From Roseinatronobacter thiooxidans (GTDB lineage Bacteria > Pseudomonadota > Alphaproteobacteria > Rhodobacterales > Rhodobacteraceae): DNA of 64,000 nt. The stretch covers positions 1 to 64,000 of the forward strand of contig NZ_MEHT01000011.1 of the NCBI RefSeq assembly GCF_001870675.1, written 5' to 3'. Positions 1 to 64,000 of the stretch are shown piece after piece (the stretch's first letter is position 1; every line of letters starts with the position of its first letter). The notes beneath the pieces are model-generated. The model was not told where the DNA came from, ran no database searches, and saw nothing but the letters and a program-made list of their open reading frames with translations. Both the position numbers and the translations under genes were made by a program.

Positions 1-1
1 C

Positions 2-772
2 TATTTCTTTCAGGGCACAGACGGGCGGATCATTTTCGCCATTCCCTACGAGCAGGATTTCACCCTGATCGGCACCACAGATGCCGAACATGACGACCCC
101 GCGCGCATGCCCCGCTGCACTGATGAGGAACGCGACTATCTGTGCAGCTTCGCCAGCCAGTATTTCAAGCGCAGCGTTTCTGTACAGGATGTGGTCTGGT
201 CCTATTCGGGCGTGCGCCCGCTTTATGATGACGGCGCAAGCTCTGCCACAGCGGCCACGCGCGATTATACGTTGAAAATAGACCAGAGTGCGGGCGCGCC
301 GGTGCTGCATATTTTCGGGGGCAAGATCACAACCTACCGGCGGCTTGCCGAACAGGCTTTGGACAAGATCGGCACCATCCTGCCGCTGGATAAAGGCGCG
401 TGGACCGCAGGTGTGGCGCTGCCGGGCGGCGATTTTGCGCATGACGGGGTGGGCGCGCTGGTGGCGGGCTTGCAGCGCGATTACCCGTTTCTGGGCGATT
501 TCTGGGCGCGCAGGCTGGTGCGCGCCTATGGCACCGACGCCCGCGCCATTCTGGGCACGGCGCGCGACGCGGCCAGTCTGGGCAAGGATTTCGGTGCCAC
601 CTTGACCGAGGCCGAAGTCATATGGCTGATGACGCGCGAATATGCCTATAACGCACAAGATGTGCTGTGGCGCCGCTCGAAACTGGGGTTGCGACTGGAC
701 ACCGCACAAGCCGCCGCATTGGAGGAATGGATGGCGACGCAAAGGGTGCAGGCTGCGCGCGCTGCCGATTAA
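2..772 (+). CDS. glpD: Glycerol-3-phosphate dehydrogenase, C-terminal part (5' truncated by window edge)
   Basis: Membrane-associated flavoenzyme that oxidises sn-glycerol-3-phosphate to dihydroxyacetone phosphate. About 256 codons are visible, roughly the C-terminal half of the usual 500-residue protein. The reading frame is already open at base 2. The segment GRIIFAIPYEQDFTLIGTTD and then VVWSYSGVRPLYDDG are the typical GlpD substrate-domain motifs, followed by GGKITTYRRLAEQALD. The FAD-binding N-terminus lies outside the window. It stands 163 bp upstream of glpK in the same direction, so a glp operon is likely. No internal stops or frameshifts are seen. Confidence 0.92.
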   Translation, partial: YFFQGTDGRIIFAIPYEQDFTLIGTTDAEHDDPARMPRCTDEERDYLCSFASQYFKRSVSVQDVVWSYSGVRPLYDDGASSATAATRDYTLKIDQSAGAPVLHIFGGKITTYRRLAEQALDKIGTILPLDKGAWTAGVALPGGDFAHDGVGALVAGLQRDYPFLGDFWARRLVRAYGTDARAILGTARDAASLGKDFGATLTEAEVIWLMTREYAYNAQDVLWRRSKLGLRLDTAQAAALEEWMATQRVQAARAAD

Positions 773-935
773 CGCGTCACACGGGGCGCGCAGTTGCCGT
801 GTTGCAGGTTGGGGGCGGCAAAGGGGCCTGTGACATTCTGCGGTTTTCAGGGGCAAGGGATTTGCACTAAATCTGACATATGGTCACAAGGGAACGGGAC
901 TTGAAGTTGTCCTGCACGACAAGGGAGATAGGGGA

Positions 936-2423
936 ATGTCGTATATACTCGCGCTTGATCAAGGCACGACATCCAGCAGGGGGATTGTGTTCGATCCTGC
1001 GATGAAGATTGCCGCCATTGCGCAAGAAGAATTTCCACAGCATTACCCCGCATCGGGCTGGGTCGAGCATGACCCCTCGGACCTGTGGGCGACCACCGCC
1101 GCAACCGCACGCGCCGCGATCGAGAAGGCGGGATTGCACGCCACCGATATTGCCGCGATCGGGATCACCAACCAGCGCGAGACGACACTTGTCTGGGACC
1201 GCAAGACCGGCAAGCCGATCCATAATGCCATTGTCTGGCAAGACCGCCGCACCGCCGATTTCTGCGCCACCCTGCGCGAGAATGGCCACGAGCCGATGAT
1301 AACCGCGCGCACAGGGCTGTTGGCAGACCCCTATTTCTCGGCCACCAAGCTGAAATATATCCTCGATACAGTAGAGGGCGCGCGGGCGCGGGCGCGCAAG
1401 GGCGAGTTGGTGTTCGGCACAGTCGATACATGGCTGATCTGGAACCTGACCGGCGGGCGCGTTCATGCCACCGATGCCACCAATGCCGCGCGCACAATGC
1501 TGTATGACATCCATAAGGGCCGATGGAGCCAGACCATCTGCGACCTGTTCGATATTCCGTTGCAGATGTTGCCCGAAGTGCGCGATTGCGCCGATGATTT
1601 CGGGGTCACGCGTGCCGATCTGTTCGGGCGGGAAATTCCCATTCTGGGCGTGGCGGGCGACCAGCAGGCCGCCACGATCGGGCAGGCCTGTTTCACCCCC
1701 GGCATGTTGAAATCCACCTATGGCACCGGCTGTTTTGCCGTGCTGAACACAGGCGAGACGCCAGTTACCTCAACCAACAAGCTGTTGACGACGATTGCCT
1801 ACCAGCTGGACGGAAAACCAACCTATGCGCTGGAGGGGTCGATCTTTATTGCGGGCGCTGTGGTGCAATGGCTGCGCGACGGGCTGAAAGTCATCCGCGC
1901 CGCCCCCGAGACGCAGGGACTGGCCGAACAGGCCGACCCGTCGCAAGACCTGATCCTTGTGCCTGCTTTCGTGGGGCTTGGTGCGCCCTATTGGAAGCCC
2001 GAAGCCCGCGGCGCGGTGTTTGGCCTGACCCGCAACACAGGCCCTGCCGAATTTGCGCGCGCGGCACTGGAATCGGTGGGCTATCAGACCCGCGACTTGC
2101 TGGAAGCGATGCAAGCCGACTGGGCGCGCGAGGGGGCGCAGCCCACTTTGCGTGTCGATGGCGGAATGGCGGCGAATGACTACGCCATGCAGTTTTTGTC
2201 CGATATTATCGGCGCGCCGGTGGACCGCCCGCAAGTGCTGGAAACCACAGCGCTGGGTGCGGCATGGCTGGCGGGCCAGCGCGCAGGCGTCTGGCCGGGC
2301 ATGGAGGATTTCGCCAAAGGCTGGGCGGTAGAGCGACAATTCACAGCCACAATGGATGATGCGCACCGTCTGGCGCGCGTGGCGCGCTGGCGGCGTGCCA
2401 TCACTGCGGTGCTGGAGGTGTGA
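936..2423 (+). CDS. glpK: Glycerol kinase
   Basis: Phosphorylates glycerol to sn-glycerol-3-phosphate with ATP in the cytosol, feeding GlpD. At 495 residues it is of normal family length. The N-terminal phosphate-binding loop [11 protein letters not shown], the segment [10 protein letters not shown] and the C-terminal [13 protein letters not shown] and [12 protein letters not shown] segments are standard FGGY-kinase signatures. The start is supported by a purine-rich ribosome-binding site (GGGAGATAGGGGA) directly upstream. The stop is followed two bases later by the next gene's ATG. An accompanying glycerol facilitator (glpF) is not in the window. Confidence 0.96.
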
Positions 2424-2425
2424 GC

Positions 2426-3550
2426 ATGGCACCTTTTGGGTTCGCCACGGCGGGCACGATCCGTTTCGGGCGCGGTGTTCTGGCGGAAGCCGCACCTTTT
2501 GCGCAGGCGCGCGCGCGCAAGGTGTTGCTTGTGCGCAGCCGCTCGGTCGTGGCGGCATCGGTGCTGGCCCAAAGCCTGCGCGGCGCGGCCGATGTGCTAG
2601 AGCTGACAGTGACAGGCGAGCCGGACTTGCCCGGGATTGTGGCCGATCTGGCCTCAGCGCGCGATTTCAGGCCCGAGATGGTCATCGCCATTGGCGGTGG
2701 CGCGGTGATTGACCATGGCAAAGCGCTTGCCGCTTTGCTGCGTGCGGCGCATGGGCCGATGCATTATCTGGAAGTGGTCGGTCAGGGGCACCCGCTGGAG
2801 GCCGCGCCCCTGCCTTTGGTGGCTATTCCCACAACAGCGGGCACAGGGGCCGAAGTGACCCGAAATGCCGTGATCCAAATTCCAGAGGCGCGCCGCAAGG
2901 TCAGTCTGCGCGACCCGCGCCTATACCCGACACTTGCATTGATCGATCCCGATGTGTGCCTGTCCTGCCCCAAATCGGTGACGCTTGCCTCTGGCCTTGA
3001 TGCGATCACGCAGGTGATCGAGCCGTTCATCTGCGCGCGCGCCAATCCGGTGACGGATGCCCTGTGCCGCGACGCGATCCCGCGCGGGCTGTCTGCGCTG
3101 CGCAGGCTGGTTGCGCATGGCGACACGCTGGCATGGGATGACATGGCGCTGACCAGCCTGTTTGGCGGGATTGCGCTGGCCAATGCAGGGCTTGGCGCTG
3201 TGCATGGTTTTGCAGGCGTCATTGGCGGGCGGACAGGGGCGGCGCATGGGGCCGTTTGCGGGGCCTTGCTGGTGCCTGTGCTTGAAGCCAATCTGCACGC
3301 CGCGCCCAAAGACAGCGTGACCGCGCAGCGCATCGGGTGGGTGATGGGCCAGATCGCCGCAGAATTCGGCAGTGTTGCGCAGTTCCGCAGCTGGTGCCGT
3401 GATAACGGCTTGCCGCGCCTTGCAGAGCTTGGCGTCTTGTCAGGCGATCACGCATTTCTTGCACAGGAAGCGCGGCTGTCCTCGTCCTATAAGGCCAATC
3501 CGGTTGATCTGGGCGCAAGGCAGCTTCAGGACATACTGGCCACTGCCTGA
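2426..3550 (+). CDS. Iron-containing alcohol dehydrogenase family protein
   Basis: 374-residue member of the Fe-ADH / glycerol dehydrogenase-like superfamily. The NAD(P)-binding segment AIGGGAVIDHGKALAAL and the threonine-rich IPTTAGTGAEVT loop are typical. Of the four usual metal ligands the Asp is kept (LDAITQ), the next position is Gln instead of His, and both downstream His residues are present (AVHGFAG and AAHGAV). ATG 2426 is preferred over GTG 2420 because GGAGG sits seven bases upstream of it. It lies two bases after glpK, so it is translated from the glp transcript. The substrate is unknown; a C3 aldehyde or polyol is a guess from context. Confidence 0.85.
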   Translation: MAPFGFATAGTIRFGRGVLAEAAPFAQARARKVLLVRSRSVVAASVLAQSLRGAADVLELTVTGEPDLPGIVADLASARDFRPEMVIAIGGGAVIDHGKALAALLRAAHGPMHYLEVVGQGHPLEAAPLPLVAIPTTAGTGAEVTRNAVIQIPEARRKVSLRDPRLYPTLALIDPDVCLSCPKSVTLASGLDAITQVIEPFICARANPVTDALCRDAIPRGLSALRRLVAHGDTLAWDDMALTSLFGGIALANAGLGAVHGFAGVIGGRTGAAHGAVCGALLVPVLEANLHAAPKDSVTAQRIGWVMGQIAAEFGSVAQFRSWCRDNGLPRLAELGVLSGDHAFLAQEARLSSSYKANPVDLGARQLQDILATA

Positions 3551-3696
3551 CGTTTGCGGTGATCAGATGTGGCAGGCGGGGGCTTACACCCGCATATGCG
3601 CCGCACTGGCTGTGCCGCAGCAGGCAAACCCCACCCAAGCCGCAGGCTGCCTGCGGGCCTGAAAGGCTGCGCTATGTTCCCAGCTTGGCCGCGTGC

Positions 3697-4443
3697 CTAT
3701 CCGCGCCCGATATAGGGCATCTTGGTTGCCATGATGGTCATGAATTGCACATTGGCCTCTAGGGGCAGGTCAGCCATATGCAGCACGGCATCGGCAACAA
3801 GGGTCACATCCATGACGGGTTCTGCGCGCATGCTGCCATCTGCCTGCGGAACACCCTTCGATATGGTGTCGGTCATGTCGGATGCCGCATTGCCAATGTC
3901 GATTTGTCCGCATGCGATGTCATGCTTGCGCCCGTCCAGCGACAAGCTGCGCGTCAGTCCGGTTATGGCTGTTTTGGTGGTTGTGTAAGGCACCGACCCC
4001 ACACGCGGCGCATGCGCGGAAATAGAGCCGTTATTGATGATGCGACCGCCTTTGGGCTGTTGGGCGCGCATCATGGCGAAAGCCCCGCGCGCAACCAGAA
4101 ATGCCCCGTCCAGATTGACCGAGGCGACACGCCGCCAGTCTTCCCAAGAGATATCGGCGATTTCGGTTGCGGGCATGCCAATGCCTGCATTGTTGAACAC
4201 CACGTCCAGACGTCCGAACCTGTCGTCAATGGCGGCGAATAATGCCGCGACCTGATCGGGGTTGGCCACATCACACGGGTGGACCATTGCGCGCTCGGGC
4301 GCGTGCTGTGCGACAGTTTCCAGCGCGTCGCGCCCGCGTGCGGCCAGGATCACATGATGCCCTGCTTCCAGAAACGCAGTGGCACAGGCGCGGCCAATCC
4401 CTTGGCTGGCGCCGGTTATTAGCACGATTTTTGGCGTTGGCAT
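3697..4443 (-). CDS. Short-chain dehydrogenase/reductase (SDR)
   Basis: 248-residue classical SDR. The cofactor loop TGASQGIGR, the NNAG motif, the catalytic Ser in NNGSISAHAP and the YxxxK pair in YTTTK are all present. A longer frame reaches 4596, but ATG 4443 is preceded by GGAGACA and begins immediately before the Rossmann strand, so the upstream 51 codons are excluded. It converges with the glp operon and is monocistronic as far as can be seen. The C-terminal part mentions nothing diagnostic of substrate; only oxidoreductase activity on an alcohol or ketone is supported. Confidence 0.87.
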   Translation of the reverse strand: MPTPKIVLITGASQGIGRACATAFLEAGHHVILAARGRDALETVAQHAPERAMVHPCDVANPDQVAALFAAIDDRFGRLDVVFNNAGIGMPATEIADISWEDWRRVASVNLDGAFLVARGAFAMMRAQQPKGGRIINNGSISAHAPRVGSVPYTTTKTAITGLTRSLSLDGRKHDIACGQIDIGNAASDMTDTISKGVPQADGSMRAEPVMDVTLVADAVLHMADLPLEANVQFMTIMATKMPYIGRG

Positions 4444-4974
4444 GGTCTGTCTCCTGTTCAGGCGGGGCGGGCGGGCAACTCTCCGCTGGGGTGTGGCATG
4501 TGATCGGCCGCGAGAATGGACTGGATAACATGCCCCCGAGCATGCCAAACACCGGCTGCGACGCGGCTTTAGTGGCACAACGAATACCGGTGTCAAGCGC
4601 TACGGCACATGGGTTTTTGCTTGGGGCGGGGCGCTCGTGTTCCGCCCCTGACATAGGGTGCCTACATGCGTGACAAAAGTCCGTTTTGCGGGACTTTTCA
4701 GCCGTTCGCGCGGAGTCGAGGCGCGTAGCGCCGCCGCGCATCGCCGGGCCGTCCCCCGGCACGGCGATTTGGCTTGGCTACGCGCAAAGCCCTGATCTTA
4801 CGCGGATTTGGCTGGCATAAAGTTATCCAGCATAGATCGGGGATCGCCGCACCACGGCCCGACGCTGCGCGGCTAGTCTCATCCCTCCAAAGCCATCAAA
4901 GCTGTCATTTCATTTCTTGTGTCAGGTGGCGAACACCAAAGCGCTTGCTTTGGACGCGGATCAGGCATGCCCCG
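4444..4974. other. Hairpin-rich intergenic region, possible interspersed repeat
   Basis: 531 bp without a convincing gene. Three dyads can be seen: GGGGCGG with CCGCCCC (about 4623-4650), AAAAGTCC-N8-GGACTTTT (4675-4698, terminator-like on both strands), and a GC-rich block with nested inverted repeats (about 4720-4775). CCAAAGC-N4-GCTTTGG (4938-4955) lies just past the stop of the AbrB-like gene. The 4675-4775 block resembles repeated flanking DNA that I associate with Rhodobacteraceae genomes, but that is a recollection and not tested. Short frames here have no ribosome-binding sites or recognisable product. Confidence 0.4.
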
Positions 4975-6012
4975 TCACGCGGTCTTGTTGCGCGAGATCA
5001 GAACCGGAATGAATATCCCAAGCACCATCAGGCGAAACACATGATGCGCGGCCACGAATGCTGGTTCCAGCCCTGTTTCTACAGCGAGTGCGGCCATTAT
5101 CTCTACCCCGCCGGGGGCGAAAGCCAGCAGCACCGCCGCCGGAGGTAACCCGATAACTCTTGACGCAAGAACAGCGCCCATTGCGGCAAATGCACAGGCG
5201 ACCAGCGTGATCACAATGCCGGCGGCAAGTGCACTGGCAAGGTGTTTGCGGTCAAACCCGCGAAAGCGCGTGCCAATCAAAGACCCCATGCCAATAAACG
5301 CAATCACTGTCAGCCATGCCGGAACTGTGCCGGGTGTATAATTCGCGCCCTGACCAAGCGCCGACACAGCCATAGCCGCGATCAGCAGCGGCGCTGGCAC
5401 AGACAGCCGTTTGAGCAGCAGACCCACGCCAACCGCCACCAGAAATGTCAGCGCAAGCGCAACAGGCGACATGGCGCCAGTATCGGCAAGCTGGGCTGTG
5501 CCTGTCACACCCCAAAGCGAGATCAGCACCGGCACCAACAAAGTCAGCAGCAAAACACGCACTGTCTGGACCAGTGCGACGCTGCGAACATCAGCGGCCA
5601 CTGCGGTGGACATGCTAAGCACATAGCTCAGATGCCCCGGCGTGGCACAAAGTGCGGCGGTCATCCGGTCATAGCCAAAGCCGCGCATCAACAGTTTTTG
5701 CGCAACAAGCACCGTCAGAACCAAAGTCACCATCAGCATGAACAGCGACACGGGCCATGCCAGCGCTGTTTCTACAACCTCGGGGGTGACGGTGCTGCCG
5801 ATTGCAATGCCGATGGTCAGAAACACGCCATCGCGCAGGCTTGCAGGTATTGCCGTACGGATGCCAAGGATCGTGGCCAGTGAAACGGCGGCGGCCGGGC
5901 CGGTCAGAACCGCTGCCGGAAACCCGATCAGCCAGAACAGCGCCGCGCCCGCGCAGCCAATCAGCAGCGTTGGCAGCGCTTCTTTCCATTCCGTATCAAT
6001 CCGCATCATCAT
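4975..6012 (-). CDS. AbrB family membrane protein (duplicated Gneg_AbrB-type domain)
   Basis: Integral membrane protein of about 345 residues with roughly ten hydrophobic segments. It has the duplicated pattern of the AbrB / ammonia-monooxygenase-like family: a first half with LTGPAAAVSLATILG and a second with LLIAAMAVSALGQG, each followed by helix-glycine motifs such as ATPGHLSYVLSM and FAPGGVEIMAAL. The role of the family is poorly known; regulator or transporter activity has been suggested. The start is uncertain: ATG 6012 places the first helix about 10 residues in, whereas the frame stays open to 6153 with another ATG at 6090 behind a weak AGGCGG. It ends 148 bp before the ABC transporter genes begin. 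Confidence 0.72.
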   Translation of the reverse strand: MMMRIDTEWKEALPTLLIGCAGAALFWLIGFPAAVLTGPAAAVSLATILGIRTAIPASLRDGVFLTIGIAIGSTVTPEVVETALAWPVSLFMLMVTLVLTVLVAQKLLMRGFGYDRMTAALCATPGHLSYVLSMSTAVAADVRSVALVQTVRVLLLTLLVPVLISLWGVTGTAQLADTGAMSPVALALTFLVAVGVGLLLKRLSVPAPLLIAAMAVSALGQGANYTPGTVPAWLTVIAFIGMGSLIGTRFRGFDRKHLASALAAGIVITLVACAFAAMGAVLASRVIGLPPAAVLLAFAPGGVEIMAALAVETGLEPAFVAAHHVFRLMVLGIFIPVLISRNKTA

Positions 6013-6160
6013 TCCAGCAAGAAAACCGTGCCACAGGGGATCACTCCTATGGAGCATCGCGCCTATGTGGGCAAGGTCAACCGCTTTCATGACTGCCGCC
6101 TGAATTTGCGCGCACCAATTTTCCTGCGCGGGTGCACAGGCCAGACAGCGCAATCAGCGA

Positions 6161-7675
6161 TCATGCGACTTCGCTTGTCCGTATACCTGAAATTGCCTGC
6201 ACCAGCGAATCTTCGGTCACCTGCTCGGCGGTGAATTCGCGCATGATCTGCCCGCTATACATTGCCACGATCCGGTCAGAAACACGCAGCACCTCGGGCA
6301 TTTCGGAACTGATGACGATCACGGCATAGCCCTGTGCTGCAAGGGCGCGCAGCAGCATGTGTATCTCGGATTTTGACCCAACATCGATGCCGCGTGTGGG
6401 TTCATCCACGATCAGCACGCGCGGGTGCATTGACAGCCATTTGCCGATTACGATTTTCTGCTGGTTGCCCCCAGACAGCACCCGCGTTGTCTGGCGCCAA
6501 CTGGGTGTTTTGATTTCCAGCTTGTCGCGGTATTTGTCAAAGATCGCAATTTCAGCGCCCGACGACACGAAGGGGCCTGTGGTCAGGTTTTGCACCTGCG
6601 GCAGGGTCATGTTGTCGCGGCAGTTCATCGACAGCACAAGCCCTTGTTCCTTGCGGTTTTCGGGCACCAGCGAGATGCCCAGCTTGATCGCATCGGCGGG
6701 CGCGTTGATTTGCACAGGCGATCCGTCTACCAGAATTTCGCCGCTATCGGGGCTACGCAACCCGAACAGGGTTTCAGCAATTTCGGTGCGGCCTGCACCA
6801 ACCAGCCCGTAAAAGCCCACCACTTCGCCTGCCCGAACTGAAAAGCTGATTTTCTTGAACAAGGGCGCGCAGCTTAGATCGCGGACTTCCAGAACAACCT
6901 CGCCCAAGCTGTGTTCGGCGGTGTCGCGTGACAGGTCCAGACTGCGCCCGATCATCAGGCGCGTGACCTCATCCTCATCGGTGTCGGCGGTGGTCAGGGT
7001 GCCGCGATAGGCCCCGTCGCGCAGCACGGTAATCCGGTCGGACAGGGTGAAAATCTCATCCATCCGGTGCGAGATATAGACAATCCCCACACCGCGCGCT
7101 TTCAGGTCGTTTATGATCTCGAACAACACCACTTTTTCCGCGTCTGTCAGTGACGCGGTGGGTTCATCAAACACCACCACGCGCGCATCGACTGTCAGGG
7201 CGCGCGCAATTTCCACCATTTGCTGGTTGGCGATGGACAGGTTTGCCACTGTCACCTCGCCGCGGAAGTTGCAATTCAACCGCTTGAGGATCGCGTTCGA
7301 GCGTTCAAACAAGGTGGTCCAATCTACCCGCCCGAAGCGCTTTAGCGGCAATTCGCCCAGATAGATATTTTCGGCGGCAGACATTTCCGGCACAAGGCTA
7401 AGCTCCTGATGGATCAGCACCACGCCTTGGGCCTTGGCCTCGATCGGGGTGGTCATGCGCACGGGCTTGCCCGCGATGATGATCTGCCCCTCATCGGGTT
7501 GGTGCATGCCTGCAAGCACTTTCATCAAGGTGGATTTGCCCGCGCCATTCTCGCCCAGAAGGGCGTGAACCTCGCCCGGCATCACCTCGAAATCCACCCC
7601 GTCCAGCGCACGCACGCCGGGAAATGTCTTGACAATGCCCTTCAGGCGCAGGGCCGGTTCCTGTTGGTCACTCAT
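6161..7675 (-). CDS. CUT2-type sugar ABC transporter, ATP-binding protein (RbsA-like)
   Basis: 504-residue double-nucleotide-binding-domain ATPase of the ribose/xylose/galactofuranose importer class. The first half has Walker A GENGAGKST and VFDEPTASLTDAE. The second half has the degenerate Walker A GLVGAGRTE typical of this class, an intact signature LSGGNQQKIVIGKWL and VDEPTRGIDVGSK. The start at 7675 overlaps the downstream-coded permease stop by four bases (ATGA), so the frame that stays open to 7900 is not used. It is the last gene of a four-gene import operon and provides the energy for the two permeases. Confidence 0.95.
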   Translation of the reverse strand: MSDQQEPALRLKGIVKTFPGVRALDGVDFEVMPGEVHALLGENGAGKSTLMKVLAGMHQPDEGQIIIAGKPVRMTTPIEAKAQGVVLIHQELSLVPEMSAAENIYLGELPLKRFGRVDWTTLFERSNAILKRLNCNFRGEVTVANLSIANQQMVEIARALTVDARVVVFDEPTASLTDAEKVVLFEIINDLKARGVGIVYISHRMDEIFTLSDRITVLRDGAYRGTLTTADTDEDEVTRLMIGRSLDLSRDTAEHSLGEVVLEVRDLSCAPLFKKISFSVRAGEVVGFYGLVGAGRTEIAETLFGLRSPDSGEILVDGSPVQINAPADAIKLGISLVPENRKEQGLVLSMNCRDNMTLPQVQNLTTGPFVSSGAEIAIFDKYRDKLEIKTPSWRQTTRVLSGGNQQKIVIGKWLSMHPRVLIVDEPTRGIDVGSKSEIHMLLRALAAQGYAVIVISSEMPEVLRVSDRIVAMYSGQIMREFTAEQVTEDSLVQAISGIRTSEVA

Positions 7676-8661
7676 AGGCGCAGCCCCCCATTGGCAGTGC
7701 GGTTGAAACGTTTGTCCAGAAACAGAACGGCGATCAGGATGCTGCCAAGGATGACATAGACATAGAAGGCCGGCACCTGCATCAGGTTCATGCCATTGCG
7801 CAAAATGCCAATGGCCAGAACGCCGCCCAGCGTGCCGATAATGTCGCCCTTGCCGCCTGTCAGCTTTGTGCCGCCCAGCACGACAGCGGTGATAACCCAC
7901 AATTCATAATCGCGGCCCAGATTGGGCGTGGCGGCCCCCATCTGCGTGGATAAAAGCACACCGGACAGGGCGGCCAGAAACCCGATGATCATGAAATTGA
8001 CCATCATATGCGGCCCCACACGAATGCCTGCATTGACTGCAGCCTCGCGGTTGCCACCCACCGCATAGGTGTTTCGCCCATGCACTGTGCGCGACAGGAC
8101 AAGATGCACGATCAGGGTGCAGGCCAGAAAGATCAGCGCCAGAACCGGAAACGGGCCGACAGATAAGGCGCTGAAATCCGAATAGGCGAAGTTCATCGCA
8201 TAAAACGAGGATTCGCCCGTATACACGAACACCAACCCGCGAATGCCCAGCATCGCCCCAAGCGTGACGATGAAGGCATCGACCCCCGTTTTCCAGACGA
8301 TAAAACCGTTGATCGCGCCCATCAGAATTCCAACCAGCAGCGCAAGGCTGACGGCAGGCAGTATTTGCCAGTTGCCCCAAGTGGCGAACATGGCCCAGCT
8401 TTGCACATCGACCGCGAAGGCGGCGGCAAGCGCCAGTGTGGCCCCCACCGACAGGTCAATATTGCCATTGATCATGACAAGCGTCATGCCCAAAGCGATC
8501 AACCCGATGGTCGAGGTTTGCACAAGAATGTTCTGGAAGTTGCGATAGTCGAAGAAATGCTCTGACATCAGACTGAAGAAGATGAAAACCAGCAGCACAA
8601 AGCCCCAGATCGGGTTGCGCATTAACCAGCGCAGAGGTGTGATATCTGTCAGGTTCGACAT
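7672..8661 (-). CDS. CUT2-type sugar ABC transporter, permease
   Basis: 329-residue BPD_transp_2 family permease with about eight to nine hydrophobic segments. The signature NIDLSVGATLALAA near the N-terminal third and the C-terminal AVVLGGTKLTGGKGDIIGTLGGVL loop are the standard RbsC-type marks. ATG 8661 has a GAGG ribosome-binding site seven bases upstream; an in-frame ATG at 8673 is possible but less likely. Its stop overlaps the start of the ATPase gene by four bases, and it follows the second permease by eight bases. Confidence 0.94.
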   Translation of the reverse strand: MSNLTDITPLRWLMRNPIWGFVLLVFIFFSLMSEHFFDYRNFQNILVQTSTIGLIALGMTLVMINGNIDLSVGATLALAAAFAVDVQSWAMFATWGNWQILPAVSLALLVGILMGAINGFIVWKTGVDAFIVTLGAMLGIRGLVFVYTGESSFYAMNFAYSDFSALSVGPFPVLALIFLACTLIVHLVLSRTVHGRNTYAVGGNREAAVNAGIRVGPHMMVNFMIIGFLAALSGVLLSTQMGAATPNLGRDYELWVITAVVLGGTKLTGGKGDIIGTLGGVLAIGILRNGMNLMQVPAFYVYVILGSILIAVLFLDKRFNRTANGGLRL

Positions 8662-8669
8662 GGTGTGCC

Positions 8670-9644
8670 TCATGCTATGGGTGAAAACAGGCGGCCGCGC
8701 TTGGCTGCGACATCCAGCCAGACCGCCACGATGATGACCACCCAAGTGACCAGCCATTGCGTGTAATAGGGCTGGCCCATCAGGATCAGGCCATTCTGGA
8801 TAAAGGCCAGCATCAGAACGCCCAACACGGTTTTCAGGATACTGCCTGCCCCCCCCAACAGCGATGTGCCCCCAAGGATGACGGCCGCCAGCACCTGCAA
8901 TTCATAGCCCTGGCCCACATTGTTCTGCGACCCCATCACGCGGCTGCCCAGAATGATTGCCGCCACTGCAACGCAGAGCGCCGAGATCAGATAGGTGGTG
9001 AACACCACGCGCGAGCGCGGAATGCCCGAGAAGACAGACGCAGTCGGATTGCCGCCCACAGCATAGACCTTGCGGCCAAAGGGCATGGTCGACATGATGA
9101 CGTGAAAGATAATCGCCATCAGCCCGAAGATCAGTATTGGTGCGGCAATGCCCAAAACCGAACCGCGTCCGAAAATGGCGAACCATGTGCCGCGCTGGTC
9201 GACAATATCGACATTCTGCCCGCCGCTATAGATCAGCACCAGCCCCTGAATGGCCGACAGCATGCCCAGCGTCACAATCAGGGAATTAAGCCGCAGAATA
9301 CCAATGAGAAATCCGTTGATCGCGCCCAGACACAGCGTGGCCAGCACCATGATGGGAATGGCCAGCTCTGGCCCGATCTTGTCATGCAGATCGACCACAA
9401 GCACAGTCGCAAAGGACAGCATGGACCCAACAGACAGGTCCAGATTGCCGCCGATCACAACAATCGTGACCCCCACCGCCATAACCCCGATGATCGCGGA
9501 TTGACGAAAGACCGACATGATGTTGTCGGCGGTCAGAAACCTGTCGGACATAAGCGAGAATACGATCATGAACAGAATAAAGGCCACAAGGATGCCTTGC
9601 TTGGCAATCGCAGGCCCACCGGCCTTGAGGCGGTTCAATAACAT
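8670..9644 (-). CDS. CUT2-type sugar ABC transporter, permease
   Basis: 324-residue RbsC-like permease, the heterodimer partner of the next gene. It carries GGNLDLSVGSMLSFAT and the C-terminal AVILGGTSLLGGAGSILKT motif, with the same hydrophobic profile. ATG 9644 follows a strong GGGAGGA ribosome-binding site; the frame upstream to 9752 is not used. Two different permease genes plus one double-domain ATPase match CUT2 importers that use heterodimeric membrane parts. Confidence 0.94.
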   Translation of the reverse strand: MLLNRLKAGGPAIAKQGILVAFILFMIVFSLMSDRFLTADNIMSVFRQSAIIGVMAVGVTIVVIGGNLDLSVGSMLSFATVLVVDLHDKIGPELAIPIMVLATLCLGAINGFLIGILRLNSLIVTLGMLSAIQGLVLIYSGGQNVDIVDQRGTWFAIFGRGSVLGIAAPILIFGLMAIIFHVIMSTMPFGRKVYAVGGNPTASVFSGIPRSRVVFTTYLISALCVAVAAIILGSRVMGSQNNVGQGYELQVLAAVILGGTSLLGGAGSILKTVLGVLMLAFIQNGLILMGQPYYTQWLVTWVVIIVAVWLDVAAKRGRLFSPIA

Positions 9645-9765
9645 CAGAGTCCTCCCGTAAAGCGGCGTGCTACGCGCTCTCCCCAGCGCGGGCGTATCGC
9701 TGCATTCGCAGCGATAACCGGGGCAGAGGCAAACACGCCCGCCCCGGTTCATTCATGTGACTGCC

Positions 9766-10707
9766 TTAGAATACAGGGCGGTCAAACTCTTCCATATTGT
9801 CCTGAGTGATTTTGGGTGTGTCAAAATAGTTCAGCTTTGGCACATCCTCGCCCGCCAGCACATCGAGGGCGGTTTGCAATGCCGCTTTGGCGTCATCAAC
9901 AGGCGATTGATAGACCGAACCCCAATATTCGCCGCGCCCCATCGCATCATAGCCCACTGCGAAATTTGTGGCCCCGATAAACACCATGCCTTCGGCACGG
10001 TTCGCAGCGATTGCGGCATTCAGTGCGCCCACACCCATATTGTCATCGCCGGAATACACCCCGTCAATCTGGTCAAACCGTGTCAGGAATGTTTCCATCG
10101 TGCGCTGCGCGCGCTCGCGGTTCCAGTCGCCGGGCTGAATGTCCAGCTGGGTCACACCGGGGCACATTTCGGCCAGCCGCTCGTCAAAGCCCTGCTGGCG
10201 TTCAATCGCGGTGGTATAGCCCGGCATGCCGGTGATCTGCACGATCTGGCCTTCACCCTCCAGGGCATCACACATCATCTCGGCCGAATAGATGCCCTGC
10301 TGGATATTGTTCGGGCCAGAGAAGGCGGCGATAAATTCCATGCCTGCCTCGGCAATGTTCGAATTGGTTACGATGACCGGAATTTCGGCGCGGTGGGCAT
10401 TGCGCACAGCGGGAACCACTGCCTGCCCATCGGTGGGCCAGATGATGATTGCATCAACATTTTGCTGGATCAGATCCTGCATCTGGCTGATCTGGCGTGC
10501 AACATCACCGCCCGCATCCAGCACGATCACCTCTACATCGGGGTTGGCATCGGCTGCGGCGATGAACGCGCGCTCATAGGTTGTCTGATAGCTGTCGATA
10601 CCGACATTGTTTTGGGTAATTCCAATACGAACAGTATCGGCTGACGCCGCGCTGGCCAGGGCAAGAGTGCCGCAGCTGGCAAGCAAAATGCGCATTTTAT
10701 TGGTCAT
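9766..10707 (-). CDS. Sugar-binding periplasmic protein of CUT2 ABC transporter (RbsB-like)
   Basis: 313-residue periplasmic binding protein of the Peripla_BP_4 / RbsB class. A Sec signal peptide (MRILLASCGTLALASAASA) precedes the mature start near DTVRIG. Typical segments are IGITQNNVGIDSYQTTYER and the inter-lobe region VDAIIIWPTDGQAVVPAV. ATG 10707 has GGGAGG eight bases upstream. First gene of the import operon, transcribed away from the wHTH-SBP regulator across a 189-bp promoter region. The ligand cannot be read from the sequence; the class binds pentoses, hexoses, polyols or autoinducer-2. Confidence 0.93.
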   Translation of the reverse strand: MTNKMRILLASCGTLALASAASADTVRIGITQNNVGIDSYQTTYERAFIAAADANPDVEVIVLDAGGDVARQISQMQDLIQQNVDAIIIWPTDGQAVVPAVRNAHRAEIPVIVTNSNIAEAGMEFIAAFSGPNNIQQGIYSAEMMCDALEGEGQIVQITGMPGYTTAIERQQGFDERLAEMCPGVTQLDIQPGDWNRERAQRTMETFLTRFDQIDGVYSGDDNMGVGALNAAIAANRAEGMVFIGATNFAVGYDAMGRGEYWGSVYQSPVDDAKAALQTALDVLAGEDVPKLNYFDTPKITQDNMEEFDRPVF

Positions 10708-10824
10708 GGTCTTCCTCCCATAGGTGAAATATCGCCGCGCGCCCCGATGAAATATCGCACCAACAAGGCAGGTTCGCGGTTGGTCTATGCTGTCCGCACG
10801 CCCCCCAACACAACACAGCAAACA

Positions 10825-10894
10825 TGTTCAAAATGACCTTATTTATAGTCAAAATGAACATTTACGCGCTATGATCACACCGTCAAACTGAACA
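10825..10894. promoter_or_regulatory. Three operator-like sites TGTTCA-N3-TGAC between importer and regulator
   Basis: Three exact matches to TGTTCA-N3-TGAC occur in 70 bp: 10825-10837 on the plus strand, and 10848-10860 and 10882-10894 on the minus strand. Sites one and two form an inverted pair around an A/T-rich spacer. Site three ends two bases before the GTG of the regulator frame. The block sits in the only promoter region shared by the ABC importer and the divergent catabolic locus, so binding by the wHTH-SBP regulator is a reasonable inference. Confidence 0.6.
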
Positions 10895-10896
10895 AA

Positions 10897-12723
10897 GTGA
10901 AAGTATTGCAGATGAGCATACACCGCAACGCGACCAATCGCAGTACACAAAACAGAAAGTCCGCAGACGTGAGAATGGGAAATATTCAAAAAGAAAATTT
11001 CTCGAAAGCTTCCGGTACAGGCCGGGGGCAGGCGAGGGCAGGGCAGGCCGCATTGCCTGCCGCGCTGGCCTTTGTGGACACATTGAGCGCCGAGATCGAT
11101 ACCGCGCTGGAGATTGCAGAGCCGAACCCTCATCTGAATATGGTCGCCGCACTGCTACAGGCGCATCTTAGCGGCAAGATCATAACTGCGACAATGCTGA
11201 TTTCAGCTTCGGGCGTGCCCTATGCAACTGCAAGACGCAAATTGCAGCAGTTGCAGGACTGCGGCTTTATCGAACAGCGCGCGCGCACACGTTCGGGGCG
11301 GTCGTTCTCGCTGCACCCCACCGAGCGGCTGATGAATAACTGGCTTCAGCTGTCAGACCGTATTTTGCGGCTTTGCGCCGAAACGGGCGGGACAGGGGCG
11401 AAAGATGCGCGCGATTACTATTTCGGCGCATCCTATGTGCCTGCCAGCCAAGCCATCGCGCCGCCGCAGGTTTTGCCCGAACCCCTGCAACTGGGCGGCG
11501 GTTTGCGTATTCTGGTGCATGGTGATCCGACCTTTATGGTGATGGAGAACCTCAAGCGGCAGTTTGAACAGATCATCGGTACCAATATCAGCCAGCGCGC
11601 CTTTTCCATTGACCGGCTGCGCGCGGAAGCCTTGCGCAATGCCGAACGCCGGGTCAGCAAATATGACATCATCGCGGTCGATCTGCCCTGGATCGGTGAG
11701 TTTGCCCAAAAAGGGGTTCTCATGCCGCTGGATGAATGTCTGGACACTGACCGACTGGATACGCCGGATTTTCACACCGCAGGCTGGATGGCCGCGCATT
11801 GGGGTGGTCGCCCCTACGGGGTGCCCAGCCAGACCACGCCGGAATTGTTATTCTATCGCAAAGACCTGTTTGCCGAAGCGGGGTTGGAGCCGCCAGACAC
11901 CACCGACAAGCTGATTGCGGCGGCGCGCCATTTCCACGCCCCCCAACAGGGCCGCTACGGGATTGCATGGAATGCCGCACGCGGCACGGCGCTGGGCCAT
12001 CAGTTTCTGATGACATGCGCGGATTTCGGGCAACCCATCGTCAATCTGGACGCCATCGCAGGCGGGTTTGCCGCTGACACGGCGCACCGCCGCGATATTG
12101 CACCCACGATTGACACGCCTCTCGCGCTGGATGCCTGCGAATTCCTGCTCTCGCTGCTGGAATTCTCGCCCCCCGATATTCTGTCCATGTCATGGTATGA
12201 GCGCGTGCGCCCCTATGCGGCAGGCAAGATCGCCATGGCTTATGGCTATACGCTGCTGGCCCCGTATTTCGAACGCGACCCCTCGTCGCCCGCCAATGGC
12301 AATACCGGCTATCTGCCCCATCCCGCCGGGCCAGAGGGGCAGCCCGTGGCAACAGTTGGCGGCTATGTCATGGGCATTCCGGCAAATATTGCGCCAGAGC
12401 GCCGCGCGGCGGCAGCCGAGGCGCTGATCGCCTTCACCTCGCCCGAGGCGCAGAAGCTGTATATCCTGAATGGCAGCCGCACCGCCCCGCGCTACTCCGT
12501 AGGGGCAGACCCCGAGGTGCGCCGCATCTCGCCCATATTCGAGGCGGTGGACGCCATGTCCCTGCGCGACGAGCTGCAATACTGGCCGCGCCCGCCCATC
12601 CCCCAGATTGCCGAGATCATCGAGATTTGCGGGCAGGAACTTCACGACATGCTGCGCGGCGTACTGACCCCGCGCAACGCATTAAGGCGCGCCCAAGCAC
12701 GGGCAGAAGACGCCTTGAAATAA
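10897..12723 (+). CDS. Regulator: winged-helix DNA-binding domain fused to a family 1 solute-binding protein fold
   Basis: 608-residue protein without a signal peptide. Residues about 75-150 form a winged helix-turn-helix (VAALLQAHLSGKIITATMLI, then SGVPYATARRKLQQLQDCG and a basic wing QRARTRSGRS). Residues about 200-590 look like a MalE-type extracellular solute-binding protein (GGLRILVHGDPTF, YGVPSQTTPELLFYRKDLF, AGKIAMAYGY, VATVGGYVMGIP). The natural reading is a cytosolic one-component regulator that senses a solute with a borrowed binding-protein fold; E. coli SgrR has the same order of parts with a different binding-protein family. The start is unclear: GTG 10897, ATG 10912 and ATG 10975 are in frame and none has a good ribosome-binding site. 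It heads the plus-strand catabolic genes. Confidence 0.85.
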   Translation: MKVLQMSIHRNATNRSTQNRKSADVRMGNIQKENFSKASGTGRGQARAGQAALPAALAFVDTLSAEIDTALEIAEPNPHLNMVAALLQAHLSGKIITATMLISASGVPYATARRKLQQLQDCGFIEQRARTRSGRSFSLHPTERLMNNWLQLSDRILRLCAETGGTGAKDARDYYFGASYVPASQAIAPPQVLPEPLQLGGGLRILVHGDPTFMVMENLKRQFEQIIGTNISQRAFSIDRLRAEALRNAERRVSKYDIIAVDLPWIGEFAQKGVLMPLDECLDTDRLDTPDFHTAGWMAAHWGGRPYGVPSQTTPELLFYRKDLFAEAGLEPPDTTDKLIAAARHFHAPQQGRYGIAWNAARGTALGHQFLMTCADFGQPIVNLDAIAGGFAADTAHRRDIAPTIDTPLALDACEFLLSLLEFSPPDILSMSWYERVRPYAAGKIAMAYGYTLLAPYFERDPSSPANGNTGYLPHPAGPEGQPVATVGGYVMGIPANIAPERRAAAAEALIAFTSPEAQKLYILNGSRTAPRYSVGADPEVRRISPIFEAVDAMSLRDELQYWPRPPIPQIAEIIEICGQELHDMLRGVLTPRNALRRAQARAEDALK

Positions 12724-12746
12724 CCAAAAGCGCTGAGGAGGACGCC

Positions 12747-13553
12747 ATGGACACCACCCGCCTGAAAGGCAAAAACATTCTGATCACCGGGGCCGCGCGC
12801 GGCATGGGTGCCTGTAATGCCGAACATTTTGCAGAACTGGGCGCGAATGTCTGCCTTGGCGATCTGGACCTTGATGCCGCGACAGAGATGGCCGAGAAGA
12901 TCAACGCCAAAGGCAATGGCCGCGCCATTGCCGTGAAAATGGACGTGACCAAGCGCGAAGACAACGCAAACGCAGTCGCCGCCACAGTCGAGGCATTCGG
13001 TATGATCAATGTGGGCCTGTTCAATGCGGGCCTGAACAAGCCCCGTTTCTTCATGGATATTGATGAAGACAACTGGGACATGATCATGAATGTCAACACC
13101 AAGGCCATGTGGCTGGGCATGCAGGAAACCGCCCGCCAGATGATCAAGCAGGGCAAACAGGATTACCCCTATAAGCTGATCAATGTAGGCTCTATCGCGT
13201 CGCGCAAGCCGCTGGTGGATGTCACGGTCTATTGTACCTCGAAATACGGCTGCCTTGCGCTGACGCATTGCGGCGCCATCGGGCTGTCGGAGCATGGCAT
13301 TACCGTCAACGGCTATGCGCCCGGTGTGGTGGTGACACCGCTATGGGAACAGCTGGACAAGGACTTGGTCGAGATCGGCTTCAAGGACCGCGAGGGCCAG
13401 GCCTATGATGATATTGTCCGCGATGCGTTGCAGATCAAGCGCGTCTCTTACCCTGACGATGTGAAAGGCACAGCCGCCTTTCTGTGCAGTTCCGACAGCG
13501 ACTATATGACGGGTCAGATGATCCATATCGATGGCGGCTGGTGCATCCAGTAA
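12747..13553 (+). CDS. SDR family oxidoreductase
   Basis: 268-residue classical SDR with TGAARGMGA, the NAG motif (FNAGLNKP), the catalytic Ser in VGSIASRKP and YCTSK. The C-terminus has the family-typical YMTGQMIHIDGG. ATG 12747 is preceded by GAGGAGG; the frame open from 12627 overlaps the regulator and is rejected. It starts 23 bp after the regulator and is followed by the M24 enzyme. In context it probably oxidises or reduces the imported polyol, sugar or an acetoin-like intermediate; 2,3-butanediol/sorbitol-type dehydrogenases are the nearest family memory. Confidence 0.9.
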   Translation: MDTTRLKGKNILITGAARGMGACNAEHFAELGANVCLGDLDLDAATEMAEKINAKGNGRAIAVKMDVTKREDNANAVAATVEAFGMINVGLFNAGLNKPRFFMDIDEDNWDMIMNVNTKAMWLGMQETARQMIKQGKQDYPYKLINVGSIASRKPLVDVTVYCTSKYGCLALTHCGAIGLSEHGITVNGYAPGVVVTPLWEQLDKDLVEIGFKDREGQAYDDIVRDALQIKRVSYPDDVKGTAAFLCSSDSDYMTGQMIHIDGGWCIQ

Positions 13554-13620
13554 CGCGCTGACCTTCCTTCCAGTTCACCTTTAGAAAAATCGGTGCATGC
13601 GCACCCGATGGAGTATTCCC

Positions 13621-14919
13621 ATGTCACGAGCCTTGATGCCCAATCTGCTGACCCCGCAAGACCTTGAACCCAACTGGCGCTGGGAAGGGCGGCTGCCCGC
13701 CTGGGGCCACACCTCGGTTGATTTTGAACGCCGGATTGACCATGACCGCCTGCGCCGCTACCGGCTGGCGCGCACGCGGCAGGCGTTGCAGGCGTCGAAT
13801 GCGGGTACGCTGTTGTTGTTCGATGTGAACAATATCCGCTATGTGTCCGCCACCAAAATCGGGGAATGGGAACGCGACAAGATGTGTCGCTTCTGCCTGC
13901 TGACGGGCGATGATGCGCCTTATGTCTGGGATTTCGGGTCTGCCGCGATGCACCACAAGAAATTCAGCGATTGGCTGGTGCCCGACCATTGCCGCGCCGG
14001 TGTGGTGGGCATGCGCGGCACCATCCCGCCCGAATTCGGGCTGATGCGCCAATATGCCAAGGAAATTGCGGGCCTGATCCGTGATGCGGGCATGGGCGAC
14101 ATGCCGGTGGGTCTGGACTATGCCGAAACCGCCATGTTCCATGCGCTGCAAGAAGAAGGGCTGAATGTGGTCGATGGCCAGCAAATCATGCTGGCCGCGC
14201 GCGAGATCAAGAACTGGGATGAAATCCAGCTGCTGACGCAGGCCGCCGCCATGGTCGATGGTGTCTACCATATGATCTATGAAGAGTTGAAACCGGGCAT
14301 CCGCGAGAATGACATCGTGGCACTGTCGAACAAGATGCTTTACGAGATGGGCTCGGATGATGTGGAAGCGATCAACGCCATCTCGGGCGAGCGGTGCAAC
14401 CCGCATCCGCATAACTTCACCGACCGTTATTTCCGGCCCGGTGATCAGGCGTTCTTTGACATTTTGCAAAGCTATCAGGGGTACCGGACCTGCTATTACC
14501 GGACCTTCAACATTGGCCGCGCGACCCCTGCGCAGAATGATGCCTATGTGAAAGCGCGCGAATGGATTGATGCCTCGATTGCCATGATCAAACCGGGGGT
14601 CAGCACTGACAAGGTGGCCGAAGTCTGGCCACGCGCCGAAGAATTCGGCTTTCCGGATGAACAATCGGCCTTTGGCTTGCAATTCGGCCACGGGCTGGGG
14701 CTGGCGCTGCATGAGCGCCCCATCATCAGCCGCGCGATCAGTCTGGACCACCCGATGGAGATCAAGACCGGCATGGTCTTTGCGCTGGAAACCTACTGCC
14801 CTGCGGCAGACGGCTATTCGGCAGCCCGGATCGAGGAAGAGGTCGTCGTGACCGAGACCGGCTGCGAGGTGATCAGCCTGTTCCCCGCCGAAGAACTGCC
14901 GATTGCCAACCGCTATTGA
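13621..14919 (+). CDS. M24 (pita-bread fold) family hydrolase, Xaa-Pro peptidase/creatinase-like
   Basis: 432-residue protein of the M24 superfamily: an N-terminal creatinase-like domain (LLLFDVNNIRYVSA) and a C-terminal pita-bread domain. Of the five metal ligands usual in aminopeptidases, the first Asp (AFFDILQ), His (FGHGLGLALHE), and both Glu (ALETYCP and RIEEEVVV) are visible. The second Asp, expected eleven residues after the first, is Cys (GYRTCYYRTF). This suggests altered or absent metal use, as in creatinase-type hydrolases. ATG 13621 follows GATGGAG; an in-frame ATG at 13597 is possible. It sits inside the catabolic operon, so a small-molecule hydrolase is more likely than a housekeeping peptidase. 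Confidence 0.85.
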   Translation: MSRALMPNLLTPQDLEPNWRWEGRLPAWGHTSVDFERRIDHDRLRRYRLARTRQALQASNAGTLLLFDVNNIRYVSATKIGEWERDKMCRFCLLTGDDAPYVWDFGSAAMHHKKFSDWLVPDHCRAGVVGMRGTIPPEFGLMRQYAKEIAGLIRDAGMGDMPVGLDYAETAMFHALQEEGLNVVDGQQIMLAAREIKNWDEIQLLTQAAAMVDGVYHMIYEELKPGIRENDIVALSNKMLYEMGSDDVEAINAISGERCNPHPHNFTDRYFRPGDQAFFDILQSYQGYRTCYYRTFNIGRATPAQNDAYVKAREWIDASIAMIKPGVSTDKVAEVWPRAEEFGFPDEQSAFGLQFGHGLGLALHERPIISRAISLDHPMEIKTGMVFALETYCPAADGYSAARIEEEVVVTETGCEVISLFPAEELPIANRY

Positions 14920-14920
14920 A

Positions 14921-14971
14921 CGCCCCTGCCGGGGCGTGCCTCCGGCGGGAGTATTTTTCGGCAAGAAAATG
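14921..14971 (+). repeat. Interspersed repeat, copy 1 (GC hairpin + GAGTATTT...CAAGAAAATG)
   Basis: A hairpin CGCCCC-N4-GGGGCG (14921-14936) is followed by GAGTATTTTTCGG and CAAGAAAATG (14949-14971). The same tail occurs at 37700-37721 and 39758-39779. Here it fills the gap between the M24 gene and the E1 alpha gene; the hairpin plus T-run could act as a weak terminator. Confidence 0.55.
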
Positions 14972-15002
14972 TTGGGGCAGATGGCCCGGAGAGGATGAGA
15001 TC

Positions 15003-15980
15003 ATGGCCAAGGCCAAGTCGAATACCGAAGACTACCTGCGGATGTATCGCCAGATGGTGCGCATCCGCACGTTCGAGGATAACGCCAACCAGTTGTATCT
15101 GTCGGCCAAGATGCCGGGCCTGACACATATGTATTCGGGCGAGGAAGCGGTGGCGGTGGGCATCTGCGAGGCACTGACCGATGATGACCGCATCACCTCG
15201 ACCCATCGGGGGCATGGGCATTGCGTGGCCAAGGGGGCGGAGTTCAAACAGATGTTCTGCGAGTTGCTGGGCAAGGCCGAGGGGTATTGCAGGGGCAAGG
15301 GCGGGTCCATGCATATTGCCGATCAAAGCCATGGCAATCTGGGGGCGAATGCGATTGTCGGCGGGTCCATGGGGATTGCGACGGGGTCTGCGTTGCGCGC
15401 GAAGCTGCAAGGTGCGGATGATGTGACAGTCTGTTTTTTCGGCGACGGGGCGACCGCGCAGGGGCTGATGTATGAGGTGATGAACATGGCCGCGCTCTGG
15501 CACCTGCCGGTCATCTATGCCTGCGAGAATAACGGCTATTCGGAATATACCAAGACCGAAGAAATCGCGGCGGGGTCCATTACCGCGCGCGCCGAGGCCT
15601 TCGGGATCGAGGCGCATCAGGTGGACGGGCAGGATGTGCTGGCGGTCAATGACCTGACGCGCAAACTGGTGGCGCGGGCGCGCAAGGGCGAAGGGCCGTT
15701 CTTTATGGAGTTGATGACCTATCGCTACCATGGCCACCATGTCGGCGACATCAACCGCGAATATTACCGCTCCAAGGATGAAGAGAAGGACTGGCGCGAC
15801 AACCGCGACCCGATCATCCGGTTCCGCGCGCATCTGGTCAGCGAAGGGATCGCCACGGAAGAAGATCTGGACGCGATGAATGCCGAGGTGGAACGCGACG
15901 CGGCCGAGGCTGTCGCCTATGCACTCGACGCGGCCTACCCGGATGCGTCGGAAGTCGACATGCATGTTTTTGCGGCCTGA
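15003..15980 (+). CDS. Thiamine-diphosphate 2-oxoacid (acetoin/pyruvate-type) dehydrogenase E1, alpha subunit
   Basis: 325 residues. The ThDP-binding signature begins GDGATAQGLMYEVMN and ends CENNGYSEYT, and the phosphorylation-loop region TYRYHGHHVGD is present. Length and sequence are closest in memory to acetoin dehydrogenase AcoA and the small alpha subunit of pyruvate dehydrogenase. Decarboxylates a 2-oxoacid or cleaves acetoin and transfers the acyl group to lipoyl-lysine with the beta subunit. ATG 15003 has GAGAGGATGAGA upstream. The beta subunit follows after 12 bp. Which substrate is used cannot be decided from sequence. Confidence 0.92.
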   Translation: MAKAKSNTEDYLRMYRQMVRIRTFEDNANQLYLSAKMPGLTHMYSGEEAVAVGICEALTDDDRITSTHRGHGHCVAKGAEFKQMFCELLGKAEGYCRGKGGSMHIADQSHGNLGANAIVGGSMGIATGSALRAKLQGADDVTVCFFGDGATAQGLMYEVMNMAALWHLPVIYACENNGYSEYTKTEEIAAGSITARAEAFGIEAHQVDGQDVLAVNDLTRKLVARARKGEGPFFMELMTYRYHGHHVGDINREYYRSKDEEKDWRDNRDPIIRFRAHLVSEGIATEEDLDAMNAEVERDAAEAVAYALDAAYPDASEVDMHVFAA

Positions 15981-15992
15981 GGAGGATATAGT

Positions 15993-16988
15993 ATGCGCGA
16001 GATCACCCTATCGCAGGCCGTGAACGAGGCCATTGCCGAAGAAATGCGCCGCGACCCGACAGTCTTCCTGATGGGCGAGGATGTGGCCGAGGCAGGCACG
16101 CCGTTCAAGGTGCTGTCCGGTCTGGTCGAAGAGTTTGGCACCGAGCGCGTGATCGACACGCCGATTTCCGAGCCGGGCTTTGTCGGGCTGGCGGTGGGCG
16201 CCGCGATGACGGGCGCGCGGCCCATTGTGGACCTGATGTTTGGCGATTTCATCTATCTGGTCATGGACCAGCTGTGCAATCAGGCGGCCAAGCAGCATTA
16301 CATGTCGGGGGGCAAGCTGACAGTGCCGATGGTGTTGCGCACCAATATGGGGGCCACGCGCCGCTCTGCCGCGCAGCACAGCCAAAGCCTGCAGGCGCTG
16401 GTGGCGCATATTCCGGGGCTGAAAGTGGCGATGCCGTCTTCGGCCTATGAGGCCAAGGGGCTGATGAAAACCGCCATCCGCGACAATAACCCGGTGGTGA
16501 TTTTTGAAGACAAGCTGATGTATCAGGATAAGGCACCGGTGCCGGAGGAAGAATATCTGATCCCCTTCGGCGTGGCGAATATAAAGCGCGAGGGGTCTGA
16601 CATTACCCTGATTGGCACCTCGTCCATGGTGCAGGTGGCGGAAAAAGCCGCCGAGATACTGGCGCTAGAGGGGATCAGCGCCGAGGTGATCGACCCGCGA
16701 ACGATTGTGCCGCTGGATGAGGCGACACTTCTGGCCAGCGTGAAGAAGACCAGCCGCGCGATTGTCATTGATGAGGGTCACCAAAGCTACGGCGTGACGG
16801 CGGAAATCGCCAGCCGGTTGAATGAAAAAGCGTTTTACCATCTGGATGCGCCGGTCTTGCGCATGGGCGCGATGGATGTGCCGGTGCCTTTCTCGCCTGC
16901 GCTGGAAGACCTGACCGTTCCCACCCCTGAACAAGTGGCGGCGAACGCACGCAGGCTTTGCGCGGGGGAGTTGATCCATGCCGCATGA
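15993..16988 (+). CDS. Thiamine-diphosphate 2-oxoacid dehydrogenase E1, beta subunit
   Basis: 331-residue transketolase-like beta subunit (Transket_pyr and transketolase C domains). Visible markers are FLMGEDVAEAGTPFKV, DTPISEPGFVGLAVGAA, the GATRRSAAQHSQSL stretch and IDPRTIVPLDEATLLASV near the C-terminal domain. A strong GAGGAGG ribosome-binding site precedes the ATG. Its last codons overlap the start of the lipoyl-protein gene by 11 bp, which indicates translational coupling. Confidence 0.93.
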   Translation: MREITLSQAVNEAIAEEMRRDPTVFLMGEDVAEAGTPFKVLSGLVEEFGTERVIDTPISEPGFVGLAVGAAMTGARPIVDLMFGDFIYLVMDQLCNQAAKQHYMSGGKLTVPMVLRTNMGATRRSAAQHSQSLQALVAHIPGLKVAMPSSAYEAKGLMKTAIRDNNPVVIFEDKLMYQDKAPVPEEEYLIPFGVANIKREGSDITLIGTSSMVQVAEKAAEILALEGISAEVIDPRTIVPLDEATLLASVKKTSRAIVIDEGHQSYGVTAEIASRLNEKAFYHLDAPVLRMGAMDVPVPFSPALEDLTVPTPEQVAANARRLCAGELIHAA

Positions 16989-18261
16989 GGTGACAATGCC
17001 GCAGCTTGGCATGGCACAGGATGCCGGACGCCTGACGCAATGGCTCAAAGCGCCGGGCGATGAGGTGGCCAAGGGCGATGCGCTGTTCGAGGTGGAAACC
17101 GACAAGGCCACGATGGAGGTGGAAGCGCAGGCATCGGGTTTCCTGACCCATGTGACGGCAACTGAGGGCGAGGATGTGCCGGTCGGGCAGGCCATCGCGC
17201 GCATATCCGACAGTGCGGAAGATGACACGCCTGCCGCAGCCCCCCAACCACAAGCAGATGCCCCGAACACGCTGCCCGAGGGCCGCGAGATCACCATGCC
17301 ACAACTTGGCATGGCGCAGGATAGCGGTGTGCTGGTCGGCTGGCTGGTGGAACTGGGCGCGCAAGTCGGCGCGGAGGATCTGCTGTTCGAGGTGGAGACC
17401 GACAAGGCCACGATGGAAGTTCCCGCAGGCATGGCCGGCTATCTGGCGGCAACTCTGGCGCAGGCCGGGGACGCGGTGCCAGTGGGGCAGGCCGTGGCCG
17501 TCATCTCGGCCAGCAAGCCCGCGGCACCTGTCGCGCGCGCGATGGCGGCAGCCGCGCCCGCGCCGAAACGCGAAGCGGAACCCGCGAAAGCCCCTGATCC
17601 TGCACCCGCCTCAAAACCGGCACAGGCCGCGCCAACCGTGGCCCAGCAATCGGATGGCCGCATTCTCGCCTCGCCCAAACTGCGCCGCGTGGCGCTGGAG
17701 CAGGGGCTGGATCTGGCGCGTCTGGTGCGCGCGGGCCATCCGCAGCCCTACCATATGCGCGATTTGGAGATGTTGCGCAGCCTGAAGGACGCACCCGCCA
17801 CCGCCGCGCCGGTGGCGGCGCAAGCCATGCGCCTGCACGCCGACTGTGCCGAAGACGGGTTTGCGCATTTCGCGGCATGGGCTGCCGAAGCGCAAGGCCT
17901 GACGGATGCAGACGCGCTGCTTGCAGGGCTGGCCGGGGCCAGCATGGGCGGGGCGGCCACAGTTGCGATTGAGCGATTTGGCACAGCGCGTGTCTTCGCC
18001 GTGCCTAAGGGCCGCTGCCTGTCTTCTATTGCCGAGAGTGAGGCCGCACCCGATCTGCGCGTGCGCGATTTGCGTGCAACGCCCTTGCGTGCGGTCAGCA
18101 TGGGGGCCGAAGATCTGCCGGTTCTGACGCTGATGCAGGCAGGCACGGGCCTTACACTCGTGCTGGAATGCAGCCCTGACCAGATCGCCCCTGAAGCCGC
18201 AATCGCCCTTCTTTCCGAATTCGCAGGGCGCATGCACGACCCGCTGCGCCACCTGCTCTGA
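16978..18261 (+). CDS. Two-lipoyl-domain E2-like protein with a degenerate C-terminal domain (E3BP-like)
   Basis: 427 residues. Two lipoyl domains carry VETDKATMEV around Lys43 and Lys143, exactly 100 residues apart, with near-identical DNA. A linker rich in Ala and Pro leads to a peripheral-subunit-binding domain (ILASPKLRRVALEQGLDLAR, about 228-265). The last 150 residues look like a shrunken acyltransferase fold (VRDLRATPLRAV, ALLSEFAGRMHDPLRHLL) but contain no DHRxxxG catalytic motif. It therefore should carry acyl groups and bind partner subunits but not transfer acyl to CoA, like protein X/E3BP of eukaryotic PDH. The transferase is encoded separately at 19712. Confidence 0.88.
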   Translation: MPHEVTMPQLGMAQDAGRLTQWLKAPGDEVAKGDALFEVETDKATMEVEAQASGFLTHVTATEGEDVPVGQAIARISDSAEDDTPAAAPQPQADAPNTLPEGREITMPQLGMAQDSGVLVGWLVELGAQVGAEDLLFEVETDKATMEVPAGMAGYLAATLAQAGDAVPVGQAVAVISASKPAAPVARAMAAAAPAPKREAEPAKAPDPAPASKPAQAAPTVAQQSDGRILASPKLRRVALEQGLDLARLVRAGHPQPYHMRDLEMLRSLKDAPATAAPVAAQAMRLHADCAEDGFAHFAAWAAEAQGLTDADALLAGLAGASMGGAATVAIERFGTARVFAVPKGRCLSSIAESEAAPDLRVRDLRATPLRAVSMGAEDLPVLTLMQAGTGLTLVLECSPDQIAPEAAIALLSEFAGRMHDPLRHLL

Positions 18262-18276
18262 CTCTTCGAGGTATCC

Positions 18277-19701
18277 ATGGATTATACCGATCTCTATATC
18301 AACGGCGCATGGCACAAAACGCCCGAGCGGTTTGACGTGATCAACCCCGCAACCGAGGAGGTGCTGGCCTCTGTCGCTTCTGCCGGTATTGCCGACGCTG
18401 ATGCCGCGCTGGATGCCGCCGAGGCCGCGATGGCAGACTGGTCCGCGCGCACGCCGCGCGCGCGCTCGGAAGTGTTGCGCAAAGCATGGGAATTGATGAC
18501 TGCACGTCTGGACCATTTCGCGCATCTGATTACGCTGGAAAACGGCAAGGCGGGCGCAGATGCACGCGGTGAAGCCACTTATGCTGCCGAATTCTTCCGC
18601 TGGTTCGCCGAAGAGGCCGTGCGCGCGGACGGGATGATCACGCAGGCCCCTGCATCGGGCGCGCGGATCATCGTGCAGCACAAGCCTGCGGGGCTGGCTG
18701 TGCTGATCACACCGTGGAACTACCCCGCCGCCATGGGCACGCGCAAGATCGCGCCCGCGCTGGCGGCAGGCTGCGGGGTGATAATAAAGCCCGCCTCGGA
18801 AACGCCGCTGACCATGCTCGCGCTTATGCCGCTGCTGGAAGAGGCGGGTGTGCCTGCGGGGCTGGTCAATGTGCTGCCCTCACGCCGCACCGGCGCGCTG
18901 GTCGATCACATGCTGCATGACCCCCGCGTGCGGGTGGTCAGTTTCACCGGCTCCACCGGCGTGGGGCGCACACTGTTGAAATCCGCCGCCGATCAGGTCT
19001 TGAAACCGGCGATGGAACTGGGCGGCAATGCGCCCGTGATCGTGTTTGACGATGCCGATCTGGACGTGGCGATTGAGGGCACGATGCTGGCCAAGATGCG
19101 CAATCTGGGCGAGGCCTGCACGGCGGCGAACCGCATCTATGTGCATGAGGCGATCGCGCCCGAATTCACCCGTCGCCTGACGGCGGCCATGCAGGCCTTG
19201 AAAGTTGGCGATGGCACCGACCCGAGCGTAGATGTCGGCCCGCTGGTCAATGCTGCCACGCGCGACAAGGTGGCGGAATTCGTGGCCGATGCGCTGGCCA
19301 AGGGGGCAAAGCTGGAATGCGGCGGTGTGCTGCCGGAGGGGCGCGGCTATTTCTACCCGCCCACAGTGCTGTCAAACGTGCCCGAGAGTGCCGATTGTGT
19401 GCAGGACGAAATCTTCGGCCCTGTGGCGGCACTTCAGACATTCAGCGATCAGGATGACGTCATCACCCGCGCCAACAACACCGAATACGGGCTGGTGGCC
19501 TATGTCTTCTCGGGCGATTTCAAGCGCGCGCTGCAGGTCTGCGAGCGGCTGGATTACGGCATGGTGGGTCTGAACCGCGGGCTTGTCAGCGACCCTGCCG
19601 CGCCTTTTGGCGGCACCAAGCAATCGGGACTGGGGCGCGAAGGCGGGCATGAGGGGATGTTAGAGTTTATGGAAACGCAATATATCTCGGCCAGTTGGTA
19701 A
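18277..19701 (+). CDS. NAD(P)-dependent aldehyde dehydrogenase (succinate-semialdehyde dehydrogenase-like)
   Basis: 474-residue aldehyde dehydrogenase. The catalytic Glu (AMELGGNAPVIVFDDADLD) and Cys (NLGEACTAANRIYV) are present, with the PWNYPAAM cofactor entrance and the C-terminal PFGGTKQSGLGREGG. The length and motifs are those of the GabD/SSADH branch. It lies 15 bp after the lipoyl gene and 10 bp before the acyltransferase gene, splitting the E2 in two. A role oxidising acetaldehyde or another aldehyde made by the dehydrogenase locus is inferred, not shown. Confidence 0.92.
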   Translation: MDYTDLYINGAWHKTPERFDVINPATEEVLASVASAGIADADAALDAAEAAMADWSARTPRARSEVLRKAWELMTARLDHFAHLITLENGKAGADARGEATYAAEFFRWFAEEAVRADGMITQAPASGARIIVQHKPAGLAVLITPWNYPAAMGTRKIAPALAAGCGVIIKPASETPLTMLALMPLLEEAGVPAGLVNVLPSRRTGALVDHMLHDPRVRVVSFTGSTGVGRTLLKSAADQVLKPAMELGGNAPVIVFDDADLDVAIEGTMLAKMRNLGEACTAANRIYVHEAIAPEFTRRLTAAMQALKVGDGTDPSVDVGPLVNAATRDKVAEFVADALAKGAKLECGGVLPEGRGYFYPPTVLSNVPESADCVQDEIFGPVAALQTFSDQDDVITRANNTEYGLVAYVFSGDFKRALQVCERLDYGMVGLNRGLVSDPAAPFGGTKQSGLGREGGHEGMLEFMETQYISASW

Positions 19702-19711
19702 GGGGGCAGAC

Positions 19712-20587
19712 ATGTCAGACATCATCGCCAGCCCCAGCACGCGGCGCAAGGCCCTTGAACAGGGGGTTGATCTGGACGCGCGTGCCCGCGAATTGGGGCG
19801 CAAGACCATGGGACCGGAAGACCTTGGCACCTCCGCCCCCGCAGCCCCGACGGGCGACACCAGCTATTGGGATGTGGACCATGCCGCTTACGGGCCAGTG
19901 ACCCATGAGCCGATGAGCCGCTTTGCCCAAGTGGCCGCCGCCAATCTGGGGGCGGCCAATGCGCTGATCCCGCAAGTCACCCATCACGACCGCGCCGATC
20001 TTCGCGCGGTTGACGCGCTGCGCCAGCGCCTGAAACCAGAGGCACAGGCGCGCGGGCGAAAGCTGACAACGCTGGTGTTCCAGATTGCAGCGCTGGCGCG
20101 CTGCTTGCGCGCCTTCCCGCGCTTCAATGCGTCGCTCTCAGCGGATGGCAAAACCCTGATCCTGAAGGAGTATGTCCATATCGGCATCGCCGTGGATACG
20201 CCCCACGGCCTGATGGTGCCTGTCATCCGCGATGCGGACACCAAGGGGCTGTGGGAGATTGCAGCCGATCTGGCCGATCTGGCGGCCCGTGCGGGCGCGC
20301 GCAAGATCAAACCCGACGAGATGGGCGGCGCGTCCATGACCATCAGCAATCTGGGCGGTATTGGCGGCACAGCATTTACCCCCATCGTCAACCCGCCCGA
20401 ACTGGCCATTCTTGGCATTACCCGAACCGAGATTGTCACCGTCTGGGACGGCGACAGCCCGCGCCCTGTGCCTATGGCCCCGCTGGATCTGTCCTACGAC
20501 CACCGCGCCCTGAACGGTGCAGATGCGGCGCGGTTCATGAGCCATCTGACGCAGCTTCTGGCGGACCCGCGCCGCATGATGGTGTAA
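19712..20587 (+). CDS. 2-oxoacid dehydrogenase acyltransferase (E2) lacking a lipoyl domain
   Basis: 291 residues: a short subunit-binding-domain-like N-terminus (IASPSTRRKALEQGVDLDAR, about 4-35) and a full acyltransferase catalytic domain. The catalytic His is in DLSYDHRALNGADAARF near residue 264, and MTISNLGGIGGTAFTPIVN is intact. No lipoyl domain and no DKA motif occur, so it must accept acyl groups from a separate lipoyl protein, presumably the one at 16978. It is the last gene of the operon; no dihydrolipoamide dehydrogenase (E3) follows, so E3 must be shared with another complex. Confidence 0.9.
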   Translation: MSDIIASPSTRRKALEQGVDLDARARELGRKTMGPEDLGTSAPAAPTGDTSYWDVDHAAYGPVTHEPMSRFAQVAAANLGAANALIPQVTHHDRADLRAVDALRQRLKPEAQARGRKLTTLVFQIAALARCLRAFPRFNASLSADGKTLILKEYVHIGIAVDTPHGLMVPVIRDADTKGLWEIAADLADLAARAGARKIKPDEMGGASMTISNLGGIGGTAFTPIVNPPELAILGITRTEIVTVWDGDSPRPVPMAPLDLSYDHRALNGADAARFMSHLTQLLADPRRMMV

Positions 20588-20754
20588 TGTAACCCCCGCG
20601 AAGTGCCGCGTCTGGCAGGTTTGCAGCCAGTCGTGGGGGCAGTTGGGGCAAGTGATTTCGCCCAGACGGTGCGGATTGGCAGGGTGCCATATGCGCACGG
20701 TCCGGCAAGCCCGCTCTGGGCTGTGCGGCTGGCCTGTTGCCTGCAAAACCTGCG

Positions 20755-23751
20755 CTACCTTGCACCCCGACCATTGCGCCTGCGTTGCATGGCGCTAACC
20801 TGTCGGCCCAAAGCTGCGCGCGCGATTTTGCGCAGGCTTGGATAGGGGCGGATCATGTCTGCCAGCCATGGCCCCACAGCATAATAGGCGCGGATAAACA
20901 AGCGCCCCCTTCTATGCTGCGACAGTTCCAGATCGCGGTACAGGCGCAGAAACACCACATCGGGGTGGTCGGGCGTGCCATAGGCGCAGGTTGCCACGAA
21001 ACAGCCCCCGCCGGTTCCGGCTGGGCGGGTGTCTTGGTCTTCCTCGTCCCTATCATCCGACCCTGCGTCCTGATGTTGCAGATATTGCTTTGAAAACTGG
21101 CCCGGCTTTAGGAACAGGGCAAAGTCAGGCTTTGTGTCGCTGTTGAGCAAGTCCAGGCGTCTGGCCTCTATTGCCGCATCGTCGATTTCAAGGATTTGCT
21201 GGATCGAGCGTGGTTCCAGATCAGGATGGGCGTCATCCCATATGTCTTCAAACTCTTCGCGTTCACGCTCTGACATGACAAGGAAGTAATCAATCCGGTC
21301 CACTTCGGCCACAGGCGGGCGCGGACGTGCGAGCATCAGATTGTCGGGTTCGCGCAAATTATCAAAGCCGTTTGCATATTCTTCTGCGGTGATCCGCTGA
21401 AACCGCATGTCCAGCGCCGCTTGGTCGGTGTCTCGCAACAGGCGCGCGGCCCCTTCGGGGCTAAGGTTTGCCAGCAGGCCCTTGAACACACCTGTATCTA
21501 CCGACATGGTCAGCGCATTGGGGTTCAACTGATCCAGAAGCGAGGTTTCCGCGTCTGGTGAGAGACCCGACAACAAAACTTCCACGTCTTGCGCAGATGT
21601 CGCAGTCAGCAGCGCCTCAAAGGCGTCTTTCGAGAAGGCAGGCGGCGGGGCAGGGGTGTCATCGGGTTCGGGGTCAGGCGGGATATCCCCGCTGGGCGGC
21701 GGGGTGTTCAACTGCGCTACCAGATCGGCGACAGGTGAGGTGTCGGAGAAATCCACCAACACGGTTTCCAGATCATCCAAGCGGCTGCCCAAGCCCAGAA
21801 TCGACGTTTTCTCGCCCGTGTCATGGGTGATGACAATATCGTCCCCGTCTGCCACCGCGCGGTCCAGCACCTCTTCGGGGGTGGTATATGTATTGCGAAA
21901 ACTTAGCCCGTCGCCGCGCGCGATGTCGAAATCTGCAATAGTGGCACTTCCGGCAGGGTCTATGACAAAGTGGTTTGCACCACTTCCCCCTTCCATCAGG
22001 TCGGTGCCGTCACCTGAAACCAGCGTGTCATTCCCTTCGCCCCCCAGCAACGTATTGTCACCTGACCCACCGATCAGCAGGTCGTCGCCCCGCCCGCCGT
22101 CAAGCAGATCATTGCCAGCGCCGCCGATAAGCGTGTCATTGCCATCGAAGCCAAATAACTGGTCAGACCCCGCATTGCCGACCAGCAGATCATCAAATGC
22201 GCTGCCCATGATGATGTCGTCATAATCTGCCGCAGGGTCTACCACCTGGTCATGCCCTGAAATCCTGACCCCGACATCGCCGGTGGTGAACTCGAATTTC
22301 ACAATTTCATATGGCGCCAGAGAGACTGACAATCCCCCGGCCCCTGCCATGTCGCTTTCATTGAGGATCTGGATATAGGGGCGCGCATCGCGCGATTCAG
22401 GGTCGCCCTCATCGCGGTCGGGGGTTGCGGGGTTGTCCAGAACGCCGAGCTGTTCCGCCCAGACATGGTGGTAGTCGGGGATCAGCCCCGATGGGTCCAG
22501 CGTGAAGTCTATATCAATGTCACTGCGCGATGATACAAAGATCACGGCTTTATCGCGGCCCTTATAGGCATGCATGACCAGTTGTTCGGCATCTTCGGGC
22601 GCGCGCTCGGCCGGGTCTGTGCCGACCGCGTTGCGCAGTGCTTCATCCGTGTCCAGATCCAGCAGGCGCAAGCCGCGAATGCTGTGTGACATCATGCGAT
22701 ACGTCTCGCCGGCGGGGGTCAGCCAGTATTCATAGCCGCCGGGTTCGTCGTCCCGGATGCGCAACGCCGCAAGCCGTGTTCCAAGGCTGAGATACTGTGT
22801 GCCCCAGACTGCCGCGTTATCGACGCCGCGCTCTATCATGACGCGCATCGCTTCCAGCATGCCGGACGCCTGCACAAGCCCCACATCGCCGCCGCTGTTC
22901 TGAATATTCCATTCAGAAATAAAATAGGTCAGATCGTCGGATACCCCCTCAAAGCTTTTCCAGTCATCCAGCCGGTCAAAAGTGCCCTCTCGCTGGGTCG
23001 CCAAGGCATAGGTCGGGGGGTAGTAATGCGTCGAGACAGAGTCGATAGAGTGCCGCGCGGCAAATGACATCTGCTCGGCGATGCGTTCATTCCCGTCTGG
23101 AATGCGTCTTGTTGTGGCCTGCATATTGATCAGGGGGCGTGTCCATGCCTCTGGCCCGCCTTGCTCGGCTTCAAAAATGTCGAACAGGGTATTCATGCCT
23201 GTCGCCAGTTCGTTGACCAGCGCGCCATATTCCTCGGGTGACATGCGGTCCCGATACCAGAATTCATTGCCAATCTGGAACAGTGCGATATCCACATCGC
23301 CATAGGCCCCGCGAATGATGTTATCGACGCGGTCCAGCAGGGCATACAGGCCAAAGGGGCTTGGGTCGCGCATTTCGTCCGCGCCCAGATTGTCGGACAA
23401 GTAGTTTTCGGTCGGGATTGTGAATTTTACCGATATATCATTTTCGCGCGCATATTGGAACATTGCGGGAACCGTCAGCAGCCTGTCGGCACCGCTATCC
23501 GACACACCGCTTGGGCGTGTCACGTCGAAAAACCTGTCCACAATTTCAGAGCCGGGGGCGAATGTCTCTTCTGTGACGGTGCCGCCCGGAAAGCGAAGAC
23601 CGCTCCAGCCGACATCTTGCAACATGCGGTCAAACGGGCTTCCGGGGTCAAGATAGTTGAAAGTAAACAGGGCATTGGCTTCAAACATGCCATCGCCGAC
23701 AACATTGCCGACATAGGGTGAATCCGTTAAAAAAATTACTTGTCCGGACAT
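20755..23751 (-). CDS. Glycosidase-like (clan GH-A fold) RTX protein with CFI-box C-terminus
   Basis: 998-residue protein with no Sec signal. Residues 1-400 resemble a TIM-barrel glycoside hydrolase of clan GH-A (GH39/GH51-like): acid/base Glu163 in FQIGNEFW, nucleophile Glu280 in FISEWNIQ, and STHYYPP between them. Residues about 505-600 are RTX calcium repeats (GGAGNDLLDGGRGDD and similar). A charged acidic region of low complexity follows. The last 85 residues contain GGGCFVATCAYG and FLRLYRD, the CFI-box C-terminal domain. RTX repeats suggest type I secretion. ATG 23751 follows AAAGGGGGC. Substrate unknown; no exporter genes are adjacent. Confidence 0.82.
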   Translation of the reverse strand: MSGQVIFLTDSPYVGNVVGDGMFEANALFTFNYLDPGSPFDRMLQDVGWSGLRFPGGTVTEETFAPGSEIVDRFFDVTRPSGVSDSGADRLLTVPAMFQYARENDISVKFTIPTENYLSDNLGADEMRDPSPFGLYALLDRVDNIIRGAYGDVDIALFQIGNEFWYRDRMSPEEYGALVNELATGMNTLFDIFEAEQGGPEAWTRPLINMQATTRRIPDGNERIAEQMSFAARHSIDSVSTHYYPPTYALATQREGTFDRLDDWKSFEGVSDDLTYFISEWNIQNSGGDVGLVQASGMLEAMRVMIERGVDNAAVWGTQYLSLGTRLAALRIRDDEPGGYEYWLTPAGETYRMMSHSIRGLRLLDLDTDEALRNAVGTDPAERAPEDAEQLVMHAYKGRDKAVIFVSSRSDIDIDFTLDPSGLIPDYHHVWAEQLGVLDNPATPDRDEGDPESRDARPYIQILNESDMAGAGGLSVSLAPYEIVKFEFTTGDVGVRISGHDQVVDPAADYDDIIMGSAFDDLLVGNAGSDQLFGFDGNDTLIGGAGNDLLDGGRGDDLLIGGSGDNTLLGGEGNDTLVSGDGTDLMEGGSGANHFVIDPAGSATIADFDIARGDGLSFRNTYTTPEEVLDRAVADGDDIVITHDTGEKTSILGLGSRLDDLETVLVDFSDTSPVADLVAQLNTPPPSGDIPPDPEPDDTPAPPPAFSKDAFEALLTATSAQDVEVLLSGLSPDAETSLLDQLNPNALTMSVDTGVFKGLLANLSPEGAARLLRDTDQAALDMRFQRITAEEYANGFDNLREPDNLMLARPRPPVAEVDRIDYFLVMSEREREEFEDIWDDAHPDLEPRSIQQILEIDDAAIEARRLDLLNSDTKPDFALFLKPGQFSKQYLQHQDAGSDDRDEEDQDTRPAGTGGGCFVATCAYGTPDHPDVVFLRLYRDLELSQHRRGRLFIRAYYAVGPWLADMIRPYPSLRKIARAALGRQVSAMQRRRNGRGAR

Positions 23752-24107
23752 CGCAGCCCCCTTTGCAAACCCGATCGGCCAAGGCCCGCTGGACGATGCG
23801 TGAACACCCGAAGCATGTTGCAGACTGTGATGTTTAAGACCGGCAAATCATGGTCTTGCCTGCGAAAGAAAATCGCTGCCTGCAAAGGAAATTAAATTGC
23901 TCCGATATGGATTTTATCACACGAAAGAGAAAATTTCAACGCGCAGGCAAAGCGTGGGGGGCTGGGTGCAGGCAGGCGCGATGGTCACGCCGCAGCGACC
24001 TGATACTTTGGCGCAAACAATTGCTGCCCTGCGGGGCTAACCCGCGTCAAAAAAGATTGCATACGGATGTATATTTTCTTAACTTCAAGTATCAATTCGA
24101 GATTACC
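23752..24107. other. Divergent intergenic region (RTX glycosidase / Fnr regulator)
   Basis: 356 bp between two divergent genes. It is locally A/T-rich near 24040-24107 and must hold both promoters. No clear Fnr box (TTGAT-N4-ATCAA), terminator or RNA gene was found. The frame of the Fnr gene stays open through much of it, but without a ribosome-binding site or family-like sequence. Confidence 0.5.
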
Positions 24108-24851
24108 ATGCGCGACACAATCCAAACCCTGCTTGCCGGAGATTTGCCCCGCTGTGCCCTGTGCCAGATCAAATCTATCGGCATATGCGCCAATTCCGGC
24201 GAAGAAGAGCTTTCATGGCTGGAAGATGCCAAGCTGTATCGGCGCTATTGTGCGGGCAGCATGATCACATTCGCCGGTGACCGGCTGGATTATGTCGGCT
24301 CGATCATGACAGGCATCGCCTCGATCGGGGGCACGCGCGAAGATGGTCGCCGCCAGACCTATGGCGTGCTGATGCCGGGCGACTTTCTGGGCAGGCCCGG
24401 CCGCGCAATTTCCTCGTTCGATATTGAAGCGATCACAGATATCGAATTATGCGGCTTTAAACCGGCTGTTTTCGACAATCTGCTAGACAAAGCGCCGCAA
24501 CTGCATGCGCGCATGCTGGAAATGACACTGGATGAACTGGATGCCGCGCGCGCATGGATGCTGATGCTGGGGCGCAAAACCGCAAGAGAGAAGCTGTGCA
24601 GCCTGCTTGTCTATCTGCTTGACCGCCAGATGCGGCTGGATGAGACGCAAACCACCCCGCTGTTGCGGCTGCCGCTGACACGCGAACGCATTGGCGATTT
24701 TCTGGCGCTGACACTCGAGACAGTCTCGCGTCAGTTTTCGGCGCTCAAACGTGATGGCATTATTCAGGATCTGGAACGCCATGCCGTATCGATTCCAGAC
24801 CCAGCACGTTTGCGGCAAGAAGCGGGAACGGACCCCTTCCATGCGCGTTAA
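24108..24851 (+). CDS. Crp/Fnr family transcriptional regulator, FnrL-like with iron-sulfur cysteines
   Basis: 247 residues. The N-terminus has Cys-x2-Cys-x7-Cys (RCALCQIKSIGIC), the spacing of FnrL-type oxygen sensors, and a fourth Cys in DIELCGFKPAVF at the place of the internal FNR ligand. A cyclic-nucleotide-binding-like beta roll, a dimerisation helix and a C-terminal HTH (LTRERIGDFLALTLETVSRQ) follow. This supports a [4Fe-4S] oxygen-responsive regulator of anaerobic or microaerobic genes. The open frame begins at 23850, but ATG 24108 gives the family-like N-terminus. Targets cannot be deduced here. Confidence 0.88.
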   Translation: MRDTIQTLLAGDLPRCALCQIKSIGICANSGEEELSWLEDAKLYRRYCAGSMITFAGDRLDYVGSIMTGIASIGGTREDGRRQTYGVLMPGDFLGRPGRAISSFDIEAITDIELCGFKPAVFDNLLDKAPQLHARMLEMTLDELDAARAWMLMLGRKTAREKLCSLLVYLLDRQMRLDETQTTPLLRLPLTRERIGDFLALTLETVSRQFSALKRDGIIQDLERHAVSIPDPARLRQEAGTDPFHAR

Positions 24852-24985
24852 TCAACTCAGCCGTCTGGAAACAGCCCTGACATGAGAAGCTTTGGGCGGT
24901 AAATGACCTGATATGTTGATCCTATACGTATGACTGACCGTATGTTCATCAAAAGACTTGGGAACAACCCACAATGAGGGTGTCT

Positions 24986-25180
24986 ATGGCGCATGCCAAC
25001 TTCGCTGAAATCTTGCTGGAACGTCAGTTGGAAGCGACGGAATGGATCGAGCGGTCGCCGCCGCCTGATTGCGATTTGACCGAGTTGCAAGATTACCGCA
25101 GCCAGTTGAAAGCGATCCAAAAGAGCAAAGTGTGGGATGATGTGTTGCGCTTGAAAACGCCGCGTTTTGCCCGCCGCTGA
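24986..25180 (+). CDS. Small hypothetical protein (64 aa)
   Basis: A short charged protein, mostly predicted helix (FAEILLERQLEATEWIERS then LQDYRSQLKAIQKSKVWDD). ATG 24986 is preceded by GAGGGTG; an in-frame ATG at 24974 lacks a ribosome-binding site. No family is recognised. A longer frame on the opposite strand (24857-25309) is less protein-like. Codon use in the third position fits a real gene but the length gives little power. Confidence 0.4.
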   Translation: MAHANFAEILLERQLEATEWIERSPPPDCDLTELQDYRSQLKAIQKSKVWDDVLRLKTPRFARR

Positions 25181-25184
25181 TAAG

Positions 25185-25510
25185 CTACTGCAAGAGTGCC
25201 CCCTGATGTGGCGCGGGTGCGCGGGGTGTATTGTTTCCCAGTCCATGCCCACCAATTGGCAGATGGTGCGCTTTTGTTTCCCGGCTTGCGCGTAGGTAAC
25301 AGCTTTCATGGGTCTGCTGTGCGGGCCATTTCAGCTGTCCGGGCGCAATCGAGGGCCGCAGGCCCGTCGCGCTGCGCAGGATATCAAGCACCTGCGCGAT
25401 GCCTTGTTCGGGCACGTCGCTGGAATGAAGCACATCCATCGCATTCAGAAATGTGCGCGCATGGCCTGCGGAAATGCCTTCTTGGCGCAGCAGATTTCCT
25501 CGGAGGCGCT
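25185..25510 (-). pseudogene. Possible remnant of a sensor kinase following the FIST gene
   Basis: Directly after the FIST stop one frame reads ERLRGNLLRQEG, then FLNAMDVLHSSDVPEQGIAQ and VLDILRSATGL, which looks like a coiled coil leading into a GAF-type sensor domain. It then loses protein character and stops at 25185; no histidine-kinase core follows. The GTG that overlaps the FIST stop (GTGA) is in a different frame and ends after about 22 codons. A truncated and frameshifted kinase is the best reading, but the evidence is weak. No other feature was seen in this 330-bp stretch. Confidence 0.28.
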
Positions 25511-26796
25511 CACAGGGGCAATCCGGTCTGCGGCGCGGGCGTATATGCGTTTTCGGCACCGAAGGTGATGCAGGAAATCATCAGATTGCCATGCTCGGAA
25601 TCGCCACACAGGGTTTCGCCCTGCTCGCCAAAGCTGAATACCCCCAGAAACGGGGCGCCCGCCAGCGCCTGTGCGACATTTCCTGCCACCTCATCCATGC
25701 GATCTGTCACCGACAGCATGCATCCGCCGCAATATATCATCAATGCGCCGGAAATAGCGCCCTGCACTTGGTCACGGCTGCTTGCCGCGATCCTGCCTGC
25801 GCGCTCAACTAGGCTGTCTTCGGACCCCGCCATCAGCCAGACAGTTTGCCCCTCTGTCAGATCGGCGAAGAAATCCAGCCTGCCATCAGCATGGGCAACA
25901 GCAGGATGTGCCAGCATGTGAAATGTCACTTCGTTAATTTCGGTCAACCGACGGCCCAAGGGGAACATGGTTGCCTGCGCCAGAACAGAAGCGCTGCCTG
26001 TATCGGGCACTGAAACATTGCCTTGCGTCCAGTCTGCATAAAGCTGAGCGGCAGGGCGTGTGTCGATACTGTGCACTGTCCGCCCAGAGGCTTGTGTAAT
26101 CACGCCGCGCTTTGCGGTCGGTGCATAGCCGCTTTCAAAGGAACAGCCTATCTGCACCGATGGAAACAGCACAGATACTACGACAGAGTTTGTATGCGCA
26201 CCCTGGACTGTGATCTGTGACCAGCCGCCACTGACATCGTTATCCGCCGAACTGCCCCCCACGATCAGGGCAGGGGAGCCAATCACGTCCTTGATCCCGA
26301 GGAGCACTTGTTCTTCATGTCCGGGCGCGGCAGTCAGCCAGACAAGATCGGGCGCTTCGCCCATGCGCCCCGCATCCTGCAACGCGGCCCGCGTTGCCTG
26401 TGCGGCTGCGGCGCGCGGGTCTTCGCCAAGGGGGCATGTGCCGGTGCCATAAGCGCCCTGCGCATCCCATATGGCAAAAGCACCGATCGCGTCGCCTTGC
26501 GCAATCGCGGCACCTTGTTCGGTCATCACTCCCAGACAGGATGACCCGCCATGCAGCGCGGCTGCGCTGAAAGCTTCGGCAGCCTGCGTGCAAACCTCTC
26601 GCGCGGGCCGCCCGCCGCCGTAATGCAGGGTCACAAAATCCGGCGGGCCTGCCCCCTCAAGCCCGAGTTGCGTCACCAGGTCTTGCAGCGCGGCAGATGT
26701 GTCTGGCAGCACGCTGTGCGCGGTGGCGGCACGAAATATGGGGGCGCGGGGCCGCAGGGCGGTGTTACATATTTCCCCGTCAGCCGTTTTGTACAT
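25510..26796 (-). CDS. FIST domain signal-sensing protein (NosP-like architecture)
   Basis: 428 residues with FIST N and FIST C domains. Typical segments are FVTLHYGGGRPA, ALHGGSSCLGVMT, ALIVGGSSADNDVSGGWSQI, VVVSVLFPSVQIGCSFESGY and near the C-terminus LMIYCGGCMLS and PFLGVFSFGEQGE. FIST proteins are cytosolic ligand sensors; some (NosP) bind haem and nitric oxide and control a neighbouring kinase. The response regulator gene lies 64 bp upstream on the same strand. No intact kinase is next to it. Ligand identity is not established by sequence. Confidence 0.88.
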   Translation of the reverse strand: MYKTADGEICNTALRPRAPIFRAATAHSVLPDTSAALQDLVTQLGLEGAGPPDFVTLHYGGGRPAREVCTQAAEAFSAAALHGGSSCLGVMTEQGAAIAQGDAIGAFAIWDAQGAYGTGTCPLGEDPRAAAAQATRAALQDAGRMGEAPDLVWLTAAPGHEEQVLLGIKDVIGSPALIVGGSSADNDVSGGWSQITVQGAHTNSVVVSVLFPSVQIGCSFESGYAPTAKRGVITQASGRTVHSIDTRPAAQLYADWTQGNVSVPDTGSASVLAQATMFPLGRRLTEINEVTFHMLAHPAVAHADGRLDFFADLTEGQTVWLMAGSEDSLVERAGRIAASSRDQVQGAISGALMIYCGGCMLSVTDRMDEVAGNVAQALAGAPFLGVFSFGEQGETLCGDSEHGNLMISCITFGAENAYTPAPQTGLPL

Positions 26797-26860
26797 GACG
26801 TAGCCTTAAAAAATGCAGAAACCATGATCTGCGCAAGCCGGGCGGGCCGGCGGTCAGCCG

Positions 26861-27508
26861 TTAGAACAGACCACGTTTCATAGCTTCAATAACGACTTGA
26901 GTGCGGTTGCGCGCACCCATCTTGCGGCAGATCGATTTTACATCCATCTTGACAATCGTTTCCTCGATACCGATTTCGCGGCCAATTTCCTTATTCTGCA
27001 TGCCTTCGCACAACAGGCCCAGAACCCGCAATTCGCGCGGCTTCAGGCCAAGGTCGCTGCCTTCATCATCTGATGCGCGGCGCAGAAATTCGCCGGGAAG
27101 ATATAATTCGCCCTCTGCGATCAGGCGCACGGCGTGTTTCAGCGTTCTGAAAGGCAGGGTCTTGGGAATGAAGCCGCCGGCACCCGCATCAATGGCACGC
27201 TCGACAACTGTTCTGCTGGCGACGCCGGAAAACAGGGCCACGGCCCCTTGGTTCACTTCGACCAAGCGGCGCAGCCCGTTCAGGCCATCCATGCCGGGCA
27301 CTTCATAATCCAGCAGCACCACGTCAAAGCGCCCAGTCTCTGCAATTCGGGACAGCGCATCATCAATACAATTGACGGACTGCGCTTCCAAATCATCTTG
27401 TGCTTCCAGCGCCGCCGAGAGGGTCTCACACACAAGTGAATGATCATCGACAACCAGAATTTGCAAAGAACTGACAGGCTCTATGGCCGAAGTTGTATGA
27501 AGTGTCAT
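26861..27508 (-). CDS. NarL/LuxR-type response regulator
   Basis: 215 residues. The receiver domain has the acidic pair VVDDHS and the phospho-acceptor in VVLLDYEVPGMDG, with Lys in FIPKTLPF. The C-terminal LuxR-type HTH (LKPRELRVLGLLCEGMQNKE then IGIEETIVKMDVKSICRKMG) is complete. ATG 27508 has GGTGAG upstream; a GTG two codons earlier is possible. It is in tandem with the FIST gene, so it is probably the output of that sensor, with phosphate from an unlinked kinase. Confidence 0.9.
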   Translation of the reverse strand: MTLHTTSAIEPVSSLQILVVDDHSLVCETLSAALEAQDDLEAQSVNCIDDALSRIAETGRFDVVLLDYEVPGMDGLNGLRRLVEVNQGAVALFSGVASRTVVERAIDAGAGGFIPKTLPFRTLKHAVRLIAEGELYLPGEFLRRASDDEGSDLGLKPRELRVLGLLCEGMQNKEIGREIGIEETIVKMDVKSICRKMGARNRTQVVIEAMKRGLF

Positions 27509-27600
27509 CTGCACTCACCGTTTTCGATTTAGACTCCACAATAAGACTATTCAGCGCCAAGTTAACAGCATTTATCGGCTTTCATGCGAAGTATCACAAT

Positions 27601-27618
27601 TTATCTCTTAAGAGATAA
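27601..27618. promoter_or_regulatory. Perfect 18-bp palindrome, operator candidate
   Basis: TTATCTCTTAAGAGATAA is self-complementary over all 18 bases. It lies 92 bp upstream of the response-regulator start and 142 bp upstream of the glutamate dehydrogenase start, in their shared divergent promoter region. It lacks a loop and T-run, so an operator for a dimeric protein is more likely than a terminator. Confidence 0.45.
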
Positions 27619-27759
27619 GAGGGTGAATTTGCCGCCGCGACCGCCCTGCAGCGGTTTCATCCTGCGCATGCCGCGCGTCACCTCTCTCGCCAGCGCCAAG
27701 GTTTGCTTTGTCTTTGGGGGCGCTACTGTCTTTTGAAACCACAGTTTGAAAGGATTGTC

Positions 27760-29112
27760 ATGAAAGATCGTACCGCGACACTTCTGGGAAATTTCATGGA
27801 CCAGATCACCCCGCGCCACACCGGCGAGGGCGAGTTTCTACAGGCAGTAGAAGAGGTTGCGCGCGATGTGCTGCCTATCGAGAAGGCCAGCAGCGCATTC
27901 ACCGATGCCCGTGCGCTGGAACGTTTGTGTGAAGCGGACCGCATCATCAGCTTCCGGATTACATGGCGCGATGACAGCGGAGCAGTACAGATAAATCGCG
28001 GCTGGAGGGTGCAGCATTCCAACCTGCTTGGCCCCTACAAGGGCGGGTTGCGTTGGGCACCCGGTGTCACCCGCTCGGTGCTGAAATTTCTGGCATTCGA
28101 GCAGGCGTTCAAAAATGCGCTGACGGGCCTGCCGCTTGGGGCTGCCAAGGGCGGTGCAGATTTCGACCCCCATGGCCGCTCTGTCCCCGAGATCGAGCGG
28201 TTCGCGCAGGCGTTCATGGCCGAACTTGCCCCTCATATCGGGCCTGACCGTGACGTTCCCGCGGGCGATATCGGGGTGGGCGCGCGCGAGGTCGGGCTAC
28301 TTTCACGGGCATGGGTGCAGCATGCGCAGCGTTGGGGCGGTGCCTTGACCGGCAAGCCGCTGGCCCTGGGCGGCAGCGACATTCGCGCCGAGGCCACGGG
28401 CTATGGCGTGATTTTTTTCACGGCGGCCATGCTGGCAGAACAGGGGGCAGAGCTGCAAGACAAGCGCGTGGCTTTGTCGGGTAGGGGCAATGTCTCTGCG
28501 CATGCGGCGCGCAAAGCACGCGCGATGGGGGCGCGTGTGATCAGCCTGTCAGGGCGCGCAGGCACATGGTATGCGCCCGATGGTTTCAGCGCTGAAGCGC
28601 TGGACTGGACCCTTGCCGCCAAAGGGGAGGCGGCGATGGCACCCCCCAAAGACCTTGGCGTGGAATTCAGGGAAGGGGCAAAACCGTGGGGCCTGTCGCC
28701 CGATATTGCCCTGCCTTGTGCCACACAGAACGAGCTGGACCTGGAGGATGCCAAAGCGCTGGCCGATAGCGGCTGCCGCGTCTTGTCCGAAGGGGCGAAT
28801 ATGCCGCTGACGTCAGACGCCGAAGCGCATCTGACCCGCGCAGGCGTCATTCAGGCACCGGGTAAGGCGGCAAATGCGGGCGGGGTCGCCGTGTCGGGGC
28901 TGGAGATGCAGCAAAACGCCAGTTTTGCCCGCTGGACGCCTGCGCGTGTCGAAACCCAGCTGCGCGAGATCATGTGTGCCATTCACGCCCGCCTGAAAGC
29001 CGAGCGCGCCAGTTGCTGCACCGCAGGCGGCGGCATTGACTACCGGCGCGCGGCCAATGTTGCGGGGTATCGAAAACTGGCGCGCGCCGTTGTCGATGGC
29101 GGCGTGATGTAA
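27760..29112 (+). CDS. gdhA: Glutamate dehydrogenase (NADP-type)
   Basis: 450-residue Glu/Leu/Phe/Val dehydrogenase family enzyme, making glutamate from 2-oxoglutarate and ammonia or the reverse. Visible are PYKGGLRWAP, the catalytic-lysine motif PLGAAKGGADFDPHG, DVPAGDIGVGAREVG, GGSDIRAEATGYG and NAGGVAVSGLEMQQN. The length and motifs fit the hexameric NADP-dependent class. ATG 27760 is preceded by AAAGGA; the frame upstream to 27703 is not used. Monocistronic, divergent from the response regulator. Confidence 0.94.
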   Translation: MKDRTATLLGNFMDQITPRHTGEGEFLQAVEEVARDVLPIEKASSAFTDARALERLCEADRIISFRITWRDDSGAVQINRGWRVQHSNLLGPYKGGLRWAPGVTRSVLKFLAFEQAFKNALTGLPLGAAKGGADFDPHGRSVPEIERFAQAFMAELAPHIGPDRDVPAGDIGVGAREVGLLSRAWVQHAQRWGGALTGKPLALGGSDIRAEATGYGVIFFTAAMLAEQGAELQDKRVALSGRGNVSAHAARKARAMGARVISLSGRAGTWYAPDGFSAEALDWTLAAKGEAAMAPPKDLGVEFREGAKPWGLSPDIALPCATQNELDLEDAKALADSGCRVLSEGANMPLTSDAEAHLTRAGVIQAPGKAANAGGVAVSGLEMQQNASFARWTPARVETQLREIMCAIHARLKAERASCCTAGGGIDYRRAANVAGYRKLARAVVDGGVM

Positions 29113-29187
29113 CGGGCAGGGGCAGCATTTGTCCTGTGCTGCGTGTCATCTGCAGCAACTTTGCTTGTGCGGGTTTATTTGCCGCAC

Positions 29188-29213
29188 GGAACTAATACGC
29201 CCGCTCATACGTT
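29188..29213 (+). promoter_or_regulatory. EcfG-type promoter match GGAAC-N17-CGTT
   Basis: GGAAC (29188-29192) and CGTT (29210-29213) are 17 bases apart, the consensus of the alphaproteobacterial general-stress sigma factor EcfG. It lies 60 bp upstream of the OmpA-domain gene. About one such match is expected by chance in a window of this size, and the organism may lack EcfG, so only the position speaks for it. Confidence 0.35.
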
Positions 29214-29272
29214 ATCTGAGCAAGCACGGCGGCTTATCCCTATCCCCGCGCGCCAAATAACAGGAGATCAAA

Positions 29273-31588
29273 ATGTCCCGCAGAAATTTTCACGCGACAA
29301 CGGCGCTGGGGCTATGCCTTGCCATGGTACCCCTTAGCGCGGCCGCCCAATCCACTGGTGCCGACCCAGAGGCGGCCGAGATATTTGTGCCCATGGTGCA
29401 GGATTGCGTCATCGGGGCGCGCGAGGCGGAGTGCCAGCAGGTCCGCACTGTCATCACCGAATGCGCGGCAGATCTGGAATATGACCGCTGTCAGTTGTTA
29501 TTCGAGGATGCAAACGCGGTTTTCGACGACTCCCAGCAACTCGAACAAGCAGAGATGATGCTGGTCCAGACCAGCGAGATCATCGCGCAAATGGATTTTT
29601 CCGAGGCTGATGCCGAATTGGGGGACTTGGCCGAGTCGGCGCGCGCCGATGCCGAGCGCACATTGTTGCGCGGCGACGAGAACCTGATGACGCATTCCGC
29701 GCCACCATTGGTCGAGGGCGAGGCCGAAGATATCGACGCGGATCTTGAAACACCCGTTAGCGAAATTGACGCGCAACCCGATACAGAAGAGGGCGCGCCC
29801 CCTGCGGAAGATGTGACCGATCCTGAACCGCAAGATGAAGCCTCTGATGTCGATGCCGAGAATGAACGGCTGGTGCGCGAGGCGCTGGAAGCACAGCGGC
29901 GTGCCGCAGAAGACGCGGCGTCTTCGGATGCAGCAGAAGCCGGGGCAGAAGCTGATCTTGCGGTAGAAGCCGAAGGCGATGCCGAGCAGCGCTTGCGCGA
30001 CGCGCTGGAGGCAGAGCAACGCGCCACCGATGAGGGCGCTGACGCAGATGCAGCGGTCAGCGCGGAAATCGAGGCTGAGGCCGAGATGGACGCAACATCC
30101 GAAGATGTGGCACAGGACGATGCCGAACAGCGCCTGCGCGACGCGTTGGAGGCAGAACAATCCGCCACAGAACCGGCCCTTGATGATGCGGAGATGACCG
30201 AAACCCCATCTGAAATGACCGAAGGAGATGCCGCAGCCGCGCGTGCACAAGCCGAGATCGATTTCGAGGAAGAACGCGCGCAGATGCGCGCCGAAGCCGA
30301 GGCAATGGCCGAAGATGAACCCGAACTGGTTATTGAAGAGGTGCCGGAAGAAGAATTCATCGCCCCTGCTGATGCCCCGCGCGAAATAGCCGCCGATGAG
30401 CAAAGCCTGATCGACCAGTTGATGGCCGACCCTGAAACCGCCGAAGCCATCACGCTTCTGGGCCAGATGGCCGAGCAGGACCGCGCGGGCGAGGCAGAGG
30501 GCGAGGCTGGAAGCCTGCTGACATCAGCACTTTCTGCATTGCAGGCCGAACGCAGCGATGACGCGGCCGCCGAGGCTGAGGGTGTGCAGGCCGAAGAAGT
30601 CACCGAAGAAGAGATCACCGCTGCCGAAATCCGCACCAGCCGCGATGATTTTGACTCGCGCTTCGCGCTGGATGTCGCGGCCGGGCAGGCGCGCAGCAGT
30701 GACCGCCGCGATCTGGAACGCGCGGGCCTTGTTGCTTTGGGGGCGCTGGCCGTGGGTATGGTCGTGAACCGCAACCGCGTGGTGGCGCGCTCTGACGAAC
30801 GTGTGGTGGTTCAGCGCGATGACGGTGAATATGCAGTCTGGCGCGATGATGATGTGATCCTTAGTCAGGACGGCTCTCAGCGGCGGATTGAACGCTATGC
30901 CGACGGCTCTACCCTGACGCGCTGGGCCCGCAATGACGGGTCCGAGATTGTGACCATCCGCGATGCGACAGGCCGTGTGCTGTGGCGTGAACGGGTTCTG
31001 GCTGACGGCACCTCGATTGAGCTGGTGAATGACATGCGCGAGGTGCAGGCCATTGATGTGTCAGTCCTGCCCCCACCGCGCCGGCGCGAGCTGCGCATCA
31101 CGCAGCGCACCGACCCCGATCTGGCACTTGCCCTGCTGCAAGAGGCCGAAGCCGATGCCCGCGCGCTGGACCGTGCCTTTACCTTGCGTCAGGTCCGCGA
31201 AGTGCGCGAAGTGCGCGAAGTGGTGCCGGTGCTTAGCCCCGATCCGATTACCTTCGAGATCAACCGCGCCAATGTCCGCCCAGAAGAGGCCCGCAAACTG
31301 TCTCAGGTCGGGCGGCTGATGGAACGCCTGATTGCGGATAACCCGCGCGAATTGTTCCTGATCGAGGGGCATACCGACGCGACCGGCCCTGCCTCTTACA
31401 ATCTTGCGCTATCGGACAGGCGCGCGGAGTCGGTGGCGCTGGCCCTGACCGAGTTCTTTGAGATTCCGCCAGAAAACCTGATCATTCAGGGCTATGGCGA
31501 ACGCTACCTGCGCATTCCGACCGCAGCCGCCGAAGAACGCAACCGGCGCGTGGCGATCCGGCGCATCTCGCCCTTGATGGGACTTTAA
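29273..31588 (+). CDS. Large OmpA-domain outer-membrane/peptidoglycan protein with acidic coiled-coil region
   Basis: 771 residues. A Sec signal (LGLCLAMVPLSAAAQ) is followed by a four-Cys segment (CVIGAREAEC and CAADLEYDRC). Residues about 130-450 are very acidic and Ala/Glu-rich, with three diverged copies of a unit containing EQRLRDALEAEQ. A hydrophobic stretch LVALGALAVGMVVN near 490 and beta-rich DG repeats (YADGSTLTRWARNDGSEI) come next. The last 120 residues are an OmpA peptidoglycan-binding domain (EGHTDATGPASYNLALSDRR). CAGGAGAT precedes the ATG. Such proteins tether the envelope; exact role unknown. Confidence 0.88.
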   Translation: MSRRNFHATTALGLCLAMVPLSAAAQSTGADPEAAEIFVPMVQDCVIGAREAECQQVRTVITECAADLEYDRCQLLFEDANAVFDDSQQLEQAEMMLVQTSEIIAQMDFSEADAELGDLAESARADAERTLLRGDENLMTHSAPPLVEGEAEDIDADLETPVSEIDAQPDTEEGAPPAEDVTDPEPQDEASDVDAENERLVREALEAQRRAAEDAASSDAAEAGAEADLAVEAEGDAEQRLRDALEAEQRATDEGADADAAVSAEIEAEAEMDATSEDVAQDDAEQRLRDALEAEQSATEPALDDAEMTETPSEMTEGDAAAARAQAEIDFEEERAQMRAEAEAMAEDEPELVIEEVPEEEFIAPADAPREIAADEQSLIDQLMADPETAEAITLLGQMAEQDRAGEAEGEAGSLLTSALSALQAERSDDAAAEAEGVQAEEVTEEEITAAEIRTSRDDFDSRFALDVAAGQARSSDRRDLERAGLVALGALAVGMVVNRNRVVARSDERVVVQRDDGEYAVWRDDDVILSQDGSQRRIERYADGSTLTRWARNDGSEIVTIRDATGRVLWRERVLADGTSIELVNDMREVQAIDVSVLPPPRRRELRITQRTDPDLALALLQEAEADARALDRAFTLRQVREVREVREVVPVLSPDPITFEINRANVRPEEARKLSQVGRLMERLIADNPRELFLIEGHTDATGPASYNLALSDRRAESVALALTEFFEIPPENLIIQGYGERYLRIPTAAAEERNRRVAIRRISPLMGL

Positions 31589-31612
31589 GTCAGCTCGGTT
31601 AACGGGCGTTAG

Positions 31613-31642
31613 GCCGGGGCGCGCAGTTTTGCGCGCCCCGGC
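31613..31642 (+). terminator. Strong stem-loop after OmpA-domain gene
   Basis: A perfect 12-bp stem (GCCGGGGCGCGC with its complement) around a six-base loop, 24 bp past the stop codon. No T-run follows, so Rho-independent ending is not certain; it could also protect the 3' end. Confidence 0.45.
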
Positions 31643-31837
31643 TATGTGGTGCCGCCCAACCCGAAAATGCATCCAAGCGGCAGGAAAAAGCCCCCCAAGC
31701 TTTGAAATTTATTCGGAAATTCATGATCCTATAACCCAGATCAGCACAGGCCCACGCAAGGCATGCCATCGTATTTTCAATGACCTGCGACCGCCCGCCA
31801 TTTGGCACAGGGGCGGCATTTTGAAAGGATTTGACTG

Positions 31838-32482
31838 ATGGCCCAACATGGCAAGAAAATTGTAACCGGCATGCTTGCTGCAACGATCACGCTGGCAGCA
31901 TGCGCCAACCCGGACGGAACCAGCAATCAGACCGGAACAGGCGCGATCGTTGGTGGCCTGACCGGCGCGGCGGCGGGCCAGATCATCGGCGGCGATACGC
32001 GCGCCACCGTGATCGGGGGCGCAATCGGGGCAGCCGTGGGCGGGGCTGTTGGTGCCGGCATGGCCGCACAGGAACGCGAATTGCGCCAGTCGCTGGCCGG
32101 AACCGGCGCAGATATCACCAATACTGGCAGCGATTTGCGGGTGATCTTGCCCGACTCGGTGACGTTCCGCACGGATTCTTCGGTTGTAGATGCCGGATTC
32201 CGTCCGGCATTGCGTAGCGTCTCGGATAGTTTGCGCCGCCACCCCAATTCGACCGTGCGGGTGATCGGCCACACCGATAATGTCGGGACCGCAGCCTATA
32301 ACACCCAGCTTAGTCAGGATCGTGCGCTGGCAGTCGCGCGCGAGCTGATCTCGGGCGGGGTCAGTGGCCAGCGGATTACAGTGTCTGGGCGGGGCTTTAG
32401 GGAACCTGTGGCCCCCAATACCAGCGCGGCAGGACGGGCCGAGAACCGGCGGGTCGAGATTGTGATCATCCCCAACAGCTGA
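31838..32482 (+). CDS. OmpA family lipoprotein with glycine-zipper domain
   Basis: 214 residues. The signal peptide ends in the lipobox LAAC (Cys22), so the protein is lipidated. Residues 30-80 are a glycine-zipper membrane-inserting stretch (GAIVGGLTGAAAGQIIGGDT). The C-terminal 110 residues are an OmpA peptidoglycan-binding domain (VIGHTDNVGTAAYNTQLSQD and AENRRVEIVI). AAAGGATT precedes the ATG. Same architecture as the YiaD/Pal-like lipoproteins. It follows another OmpA-domain gene, and the pair probably serves envelope stability. Confidence 0.92.
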   Translation: MAQHGKKIVTGMLAATITLAACANPDGTSNQTGTGAIVGGLTGAAAGQIIGGDTRATVIGGAIGAAVGGAVGAGMAAQERELRQSLAGTGADITNTGSDLRVILPDSVTFRTDSSVVDAGFRPALRSVSDSLRRHPNSTVRVIGHTDNVGTAAYNTQLSQDRALAVARELISGGVSGQRITVSGRGFREPVAPNTSAAGRAENRRVEIVIIPNS

Positions 32483-32562
32483 ATACAACCGCGCTGTGTG
32501 AACAAGAAAGGGGCAGGGACAGTGTCCTTGCCCTTTTGAAAAAACCGCAAAAGGATGATGCC

Positions 32563-32763
32563 ATGCAGATAAGTCCCTCATCCGTCGATACGCCTGACAA
32601 ACTGAAATCTGTCAAAGAAGATTGTGACAAGGCCCCCGCCGGACGCGCAAAAGATGCCGCCATGCGGCACTATCTGGCCGCCAAGGCCGCGCAACATGCG
32701 GGCCATGACGGCGAGTGCAACCGCAAGCTGGATTCAGCGCGCCATGCGCTAGCGCAGGCGTGA
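32563..32763 (+). CDS. Small conserved-looking protein (66 aa)
   Basis: A short hydrophilic, helix-rich protein (PDKLKSVKEDCDKAPAG, then AAKAAQHAGHDGECNRKLDS and ARHALAQA) with two Cys. ATG 32563 lies behind AAAAGGATG; the frame opens at 32536. The sequence pattern of Ala-rich helices with KLDxARHAL is one I recall from alphaproteobacterial small hypothetical proteins, but no function is known. It is 80 bp downstream of the OmpA lipoprotein and may be co-transcribed. Confidence 0.6.
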   Translation: MQISPSSVDTPDKLKSVKEDCDKAPAGRAKDAAMRHYLAAKAAQHAGHDGECNRKLDSARHALAQA

Positions 32764-32902
32764 TCCGCGCGGGCGCAGGCAACCCTTAAAATTGAAAATG
32801 ATATAAACTTGCTTGGGCAAGGTGCGGCTGCGATACTGGGGCATCTGGTCAGGACGACCGGGGTCTGATTATTCCCGTGACGTGAAGGGCACGTGGGTGA
32901 GT

Positions 32903-32932
32903 GGGGTTCCGGCGTGCCGGAACCCCTGTTCT
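32903..32932 (+). terminator. Perfect 11-bp stem hairpin, terminator candidate
   Basis: GGGGTTCCGGC and its exact complement enclose two bases, followed by TGTTCTT. It could end the transcript of the small 66-aa gene or of an unannotated RNA between 32790 and 32903. Confidence 0.5.
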
Positions 32933-33029
32933 TGCAGAATTTGGGCCATCCATGACAGTGCTGCCGCGCGCGCGGCACTGAAAACTGCGATCCGCCCGCC
33001 GAGTAAGTTTTTATGTGATGCGCTGATGT

Positions 33030-33118
33030 CTTGAAACTGATCATTTTCCCTTGTGTAACAGTCCCGTGTTCGGCACGAGAAAAGCATGGGTTGAAACCTG
33101 TGCTTTCCAAGCCCAAAT
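33030..33118 (+). promoter_or_regulatory. Possible sigma-32 promoters for lon
   Basis: CTTGAAA (33030-33036) is 13 bases before CTTGTGT (33050-33056). A second pair, TTGAAA (33091-33096) and CCCAAAT (33112-33118), is spaced 15 bases. Both -35 motifs resemble the heat-shock consensus, the -10 motifs only loosely. lon is a heat-shock gene in many proteobacteria, which is why these were considered. Confidence 0.3.
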
Positions 33119-33166
33119 CATGTGACAAGAGCGCGTTACGCGCACGGCAGAATTAAGGATAGACAT

Positions 33167-35572
33167 ATGGATCATTCAAGCCGCTACCCCGTATTGCCCC
33201 TGCGCGATATGGTGGTGTTCCCACACATGATCGTCCCGCTATTTGTGGGGCGCGAGAAATCCGTACGCGCGCTTGAAGCTGTTATGGCCGAAGACCGCCA
33301 GATCCTGCTGGTGGCGCAGAAAGATCACACACAAGAAAGCCCCGAGGCTGAAGATATTTTCTCTGTCGGTGTGCTGGCGAATGTGTTGCAATTGCTGAAA
33401 CTGCCTGATGGCACTGTCAAGGTGCTGGTCGAAGGCCGGACACGGGTACAGATTGAGGATTTCGTCGAGAATGACGACTATTTTGAAGCCGTCGCGCGGA
33501 ATTTCTTTGAAGAAGAAGGCGACTCCGGCTCTATCAAGGCGCTGATGCGTGCCGTTCAGACAGAGTTCGAGCGTTATGCCAAGATGCGCAAAAATGTCCC
33601 CGATGAAGCCCTTGCCGCGATTGCCGAGGCGGATGAGGCGGCTGTGCTGGCAGACCTTGCCGCAGGGCATCTGGGCACAAATGTGGCTGAGAAGCAAAAG
33701 CTGCTGGAAGCCGAGAATACATCTGACCGGCTTGAGAAGATCTATGGGCTGATGCAAAGCGAATTGTCTGTTCTGCAAGTTGAACGCAAGATCAAGACGC
33801 GCGTGAAATCGCAGATGGAACGGACCCAGCGCGAATATTACCTGAATGAGCAGATGAAAGCCATTCAGAAGGAATTGGGCGATGGCGAGGATGGCCAGAA
33901 TGAACTGGCCGAGTTGGAAAACCGCATCAATGCGACGAAATTCAGCAAAGAGGCCCGCGACAAGGCCGATGCAGAGCTGAAAAAGCTGAAAAACATGTCG
34001 CCGATGTCGGCCGAGGCCACTGTGGTGCGCAACTATCTGGACTGGATGCTGTCGATCCCCTGGGGCGTGAAAAGTCGCGTCAAGAAAGATCTGGGCCGCG
34101 CGCAGGATGTGCTGGATGCCGATCACTATTCTTTGGACAAGGTCAAGGAGCGGATCGTCGAATATCTGGCAGTGCAGGCGCGCAGCCAGAAACTGAAAGG
34201 CCCGATCATGTGCCTTGTCGGCCCTCCCGGTGTGGGCAAGACCTCTCTGGGGCGGTCTGTGGCCAAGGCCACGGGGCGCGAATTCATCCGCATCTCGCTG
34301 GGCGGGGTGCGCGACGAATCCGAGATACGGGGCCACCGGCGCACCTATATCGGGTCCATGCCCGGCAAGATCATTCAGGCGCTGAAAAAGGCCAAAACCA
34401 CCAACCCGCTGATCCTGCTGGACGAGATTGACAAGATGGGTCAGGATTTCCGTGGCGACCCCGCCTCTGCCATGCTGGAGGTGCTGGACCCTGAACAGAA
34501 CGCAACTTTCGTGGACCACTATCTGGAAGTGGAATATGACCTGTCGAATGTCATGTTCCTGACCACGGCCAACACCTATAACATGCCCGGCCCCTTGCTG
34601 GACCGCATGGAGATTATTCCGCTGTCGGGCTACACCGAAGACGAGAAGCTGGAAATCGCACGGCGTCACCTGCTGGAAAAGTCGTTCCGGAACCATGGCC
34701 TGCGCAAGGGCGAGTTGACCATCTCGGACGGCGCGATCACGGAAATCCTGCGGCGCTATACCCGCGAAGCGGGCGTGCGCAACCTTGAACGGGAATTGAA
34801 CAAGATTGCCCGCAAGGCAGTGACCAAGATCGTCAAGAACGAGACGAAAAAGGTCATCATGGCGCGCGATAACCTGTCAGAGTTTCTGGGTGTGCCGCGT
34901 CACAGGTTCGGTTTGGCCGAAAAGGAAGATCAGGTTGGCGTCGTAACCGGCCTTGCCTGGACACAGGTGGGCGGTGATCTGTTGCAGATCGAGGCGCTGC
35001 GCCTGCCGGGCAAAGGCCGGATGAAAACCACCGGCACGCTGGGCGATGTGATGAAGGAATCGATCGATGCGGCCAGTTCTTTCGTCCGCTCGATCGCGCC
35101 GGAAATCGGGGTGAAACCCCCGCGGTTTGACAGGCTGGATATCCATGTCCATGTTCCCGAAGGTGCAACGCCCAAAGACGGGCCAAGCGCGGGCATTGCG
35201 ATGGTGACGTCGATTGTGTCTGTGCTGACGCAAATTCCTGTGCGCAAGGATATCGCCATGACAGGCGAGGTGACGTTGCGGGGCAATGTGCTGGGCATAG
35301 GCGGGTTGAAGGAAAAGCTGCTGGCGGCCTTGCGCGGCGGAATCAAGACCGTTCTGATTCCGGAAGACAACGCAAAAGACCTGCCGGAAATTCCGGATAA
35401 TGTGAAAGATGGCCTGACCATCATTCCTGTCAGCCATGTGCGCGAAGTCTTGCGCCACGCGCTTGTCCGGCAGCCGACAGCGATTGAATGGGATGAAGAG
35501 GCCGAAGATGCCGCGCGTCAGGCACTTCTGACAAATCAGGGCACCCCAGACACACAGCGCCCCGCGCATTAA
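33167..35572 (+). CDS. lon: Lon ATP-dependent protease
   Basis: 801 residues, normal for LonA: N-terminal substrate domain (YPVLPLRDMVVFPHMIVPLF), coiled coil, AAA+ ATPase with Walker A GPPGVGKTSLG and Walker B LILLDEIDKMG, and the C-terminal protease with Ser in PKDGPSAGIAM and the Lys in RGGIKTVLIP. Degrades damaged and regulatory proteins in the cytosol. ATG 33167 follows TAAGGATAGACAT; the frame upstream to 33122 is not used. Flanked by a hairpin and tRNA-Val downstream. Confidence 0.97.
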   Translation: MDHSSRYPVLPLRDMVVFPHMIVPLFVGREKSVRALEAVMAEDRQILLVAQKDHTQESPEAEDIFSVGVLANVLQLLKLPDGTVKVLVEGRTRVQIEDFVENDDYFEAVARNFFEEEGDSGSIKALMRAVQTEFERYAKMRKNVPDEALAAIAEADEAAVLADLAAGHLGTNVAEKQKLLEAENTSDRLEKIYGLMQSELSVLQVERKIKTRVKSQMERTQREYYLNEQMKAIQKELGDGEDGQNELAELENRINATKFSKEARDKADAELKKLKNMSPMSAEATVVRNYLDWMLSIPWGVKSRVKKDLGRAQDVLDADHYSLDKVKERIVEYLAVQARSQKLKGPIMCLVGPPGVGKTSLGRSVAKATGREFIRISLGGVRDESEIRGHRRTYIGSMPGKIIQALKKAKTTNPLILLDEIDKMGQDFRGDPASAMLEVLDPEQNATFVDHYLEVEYDLSNVMFLTTANTYNMPGPLLDRMEIIPLSGYTEDEKLEIARRHLLEKSFRNHGLRKGELTISDGAITEILRRYTREAGVRNLERELNKIARKAVTKIVKNETKKVIMARDNLSEFLGVPRHRFGLAEKEDQVGVVTGLAWTQVGGDLLQIEALRLPGKGRMKTTGTLGDVMKESIDAASSFVRSIAPEIGVKPPRFDRLDIHVHVPEGATPKDGPSAGIAMVTSIVSVLTQIPVRKDIAMTGEVTLRGNVLGIGGLKEKLLAALRGGIKTVLIPEDNAKDLPEIPDNVKDGLTIIPVSHVREVLRHALVRQPTAIEWDEEAEDAARQALLTNQGTPDTQRPAH

Positions 35573-35593
35573 GCGCGGGAGTGTTTGAAGATG

Positions 35594-35625
35594 AACTGCC
35601 GCCCGCTGAAGCGGCGGCAGTTTCC
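35594..35625 (+). terminator. lon terminator
   Basis: AACTGCCGCC (35594-35603) pairs with GGCGGCAGTT (35613-35622) around a nine-base loop, followed by TCC and pyrimidines, 22 bp past the lon stop. Position and stem support termination before the tRNA gene. Confidence 0.6.
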
Positions 35626-35691
35626 TACCCTTGCCTGCGCCAAGAAGGGGTTGCACCCTGCAAAACCGCAGAGTATAGCGCAGCCCAACAG

Positions 35692-35766
35692 GGGCGATTA
35701 GCTCAGTGGTAGAGCGCTTCGTTCACATCGAAGATGTCAGCGGTTCAAATCCGTTATCGCCCACCA
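35692..35766 (+). tRNA. tRNA-Val (CAC)
   Basis: 75 nt including an encoded CCA. The acceptor stem GGGCGAT pairs with ATCGCCC. The D arm TTAGCTCAGTGGTAGAGC and T arm GCGGTTCAAATCCGT are standard. The anticodon stem CTTCG/CGAAG holds the loop TTCACAT, with anticodon CAC at 35724-35726, decoding GUG valine. Confidence 0.97.
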
Positions 35767-35920
35767 TCCCTGCCTTCATTCGCCAGGCGAAAGCACGACA
35801 GTGCCGGTGCCCCCACCAGTTGCGCCACGCGGACAGGGGCAGTATGATATGCCCACGGGTCAAGGGATACGCGATTTGCCGCAGTCAGGTTTTCCGCCCC
35901 TAGGATTGGGGGAAGAATAG

Positions 35921-36367
35921 GTGACAATTTATGTAGATGCCGATGCCTGTCCGGTGAAGGCCGAGATCGAGCGTGTTGGCACACGGCACAAATTGGCGAT
36001 GATCATCGTCTCGAATGGGGGGATCAGGCCATCGGCCAATCCGCTGGTTGACTCTGTCATCGTGCCCGAAGGCGCGGATGAGGCCGATAAATGGATCGCG
36101 GAACGGGCCGGGCCGGGCGATATTGTGGTGACAGCAGACATTCCCTTGGCCGCGAAATGTGTCGAGGCAGGCGCGCAGGTGCTGAAACACACAGGCGAGG
36201 TGCTGAGCGCGGACAATATCGGCAATATTCTGGCAACACGCGATCTGATGGCGGATTTGCGCGCCGCCGACCCGTTCCGGCAGGGCAGTGGGCGCAGTTT
36301 TTCCAAGGCGGACCGTTCGCGCTTTCTCGATGCGCTGGAACGCGCTGTGCGGCGTGCCGCGCGCTGA
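35921..36367 (+). CDS. YaiI/YqxD (DUF188) family protein
   Basis: 148 residues with the family N-terminus [17 protein letters not shown], later [20 protein letters not shown] and [24 protein letters not shown]-like nuclease fold has been proposed for the family; its function is unknown. The start is GTG 35921 behind GGAAGAATAG, as it places the conserved first strand at residue 2. It stands 154 bp after tRNA-Val; that gap holds no feature I can name. Confidence 0.9.
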
Positions 36368-36370
36368 GTG

Positions 36371-37618
36371 CTACAGATGTGGCAGTTTGCGCGCAATCAG
36401 CCAGCTTGCCGCCGCCATCAGCCCCGCTGTTGCAAGGCACAAGGGCACCCCGCCAAACTGGTAGCTGACGCCGGATAACACGGTCCCAAGCAGCCTGCCT
36501 GCCGCATTGGCCATGTAATAGAACCCGACATCGCGGGTGATCCGATCCGCCGCGCCAAAGGCAAGGATCAGGTAGGAATGCACCGCGGAATTGAGTGCAA
36601 AGACAAAGCCGAACACCAACAACCCCACAACCAGAAGCGCTGTCAGCCAGTCTGCCGGACCCCCGGACAAGGCGGCCGCGATTGCCAGCAGCAGCGGGAT
36701 TGGCACAAGAAGCCCCGCCCAGAGAATGGCTTTGCGGGTGATGGCTGCCTCTGACTGGCCCTTGCCACCCAGAAGCGCGGGTGCGAAAGCCTGCACTGCC
36801 CCGTAGCCAATGATCCATAGCGCCATGAAGCCGCCCACCAGAAAGAACGCCTCGCGCCGCCCCTCTGCGGTTCCATCGGATAAGACCGCCTGAAAATAGA
36901 TGGGGATGCCGACAACGAACCAGACATCGCGCGCCCCGAACAGAAACAGCCGCGCAAGGCTAAGGCGGTTCACGCGCGGATCGGTTGATCGCCATCCCGC
37001 CCATGTATCGGCCCCTTTCATGCGCCCCGGCAACCCTTCGGGCAGAAACAGGACCACAGCCGCCAGAATAAGCGCCAATACCGCTGCCATCGCCCAGACT
37101 GCCGCCTGGAAGCCCGCAGTTGCAAGCAGCGCGGCCCCCAGAAAGAAACCGGCTCCTTTCACCGCGTTTTTGGACCCTGTCAGCACGGCCACCCAGCGGA
37201 ACAAAGCGCCCTCTTGTGCAGGGGCCAGAAGCTTCACGGCGGATTTTGACGACATTTTGGACAAATCCTTGGCCACGCCCGACACGCCCTGCACCGCCAT
37301 GACAAACACGACCGAGGCTGCGATGGTCCATTCGGGGTCAAGCTGGGCCAGCGCCGCAAGGGCCGCGATCTGCAAGACCAGCCCGGCATAAAGGGTCGCG
37401 GCCAGCCCGAAGCGCGCCGCCAGCCAGCCCGCCGCCAGATTGGTCACAATGCCCGCCACCTCGTATAGAACAAACAGCCATGCCAGTTGCACAGGAGAGA
37501 AGCCCAAGCCGTTGAAATGCAGCAACACCAGCATGCGCAGCGCGCCATCCGACAGCATGAAGGCCCAGTAAGCGGCAGTCACTGCCATATAGGCGCGTAT
37601 CGGGTTTGGGCTGGTCAC
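36371..37618 (-). CDS. arsJ: ArsJ-type MFS exporter of organoarsenical (1-arseno-3-phosphoglycerate)
   Basis: About 415 residues with twelve hydrophobic segments of the major facilitator fold. YWAFMLSDGALRMLVLLHF, LAWLFVLYEVAGIVTNLAAG and GVSGVAKDLSKMSSKSAVK match ArsJ. ArsJ exports the unstable 1-arseno-3-phosphoglycerate made by a partner GAPDH, giving arsenate resistance; the GAPDH gene is next to it. GTG 37618 is taken as start, ATG 37591 is the alternative; no ribosome-binding site is convincing for either. It is the last gene of the arsenic operon and converges with the DUF188 gene. Confidence 0.88.
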   Translation of the reverse strand: MTSPNPIRAYMAVTAAYWAFMLSDGALRMLVLLHFNGLGFSPVQLAWLFVLYEVAGIVTNLAAGWLAARFGLAATLYAGLVLQIAALAALAQLDPEWTIAASVVFVMAVQGVSGVAKDLSKMSSKSAVKLLAPAQEGALFRWVAVLTGSKNAVKGAGFFLGAALLATAGFQAAVWAMAAVLALILAAVVLFLPEGLPGRMKGADTWAGWRSTDPRVNRLSLARLFLFGARDVWFVVGIPIYFQAVLSDGTAEGRREAFFLVGGFMALWIIGYGAVQAFAPALLGGKGQSEAAITRKAILWAGLLVPIPLLLAIAAALSGGPADWLTALLVVGLLVFGFVFALNSAVHSYLILAFGAADRITRDVGFYYMANAAGRLLGTVLSGVSYQFGGVPLCLATAGLMAAASWLIARKLPHL

Positions 37619-37649
37619 TGGTGCGGGCCTTTGTGCTGGTGGCAGGCAA

Positions 37650-37721
37650 GGGGGGCTGTCTGCCCCCCTCTTGGGCCTTTGGCCCAATTCACCCCCCGAG
37701 AGTATTTGGCGCAAGAAAATG
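37650..37721 (+). repeat. Interspersed repeat, copy 2, between gap and arsJ
   Basis: A G/C hairpin (37651-37667), a perfect TTGGGCC-N3-GGCCCAA stem (about 37671-37687), CAATTCACCCCC and then GAGTATTT with CAAGAAAATG (37700-37721). Copy 3 at 39717-39779 shares the whole order and much of the sequence. It fills the gap between gap and arsJ. Confidence 0.6.
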
Positions 37722-37723
37722 GG

Positions 37724-38749
37724 TCAGAGGCTTTTTGCGATCATGCGGGTGATGTCGCCAAGGCGGCAGGCATAGCCCCATTCATTGTCATACCACGCAT
37801 AAAGTTTAAGCTGAGTGTGGTTGATGACCATTGTGGAGGGGCCGTCGATAATGGCTGATCGCGGGTCATTCAGGTAGTCGGATGACACAAGCGGGCGGGA
37901 CTCGTAGCCCAGAATGCCCTTGAGAGGGCCATCGGCGGCGGCTTTGAGCAAGGCGTTGACCTCCTCAATGGTGGTGGCGCGTTCCAGCTCGAACACGCAA
38001 TCGGTGAGCGAGGCGTTCAGCAGCGGGACGCGCACGGCGTGGCCATTCAGCCGGCCCTTGAGTTCGGGGTAGATCAGCGTGATGGCAGTGGCGCTGCCAG
38101 TTGTGGTGGGGATCAGATTGGTCAGGGCAGAGCGCGCGCGGCGCATGTCTTTGGCGGGGCGGTCAACAATGGTCTGGGTGTTGGTCACGTCATGGATCGT
38201 GGTGATCGACCCGTGGCGGATGCCGAGCGCTTCGTGGATTACCTTGACCACCGGCGCGAGGCAGTTTGTGGTGCAACTGGCGGCTGTGATGATCTGGTGC
38301 AGGGCCGGGTCATACAGGTGGTGGTTGACGCCGTAGACAAGGTTAAGCGCGCCGCCATCCTTGACAGGGGCTGATACTGCGACTTTCCGGACCCCGGCTG
38401 CGAAATAGGGCGCAAGCTGGGCTTCGGTCTTGAACACGCCGGTGCAATCAATCACCAGATCAATGCCCATCTCTGAGAGGGGCAGATCTTCGATCTTGCG
38501 GGCATGGGTGAGCGGAATGCGCTGCCCGTCCAGAACGAGTGCGCCGTTTTCATGCGCGACGGGCGTTTGCCAGCGGCCATGGACCGAGTCGAATTCCATC
38601 AGCAAGGCATGCTGCGCGGGATCGCCCACAGGGTCATTCAACAGTACGATCTGGCCATGCGCGCCTGTGTCGATGAGGTCGCGCAGGGCAAGTTTGCCAA
38701 TGCGCCCCAGACCATTCAGGGCGATGCGGGGGCCGGTTACAGGTGTCAT
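37724..38749 (-). CDS. ArsJ-associated glyceraldehyde-3-phosphate dehydrogenase
   Basis: 341-residue GAPDH. Cofactor loop [14 protein letters not shown], catalytic Cys in [13 protein letters not shown], and [12 protein letters not shown] are complete. Compared with glycolytic GAPDH the sequence has the divergent N-terminal half seen in arsenic operons. With arsenate it forms 1-arseno-3-phosphoglycerate, exported by ArsJ. It lies between the ArsR-ArsC fusion (3 bp downstream of that stop) and arsJ, so an arsenic role rather than central glycolysis is strongly suggested. Confidence 0.92.
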
Positions 38750-38752
38750 GGT

Positions 38753-39598
38753 TCAGGCACTTTCTGTGGTCAGGGCAGAGGTGTTTATGGCATCTATGCG
38801 TGTTTGCAGGGAACGCCGGTCGAGTGTTTCAAAAGGCAGGGCGACCAATTGCTGCAATCTGTGGTGCAATGCCGCGTAGGTTTGCCGGAAAGCCAGATCA
38901 GGCGCTGCGCGCGGGTCCGTGCGCGCGCGGGCGGGGTCAGGCAGGCCCCAATGGGCGGGCAGCGGATACCCTGTCCAAGGGGGGCAATCGAGAGTGGCCG
39001 CCCTGTCGCAGACTGTGATGACCACATCGAGACGGGGCGCGCCTGGGCGCTGAAACTGGGTGAGAGGTTTGGAGTGCAGGGAACTGACATCATGCCCGTG
39101 CTGGCGCAAGACCTGCACTGTTGTGGGATGTGGCGCGGGGCCGGGGGTGATACCCGCCGAATAGGCCGTGAACCGGCCCGCGCCCAAGTCGCGCAACACA
39201 GCCTCGGCAATGATCGAGCGGGCAGAGTTTGCCGAGCACAGGAACAGCACGGCCAGCGGCCTGTCACCGATGCGGCCTGTCTGCGGGCTGAGAGCAGGGA
39301 CCAGCAGATCGGCGCGCGCGCGCCCGAGATCCAGCGCGAGATAGCCGATCAATGCCTCGGTCATATCAAGATTGACGGCATAGAACAGCGAGCGCCCGTC
39401 TCGGGTGACGCGCAGCAAGCCCGTTGCGGCCAGATCGCGGAGATGATGCGACAGGGTGTTTTGTTTTAACCCAAGGCATTGGGCAATTTCTGTCGGGCGC
39501 TGGCCGTGCGGCGCAAACCGCATCAGCAGTCGCAACACCGCCAGCCGGTCGGGGTGGCCAAGTGCTGTGAAGACAGAGGCGGCTTTACCTGATTCCAT
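38753..39598 (-). CDS. ArsR-type repressor fused to thioredoxin-coupled arsenate reductase (ArsC)
   Basis: 281 residues. Residues 1-95 are an ArsR-family winged helix (ALGHPDRLAVLRLLM, then LGLKQNTLSHHLRDLAATGL). Residues about 112-250 are a low-molecular-weight phosphatase-type reductase with the Cys-x5-Arg loop FLCSANSARS and a second Cys pair (ITVCDRAATLDCP) as in ArsC of the thioredoxin family. The HTH has no ELCVCDL arsenic site, so sensing may depend on other Cys. First gene of the arsenic operon; ATG 39598 has no ribosome-binding site and overlaps a dyad. Confidence 0.92.
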   Translation of the reverse strand: MESGKAASVFTALGHPDRLAVLRLLMRFAPHGQRPTEIAQCLGLKQNTLSHHLRDLAATGLLRVTRDGRSLFYAVNLDMTEALIGYLALDLGRARADLLVPALSPQTGRIGDRPLAVLFLCSANSARSIIAEAVLRDLGAGRFTAYSAGITPGPAPHPTTVQVLRQHGHDVSSLHSKPLTQFQRPGAPRLDVVITVCDRAATLDCPPWTGYPLPAHWGLPDPARARTDPRAAPDLAFRQTYAALHHRLQQLVALPFETLDRRSLQTRIDAINTSALTTESA

Positions 39599-39619
39599 AT
39601 TTCCAGAATAATGGAAATA
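39598..39619. promoter_or_regulatory. Dyad at the start of the arsenic operon, ArsR operator candidate
   Basis: TATTTCCA (39598-39605) is an exact inverted repeat of TGGAAATA (39612-39619) with six bases between. Its first base is the A of the ATG on the minus strand. Such A/T-flanked dyads over the promoter are typical ArsR/SmtB targets. Being at the ATG it leaves little room for a ribosome-binding site, so translation may be leaderless or begin later. Confidence 0.5.
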
Positions 39620-39716
39620 AATTGCAGTGCAAGTGCGGATGTGATGTTTGTGCGCGTCGAAGTGGAGCGGGAGTTTGTGGGCGGATGGTTTGGGGCAGGC
39701 GTGCCAAAGGGGCGAA

Positions 39717-39779
39717 GGGGGCTTTGCCCCCTCTTGGCTGGCGCCAATTCACCCCCAGAGTATTGTCAGCAAGAAAATG
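39717..39779 (+). repeat. Interspersed repeat, copy 3, upstream of arsenic operon
   Basis: GGGGGC-N3-GCCCCC (39717-39731), a TTGGC/GCCAA stem, CAATTCACCCCC and GAGTATTG with CAAGAAAATG (39758-39779). Same order as copy 2. It lies between the arsR-arsC start and the PfkB kinase stop. Confidence 0.6.
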
Positions 39780-39813
39780 ATGGCTTTTGGGGGCGAGGCG
39801 ATGCGTGATCCGG

Positions 39814-40755
39814 CTATGAGGGCCAGATTTCATGCGCATAGGGGGGATTGCATCCGGTTCGGGTGCAGGTGATCGCGGCGGCCTTGCTGGCGTCTTGGAC
39901 GATCTTGCCCAGCATGTCCGGGGATAATGTGGCGATCTGTTTTGTGCCCATCAGGCCATGGCGGTGCAGGCCGGCCAGCAGCGCGGCCATCAGCGTGTCG
40001 CCCGCACCGACTGTATCGACCAGATGTGTGACAGGTGTCAGGGGCAGTTCGATCCTGCCGCCGGGCCAGTGGCATATGACCGGCCCTGCCCCTTGCGTCA
40101 GCACAACCAGCGTATCGGGCGCACGGGCCGCAAGCTGTGCAACGGCATCGGACAAGGGCTGGTCGGGGGACCACCACGCCAGATCTTCGTCACTGAGCCG
40201 CAGCAGGGTTGCGCTGGCGGCCAGCCTGTCGAGGCGCGCGCGGTACGCGGGAGCATCCTGTTCGGCCAGAAGGGGCCGGATATTGGGATCGAGTGAGGTG
40301 AAGAGGCCGCGCCCCGCGCAATCCATGAACAAATCAGCCCAAGCCTGCGCATCTGCCCCTTCGCATAGCGCAAGCGAGCCGATGTGAAACGCTGTGGCAC
40401 TTTCCGGCAGGCTGTCGCGCAGCGATTGTGCGCTGACCATGCGTTCGGCCGTGCCGGTGCGGTAAAAGCGGTAATCGGGTTGCCCATCTGCGACAGTGAC
40501 CACAGCCAGCGAGGTGGGCGCGTCAGGCCGCTGGCCCAGATGCCGCACCTGATCGTCTGTCAGTCCCGACAACAGATCATCGCCAAACCTGTCGCTGGAG
40601 ATGGGGGTCAGATAGCCCACCTCCAACCCGAGCCTGCCAAGCGCGCGGGTGCAGTTATAGGGCGAACCGCCCGGCACTGCCCGAAACGCGCGGCTGCCAT
40701 CGCCGGTCTGCATCTCGATCATGTCGACAAGGTTCTCACCGCCGCATATAATCAT
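39814..40755 (-). CDS. PfkB family sugar kinase (fructokinase-like)
   Basis: 313 residues. N-terminal ICGGENLVDMIEM, GGSPYNCTRALGRLG, and the ATP/catalytic motif DTVGAGDTLMAALLAG are the ribokinase-family signatures. It phosphorylates a free sugar, most like fructose. ATG 40755 follows GGGTGAG; the frame upstream to 40830 is not used. Monocistronic; no transporter or regulator specific to it is adjacent. Confidence 0.93.
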   Translation of the reverse strand: MIICGGENLVDMIEMQTGDGSRAFRAVPGGSPYNCTRALGRLGLEVGYLTPISSDRFGDDLLSGLTDDQVRHLGQRPDAPTSLAVVTVADGQPDYRFYRTGTAERMVSAQSLRDSLPESATAFHIGSLALCEGADAQAWADLFMDCAGRGLFTSLDPNIRPLLAEQDAPAYRARLDRLAASATLLRLSDEDLAWWSPDQPLSDAVAQLAARAPDTLVVLTQGAGPVICHWPGGRIELPLTPVTHLVDTVGAGDTLMAALLAGLHRHGLMGTKQIATLSPDMLGKIVQDASKAAAITCTRTGCNPPYAHEIWPS

Positions 40756-40869
40756 GTTCTCACCCCTGTTGTGATGGCTGCGTAAATCACTGGCTGATCC
40801 TTTGTAAATCGTTTGTATCTGTTCCGGCATGCAGGGCTGTAACCGCGCGAGTGCCTGTTTTGCGGGCGG

Positions 40870-41250
40870 TCAATCTGGCGCGGGTGCATCTTTCAGCAAT
40901 CTGCGCAAGCTGCCAAGATGCGCCGCGCCTGCGGTGGTGCTGTCGGCCTCAACCGCGCGATAGAGTGTCAGCACCTCGCGCCCCGCCTGTGTCAGCACAG
41001 CGCCGCCGCCGCCCGGCCCGCCGCGTGTGCTGTCGACCACCGGCTCGCGGAACATTGTGTTCAGCGTCCCGATCAATTCCCACGCGCGCTTGTAGCTCAT
41101 GTTCATTTCCCGTCCCGCCGCCGCGATAGAGCCGCAGCGGTCAATGCGTTCAAGAAGCTCTGCTTTTCCGGGGCCGATCATGCCGTCATCGCCAAAGACA
41201 ATGCGGATGCGAAGCACGGGCTGCGGGGTGTGGTCTGGTCGAGATGTCAT
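40870..41250 (-). CDS. ModE-like N-terminal winged-helix regulator (single domain)
   Basis: About 126 residues, only the DNA-binding part of ModE: GPGKAELLERIDRCGSIAAA, GREMNMSYKRAWELI and the RGGPGGGGAVLT loop. The molybdate-binding TOBE domains are absent, so it is not a full molybdate sensor. The start is uncertain (ATG 41250, no ribosome-binding site; frame open to 41319). No mod genes are nearby, so its target is unknown. Confidence 0.85.
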   Translation of the reverse strand: MTSRPDHTPQPVLRIRIVFGDDGMIGPGKAELLERIDRCGSIAAAGREMNMSYKRAWELIGTLNTMFREPVVDSTRGGPGGGGAVLTQAGREVLTLYRAVEADSTTAGAAHLGSLRRLLKDAPAPD

Positions 41251-41515
41251 GGCGAAAGGAATGCGGTATCTTGCGGGCCAGTGCAAGTCTTGGCTTGAGC
41301 TGGGCAGGAGGCAGCGCAAGCAGGGCAGGGTGATTTCTGCGCCGCGGGTGTCGCGCCGCAGGCGTGAATTTTTCGGGTGGAAAAAGCAGGTTTGGCCTAT
41401 GCAGATCGCTAAATTGCGCTAAGACGCCTTTCAGAGGAACACAGTGCATTTCTTGGATGCACACTTTACGAAACTGGGTTGCTGTGAGTATGCTTGCGAT
41501 CTGGGGGAGCAGATC

Positions 41516-42358
41516 ATGGAATCACGGCATAGCTTCGATATTAATCCCGCGCTGTATACGCGGACCCAAAGCCTGTTTGACGCAAAGCGCCGAAAACTTC
41601 CCCCCGATGCTGTCGAAAGGCTGGCGCGCGAGGTTGTCGAGCGGCTGGCGGAAAAGCGCGATGTCCTGAATGGCCGTGTGACGGAACTTGTCCCCGCCAG
41701 CACCGATCCGGAAATGGTGGCGGCATTTTGCGATATTCTGCTTGCGCCAGATGCCTCTGTCGCGCTGCGCTTTCTGGAAGACAGGCTGTCGCCCATCGTC
41801 AAGGAACGCGGCGATCTTTATGGCTATATCGCGGCTGCATCGCGCGAATTGGGCGAGCGGTGGGATGCAGGCGAGGTCACCTTTCTGGATGTCACGCTGG
41901 CAGTTGGAAAGCTTTATGCGCTGGTGCGCAGTGTCGGCTCTGGCCGGGATGCAGGGTTTCTGGACGCGAATCCGAAAAAATACGCGATTTTCGCCAATGT
42001 TCCGGGAGAGCAGCATACACTTGGCGTCAGTGTCGCAGCAGAGGTGTTCCGCGATGCGGGCTGGGAAATCAGCCTGCAACTGGACCGCAGCCATGCAGAG
42101 CTGATTGACTATGTCAGCACGATCCGGCCCGCAGTGATCGGGCTGTCGCTGAGCAGTGCGATGGGGCTGGACCCTTTGGTGCGGCTTGTGATCGCGCTGC
42201 GGCTGGCTTTGCCCAATATCGTCATTGCAGTTGCGGGCGGCGAGGATACGGATGAAGACACGCTGCGCACGCTTGTCGATCTGGACCTTGTCATCACCAA
42301 TGCAGAGCAGGCGCAATCTGACCTGAGCCGCCTTTTGTCGCTGGAAGCCACTGGCTGA
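41516..42358 (+). CDS. Cobalamin-binding-domain protein, AerR/PpaA-like
   Basis: 280 residues. The N-terminal half is helical (B12-binding-2-like), with GDLYGYIAAASRELGERWD and VTFLDVTLAVGKLYALV. The C-terminal half is a Rossmann-like cobalamin-binding fold (VPGEQHTLGVSVAAEVFRD and VIGLSLSSAMGLDPL, AGGEDTDEDTL). The usual DxHxxG cobalt-ligand motif is absent, as in AerR/PpaA light- and redox-dependent regulators of photosynthesis genes. ATG 41516 has a GGGGGAG ribosome-binding site; the frame starts at 41444. It is not next to any photosynthesis gene. Confidence 0.82.
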   Translation: MESRHSFDINPALYTRTQSLFDAKRRKLPPDAVERLAREVVERLAEKRDVLNGRVTELVPASTDPEMVAAFCDILLAPDASVALRFLEDRLSPIVKERGDLYGYIAAASRELGERWDAGEVTFLDVTLAVGKLYALVRSVGSGRDAGFLDANPKKYAIFANVPGEQHTLGVSVAAEVFRDAGWEISLQLDRSHAELIDYVSTIRPAVIGLSLSSAMGLDPLVRLVIALRLALPNIVIAVAGGEDTDEDTLRTLVDLDLVITNAEQAQSDLSRLLSLEATG

Positions 42359-42394
42359 GCGGGCGTTGGTAGCCCGCCTTGCGCGCCGTGCTGT

Positions 42395-43144
42395 TCAGCC
42401 GCCGCGCAAGGCAGGCAGGCCCACGCCCACGGCATCGAACCCGCCATCGGCGGCGATGACCTGACCTGTCACATAGCTGGCTTTTTCCGAGCATAGAAAA
42501 ACAATGGTCTGTGCAATCTCGCGCTCTGTCCCGTAGCGGTTCAGGGGGATGGCATCGTGATAGGCGGTGCGGATTGCGGGCGAATGCACGGCCAGCGCCA
42601 GTTTGGTGTCCACAGGGCCGGGGGCCACGCAATTGGCCCGCACGCCCCATTCGCCCAGTTCCGCCGCTTGTTGGCGCGTCAGGTGAATGACTGCCGCTTT
42701 CGATGTGCCGTAAGCCACCCGCAATGTGCTGGCGCGCAGGCCAGAGATTGAGGCGATATTCACGATTGCGCCGCGCGTTTCCTTCAGTTGCGGGATGATG
42801 GCCTGACTGGTCAGGAACACCCCGTCCAGATTGGTGGCCATCACCTCGCGCCATGTGGCGAAATCGGTGTCTTGCAGCGGGCGGAAATCGGCCACGCCTG
42901 CATTATTGACCAACGCATCCACGCGCCCGAATGCCTTTGCGACCTCTGCTGCCATGGCGCTGACCTGCTCGGGGATGGAGACATCGCAGAGGATGGGATG
43001 GACATTCTTCAGCCCCTGTGCCGCATCTGTCAGGGCAGGGGCGTCGCGGTCGATCATGGCCACGCGCCAGCCCTCGGCCAGAAACAGCTGTGTTGTGGCC
43101 AGCCCGATGCCGCGTGCGGCACCTGTTACAACGGCGGTTTTCAT
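42395..43144 (-). CDS. SDR family oxidoreductase
   Basis: 249 residues with TGAARGIGL, VNNAGVADFRP, ASISGLRASTLRVAYGTSK and the C-terminal SYVTGQVIAADGG. Last gene of the minus-strand TRAP operon, 16 bp after dctM. It probably oxidises the solute that the TRAP system brings in. Gene order on that strand is dctP, dctQ, dctM, SDR. Confidence 0.92.
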   Translation of the reverse strand: MKTAVVTGAARGIGLATTQLFLAEGWRVAMIDRDAPALTDAAQGLKNVHPILCDVSIPEQVSAMAAEVAKAFGRVDALVNNAGVADFRPLQDTDFATWREVMATNLDGVFLTSQAIIPQLKETRGAIVNIASISGLRASTLRVAYGTSKAAVIHLTRQQAAELGEWGVRANCVAPGPVDTKLALAVHSPAIRTAYHDAIPLNRYGTEREIAQTIVFLCSEKASYVTGQVIAADGGFDAVGVGLPALRGG

Positions 43145-43160
43145 GGGTGTTTATCCTTCA

Positions 43161-44495
43161 TCAGCGCAGCCAGTTCACCAGAACCTGCGACATTTGCGGC
43201 ACTGCCGCGACCACAATAATACCAATCAGAGAGGCCAGCAAAAACGGCATTGTGCCGCGCGCAACCCTCTCGATGCTGAGTTTCGTGACATTGGCGGCCA
43301 CATACAGGTTGATCCCCACAGGCGGGGTAATCAGCCCGATGGCCAGATTGACCATCACCAACACCCCGAACCAGACCGGGTCCCAGCCCATTTCGCGCGC
43401 GACCGGCAGGAAAATCGGCAGGGCGATGAACATGACTGTCACAGGGTCCATGAACATGCCCGCAATCAGCAGGATCACCATGATGACCAGCAAGATCACC
43501 CATGCCTGATCACTTAGGCCCAGCAGCGCGCCGGAATAGCTGCGCACCAGATCATCGACCGTGACCACCCAGCCAAACAGGCTGGCATAGGCCACGATCA
43601 GCATGACCACGGCAGAGGATGCCGCGGCCGTGCCAAGCGCATCATAGAGCCGCGCAAGTGTCAGCGTGCGGTAGGCCAGCCCCCCCACAGCAAGGGCATA
43701 AACCGTGGCGACAATCGCGGCCTCGGTCGGGGTGAAGATACCGGAATAGATGCCGCCCAAGATAACCACAGGCGTCATCAGCCCCCAGAAGCTTTCGCGG
43801 AAAGACAGCCACAGCGCGCGCCTGCGCGCCATGCCCGCATAGGGGTCGGGGCTAAGCGTCAGGAGGTTTGCGCTGCCCGCAGGGGTGGCGTTGCGGCGCG
43901 CAAAGGGCAGCACGGCCACCATTGTCAGCGCCATGAATATGCCCGGAATGATTGCCGCAATGAACAACCGCGAGATAGAGGTTTCGGCAATCACGCCGTA
44001 AATCACCAGCCCGATGGACGGGGGGATCACGATGGAAAACGCAGCCCCTGTCACCACCAGCCCTGCCGCAAAGGCGCGGTCATAGCCGTCTTCTTCCATG
44101 CCCTTGATGATCATCGGGCCGATCGCCGCGACCGAGGCAGGGCCGGACCCACTGACCGCCCCCCAGAACAGGCACACGACCGTGCCGACAATGCCCATGC
44201 CGCCGGGCAGGCCACCGACGGCCACGCGGAAAAAGCGGATCATGCGTTCGGCAATGCCAAGACTGCCCATCAGCACGCCCGCAAGAATGAAGAACGGAAT
44301 GGCGAGCAGCGAAAATTTTGTAATGCCGGTGGCAATCAGATCGCCTGCCAGTTCCAGCCCGAAGCCGATTTTCCACATGGCGTAAAGTGCGGACAGCCCC
44401 AAGGCAAAGGCGACTGGCAGGCGCAGCGCCATCAGAAGGAAAAACACGATAATCATCTGCGTGCCCGCAGAGGTGATGCCGATCATCTCAAACAT
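43161..44495 (-). CDS. TRAP transporter large permease (DctM-like)
   Basis: 444 residues with about twelve hydrophobic segments. GVLMGSLGIAERMIRF, GSGPASVAAIGPMII, FTPTEAAIVATVYALAVG and TPPVGINLYVAANV are hallmark DctM stretches. ATG 44495 overlaps the end of dctQ by eight bases, so translation is coupled. It transports an organic acid driven by sodium or protons, handed over by DctP. Confidence 0.95.
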   Translation of the reverse strand: MFEMIGITSAGTQMIIVFFLLMALRLPVAFALGLSALYAMWKIGFGLELAGDLIATGITKFSLLAIPFFILAGVLMGSLGIAERMIRFFRVAVGGLPGGMGIVGTVVCLFWGAVSGSGPASVAAIGPMIIKGMEEDGYDRAFAAGLVVTGAAFSIVIPPSIGLVIYGVIAETSISRLFIAAIIPGIFMALTMVAVLPFARRNATPAGSANLLTLSPDPYAGMARRRALWLSFRESFWGLMTPVVILGGIYSGIFTPTEAAIVATVYALAVGGLAYRTLTLARLYDALGTAAASSAVVMLIVAYASLFGWVVTVDDLVRSYSGALLGLSDQAWVILLVIMVILLIAGMFMDPVTVMFIALPIFLPVAREMGWDPVWFGVLVMVNLAIGLITPPVGINLYVAANVTKLSIERVARGTMPFLLASLIGIIVVAAVPQMSQVLVNWLR

Positions 44496-44976
44496 GGGGC
44501 ACAATCCGGTTCGGGCCTGCGCGCAGCACGTCCCATGAATGTTGCAGATACCGAATGATGATAAGGCCAAAGCCAAAGGGCAGCGCCGCCTGATAATACC
44601 ACGCAGGCAGCCCCAGCGCGTAAGAGCGCATACCGACGCGGCGGATATTCATCATCGCATCCCACGAAAACCACGCCGAAAAGGCCAGCAAGCTGACGGA
44701 CAGCGCGACAGAGATCAGGAAAACCGGCAACCACAGCGGGCGCGGCAAAAGGTCATGCACCATGGTGACGGCCAGATGCTCGCCCCGCCGCGCGGCGATG
44801 GCCGCGCCAAAGACGGTCAGCAGCAGAAAACCGTTGATCAGCAATTCTTCGGTTGCGGCAAAGGACATGTTGGTGCCGTAGCGGATCACGACATTGACAA
44901 AGCCCAAGCCTGTCATGCCAAGAAACAGCACCGCGCAGATGATCTTTTCAAAGTCGCGCAAGATCAGTCGGATCAT
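44488..44976 (-). CDS. TRAP transporter small permease (DctQ-like)
   Basis: 162 residues with four transmembrane helices: one near the N-terminus (ICAVLFLGMTGLGFVNVVIR), then FLLLTVFGAAIAARRGEHLA, VFLISVALSVSLLAFSAWF and ALPFGFGLIIIRYLQ. RRGEHLAV is the conserved cytosolic loop of DctQ. It partners with DctM and lies after dctP across a terminator-like hairpin. Confidence 0.94.
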   Translation of the reverse strand: MIRLILRDFEKIICAVLFLGMTGLGFVNVVIRYGTNMSFAATEELLINGFLLLTVFGAAIAARRGEHLAVTMVHDLLPRPLWLPVFLISVALSVSLLAFSAWFSWDAMMNIRRVGMRSYALGLPAWYYQAALPFGFGLIIIRYLQHSWDVLRAGPNRIVPHV

Positions 44977-44999
44977 CGGCCCCGCCTTTGCATGAAAAA

Positions 45000-45030
45000 G
45001 GCCCGCACCCCTGTGTGCAGGGTGCGGGCC
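45000..45030 (-). terminator. Terminator-like hairpin between dctP and dctQ
   Basis: An 11-bp perfect stem (GGCCCGCACCC with its complement) and nine-base loop are followed on the minus strand by CTTTTTC. It lies 14 bp past the dctP stop. Partial termination here would give more binding protein than permease, as is common in transporter operons. Confidence 0.65.
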
Positions 45031-45043
45031 GGACTGTCACAGC

Positions 45044-46048
45044 TTAGTTTGCCGCAGCGATTGCGTCCTGAAATGCGCCCACAATCTCGTCGCCGACGCG
45101 TGCTGCCCATTGGTCAAAGGCGGGTTTGGTGGCTTCGCGGAACGCTGCCAGTTCCTCGTCAGTTGGTTCATAGACTTCCATGCCCTGTTCGCGCAGAAAC
45201 TCTATGCCGGTGGCGGTGCCTTCGCGGGTAATCTCGCGCTGATAGGCCATGGCTTCCTGTGCCGTCTCGCGCAGGATTGTCTGCATATCGGCATCATAGC
45301 TGTCCCATTTCGCCTGCGAGATGCCAAGGAAGATGGGGTCATAGGAATAATGCCACGCGGTCAGGTATTTCTGCACTTCATACACCTGCTGCGGAATGAT
45401 CACAGCGCCGATGGGGTTTTCCTGCCCGTCAACCACGCCCTGTTGCAGCGCCGACATTGTCTCGCCCCACTGCATCTGCTGGGGGTTCGCACCCAGCGCG
45501 TTCATCACGTCGATATACATCGGCCCTGCCACACGCATGTTCAGCCCGCGCATATCTTCGGGGCTGCGGATGGGGCGGGTGTTGTTGGTGACTTCACGAA
45601 AGCCATTCTCGCCCCATGCAAGCACGACAATGCCTTTTTCCAGCAAGATTTCCGACAGCATTTCGCCGGGTGCACCTTGGGTGGTGGCGTCCACCTGCTC
45701 ATAGTTGGAATACAGGTAGGGCAGCGAGAAGACAGCCATTTCCGGCACCAGCGGGGTTACGTTGATGGCCGATGTGACCACCAGATCCAGCGCGCCGCGC
45801 CCGACCATTTCGGCCTGCCGCATCTGGTCGCCGCCAGACAGTTGCGCATTTGGGAAAACGCGCACATCCAGCGCGCCGCCGGTGCGTTCGGCCAGCAACT
45901 CGCCAAACTTCTCAGCACCCTGATGCCAAGTGGTGGTGTCGCCGGTGTTATGCGACAGGCGCAGCGTTTCTGCGCTGACAGCGCTGAAGCTGAATGCCGT
46001 TGCAAGGGCTGCGGCAAGGGTTGTGCCATATAGACGTGCAAAGCTCAT
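45044..46048 (-). CDS. TRAP transporter solute-binding protein (DctP-like)
   Basis: 334 residues. A Sec signal peptide (TTLAAALATAFSFSAVSA) is followed by ETLRLSHNTGD, later GRGALDLVVTSAINV and LNMRVAGPMYIDVMNALGA, where the conserved Arg binds the carboxylate of the ligand. GGAGGAGGAAA precedes the ATG. The ligand is likely an organic acid; its identity is not evident. First gene of the operon, divergent from the IclR regulator. Confidence 0.95.
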   Translation of the reverse strand: MSFARLYGTTLAAALATAFSFSAVSAETLRLSHNTGDTTTWHQGAEKFGELLAERTGGALDVRVFPNAQLSGGDQMRQAEMVGRGALDLVVTSAINVTPLVPEMAVFSLPYLYSNYEQVDATTQGAPGEMLSEILLEKGIVVLAWGENGFREVTNNTRPIRSPEDMRGLNMRVAGPMYIDVMNALGANPQQMQWGETMSALQQGVVDGQENPIGAVIIPQQVYEVQKYLTAWHYSYDPIFLGISQAKWDSYDADMQTILRETAQEAMAYQREITREGTATGIEFLREQGMEVYEPTDEELAAFREATKPAFDQWAARVGDEIVGAFQDAIAAAN

Positions 46049-46104
46049 AAGTATTTCCTCCTCCAGTGGCGCGGGCCGTATATGGGGCAGCCGCTTTAAT
46101 TATT

Positions 46105-46152
46105 GTTCAGATAGTGGACCCCATTTTTTCCTGAATGCAAGAAAAACTTGCA
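46105..46152. promoter_or_regulatory. Two dyads in the dctP-iclR promoter region
   Basis: GTTCA-N5-TGGAC (46105-46119) is an imperfect palindrome and TGCAAG-N5-CTTGCA (46136-46152) is perfect. Both lie in the 148-bp gap between dctP and the divergent regulator and are plausible operators for the IclR protein. No promoter hexamers are assigned. Confidence 0.45.
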
Positions 46153-46196
46153 ACCTGCCTGATTAAAAAACAATATGTCGATAAAGCGGGCCAGTT

Positions 46197-47036
46197 ATGG
46201 CATGTGAACAGAAATCAATGGTCCATATTATGAAGCTTGATCCAACAGATTCGGCCATGGGTGGCGCGCAAAGCGTGGACCGCGCGCTTGCGCTTTTGTC
46301 CCTGATCGGGCGGCACTCTGCTTCGGGAATAGCGCTGTCAGGGCTTGTCACAGAATCGGGCTTGAACAAGGCCACAGTGCGCAGGCTTGTGCTGGCGCTG
46401 ATGCGCGCGGGGCTGGTTGAACAGGATGCGGGCACGCGCAACTATCACTTGGGCGAAGACGCGTATTTGCTGGGCCTGCTGGCGCAGGGCCGCCACGGGC
46501 TGTTGTCGCAGGCGATGGAGCAGGTGCAGCGCCTTGCGCGGGACACGGGCGATGCGGCCTTTATCTCTGTGCGGCGGGGGTTGTATTCGGTCTGTCTGCA
46601 CCGCGAGGATGGCGGGCACCCGATCCGCACCTATGCCCTAATGCCCGGCGGGCACCATCCGCTGGGGGTTGGGGCAGGTTCGCTTGCGATGCTCGCGGCC
46701 CTGCCCGATGCCGAAGTGGATGCGGTGATTGCCGCCAATCATGCAGAAGTAACGCGCAGCTATCCGCGTCTGAACCCCGACAGCCTGCGCGCGCAAGTGG
46801 CTGAAACGCGCGAGGCGGGAATCGCCCTGAACCCCGGCCTGATTTTCGAGGATTCATGGGGTCTGGGCGCCGCGCTGCATGGCCCTGACGGGCAGTTGGT
46901 GGGGGCTGTTTCCCTTGCCGCTGTGGAAAGCCGCATGAGGATGCCACGCCGCGCGGAACTTGAACACAGATTGCGGGAAACCACCCGCGCGATTGCGGCG
47001 CGATTGACCCGCACCCAGCAGGAGGACATTCAATGA
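46197..47036 (+). CDS. IclR family transcriptional regulator
   Basis: 279 residues or fewer. The N-terminal HTH (QSVDRALALLSLIG then SGLNKATVRRLVLALMRAGL) and IclR effector domain (LAALPDAEVDAVIA and SWGLGAALHGPDGQ) are clear. The start is not certain: ATG 46197 is the longest, 46230 is possible; neither has a good ribosome-binding site. The stop overlaps the thiolase start by four bases. It probably controls both the TRAP operon and the thiolase-ligase genes. Confidence 0.9.
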   Translation: MACEQKSMVHIMKLDPTDSAMGGAQSVDRALALLSLIGRHSASGIALSGLVTESGLNKATVRRLVLALMRAGLVEQDAGTRNYHLGEDAYLLGLLAQGRHGLLSQAMEQVQRLARDTGDAAFISVRRGLYSVCLHREDGGHPIRTYALMPGGHHPLGVGAGSLAMLAALPDAEVDAVIAANHAEVTRSYPRLNPDSLRAQVAETREAGIALNPGLIFEDSWGLGAALHGPDGQLVGAVSLAAVESRMRMPRRAELEHRLRETTRAIAARLTRTQQEDIQ

Positions 47037-48202
47037 CACAGGCGCAGATCATCGGCTGGGGCCATACGGTCTTTGGCAAATCCGACCACCCCGACACCGA
47101 AACCCTGATGGCCGAGGCCGTCGCGCAGGCGCTGGAGCATGCGCAGATCGGCGCGGAAGATGTCGATGGCATTTTCGCGGGCGTGTTCAACAACGGTTTC
47201 TCGAAACAGGATTTTCAGGGCGCACTGGTTGCGATGGGGGATGCACGCTTTGCCCATACCCCTGCCACACGGTTCGAGAATGCCTGCGCCACAGGATCGG
47301 CGGCATTGCATGGCGCGATGGATTTTATCGAAGCGGGGCGCGGGCGCATCGCGCTTGTCGTGGGGGCCGAAAAGATGACGGCCACGCCTATTGCCGAAGT
47401 TGGCGATATCCTTCTGGGGGCCAGCTACCGCGCTGAGGAAGCGGATGTCGAGGGCGGCTTTGCAGGGCTGTTCGGGCAGATCGCCCAAGGTTATTTCCAG
47501 CGCTATGGCGACCGCTCGGAAGAATTGGCGATGATCGCGGCCAAGAACCACGCCAATGGCATGGCCAACCCCTATGCGCATATGCGCAAGGATTTCGGCG
47601 TGGCGTTCTGCAACACTGTGTCCGAGAAGAACCCGCGTGTGGCAGGCCCGCTGCGGCGGACTGATTGCTCGCTTGTGTCGGACGGGGCGGCAGTGCTGGT
47701 GCTGGCAGATGCGCAAACGGCAGCATCCATGCCGCGCGCTATCGGGTTTCGGGCGCGGGTGCAGGCCAATGACATCATGGCGCTGTCGCGCCGCGATGTG
47801 CTGGAATTTCGCGGCGCGCGCATGGCCTGGGGTCGCGCGCTGGAACAGGCAGGCGTCACGCTGGACGACCTGAGCCTTGTGGAATCGCATGATTGTTTCA
47901 CCATCGCCGAGATGCTGGAATACGAAGCGATGGGACTGGCCGAGGCAGGGCAGGGCCACCGCGTGATCCGCGAAGGTGTCACGCAGAAAACAGGCCGCCT
48001 GCCGGTCAACCCCTCCGGCGGGTTGAAAGCCAAGGGCCATCCGATTGGGGCAACGGGCGTGTCGATGCATGTCATGGCCGCGATGCAATTGACGGGCGAG
48101 GCAGGCGAGATGCAGATCGAGGGCGCAAAACTGGCGGGCGTGTTCAATATGGGCGGCGCTGCGGTGGCCAATTACGTCTCGATCATGGAGCGGGTGAAAT
48201 GA
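47033..48202 (+). CDS. Thiolase family protein / acetyl-CoA acetyltransferase-like
   Basis: 389 residues, the SCP2-thiolase-like branch. Nucleophilic Cys in ENACATGSAALHG and C-terminal GGLKAKGHPIGATG with its His are present, plus ESHDCFTIAEMLEYEAMG. It cleaves or forms a beta-ketoacyl-CoA. It is coupled to the IclR gene upstream (ATGA) and to the acyl-CoA ligase downstream (ATGA), so it belongs to a catabolic pathway for the solute brought in by the TRAP system. Confidence 0.92.
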   Translation: MTQAQIIGWGHTVFGKSDHPDTETLMAEAVAQALEHAQIGAEDVDGIFAGVFNNGFSKQDFQGALVAMGDARFAHTPATRFENACATGSAALHGAMDFIEAGRGRIALVVGAEKMTATPIAEVGDILLGASYRAEEADVEGGFAGLFGQIAQGYFQRYGDRSEELAMIAAKNHANGMANPYAHMRKDFGVAFCNTVSEKNPRVAGPLRRTDCSLVSDGAAVLVLADAQTAASMPRAIGFRARVQANDIMALSRRDVLEFRGARMAWGRALEQAGVTLDDLSLVESHDCFTIAEMLEYEAMGLAEAGQGHRVIREGVTQKTGRLPVNPSGGLKAKGHPIGATGVSMHVMAAMQLTGEAGEMQIEGAKLAGVFNMGGAAVANYVSIMERVK

Positions 48203-49782
48203 GGGCGGACCTGTCGCAAGGGGTGACCCCCTATTCAACCCGCGTCATGAACCTGTCGCATCTTCTGTCCGAAAGCGCGCGGCGGCTGGGCGGCGGGGTG
48301 GGCTTTGTCTGGGGCGATGCGACATGGAGCTGGGCCGAGATGGAGGCGCGCGCGCGCGCCTTCGCCGCAGCACTGGCGCAGGACTATGGCATCACCAAGG
48401 GCGACCGGGTGCTGGTGCAATCGGCCAATTGCAACCAGATGTTCGAAGCGATGTTCGCCTGCTGGCGGGTGGGCGCGGTCTGGGTGCCTGCGAATTACCG
48501 ACTGTCGCCGGATGATCTGGCAGGGCTTGCGCAATCGTCGGGCGCGACGCTGCTGCTATGCGGCGCGCAGTTCCCTGACCATGCGCGCGCCTGCGCGGCC
48601 CATGTCGACGCCACCATTCTGATTGGCCCCGAATATGAGGGGCTTGTGGCGCGCCATCTGGGCGCTGTCCCCGAACCTGTCCTTGTGCAGCGCGATGATC
48701 CGGCGTGGTTCTTCTTCACCTCTGGCACCACCGGAAAGCCCAAGGCGGCGGTGCTGACGCATGGGCAACTGGCCTTTGTCGTCACCAACCACCTGTGCGA
48801 CCTGATGCCCGGCACAGGGCCGGATGATGCCTCTCTCGTGGTGGCGCCGCTGTCGCATGGCGCGGGGATTCACCAGTTGGCGCAAGTGGCGCATGGGGTG
48901 AAAACCATCCTGCCTGCGGGCGAGAAATTCGACCCCGATCAGGTCTGGGCGATGGTCGCGCGCTGGCGGGTGACCAACATGTTCACCGTGCCCACCATCG
49001 TCAAACTGCTGGTCGAACACCCCAGCGTGGACCAGCACGACCATTCCAGCCTGCGCTATGTCATCTATGCCGGCGCGCCCATGTACCGCGCCGACCAGTC
49101 CCGCGCACTGGAAAAGCTGGGGCCTGTTCTGGTGCAGTATTTCGGGCTGGGCGAGGTGACAGGCAATATTACCGTGCTGCCGCCTGCGCATCATCATCTG
49201 GACGATGCAACTATGCGCATCGGGTCTTGCGGTTTCGCGCGCACGGGCATGCAGGTGCAAATCCAGAATGCAGCGGGCGACGAGGTCGGCTTTGGCGAGA
49301 CGGGCGAGATTGCTGTCATTGGCCCCGCCGTCTTTGCCGGATATTACAACAACGCGCAGGCCAATGAGAAAAGCTTTCGCAATGGCTGGTTCCTGACGGG
49401 CGATCTGGGCCATATGGATGCGCAGGGCTTTGTCTATCTGACAGGGCGCGCGTCAGACATGTATATCTCGGGCGGATCAAACATCTACCCGCGCGAGATT
49501 GAAGAGAAGCTGCTGGAACACCCCGAGGTGTCGGAAGTGGCAGTTTTGGGTGTGCCGGACCCTGTCTGGGGCGAGGTGGGCATGGCGGTTTGCGTGCCGG
49601 TTGCAGGCGCGGAACCCGATGGGGTGTTGGAGTGGCTGGCACCGCGCCTGTCACGCTACAAGATGCCCCGCTATGTGGTGTTCTGGGACGCGTTGCCCAA
49701 ATCGGCCTATGGCAAGATCACCAAGAAAATGATCCGCGAGGAGCTGGAAGCGCGCGGCCAGTTGCCGGGGCAGGGGGGCTAG
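48199..49782 (+). CDS. Acyl-CoA synthetase (AMP-dependent ligase)
   Basis: 527 residues of the ANL superfamily. The AMP-binding P-loop FFFTSGTTGKPKAAVLTHG, YFGLGEVTGN, GWFLTGDLGHMD and the C-terminal GGSNIYPREIEE hinge and PKSAYGKITKK catalytic Lys region are complete. It activates a carboxylic acid to its CoA ester. ATG 48199 overlaps the thiolase stop by four bases; ATG 48247 is a shorter alternative. Substrate unknown. Confidence 0.93.
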   Translation: MRADLSQGVTPYSTRVMNLSHLLSESARRLGGGVGFVWGDATWSWAEMEARARAFAAALAQDYGITKGDRVLVQSANCNQMFEAMFACWRVGAVWVPANYRLSPDDLAGLAQSSGATLLLCGAQFPDHARACAAHVDATILIGPEYEGLVARHLGAVPEPVLVQRDDPAWFFFTSGTTGKPKAAVLTHGQLAFVVTNHLCDLMPGTGPDDASLVVAPLSHGAGIHQLAQVAHGVKTILPAGEKFDPDQVWAMVARWRVTNMFTVPTIVKLLVEHPSVDQHDHSSLRYVIYAGAPMYRADQSRALEKLGPVLVQYFGLGEVTGNITVLPPAHHHLDDATMRIGSCGFARTGMQVQIQNAAGDEVGFGETGEIAVIGPAVFAGYYNNAQANEKSFRNGWFLTGDLGHMDAQGFVYLTGRASDMYISGGSNIYPREIEEKLLEHPEVSEVAVLGVPDPVWGEVGMAVCVPVAGAEPDGVLEWLAPRLSRYKMPRYVVFWDALPKSAYGKITKKMIREELEARGQLPGQGG

Positions 49783-49790
49783 GGCGCGCC

Positions 49791-50612
49791 ATGCGCAAGA
49801 TCACCCATCCCGGCCCGCGCGCGCATAGGCGCGCAGATGTCCTGCCCTGTCAGGCCGTGCCCGTTTGCCTGACGCTGCGCGCAGGGCAAACCCTGACGCG
49901 CGCCATCACCGATGGGCTGGCACAGGCGGGGTTCAAAAGCGGGTATCTGCGCCTTGACGGGGCTGTTTTGTCCCCCATGGGCTATGTCACGCCCGCCCCT
50001 GCGCCGGGGGATGGGCATGCCGCGTGGTATAGCCAGACCTGTACACAGCCCTTGGCGCAAATCCGGCATGGCGGCGCGCATCTGGGGGTGCGGGAGGGTG
50101 CGGCCTTTGTCCATTGCCATGCCCTGTGGCAGGATCAGGCCATGGGCCATGTTCTGTGCGATGACAGCGTGATTTCGCAAGATGTAAGCGTCAGCGGCTG
50201 GGGCTTGCGCGGTGCCGGGCTGGTGGCGCAGCCTGATGCAGAGACGCTGTTCACCCTGTTCCGCCCTGAAGTTACACGCCCCCCGCCAGCGGCGAATGCC
50301 TGTCTGATAACCCTGCGCCCCAATCAGGATATTTGCCGCGCGCTGCTGGATATTGCCCAAGACCATCAGATCGCGCAGGCCCGTATTGAGGGGATTGGCA
50401 GCCTTGTCGGAACTGTGTTTGAGAATGCTGCAAGCCTTGAAAGCTACGCGACAGAGTTGCTGATCATTGAAGGTAATCTGCATGGGGGCAAGACGCGGCT
50501 GACAGCCGCCTCGGTCGGGTTTGACGGGGCAGGCCAGCAAGGGGTTTTGCGCGCAGGCGAGAATGCAGTTTGCGTGACCGCCGAATTGCTGATGATCTTT
50601 GCCCCTGAGTAG
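49791..50612 (+). CDS. Tandem PPC/DUF296 domain protein
   Basis: 273 residues made of two PPC (DUF296) domains. The first (about 20-150) has the His-rich motif VHCHALWQDQAMGHVL thought to bind metal. The second (about 165-270) keeps the fold (LLDIAQDHQIAQARIEGIGS and ELLIIEGNLHGG) but lacks those His. It follows the ligase by eight bases. PPC proteins are DNA-binding in plants but of uncertain role in bacteria; in this operon an enzyme or carrier role is equally possible. The ATG 49791 has only a weak upstream site. Confidence 0.8.
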   Translation: MRKITHPGPRAHRRADVLPCQAVPVCLTLRAGQTLTRAITDGLAQAGFKSGYLRLDGAVLSPMGYVTPAPAPGDGHAAWYSQTCTQPLAQIRHGGAHLGVREGAAFVHCHALWQDQAMGHVLCDDSVISQDVSVSGWGLRGAGLVAQPDAETLFTLFRPEVTRPPPAANACLITLRPNQDICRALLDIAQDHQIAQARIEGIGSLVGTVFENAASLESYATELLIIEGNLHGGKTRLTAASVGFDGAGQQGVLRAGENAVCVTAELLMIFAPE

Positions 50613-50688
50613 GGGTAAGGGCGCAAATATGGGGTGCCGTGGCGCGCGCGGGTCGGGTTCCCAAAGGCAGCGCATCTGTCTGAAAGCC

Positions 50689-50706
50689 GCCCCCACGCGT
50701 GGGGGC
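50689..50706. terminator. Perfect 18-bp GC palindrome between convergent genes
   Basis: GCCCCCACGCGTGGGGGC is self-complementary. It lies 77 bp after the PPC gene and 30 bp after dxs on the opposite strand. It lacks a loop of useful size and a T-run, so a bidirectional termination role is only inferred from position. Confidence 0.35.
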
Positions 50707-50735
50707 TGTGCTTGCCTATAGAATACCGATAGCTG

Positions 50736-52652
50736 TCATGCGCGCTTGCCCATCTGCGCCACGCCCAGAACTTCCAGCACTTTGGCCTCGATATGGGGGG
50801 CGTTCATGGCGGCCACGTCATACATGGCGCGCGGGCTGGCCTGATCGATGAAAATATCGGGCAACACCATAGAGCGGTATTTCAGCCCGTGATCGAACAC
50901 ACCTTCATCCGCCAGAAGTTGCGCGACATGGCTGCCAAACCCGCCCACGGCACCTTCTTCAATGGTGATCAGCGCTTCATGCGTGCGCGCCAGTTCAAGG
51001 ATCATCTCGCGGTCAAGCGGTTTGGCAAAGCGCGCATCGGCCACGGTTGGGGTGATCCCCTTGGCCCCCAGTGCTTCGCAGGCTTTCAGCACTTCGCCCA
51101 AACGCGTGCCAAAGGACAGGATCGCCACGCGCTTGCCTTGCCGGATCATGCGGCCCTTGCCGATTTCCAGCGGCACACCTTTGGCGGGCATCTCGACGCC
51201 CTCCCCCTCGCCACGCGGAAAGCGAAAGGCGATGGGGCCGTCGTCATGCGCGACTGCCGTGGCGACCATATGCACCAGTTCCGCCTCATCCGCGGCGGCC
51301 ATGACCACAAAGCCCGGCAGATTGGCAAGAAAGGCCACATCATAGCTGCCTGCATGGGTCGCGCCATCTGCGCCCACCAGCCCTGCGCGATCGATCGCAA
51401 AGCGCACCGGCAGGCGCTGGATGGCCACATCATGCACCACCTGATCATAGCCGCGTTGCAGGAAGGTCGAATACATCGCGCAAAAGGGTTTCATCCCGCC
51501 TGCGGCCAGCCCCGCGCAAAAGGTGACGCCATGCTGTTCGGCAATGGCCACATCGAACATGCGTTTGGGGAAGTGTTTGGCAAACAGGTCCAGCCCTGTG
51601 CCATCGGGCATGGCGGCGGTAACAGCCACGATCTTGTCATCGTTCTGCGCCTGCGCGATCAGGCTTTCAGCAAAAACCTTGGTATAGCTTGGCGCGTTGG
51701 AAGGTGATTTATGCTGCTTGCCGGTGACAAGGTCGAACTTGGCGCGCGCATGGCCCCTGTCGGCGGCCCCTTCGGCAGGCGCGTAGCCTTTGCCTTTTTG
51801 GGTCAGCACATGCACCAGCATCGGTTCATCCGCGCGCTCGCGCAGGGTGCGGAACACCCACAAAAGCTGGTCCAGATCATGCCCGTCAATGGGGCCAAGA
51901 TAGTTGAAGCCCAATTCCTCGAACAAGGTGCCGCCGACGGTGACATGCTTGAGCAGGTCTTTCGCGCGCCGCGCCCCTTCCTGAAACGGGCCGGGCAGCA
52001 GCGAGATTGCGCCTTTCATCGCCTGCTTGAGGTCTTGCACAGGTTTGTCGACATAGATGCGCGACAGGTAGCTGGACATGGCGCCGGTGGGCGGTGCAAT
52101 CGACATTTCATTGTCATTGAGCACCACAAACATGCGCTTGCCCAGATGGCCCGCATTGTTCAGCGCCTCGAATGCCATGCCCGCGCTGATAGAGCCGTCA
52201 CCGATCACGGCAATCGCATCGCCCAGTGCCGGGTCAGGTGCGCCGCCCAATTCGCGCGCCATGGTAAAGCCCAAGGCGGCCGAGATCGAGGTGGAACTAT
52301 GAGCCGCGCCAAACGGGTCATAGGGCGATTCTGAGCGTTTGGTGAAACCCGACAGCCCGTCTTGCTGGCGCAGGGTGCGGATACGGTCGCGCCGCCCTGT
52401 CAAAATCTTATGCGGGTAGCATTGGTGCGAGACGTCCCAGATCAGCCGGTCGCGCGGGGTGTCAAACACGGCATGCAATGCAACTGTCAGTTCCACAACA
52501 CCCAGGCCCGCCCCCAGATGCCCGCCTGTTTCGGACACAGCCGAGATGGTTTCCGCGCGCAATTCATCCGCCAGCTGGCGCAGTTCGCGGTCATTAAGCG
52601 ACTTCAGGTCGGCAGGTGTCTTGACCTTGTCCAGCAGCGGGGTTTGAGTCAT
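50736..52652 (-). CDS. dxs: 1-deoxy-D-xylulose-5-phosphate synthase
   Basis: 638 residues, the usual length. Joins pyruvate and glyceraldehyde-3-phosphate in the first step of the MEP isoprenoid pathway. ThDP motif [16 protein letters not shown], His in [16 protein letters not shown], and C-terminal [15 protein letters not shown] are intact. It is the last gene of the deacetylase-xseB-ispA-dxs operon, 44 bp after ispA. No second dxs is in the window. Confidence 0.97.
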
Positions 52653-52696
52653 GCCTTCACCTATTCATCCACCATATGGCGCAACGCCCGCGCCTG

Positions 52697-53572
52697 TCAG
52701 TTGCTGCGGGCGATAACGAATTGCGCAGCCTCGCGCAACTGTTGTGCGTCATTGCCATAGACCTGCAACGCCTCTTGTGCTTCGGCAATCAGGTCGCGGG
52801 CGCGGGCTTTCGCACCATCAAGGCCAAGCAATGACACAAAGGTTGCCTTGCCTGCGGCCTCATCCTTGTGCAGGCGCTTTCCTGCCAGTGCCGCATCGCC
52901 TTCAACATCGAGGATGTCATCGGCGATCTGGAACGCAAGCCCCAGCGCGCGGGCATAGGCGGCCAGATGGGTGGGGTCAGCCCCCACCATCCGCGCGCCC
53001 GCGCAGGCCGACCATTCGATCAGCGCGCCGGTTTTGCCCGCTTGCAGCGCTGTGATTTCGTCCAGTGACAGGGGCGTGGCGGCAGTTTCGGCGGCGATGT
53101 CCAGCGCTTGACCCAGCACCATGCCAGCACCCCCCGCCGCATGCGCCAGCGAGGCGATCAGCGCCAGCCGCGCCTGCGGCATAGGCGCGGCATCGTCACG
53201 CGCCAGCAAGCCAAAGGCCAGGGTTTGCAGCGCATCGCCCACAAGAATGGCGGTCGCTTCGTCCCATTTCACATGCACTGTCGGCTGGCCACGGCGCAGA
53301 TCGTCGTCATCCATCGCGGGCAGGTCGTCATGCACCAGCGAATAGGCGTGAATTGCCTCTATCGCACTTGCGGCCTGCACTGCCATCTCGGGCGCGATTC
53401 CATGCAGGCGGGCGGATTCGAGCACCAGAAACCCGCGCAGTTTCTTGCCGCCGCGCGCGGCATAGGCCATGGCTGCCCGTACCGGAGTGTCGGGCAGAGC
53501 AGCGATTTCGGCTTGCAGCCGCGCTTCGGTCAGACCTGCTGCCACCTTTAGCGCCGTGGCGAAACCGCTCAT
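52697..53572 (-). CDS. ispA: Polyprenyl synthetase, farnesyl/geranyl diphosphate synthase
   Basis: 291 residues. The two Asp-rich motifs are present: first [14 protein letters not shown], second in [13 protein letters not shown]. Condenses dimethylallyl and isopentenyl diphosphates into farnesyl diphosphate. The lysine in [12 protein letters not shown] and QxGKT are typical. The start overlaps xseB by four bases. Product chain length cannot be settled, but the operon partners and length fit IspA. Confidence 0.94.
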
Positions 53573-53808
53573 GCCGAGAATGGCTCCGTGCCCTTGGGGG
53601 TGCCGTCTTCGGACAGGCGGATCGCCTCGACCCGCATCTGGGCTTCATTCAGGCGGGTTTCGCAGTGCTTCTTCAGCTCTGCCCCGCGTTCATACAATGT
53701 GATCGACTGGTCCAGCGGCACATCACCGCGTTCCAGACGGGTGACAATCTCTTCCAGCCCGCGCAGGGCGTCTTCAAAGCTCATCTCGGTTACAGGTTTG
53801 TCGCTCAT
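53569..53808 (-). CDS. xseB: Exodeoxyribonuclease VII small subunit
   Basis: 79 residues, the normal size. The motif [20 protein letters not shown] followed by [19 protein letters not shown] is the family signature. It binds the XseA large subunit to form the single-strand nuclease. It overlaps the deacetylase gene and ispA by four bases each. Confidence 0.95.
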
Positions 53809-54740
53809 GCGCCCTTCTCCATCAAGACACGGATATGCGCCGCGACACTGCGGCTGAGTGCCTCCAGATCATATCCCCCTTCCAGCACCGAAACCAACCG
53901 CCCCGAACAATGGCGCACGGCAATGTCGCACAGCGCGCCGGTGACCCATGCGAAATCATCTTCCAGCAGGTCAAGCTGGGCCAGCGGGTCGTCACGATGG
54001 GCATCGAATCCGGCGGAGACCAGCACCAGTTCCGGCGCAAAGCGGTCCAGTTGCGGCAGGACCATATCTTCGTAAATCTGGCGGAACTTTGCCCCGTCCG
54101 TTCCGGGGGGCAGGGGGATGTTCATGACATTGCCAAAAGCGCCACGTTCATCGGTCTTGCCGGTGCCGGGCCAAAGCGGCATCTGGTGGCTGGACACGAA
54201 AAAGGCGCGCTGCTCGTCCCACAAAAGGTCTTGCGTGCCATTGCCATGATGCACATCGAAATCGACAACCGCGACACGCTGCAAACCGTGGTGTTCCAGT
54301 GCGTGGCGTGCGGCAATCGCAACCGTGCCGAACAGGCAAAAGCCCATGGGTGTTGCGCGTTCGGCATGGTGGCCGGGGGGGCGCATGCCCACAAAGGCGT
54401 TTTGTGCCCTGTCCTGCATGACCAGATCAACCGCATGACATGCCCCGCCAACACCGCGCAGCGCCGCATTCAGCGACCCGTGCGAGACATGCGTATCGGC
54501 GTCCAGTTGGTAGATGCCCGCCGCCGGAATGGCCTGGCGAATGCGGGTCACATACTGTTCGGGGTGGCACAGCAAAAGCTGCGCGTCATGTGCCAAGGGC
54601 GCATCCAGCCGCATCAGCCCTGCAAATTCCGGTGTGTCCAATGCCGCATGGATCGCCGTGATCCGGGCGATCTGCTCGGGGTGACCGGCGGGGGTTTCAT
54701 GCGCAAGGGCGTCGGGGTGTGTGAGGTAAGCTGTCGTCAT
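53805..54740 (-). CDS. Histone deacetylase family protein
   Basis: 311 residues of the arginase/deacetylase fold. The zinc-binding and charge-relay residues appear in [17 protein letters not shown], the tandem His in RPPGHHAE and Asp in [14 protein letters not shown]. Bacterial members deacetylate acetylpolyamines, acetoin-type substrates or proteins; the real substrate is open. First gene of the isoprenoid operon. Confidence 0.93.
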
Positions 54741-54872
54741 GGCGCGAAGCTAATCTATTGGTCAGGGCGGGGGAAGAGCGATTCTTTGGGTTCGGGTGCT
54801 TGTCGGCGCTGCGCGGGGGTGTCAGTGTCGGCGCAGGGCTTTGGTGCCAAAGACGATAAGGAAAAATTGCAT

Positions 54873-56354
54873 ATGACGCCGAATAAAACATTATCTATCC
54901 TGACCCCGCCTTCGCCCGAACATCGCTTGCTGAGCGATCCCGACATGGCCGTGGCCTGTCTGGAAGAGATGTATGCGACATCTACAAAATTTCTGGTCGA
55001 TGCGTTCAACGCTGTGGTCAGCGGCGAGAACACCTCGGCGCGGTATCGGGCGTTTTACCCTGAAATCCGCTTTGTCACCTCGCGCTATGATCAGGTCGAT
55101 TCGCGGCTGAGTTTCGGGCATGTCTCGGAGCCGGGCAGCTATGCGTCGAGTGTGACGCGCCCTGACCTGTTCCGCCATTACCTGCGCCAGCAAATCTCGT
55201 TGCTGATGCAGAACCATAATGTGCCGGTCAGCATTGGCCCCTCGACCACGCCTATTCCGCTGCATTTCGCCATGGCAGGGCGCGGCGATGTCAGCTTGCC
55301 GGAAAATGGCGAACTGACCTTGTCTTTGCGCGATTTGTTCGATGTGCCCGATCTGGCCACCACGAATGATGACATTGTCAACGGCGACCGCGCCCGCAAC
55401 GAGGATGGATCGCTGCCGCTGTCGCTGTTCACCGCGCAGCGTATCGACTACTCACTGGCGCGGCTGGCCCATTACACCGCCACCGACCCCGAGCATTTCC
55501 AGAACCACATCCTGTTTACCAACTACCAGTTTTATGTGGACGAGTTCGAGGCTTTCGCCCGCGAACAGTTGCGCGACCCCGATAGCGGCTACACCGCCTT
55601 TGTTGCGCCGGGCAATTTCAAACTGACGGACCCGGATGGCGAGATTGCGCCGCTGCCGCGCCTGCCGCAAATGCCGACCTATCACCTGAAGCGTGCGCGC
55701 GGCGCGGGGATCACGCTGGTCAATATCGGGGTTGGCCCCTCGAATGCGAAAACCGCCACTGACCACATTGCCGTTTTGCGCCCGCATGCGTGGCTGATGG
55801 TGGGCCATTGCGCGGGGCTGCGCAACAGTCAGGCGTTGGGCGATTTCGTGCTGGCCCATGCGTATTTGCGCGAAGACAATGTGCTGGATGCGGATCTGCC
55901 TGTCTGGGTGCCCATCCCTGCCCTGGCTGAAATCCAGATTGCCTTGCAAGATGCGGTGGCGCAGGTCACCCAGCTGGAAGGGTATGCGCTGAAACAGATC
56001 ATGCGCACCGGCACGGTGGCCACAATCGACAACCGCAATTGGGAATTGCGCGACCAGTCCGGCCCTGTGCAGCGCCTAAGCCAGTCGCGCGCGATTGCGC
56101 TGGATATGGAAAGCGCGACCATCGCCGCCAACGGGTTCCGGTTCCGCGTGCCCTACGGCACTTTGCTATGCGTGTCCGACAAGCCCTTGCATGGCGAATT
56201 GAAGCTGCCCGGCATGGCGTCGTCTTTCTACAAGACCCAAGTGGCGCGCCATTTGCAAATCGGGATTCGCGCCATGGAACTGCTGCGCGACATGCCGCTA
56301 GAGAAAATTCACAGCCGAAAATTGCGCTCTTTTAGCGAGACGGCGTTTCTGTAG
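54873..56354 (+). CDS. amn: AMP nucleosidase
   Basis: 493 residues, usual for Amn. Hydrolyses AMP to adenine and ribose-5-phosphate, an adenylate-level control. N-terminal AMN domain (FYPEIRFVTSRYDQVDSR), the C-terminal phosphorylase-like domain with LMVGHCAGLRNSQALGDF and DMESATIAANGFRFRVPYGT are clear. The open frame extends upstream to 53835 over the deacetylase; ATG 54873 behind AAGGAAAAA fits the family. Confidence 0.95.
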   Translation: MTPNKTLSILTPPSPEHRLLSDPDMAVACLEEMYATSTKFLVDAFNAVVSGENTSARYRAFYPEIRFVTSRYDQVDSRLSFGHVSEPGSYASSVTRPDLFRHYLRQQISLLMQNHNVPVSIGPSTTPIPLHFAMAGRGDVSLPENGELTLSLRDLFDVPDLATTNDDIVNGDRARNEDGSLPLSLFTAQRIDYSLARLAHYTATDPEHFQNHILFTNYQFYVDEFEAFAREQLRDPDSGYTAFVAPGNFKLTDPDGEIAPLPRLPQMPTYHLKRARGAGITLVNIGVGPSNAKTATDHIAVLRPHAWLMVGHCAGLRNSQALGDFVLAHAYLREDNVLDADLPVWVPIPALAEIQIALQDAVAQVTQLEGYALKQIMRTGTVATIDNRNWELRDQSGPVQRLSQSRAIALDMESATIAANGFRFRVPYGTLLCVSDKPLHGELKLPGMASSFYKTQVARHLQIGIRAMELLRDMPLEKIHSRKLRSFSETAFL

Positions 56355-56517
56355 GGCGGGTTTTATGCCCTTTTGGGTGGAAAAGCTGGTTTTTCTGCGG
56401 TTGGGGTGATTGCCAGTCCCTGAAATCTCGGGCTAGATGCGCCCTGCAATGCAACGCATCGTTGAGCGGCGCCAAGGCGTCGCTTTCAGTAATATGACAC
56501 ATCTTAAGGAGTTCAAG

Positions 56518-56808
56518 ATGACCGCTAAACCGATGACCAAGACCCAGCTTGTCGCAGCATTGGCCGAAAAGATGGACGCTGACAAGAAAACCGCAGCAGC
56601 CGCGCTGGATGCTGTATCGGAACTGGTCATGCAGGAGGTTTCCGCCGGTGGCGCGATCACGCTGCCCGGTATTGGCAAGATCATGTGCCGCGCCCGCCCC
56701 GAGCGTCAGGTGCGCAACCCTGCCACAGGCGAGACGATGACCAAAGAAGCCGACAAGGCTGTGAAGGTCACCATCGCAAAAGCATTGAAAGACGCGGTCA
56801 ACGGCTAA
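56518..56808 (+). CDS. HU-family DNA-binding protein
   Basis: 96 residues: helix (KTQLVAALAEKMDADKKTAA), strand and arm with GAITLPGIGKIMCRARPERQ and RNPATGE. It lacks the canonical GFGTF/PRTGR arm wording of HupB (here IGKIMCRARPER and RNPATGET), so it is a divergent HU relative. AAGGAG lies seven bases upstream of ATG 56518. Followed by a textbook terminator. Bends and compacts DNA. Confidence 0.94.
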   Translation: MTAKPMTKTQLVAALAEKMDADKKTAAAALDAVSELVMQEVSAGGAITLPGIGKIMCRARPERQVRNPATGETMTKEADKAVKVTIAKALKDAVNG

Positions 56809-56834
56809 CATGCCGGTTGGACAGTTTTTGAAAG

Positions 56835-56861
56835 GGCCACCCGTTTTTGGGTGGCCTTTTT
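56835..56861 (+). terminator. Rho-independent terminator of the HU gene
   Basis: GGCCACCC (56835-56842) and GGGTGGCC (56849-56856) form a perfect 8-bp stem around GTTTTT, followed by TTTTT. It is 26 bp past the stop. Confidence 0.9.
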
Positions 56862-57023
56862 CATGCGTGATGGCACCGCGGATGGCCGCCGACACATATC
56901 GGCCCTTGCATCTGTTCCCAAGACAGATAAGATCGCGCCTATAGTTGATGCGCTCTCCCTCGCATCCGTTGATGCAACGTATGACAAGATCATGCGATAC
57001 TTCGCATGGTGGGAGAGATGATA

Positions 57024-57938
57024 ATGAACAGACGCGGATTCCTCCAAAGCACGGGCGCAATGGCGCTGGGCATGGCTTTGCCACGACAGCTTTATGCGAG
57101 ATCGACCTTGGAGCTTGGCGGCGCGCGGATTGATATGGTGTCTGACGGGCATCTGGAACTGCCCGCCGATATGATGCTGGAAAACATGCCTCAGGATGAG
57201 CTGGCCGAGATACTTGCCCGCTACGGCCTGAGCGGTGACCAGTTCGAGCCGCCTTGCAATCTGGTGCTGCTGCGCGACGGGCCGCGCACTGTGCTGTTTG
57301 ATATTGGTGCAGGGCCGGATTTCATGCCAAGCGCCGGTCACATGTTGCAAGCGATGGATTCGCTTGGGGTCGCGCCGCAGGACATTACCCATCTGGTCAT
57401 CACCCATGCCCATCCTGATCATATCTGGGGGCTGCTGGATGATTTTGATGAAGTTATGCTGCCCAACGCAGAAATCATGATGGGGCGCGCGGAATGGGAT
57501 TACTGGATGGACCCCGACACAGTTGAAAGTATCGGTGCCGCGCGCCAGTCCTTTGCTGTGGGCGCACAGCGGCGGCTGGTCGAGGTTGAGGATCACATCA
57601 CCTTGTTCGAGGATGGCGCCGAAGTTTTGCCGGGCATTCACGCAGTGGCAACCCCTGGCCACACCCCGGGGCATATGTCCTTTGCGCTGGATGCAGGCGG
57701 GCAGGGGCTGTTGGTGGCGGGCGATGCGCTGGTCAACCACCATCTGGCATTCGAGCGGCCGGACTGGCATTCCGGCTCTGATTTCGATCTTGAACAAGGG
57801 GCGCAAACACGGCTGCGCCTGCTGGACAGGATCACGGCAGATGACCTGACGATCTTGGGCTTTCATCTGCCCGAAGGCGGCATTGGCCGGGCAGAACGGC
57901 TTGCAGATAATCGCTATCGCTTCCACGCAGGAGTTTGA
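57024..57938 (+). CDS. Metallo-beta-lactamase fold hydrolase with Tat-type signal
   Basis: 304 residues. The N-terminus NRRGFLQSTGAMALGMALP has a twin-arginine pattern, so export folded to the periplasm is likely. The full metal set is visible: THAHPDH, GHTPGH, AGDAL and the His of LGFHLPEG. This supports a dinuclear-zinc hydrolase (lactonase/glyoxalase-like). ATG 57024 follows GGGAGAG; ATG 57018 is close. It is one base from the next gene, which has the same fold, so they form a pair. Confidence 0.88.
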   Translation: MNRRGFLQSTGAMALGMALPRQLYARSTLELGGARIDMVSDGHLELPADMMLENMPQDELAEILARYGLSGDQFEPPCNLVLLRDGPRTVLFDIGAGPDFMPSAGHMLQAMDSLGVAPQDITHLVITHAHPDHIWGLLDDFDEVMLPNAEIMMGRAEWDYWMDPDTVESIGAARQSFAVGAQRRLVEVEDHITLFEDGAEVLPGIHAVATPGHTPGHMSFALDAGGQGLLVAGDALVNHHLAFERPDWHSGSDFDLEQGAQTRLRLLDRITADDLTILGFHLPEGGIGRAERLADNRYRFHAGV

Positions 57939-57939
57939 G

Positions 57940-58893
57940 ATGACACGCATATCAGCATTTTGCGCAGCAGCTTTTTTATGGGCGGGTGCGGCCATCGCAT
58001 CAGAGGATATTGCGGATAAATACCCGCAATCTGTCCTGTATAACAAGCCGGTCGAGGTAATCCCGAATGTCTGGACCAGCATCGGGGCGACGGCCCCGCC
58101 GACCTATGAAAACTCGGGCCATAACAACAACCTGAGTTTCATCATCACCGGCGAGGGGGTTGTGGTCGTCAATTCGGGCGCGTCCTATCAGATCGCGCAG
58201 GCGCTGCATGGCGAAATCCGCGCGCGCACCGGCCAGCCGGTTATGCTGGTGATTGCCGAGAACGGGCAGGGCCATGCCATGCTGGGCAACAATTACTGGA
58301 TTGAACAGGGCGTGCCAATTCTGGCCCATGTCGATGCCGCAGCAGAGTTCGAGAAGGATTCCGGCCAAGCCTTTGCCAGCCTTCAGAACTACGCGCGCGA
58401 GAAATCTGAAGGCACGACACCGATGCAACCCACCCAGATTTTTGAGGATCGCGTCGAGATGACGATGGGCGAGTTTCGCATCGAAGTGTTGTATCTTGGC
58501 CCCGCCCACAGCCCCGGCGACACACAGGTGTGGCTGCCAGAGCAGTCACTTGTGATTGCGGGGGACATCGCCTTTCAGGAACGCATGCCCCCGATATTCG
58601 AGGGGACCTGCACATCGTGCTGGATTGAAACATGGGAAGACGCCTTTGAACCGCTGGGCGCAACCTATGTGATTCCGGGCCATGGCCACCCCACCAATAT
58701 GGCACAGGTGCGCCGTTATACGCATGATTATCTGGTCTGGCTGCGTGCGCGTATTGCCGAGCATATTGATGAGGGCGGTGATTTGAGCACAGCCTATTAT
58801 GTCGATCAGTCGCCCTACACCCATCTGGACACGTTCGAGGAATTGGCCACGCGCAACGCGGGCGTTGTCTTTGCCGAGATGGAGTGGGAATAA
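57940..58893 (+). CDS. Exported metallo-beta-lactamase-fold protein with degenerate metal motif
   Basis: 317 residues with a Sec signal (SAFCAAAFLWAGAAIA). The fold and late motifs are kept: AHSPGDTQVWLP, VIAGD and PGHGHPTN. The HxHxDH motif is replaced by ENGQGH, keeping only the last His. One metal site may survive; a normal dinuclear centre cannot form. CAGGAG precedes ATG 57940. It is translated with the preceding intact MBL protein. Confidence 0.87.
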   Translation: MTRISAFCAAAFLWAGAAIASEDIADKYPQSVLYNKPVEVIPNVWTSIGATAPPTYENSGHNNNLSFIITGEGVVVVNSGASYQIAQALHGEIRARTGQPVMLVIAENGQGHAMLGNNYWIEQGVPILAHVDAAAEFEKDSGQAFASLQNYAREKSEGTTPMQPTQIFEDRVEMTMGEFRIEVLYLGPAHSPGDTQVWLPEQSLVIAGDIAFQERMPPIFEGTCTSCWIETWEDAFEPLGATYVIPGHGHPTNMAQVRRYTHDYLVWLRARIAEHIDEGGDLSTAYYVDQSPYTHLDTFEELATRNAGVVFAEMEWE

Positions 58894-58965
58894 ACCCCTG
58901 CCAGTTGGGCGCGGTGCGCGCGGCCCGACTGGACATTGCGCGCATCTCGGGCGACATAACGGGGC

Positions 58966-60123
58966 ATGAGCAAACACATCCTGTCCGACCGCCAGATCAC
59001 CGCGCTGACACAGATGCGCCACGCATTGCACCAAGCCCCCGAAGTGTCGGGGGGCGAGGGGGCGACAGCGGCTATGGTTGCCCAATTCCTGCGCGAAACC
59101 GGCCCCGATCAGGTGATCACGGGGCTGGGCGGGCATGGGCTGGCCGTTATCTATGACAGTGGCCAACCGGGGCCGTCTGTCATGTTTCGCGCAGAACTCG
59201 ATGCGCTGCCGATCATGGAACGGACGGGGCTGGGCTACGCTTCGCGTACCCCCGGCGTTGCGCATCTGTGCGGGCATGACGGGCATATGGCTATTGTCGC
59301 GGGCCTTGGGCTGTGGCTGGGGGAAATGCGGCCTGCGCGCGGGCGGGTGATCTTGCTGTTCCAACCCGCCGAGGAAACCGGCGCAGGTGCGCGCGCGGTG
59401 TTGAATGACCCGCAATTTGCGCCACTGCGCCCCGATTGGGCCTTCGCGCTGCACAATATGCCGGGCATGGCGCGGGGCGCGGTCGCTGTTGGCGCAGGGC
59501 CTGCAAGCTGCGCCTCGGTCGGGTTGCGGTTTTGCTATCAGGGGCAAGAGGCGCATGCCTCGCTGCCCGAAACAGGTGCATCGCCCGCGCCTGCCTTGGG
59601 CGCACTGATGGACGGTGTCGCGCGCTATGCAAGTGTGCAGCCGATGGGGCCTGAATTTCGGCTGGCGACCTTGTGCCACCTGAATATGGGTGTGCCTGCT
59701 TTCGGTATTGCACCTGCGCAGGCACAGGCATTTGTGACCCTGCGCACCCTGAGTGATGCCGCGTTGGAGGGGTTCGAGGCTGAAATCTGCGCGCTTGCAC
59801 ATAACGCCGCGCAAGGTCTGGCGCTGGAGATCACACGCCACGACCATTTCAATGCAACCCTGAATGACCCGCAGGCCGCCGCCCATGTCGCGCGCGCTGC
59901 CAGCGCGTTGGGTGTGCCGAAGGGCGCGTTTGCCCTGCCCATGCGTGCCTCGGAAGATTTTGGCGCCTTCAGCGCGGCCACGCGCACAGCGCTGTTTTTC
60001 CTTGGTGCAGGCGAAACCCATCCGGCGCTGCACAATAACGACTACGATTTCCCCGATGCGCTGATCCCGACAGGGGTTTCAGTCTTTGCCCAAACGCTGG
60101 AAGATGTCTTGCAGGATGCATGA
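58966..60123 (+). CDS. M20 family amidohydrolase
   Basis: 385 residues of the M20D (hippurate hydrolase/IAA-amino-acid hydrolase-like) family. Metal ligands occur in LCGHDGHMAI, then QPAEETGAGARAV, and the C-terminal His in ETHPALHNNDYDFPD. Hydrolyses an N-acyl amino acid or related amide in the cytosol. It starts 72 bp after the MBL gene and may share its transcript. Confidence 0.92.
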   Translation: MSKHILSDRQITALTQMRHALHQAPEVSGGEGATAAMVAQFLRETGPDQVITGLGGHGLAVIYDSGQPGPSVMFRAELDALPIMERTGLGYASRTPGVAHLCGHDGHMAIVAGLGLWLGEMRPARGRVILLFQPAEETGAGARAVLNDPQFAPLRPDWAFALHNMPGMARGAVAVGAGPASCASVGLRFCYQGQEAHASLPETGASPAPALGALMDGVARYASVQPMGPEFRLATLCHLNMGVPAFGIAPAQAQAFVTLRTLSDAALEGFEAEICALAHNAAQGLALEITRHDHFNATLNDPQAAAHVARAASALGVPKGAFALPMRASEDFGAFSAATRTALFFLGAGETHPALHNNDYDFPDALIPTGVSVFAQTLEDVLQDA

Positions 60124-60144
60124 AAACACACCAAGCAGCGCCAT

Positions 60145-60166
60145 GCGCGTGCGCGTGCGCGTGCGC
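60145..60166 (+). repeat. Short GCGTGC-type simple repeat
   Basis: About three and a half tandem copies of a six-base GCGCGT unit lie just downstream of the amidohydrolase. It has alternating purine-pyrimidine character. No gene or known role; likely replication slippage. Confidence 0.6.
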
Positions 60167-60314
60167 TTCGCCATAAGCCATAGCGCAGCCTGCGCATATG
60201 GGGCAAAGTGACTTCAGGTTGACTATGTGTGAGGCTGGCACAAAGCCCCAATCGCCGATTTGCGGCCCACATCGCTTGCCCCACCATGGCCCGACACTGC
60301 GCGCCTTGCGATGA

Positions 60315-61430
60315 TCAACTCGAAAGGGCGGCAGCCCAGATTTGTTTGCGATATTGCAGCGGCGAGACGCCCGCCCACCGCTTGAATGCCAGTGAGAACG
60401 CCGGTGTCGAGGAGTAGTCCAGCAACCCCCCGATACGTTCGATAGAGGCATGAGATTCGGTCAGCAGGCGCATAGCCATATTGCGGCGCACCTCGTCCAG
60501 CACTTCGCTGAAATTGGTGCCCTCGCTGGCCAGTTGGCGCTGAAGCTGTTTGACCGACAGGCCAAGCGCCTCTGCAATAAATTCGATATTGCAGTTTCCT
60601 GTGCCCACAACGCTGGGAATGGTCAGGGCAACAGTCATGCGTGCAGACTGATCATAGAGTGGCAAGTGATCGATCCTGTAGCGGATAAATCGCTGTATCA
60701 GGGGTTGCAACAAGCTGAGATTGCCATTCGTTCTGGCGTCTAACAGGTGGTCGGAAAACACAAGCTCATCAACGCTGGCGTCAAACTCTATCTTGCAGCC
60801 AAAAATTGCCTGATGCAGCGATAGGTCGGTGGGGGCAGAGTGAGAAAACCGCACAAGCAGCGGGTTCTCTTCCGGCAGGTTGGTGACACGCCGCGCCAAC
60901 ATGCAGGTCAGTGCAAAGATATGTTCGGTCTGCTGGCGCGAGGACAGAACAAAACTGTCGGCTGCATACCGATAGGTTGTCTGGCCAAATGTGGTCTGAG
61001 GGATTTTGCGAAAGTTGAAGCCGTTGGTATGATAGGAAATCGACCTGATGCCCAGATCAATCCATTCCCGAAAGGTCGCGGTGAAATACTCCAGCAGGGT
61101 CAGCGGGCCGAGATTGTGAAACTGGGGGGCAACCGCGCATGCCCATTCCAGCGCGAATGCGGGCCGCCCAAGCCGCCGCGCCGCAAGCTCTAGCAACAGC
61201 GCGTGGCGGCGGTAGGGGATAAGCAGGTCATGGTCGGTCAGCGCCGCGACCGGCAGTCCGGCTTCTTCGATCATGGCAATGGGGTCATGACCCATCTCCC
61301 TGACAAGGTCGCAGAACCCGATCATCGAATGCGCCCTGAGATACGCCTCGTTCTGGGGGGGCGCTGATTTGAAATTACGTGTCACGGTCGCGCCACTCGT
61401 ACCAAATTCACAACGGGTTTCAAAAGTCAT
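60315..61430 (-). CDS. AraC family transcriptional regulator
   Basis: 371 residues, with an N-terminal Arabinose_bd-type effector domain (LLIPYRRHALLLELAARRLG, GPLTLLEYFTATFREWIDLG) and a C-terminal double HTH (LGLSVKQLQRQLASEGTNFS, DYSSTPAFSLAFKRWAGVSP). This layout is that of the OruR/ArgR-like AraC group. It converges with the amidohydrolase and diverges from the repeat protein; its target is unknown. The first ATG (61430) has no strong ribosome-binding site. Confidence 0.92.
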   Translation of the reverse strand: MTFETRCEFGTSGATVTRNFKSAPPQNEAYLRAHSMIGFCDLVREMGHDPIAMIEEAGLPVAALTDHDLLIPYRRHALLLELAARRLGRPAFALEWACAVAPQFHNLGPLTLLEYFTATFREWIDLGIRSISYHTNGFNFRKIPQTTFGQTTYRYAADSFVLSSRQQTEHIFALTCMLARRVTNLPEENPLLVRFSHSAPTDLSLHQAIFGCKIEFDASVDELVFSDHLLDARTNGNLSLLQPLIQRFIRYRIDHLPLYDQSARMTVALTIPSVVGTGNCNIEFIAEALGLSVKQLQRQLASEGTNFSEVLDEVRRNMAMRLLTESHASIERIGGLLDYSSTPAFSLAFKRWAGVSPLQYRKQIWAAALSS

Positions 61431-61654
61431 TTATCAATATGTCCTGAATTATTAAAAAAACGCTTCTCAAAAAACAAGTCCTGAAAGTTCTGGATTTAAC
61501 AATCTGAACCCCTCTGGCTAAATCTTTTAGGTTATTGAATTAAAACGATAAATTTGCAACATCTGGTGACTCCATGCTTTAATTTCTGCTGGTTTTCTAT
61601 TAAACAATTTTTGCCGGTTTGCGGCCAGATAAAGCAGTAGAGGACTCCCAAAAA

Positions 61655-64000
61655 ATGGTGTTGGTAAATAAAATGGCCTTGCCGGGTAAGGTGGCCCGCA
61701 TGCGGTCGCGTAAGGGTATGCTTCTGTCTTCGGTCTTTCTCGGGATCGGGGCGGGTTCTATCGGCGCAGTGGCATTTGCCAATGACGCGGCAATTGGTGG
61801 CGTGGATTGTCCCGCTTGTGTTCTGGCTGGTGGGCAGATTTCTGTTGCTGGCGGGTTTTTGGAAGTTGATATCAATGTAGATACCGCGTCCATTGGTTCG
61901 TCAGGCGCGCCCGCCTTCGGCGTCGGGGTCTATGCGTATTCGACCGAAGACATCACCGTGACAGCGACACAAGACATCACCACCACGGACCGGACGATGT
62001 GGCTGGACAGCAATTCTATTACGCCCGGGCAGGGTGACATTACGGTAACCTCGTCTGGCGCGCTGACCTCGACCCTCTCGCACGGTGTCGAAATACTCCA
62101 CCCGCTTGCAGAGCTGGTGCTGGACGGTCAGTCGACGGGCACGATTGACGGTTATCTCAGTGGTGTTTCGATCCTTGGTTGGCCCGGTGCGGCGGGCACG
62201 CTTGAAATCCGCGATTTCGCCTCGATCATCGGGGGCACGACCTCGATCTATGTCGACAACAGCTTTGGCGCGGATGTCAGCATACAGGGGGTCGGACAGG
62301 TTGGGGCTTCCTCAAGCCTGTTTGATGGCATTTTCATCAATGCACCAAGTGGTAACATCAATATTGGCGGGCAATCCGCGCTTGGTTCGGTTCAGGGCGG
62401 CGATGACGGGCTGGAACTTTATACCAGCGGCGCAGGCACGATAACGGTCAATGCCGGCGATGTGACAGGGGTTGATTGGGGCATCTATGCCATCGGCACC
62501 GAAGGAAATGCAGAGATCACCGTGACAGGTGCGGTTGAGGGCACGAACTTTGTCGGCATCGAAACCCGCACCACCACTGGTGATATCACGCTGAACGCAG
62601 GCGACGTGACTGGCGGCACTTGGGGCATTTACACGCTCTCTACCGATGGCGATGCAAATATCACCACGACAGGCGCGGTTGAGGGCAAAGGTGCTGTCGG
62701 CATCGAAACCCGCACCACCACTGGTGATATCACGCTGAACGCAGGCGACGTGACTGGCGGCACTTGGGGCATCTACACACTCTCTACCGATGGCGATGCG
62801 AATATCACCACGACAGGCGCGGTTGAGGGCAAAGGTGCTGTTGGCATCGAAACCCATACCACTACTGGCGACATAACATTAAACGCGGGCGACGTGACCG
62901 GCGGCACATGGGGCATTTACACGCGCTCGACTGACGGGGACACTGCAATCACGGTTACTGGCGATGTTGCTGGCGGCACGGCGATGGCGATCGATACCAT
63001 CACGACAACGGGCAATGTTACCATTGGCGGCTCTGGCACCGCGACCGCCACGGGCGGCGACTTGGGCATCTGGGCGGGCACCATCGCCGGTGGCTCTGTA
63101 ACTGTGCAGGATTTCGACACGGTCACTTCGGTCGATACAGCCATCTACACTTATAGCGCGGGCGGCGATATCACCATCACCGGCGTGGGCACGGGCGGCG
63201 GCATCACGTCAAGCGCGCTGGATGGCATTTACGCCAGCACACAGTCCGGCAACGGCAATGTGGTTATTACCGGCAATGGGCCCATCACCGCCGCAGGGGA
63301 TGGCATCGTGGCCTATAGCTTCGGCGGCGGGACAATGGCCATCGGTGTCGATGCGGATATTTCGGCAGTTGAGTTCGGTATTTACAGCCGCAGCGTGAAT
63401 GGCGATCTGACACTGGGTGTGGCCGAGGGCGTGACTGTATCGGCCACTGGCATCACCGGGATCGACGCCACCGCATCGGGGGCGGGTACAACAACCATCG
63501 ATGTGGCCGCAGATGCGGTTGTCGAAGGCGGGGCCTTCGGCCTTGTGACCGGCACGCGCGCGACCGTTTCCAACGCAGGCACCATCCGCACGATTGGCGA
63601 TACAGGTGCCGCGACGGATGCAGGCACAGGCATTGGCCTATGGAGCTGGACAGGCACCACCGAAGTCAACAACTCTGGCGACATGCTGGGCCAGATCCAT
63701 TCGGACGGGGGCGGCGTGACCTTCAACAACATGGCCGACGGGTCGTGGTATGTCGGGACCGGACTTCATGAATTCTACGCCGCAAATGATGCGGTCAACA
63801 ATACGGGCACCATGTTTATCCGCAATGGGGTTACGAATTTTGACGGGCTGGAGCGTTTCGTCACCAGCGGTGGCGGGCATATCGACATGACCTATGGCAC
63901 AGCGGCAACAGATACGCTGCAAGTGCTGAATTTCGGCACCCAAGCCGGGGCGTTGCTGTCTTTCGATTTTGACGCAAAAGCAGACAACAATGCCGGGCTG
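61655..64000 (+). CDS. Large exported beta-helix-like repeat protein, autotransporter-like (3' truncated by window edge)
   Basis: 782 codons stay open from ATG 61655 to the window end. After a basic N-terminus a signal-like stretch (LLSSVFLGIGAGSIGAVAFA) occurs. The rest is Gly/Thr/Asp/Val-rich with short beta-strand motifs (GDITVTSSGALTSTLSHGVE and similar), as in right-handed beta-helix passengers of type V autotransporters. A C-terminal barrel would lie beyond the window. GAGGACT precedes the ATG; ATG 61673 and 61700 are alternatives. The upstream 224 bp are A/T-rich. Opposite-strand frames here are shadows. Confidence 0.75.
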   Translation, partial: MVLVNKMALPGKVARMRSRKGMLLSSVFLGIGAGSIGAVAFANDAAIGGVDCPACVLAGGQISVAGGFLEVDINVDTASIGSSGAPAFGVGVYAYSTEDITVTATQDITTTDRTMWLDSNSITPGQGDITVTSSGALTSTLSHGVEILHPLAELVLDGQSTGTIDGYLSGVSILGWPGAAGTLEIRDFASIIGGTTSIYVDNSFGADVSIQGVGQVGASSSLFDGIFINAPSGNINIGGQSALGSVQGGDDGLELYTSGAGTITVNAGDVTGVDWGIYAIGTEGNAEITVTGAVEGTNFVGIETRTTTGDITLNAGDVTGGTWGIYTLSTDGDANITTTGAVEGKGAVGIETRTTTGDITLNAGDVTGGTWGIYTLSTDGDANITTTGAVEGKGAVGIETHTTTGDITLNAGDVTGGTWGIYTRSTDGDTAITVTGDVAGGTAMAIDTITTTGNVTIGGSGTATATGGDLGIWAGTIAGGSVTVQDFDTVTSVDTAIYTYSAGGDITITGVGTGGGITSSALDGIYASTQSGNGNVVITGNGPITAAGDGIVAYSFGGGTMAIGVDADISAVEFGIYSRSVNGDLTLGVAEGVTVSATGITGIDATASGAGTTTIDVAADAVVEGGAFGLVTGTRATVSNAGTIRTIGDTGAATDAGTGIGLWSWTGTTEVNNSGDMLGQIHSDGGGVTFNNMADGSWYVGTGLHEFYAANDAVNNTGTMFIRNGVTNFDGLERFVTSGGGHIDMTYGTAATDTLQVLNFGTQAGALLSFDFDAKADNNAGL
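62437..63012 (+). repeat. Four in-frame tandem repeats of 144 bp (48 aa)
   Basis: Units begin near 62437, 62581, 62725 and 62869. Each encodes GDITLNAGDVTGGTWGIYT, then STDGDANITTTGAVEG and VGIETRTTT or variants. Units two and three are nearly identical in DNA; units one and four have diverged. The repeat adds whole turns to the beta-helix. Confidence 0.85.

Follow-up and report, generated by a model that had tools for sequence, protein, structure and literature searches.

A bacterial gene block encoding an E3BP-like lipoyl carrier and an arm-less acyltransferase that probably act together as one E2

Mammalian PDHX (protein X) is an E3BP, a protein of E2-like topology with a PSBD and an inactive E2-like domain that stands beside an active E2 (PMC10156792; PMC8146983). 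The first of these papers concludes that E3BP is a eukaryotic gene and treats it as the means by which E1 and E3 are recruited separately, bacteria using one shared PSBD (PMC10156792). The E3BP/PX of Neurospora crassa docks on the E2 core with a reduced, E2-derived core-binding domain (PMC10156792; PMC7494870). Use of lipoyl groups in trans is reported for the E2 domain of OdhA (PMC10415282), and LbpA is a lipoate-binding protein found outside an acyltransferase (PMC6067878). The literature matches listed in our search included no paper on the cluster described here, on a bacterial E3BP or on an arm-less E2.

The window analysed, a stretch of 64,000 nucleotides from Roseinatronobacter thiooxidans (contig NZ_MEHT01000011.1), contains a compact block in which the genes for both subunits of an E1 are followed by those for a 427-aa lipoyl protein (henceforth LIP), an aldehyde dehydrogenase (ALDH) and a 291-aa acyltransferase (henceforth TRA; Table 1). 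The position of the ALDH gene between the other two is as the initial annotation had reported. The intervals from E1 beta through LIP and ALDH to TRA measure -11, +15 and +10 nt, the first 11 nt of LIP still belonging to the E1 beta gene. The solved structure closest to E1 alpha, whose ATG at 15003 was picked inside an ORF spanning 14916-15980, is human PDH E1 alpha (PDB 2ozl, E 2.3e-65). Several family models were approached without reaching their cut-offs: TIGR03182 by E1 alpha (346.2 bits, cut-off 393.85), TIGR01780 by ALDH (540.3 bits, cut-off 646), TIGR02415 by the acetoin-reductase-like SDR (204 bits, cut-off 304) and HTH_IclR by the putative regulator (20.3 bits, cut-off 22). The M24-fold gene adjoins E1 in most LIP loci, and the genes around the block vary between groups. 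Acetoin dehydrogenase AcoABC/L likewise places E1 alpha and beta and a lipoyl E2 near an ALDH and an acetoin-reductase-like SDR, a content that we take to resemble that of the present operon, but LIP does not reach the cut-off of the acetoin dehydrogenase E2 model (NF011457, PRK14875; 157.3 bits, cut-off 307).

Table 1. Features of the LIP/TRA block and its neighbours, in window coordinates.
Feature	Position	Strand	Evidence
ATPase-like ORF, after the sugar-binding protein	6161-7900	-	named from pGal_E78 annotation, same gene order
Permease-like ORFs, after the sugar-binding protein	8670-9752, 7672-8757	-	named from pGal_E78 annotation, same gene order
Ribose-type (CUT2) periplasmic sugar-binding protein	9766..10821	-	–
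Putative regulator, HTH-like segment and solute-binding-protein domain	10915..12723	+	PF01547, 94 bits
SDR oxidoreductase, same conserved block	12747..13553	+	PF13561, 153.7 bits
M24-fold protein (DddP/creatinase-like), same conserved gene block	13597..14919	+	PF00557, 125.7 bits
E1 alpha subunit (ThDP-dependent dehydrogenase)	15003..15980	+	PF00676, 276.8 bits
E1 beta subunit	15993..16988	+	NF006667, 395.9 bits (above cut-off, 321)
LIP, putative E3BP-like lipoyl carrier/scaffold, 427 aa	16978..18261	+	domain profiles, fold, co-occurrence
LIP lipoyl domain 1	16984..17205	+	PF00364, E 4.3e-20
LIP lipoyl domain 2	17287..17505	+	PF00364, E 1.8e-16
LIP PSBD-like domain, GHPQPYH loop replacing GTGxxGR	17662..17772	+	E3_binding, weak match
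LIP shrunken acyltransferase-like domain, predicted non-catalytic	17827..18258	+	AlphaFold, Foldseek, no catalytic His, purifying selection
Aldehyde dehydrogenase (ALDH), succinate-semialdehyde-dehydrogenase-like	18277..19701	+	PF00171, 534.3 bits
TRA, lipoyl-less AceF-like acyltransferase, 291 aa	19712..20587	+	PF00198, 248.3 bits (cut-off 23)
TRA PSBD-like N-terminus, GRKTMGPED loop	19721..19825	+	E3_binding, weak match
TRA catalytic domain, Ser212, His264, Asn268	19898..20584	+	alignment to Azotobacter E2p

LIP contains two Biotin_lipoyl stretches (PF00364, 125.7 bits against a cut-off of 22.1), each with the motif ETDKA, and its lysines presumably carry lipoyl groups. Behind them, from residue 229, lies a weak match to E3_binding (PF02817), at 11.8 bits against a cut-off of 23.7. 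At E up to 1, this PSBD was matched in all 34 sequences scanned, the window protein and 33 relatives (best E 2.1e-6). The canonical PSBD loop motif is GTGxxGR. It occurs in none of 70 LIP sequences and in none of 16 TRA sequences; the loops are fixed in two forms, one in LIP and another in TRA.

The C-terminal part of LIP is, as judged from alignment and structural model, a catalytically inactive E2-like fold. Its AlphaFold model (pLDDT 92.5, pTM 0.74) matched E2 catalytic cores in the PDB at E 1.2e-6 to 1.4e-4 and 7-13% identity among the best 50 Foldseek rows, in which TM is only 0.41-0.52 and rmsd runs from 5 to 18 A; human E3BP (6h60) is 14th among the matches listed. PF00198, sought at E up to 1, was found in this part of none of the 34 sequences from the window and its 33 relatives. 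At the column of the catalytic His, none of 70 aligned LIP sequences has His (68 have another residue and two a gap), a set, used also for the LIP tree, that leaves out L074, L176, L187, L190, L191 and L192 and adds L118; L176 and L190, inspected later, have no DHR in LIP either. Sequence profiles hardly link this degenerate C-terminus to E2. Among E2 entries of the PDB, LIP profile A1 matched PSBDs alone, its hhalign alignment with profile A2 was confined to the PSBD, and the C-terminal profile searched against 95 E2 domains gave a probability of 60% in local and 8% in global mode. The C-terminal end is nonetheless similar across the 70 aligned sequences, and the dead domain is under purifying selection: dN/dS is 0.10-0.39 in 12/12 pairs, which share members, include several with dS >1 and in one case (L075/L076) rest on 30 LIP codons. 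In the comparison of four genes, dN was higher for the LIP C-terminus than for any other. The initial annotation had described the 427-aa protein as two lipoyl domains, a binding domain and a shrunken transferase without DHRxxxG, and had named an intact DHRxxxG there as a finding that would speak against its reading; profiles, fold and the His column agree with that description, the binding-domain match staying below cut-off, and the motif is absent.

TRA, by contrast with LIP, keeps the catalytic His. Its catalytic domain matches PDB 1eaa at E 1.1e-67 and, by Foldseek, at E 8.5e-20 with 50% identity, and in the alignment His264, Asn268 and Ser212 fall on the His, Asn and Ser that form the catalytic site in Azotobacter E2p. 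Both His264 and Asn268 are conserved in 16/16 TRA sequences; at the position of the E2p Ser, eight of the 16 have Thr. The E3_binding match of TRA, at residues 4-22, is weak (16.2 bits against a cut-off of 23.7), but at E up to 1 the PSBD is recognised in 16/16 sequences (best 1.7e-8). Pfam gave no match to a lipoyl domain (PF00364), and the protein contains no 'DK'. Because the reading frame of TRA measures 307 aa from stop to stop, no lipoyl domain is hidden upstream, and an overlooked one is ruled out. A binding domain and a full transferase with its catalytic His but no lipoyl domain is what had been predicted for the 291-aa protein, and this picture holds, again with a PSBD match under the cut-off; a missed lipoyl motif, the other finding named as contrary, was looked for and is not there. 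The E2 tree places TRA in a 63-member clade (support 0.84) without any lipoyl motif, by a count that overlooks variant motifs (L121, L122, perhaps L134), beside long AceF-type E2s. The catalytic domain is of the kind found in AceF (Azotobacter, Escherichia coli PDH), but in these tree neighbours the polypeptide itself also bears between one and three lipoyl motifs, and the best NCBIfam model of TRA, TIGR01348, misses its cut-off (311 bits, cut-off 552).

LIP and TRA appear, from gene content, to be paired in many marine relatives. TRA is encoded in 66 of the 75 loci with LIP (window included), a count in which the loci are related and not independent: L188 and L189 appear to be one region that is present twice in the same genome, and G825 and G863 have two loci each. 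The block is also carried by the Phaeobacter plasmid pGal_E78, and the co-occurrence reaches a second class, since the gammaproteobacterium Marinomonas hwangdonensis has the order E1 alpha-E1 beta-LIP-ALDH-TRA-E3. The initial annotation had proposed a search for the gene order in other Rhodobacterales; the order does recur in relatives. Marinomonas TRA has a PF00198 match alone, with neither lipoyl domain nor PSBD; therefore LIP would have to supply arm and docking there, if the complex is real. A scan of genome contigs with Marinomonas LIP gave the query itself as the one full relative and four short, lipoyl-only matches. A frameshift or assembly error splitting one E2 is ruled out by the intervening ALDH gene and by the recurrence of the order in 66/75 loci and Marinomonas. 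Nor are LIP and TRA, on present alignments, probably the two halves of a single E2 that was cut: the TRA clade sits beside AceF-type E2s and the LIP C-terminus cannot be placed.

No E3 gene was found in the window, as the initial annotation had stated, and all five Pyr_redox_dim genes detected in the genome lie on other contigs. This absence is only local: of the 66 loci with TRA, 12 have an E3 gene behind it, fragmented in one case, which makes 12/56 among those whose sequence extends 3.9 kb or more downstream. On pGal_E78 this gene is annotated lpdA, and E3 is also part of the Marinomonas operon. Lack of E3 as part of the design of the system is thereby ruled out.

Taking gene order, domain content, the His lost in LIP and kept in TRA, deep co-occurrence and selection on the dead domain together, we infer that LIP and TRA probably constitute one E2 in trans, in a complex resembling PDH or acetoin dehydrogenase. 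E1 would form the acyl group, which is probably acetyl, and load it on the lipoyl-lysines of LIP. LIP would dock through its dead E2-like C-terminal domain on a core of TRA catalytic domains, and TRA would transfer the acyl group from the LIP arm to CoA. Dihydrolipoyl dehydrogenase (E3), whose gene neighbours TRA in some relatives and which here is presumably borrowed from elsewhere in the genome, would re-oxidise the arm. The two differently altered PSBD-like domains may recruit E1 and E3 separately, by analogy with mitochondrial E2 and E3BP. One E2 in trans had been proposed from the window alone; what stands is that the halves are complementary and occur together in 66/75 loci and in a second class, and what does not is that TRA is always required (see below).

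The proposed resemblance to protein X is borne out in the build of LIP, which like PDHX is E2-like in topology, with lipoyl domains, a PSBD-like domain and an E2-like domain predicted to be inactive (PMC10156792; PMC8146983). Of the features by which PMC10156792 recognises an E3BP, which also include an E3-specific PSBD, an M3-like motif and common descent with the eukaryotic protein, LIP has the domains in E2-like order and an acetyltransferase-like domain predicted to be inactive; its PSBD-like loop departs from the canonical form. However, eukaryotic E2p has its own lipoyl domain and PSBD whereas TRA has no lipoyl domain, the dead domain of LIP is shorter than an E2 domain, and E3 binding by LIP is putative. 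The reduced core-binding domain of Neurospora E3BP/PX is the nearest likeness to how LIP might dock (PMC10156792; PMC7494870), but that protein is eukaryotic, belongs to PDH and serves an E2 that retains lipoyl domain and PSBD. Like TRA, the E2 catalytic domain of Corynebacterium OdhA and mycobacterial KGD depends on lipoyl groups in trans (PMC10415282); there, however, the domain forms one polypeptide with E1o and its arm comes from AceF, an active E2, whereas LIP, the arm-bearer here, is E2-like but dead and shares an operon with TRA. LbpA stands alone, whereas LIP keeps PSBD-like and E2-like domains within an E1/E2 operon. A bolder reading, a little less likely than not, is that LIP is a dedicated bacterial E3BP: a non-catalytic E2 relative that holds all the arms and a PSBD, docks by its shrunken fold on an arm-less E2 core, works with two PSBD types for E1 and E3, and arose outside eukaryotes, spreading in part by plasmid through marine alpha- and gammaproteobacteria.

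TRA is not obligatory for LIP. In the table of 70 intact loci (the 75 less the broken L052, L074, L187, L191 and L192), six have a LIP with one lipoyl domain and no TRA; a seventh TRA-less locus, L183, ends with its contig. Loci without TRA tend to be those whose LIP has a single lipoyl domain (62/1/1/6 table, Fisher p 3.7e-7, with loci treated as unrelated), although L190 and Marinomonas combine a one-lipoyl LIP with TRA. A single origin of the TRA-less type was considered and not adopted: the E1/ALDH tree, with eight of 76 loci left out, puts it at four separate positions, not all of them well supported, and the LIP tree, rooted on a single long outgroup, gathers most TRA-less loci near its base, with the TRA-bearing L184 inside the group. 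A similar cluster in three 1.4-Mb genomes (L119, L120 and L123; G+C 0.35-0.36) has a stand-alone lipoyl protein in the E2 slot, of 75 aa in L123, where alone it was checked with Pfam. Separately, an E2 on a Streptomyces plasmid carries SVDPRAVDG where the His motif would stand, and by eye it lacks a lipoyl domain.

These variants bear on the reading that LIP is a complete lipoyl carrier. E1 would load it, the PDH E2 already in the cell or some other E2 would then pass the acyl group on, and TRA would be an optional addition of capacity rather than half of the structure. All six TRA-less intact loci have a one-lipoyl LIP; the TRA-less G269, G184 and G722 hold only two PF00198 genes each, with frames of 439 to 514 aa, the length of an E2; and the genomes of L119, L120 and L123, with just the stand-alone lipoyl protein in the slot, also have only two PF00198 genes each. 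Yet TRA is retained in most loci and, in the same order, in Marinomonas, and its loss tracks the one-lipoyl LIP as if the two proteins were matched, the two exceptions above apart. We regard this reading as unlikely.

Far less probable still is that the LIP C-terminal part is a functionless, decaying remnant and both genes are leftovers of an E2 duplication. Its low identity to E2 structures and its dN, the highest among the operon genes compared, speak for decay, but dN/dS is well below 1 in every pair (with the shared members and high dS values noted), and the domain keeps a confident fold and a similar end in 70 aligned sequences and is present in two classes. We give equally little credence to a scheme in which no acyl-CoA is made, the lipoyl protein serving only as an acceptor, either of electrons or of acyl groups destined for hydrolysis, so that a transferase would in principle be dispensable. 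Several clusters that keep M24 and E1 do have missing or degenerate E2 parts (the stand-alone lipoyl protein, the absence of TRA, the altered Streptomyces motif); against this, His264 and Asn268 are kept in every TRA sequence aligned and E3 is retained in some operons.

If LIP and TRA do form one E2 in trans, arm and core would be fully separated, a more extreme arrangement than the mitochondrial division of labour. A bacterial operon with such a division and an arm-less active E2 would be a small, expressible system for asking what preserves a dead E2, whether that shrunken domain does bind the core and where the specificity for E1 and E3 comes from. The loci also form a natural series for comparison, varying in the number of lipoyl domains (one or two) and in the presence of TRA and of an E3 gene, with the stand-alone lipoyl protein as a further type. 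On pGal_E78 the two genes are labelled 'biotin/lipoyl-containing protein' and '2-oxo acid dehydrogenase subunit E2', labels that mask what may be two halves.

The genes of LIP, the 427-residue E3BP-like lipoyl carrier, and TRA, the 291-residue AceF-like acyltransferase, lie directly behind those of E1 alpha and E1 beta, and the aldehyde dehydrogenase (ALDH) gene that the initial annotation placed between them is indeed there. Successive intergenic gaps from E1 alpha through E1 beta, LIP and ALDH to TRA measure +12, -11, +15 and +10 nt.

Gene block for the proposed split E2, with flanking genes, in the window
Feature	Coordinates	Strand	Description
Putative regulator	10915-12723		SBP_bac_1 domain of extracellular solute-binding proteins (94 bits) joined to a winged-helix-like segment (below the Pfam cut-off)
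M24-fold protein	13597-14919		
E1 alpha	15003-15980	+	
E1 beta	15993-16988	+	
LIP	16978-18261	+	two lipoyl domains, weak peripheral-subunit-binding domain (PSBD), predicted dead C-terminal domain
ALDH	18277-19701	+	
TRA	19712-20587	+	PSBD-like N-terminus, full PF00198 domain
RTX protein	20755-23751	-	998 aa, calcium-binding repeats (HemolysinCabind, 60.6 bits)

Much as the initial annotation had read it, TRA combines a PSBD-like N-terminus with a full transferase carrying the catalytic His: the complete PF00198 domain scores 248.3 bits, and Azotobacter E2p (1eaa) aligns over the catalytic domain at E 1.1e-67. This alignment puts Ser212, His264 and Asn268 where E2p has its catalytic residues, a Ser-His-Asn trio named in the title of a PDB entry; the His and Asn are found in 16/16 TRA sequences, and the Ser position is Ser in eight and Thr in eight. 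The structure model of TRA (pLDDT 77.5, less confident than that of LIP) also matches 1eaa (E 8.5e-20, 50% identity). Inspection for an overlooked lipoyl domain came out empty, there being no Pfam match and no DK in the protein, whose reading frame ends at 307 aa. In the tree, TRA sequences including that of Marinomonas lie within one clade of 63 (support 0.84), none with a lipoyl motif, and its neighbours are AceF-type E2s carrying one to three.

LIP, for its part, bears the two lipoyl domains (each with an ETDKA motif), the weakly matching binding domain and the shrunken transferase-like domain ascribed to it. PF00198 matched the C-terminal part in 0/34 sequences. An AlphaFold model of residues 225-427, built from 34 sequences (pLDDT 92.5, pTM 0.74), retrieved E2 catalytic cores as nearly all of the 50 PDB matches listed (E 1.2e-6 to 1.4e-4, TM 0.41-0.52, rmsd 5-18 A, identity 7-13%), human E3BP (6h60) ranking 14th; five of the 50 are chains from different acetyltransferase families (9xc8, 2i9d). 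Comparing the secondary-structure strings of the LIP and TRA models, we read the modelled domain as lacking the E2 N-terminal helix and long middle helix. The DHRxxxG motif is missing, as claimed: none of 70 sequences has a His at the catalytic column. That column was set by pairing the C-termini, and the profile alignment behind it is weak (probability 60%). Judged from substitution ratios, free drift of this domain is contradicted, since dN/dS is 0.10-0.39 in 12/12 pairs; the corresponding ranges for E1 beta, ALDH and TRA are 0.01-0.10, 0.03-0.12 and 0.04-0.19, the last over 11 pairs.

Both PSBD matches in the window fall below the Pfam cut-off, and a weak match (E up to 1) occurs in all sequences examined (34/34 LIP, 16/16 TRA). 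The canonical PSBD loop, GTGxxGR, is missing from 70/70 LIP and 16/16 TRA sequences. The LIP loop is of the GHPQP(F/Y)H type, its second Pro and the next Asp fixed in 70/70, and the different loop of TRA has a Gly-Arg fixed in 16/16; two separately conserved loop types would fit two binding partners.

According to PMC10156792, E3BP is a eukaryotic gene, its product having an E2-like topology, an inactive acetyltransferase-like domain and an E3-specific PSBD and/or M3-like motif, and bacteria use a shared PSBD. The proposed likeness of LIP to eukaryotic protein X extends to the topology and, going by the absent catalytic His, to a presumably inactive domain; on these two features LIP is not classed as an E3BP, and it probably functions like one. 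For OdhA, PMC10415282 reports an E2 domain that uses lipoyl groups in trans. No pairing of a dead E2-like carrier with an armless E2 turned up among the matches listed from the open-licence subset of the literature.

Searches with the LIP C-terminus matched 35/295 genomes at family level, source genome included. Profile searches matched 46/292 genomes at order level at E < 1e-30 (counted by hand from listed places) and 5/385 at class level at E < 1e-14; the order-level tally of 145 at 1e-5 consists mostly of short matches at the PSBD end. The gene order, sought in other Rhodobacterales, recurs. LIP was found in 75 of the 76 loci examined: 63 have two lipoyl motifs and TRA, seven one motif and no TRA, two one motif and TRA, one two motifs and no TRA, and two no motif (broken frame). 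Without five broken loci, these first four classes number 62, 6, 1 and 1. Those carriers that have a name are plasmids: Phaeobacter accounts for 12, Tritonibacter for three, and Pacificitalea, Marinovum and a Rhodobacteraceae bacterium for one each. The P. gallaeciensis plasmid pGal_E78, classified as conjugative, bears the cluster, annotated in order as 'biotin/lipoyl-containing protein', 'NAD-dependent succinate-semialdehyde dehydrogenase', '2-oxo acid dehydrogenase subunit E2' and lpdA. Two cluster copies, one with TRA and one without, occur in each of the genomes G825 (loci L185/L186) and G863 (L182/L190).

At phylum level the TRA catalytic domain matched 165/398 genomes, the listed frames being mostly much longer and ordinary E2-like. 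In the gammaproteobacterium Marinomonas hwangdonensis HDW-15 (G1006), a 292-aa frame matches at 54% and belongs to an operon of the order SDR (an oxidoreductase)-M24-E1a-E1b-LIP-ALDH-TRA-E3, where LIP (334 aa) has one lipoyl domain and PF00198 is the sole Pfam match of TRA (278 aa). With neither arm nor docking domain, this TRA would be unable to recruit E1 or E3 alone, which would make the dead domain of LIP the natural candidate for a link to the TRA core.

Six intact loci have no TRA (L077, L078, L080, L181, L182 and L185). PF00198 genes number two each in the TRA-less genomes G269, G184 and G722 and one in the draft G158, and G825 and G863 have their second, TRA-bearing cluster; it therefore seems that LIP can function in the absence of TRA, perhaps with the PDH core. 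Further departures occur in clusters that share the M24 protein. Locus L118 encodes a LIP with one lipoyl domain and lacks TRA. In loci L119, L120 and L123, from 1.4-Mb genomes with only two PF00198 genes, the E2 position of a similar SDR-M24-E1a-E1b-ALDH cluster is taken by a stand-alone lipoyl protein, 75 aa long in L123; G+C is 0.352 in L119 and 0.359 in L123. The E2 of two other M24-type clusters is complete, having a lipoyl domain, GTGxxGR and DHR (Pfam check on L121). Across clusters M24 is constant while the E2 module is fluid. After the L123 cluster come Gfo/Idh, iolC-like, iolB-like, class II aldolase and aldose epimerase genes. On a plasmid of Streptomyces sp. YIM 121038 (L130, 15604-16398), a 264-aa E2-like protein adjoins a fused E1 alpha/beta and an M24 relative; it carries the loop GTGPGGRV and, where the His motif would be, SVDPRAVDG, and inspection by eye showed no lipoyl domain. 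In R. thiooxidans itself, a 491-aa frame with a 47% match to E1 beta also holds a lipoyl domain (contig C43, 331938-332159); this other E1 beta with a fused lipoyl domain is a second unusual lipoyl placement in the organism.

The cluster is surrounded by genes for a ribose-type ABC importer (gene order read from pGal_E78), SDR, the M24-fold protein and ALDH. Among solved structures, E1 alpha comes closest to PDH E1 alpha (224.5 bits, the next group reaching 137.3), and the E2s nearest to TRA are acetyl-transferring ones. We tentatively envisage a pathway in which a sugar- or polyol-derived compound might be oxidised and cleaved by E1, acetyl passing to lipoate and on to CoA and the released aldehyde being oxidised by ALDH. 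With acetoin dehydrogenase the released aldehyde is oxidised by an ALDH. The M24-fold protein, 80-97% identical among Rhodobacteraceae loci, scores 118.5 bits against the DddP model (cut-off 600). Aligned with PepE and DddP, it has Cys (TCYYRT) where the second metal-ligand motif has its Asp (SDSTRT/VDISRT); it is probably not a peptidase. The RTX protein gene lies directly downstream of TRA, and the putative regulator shows 48-70% identity in those loci that have it.
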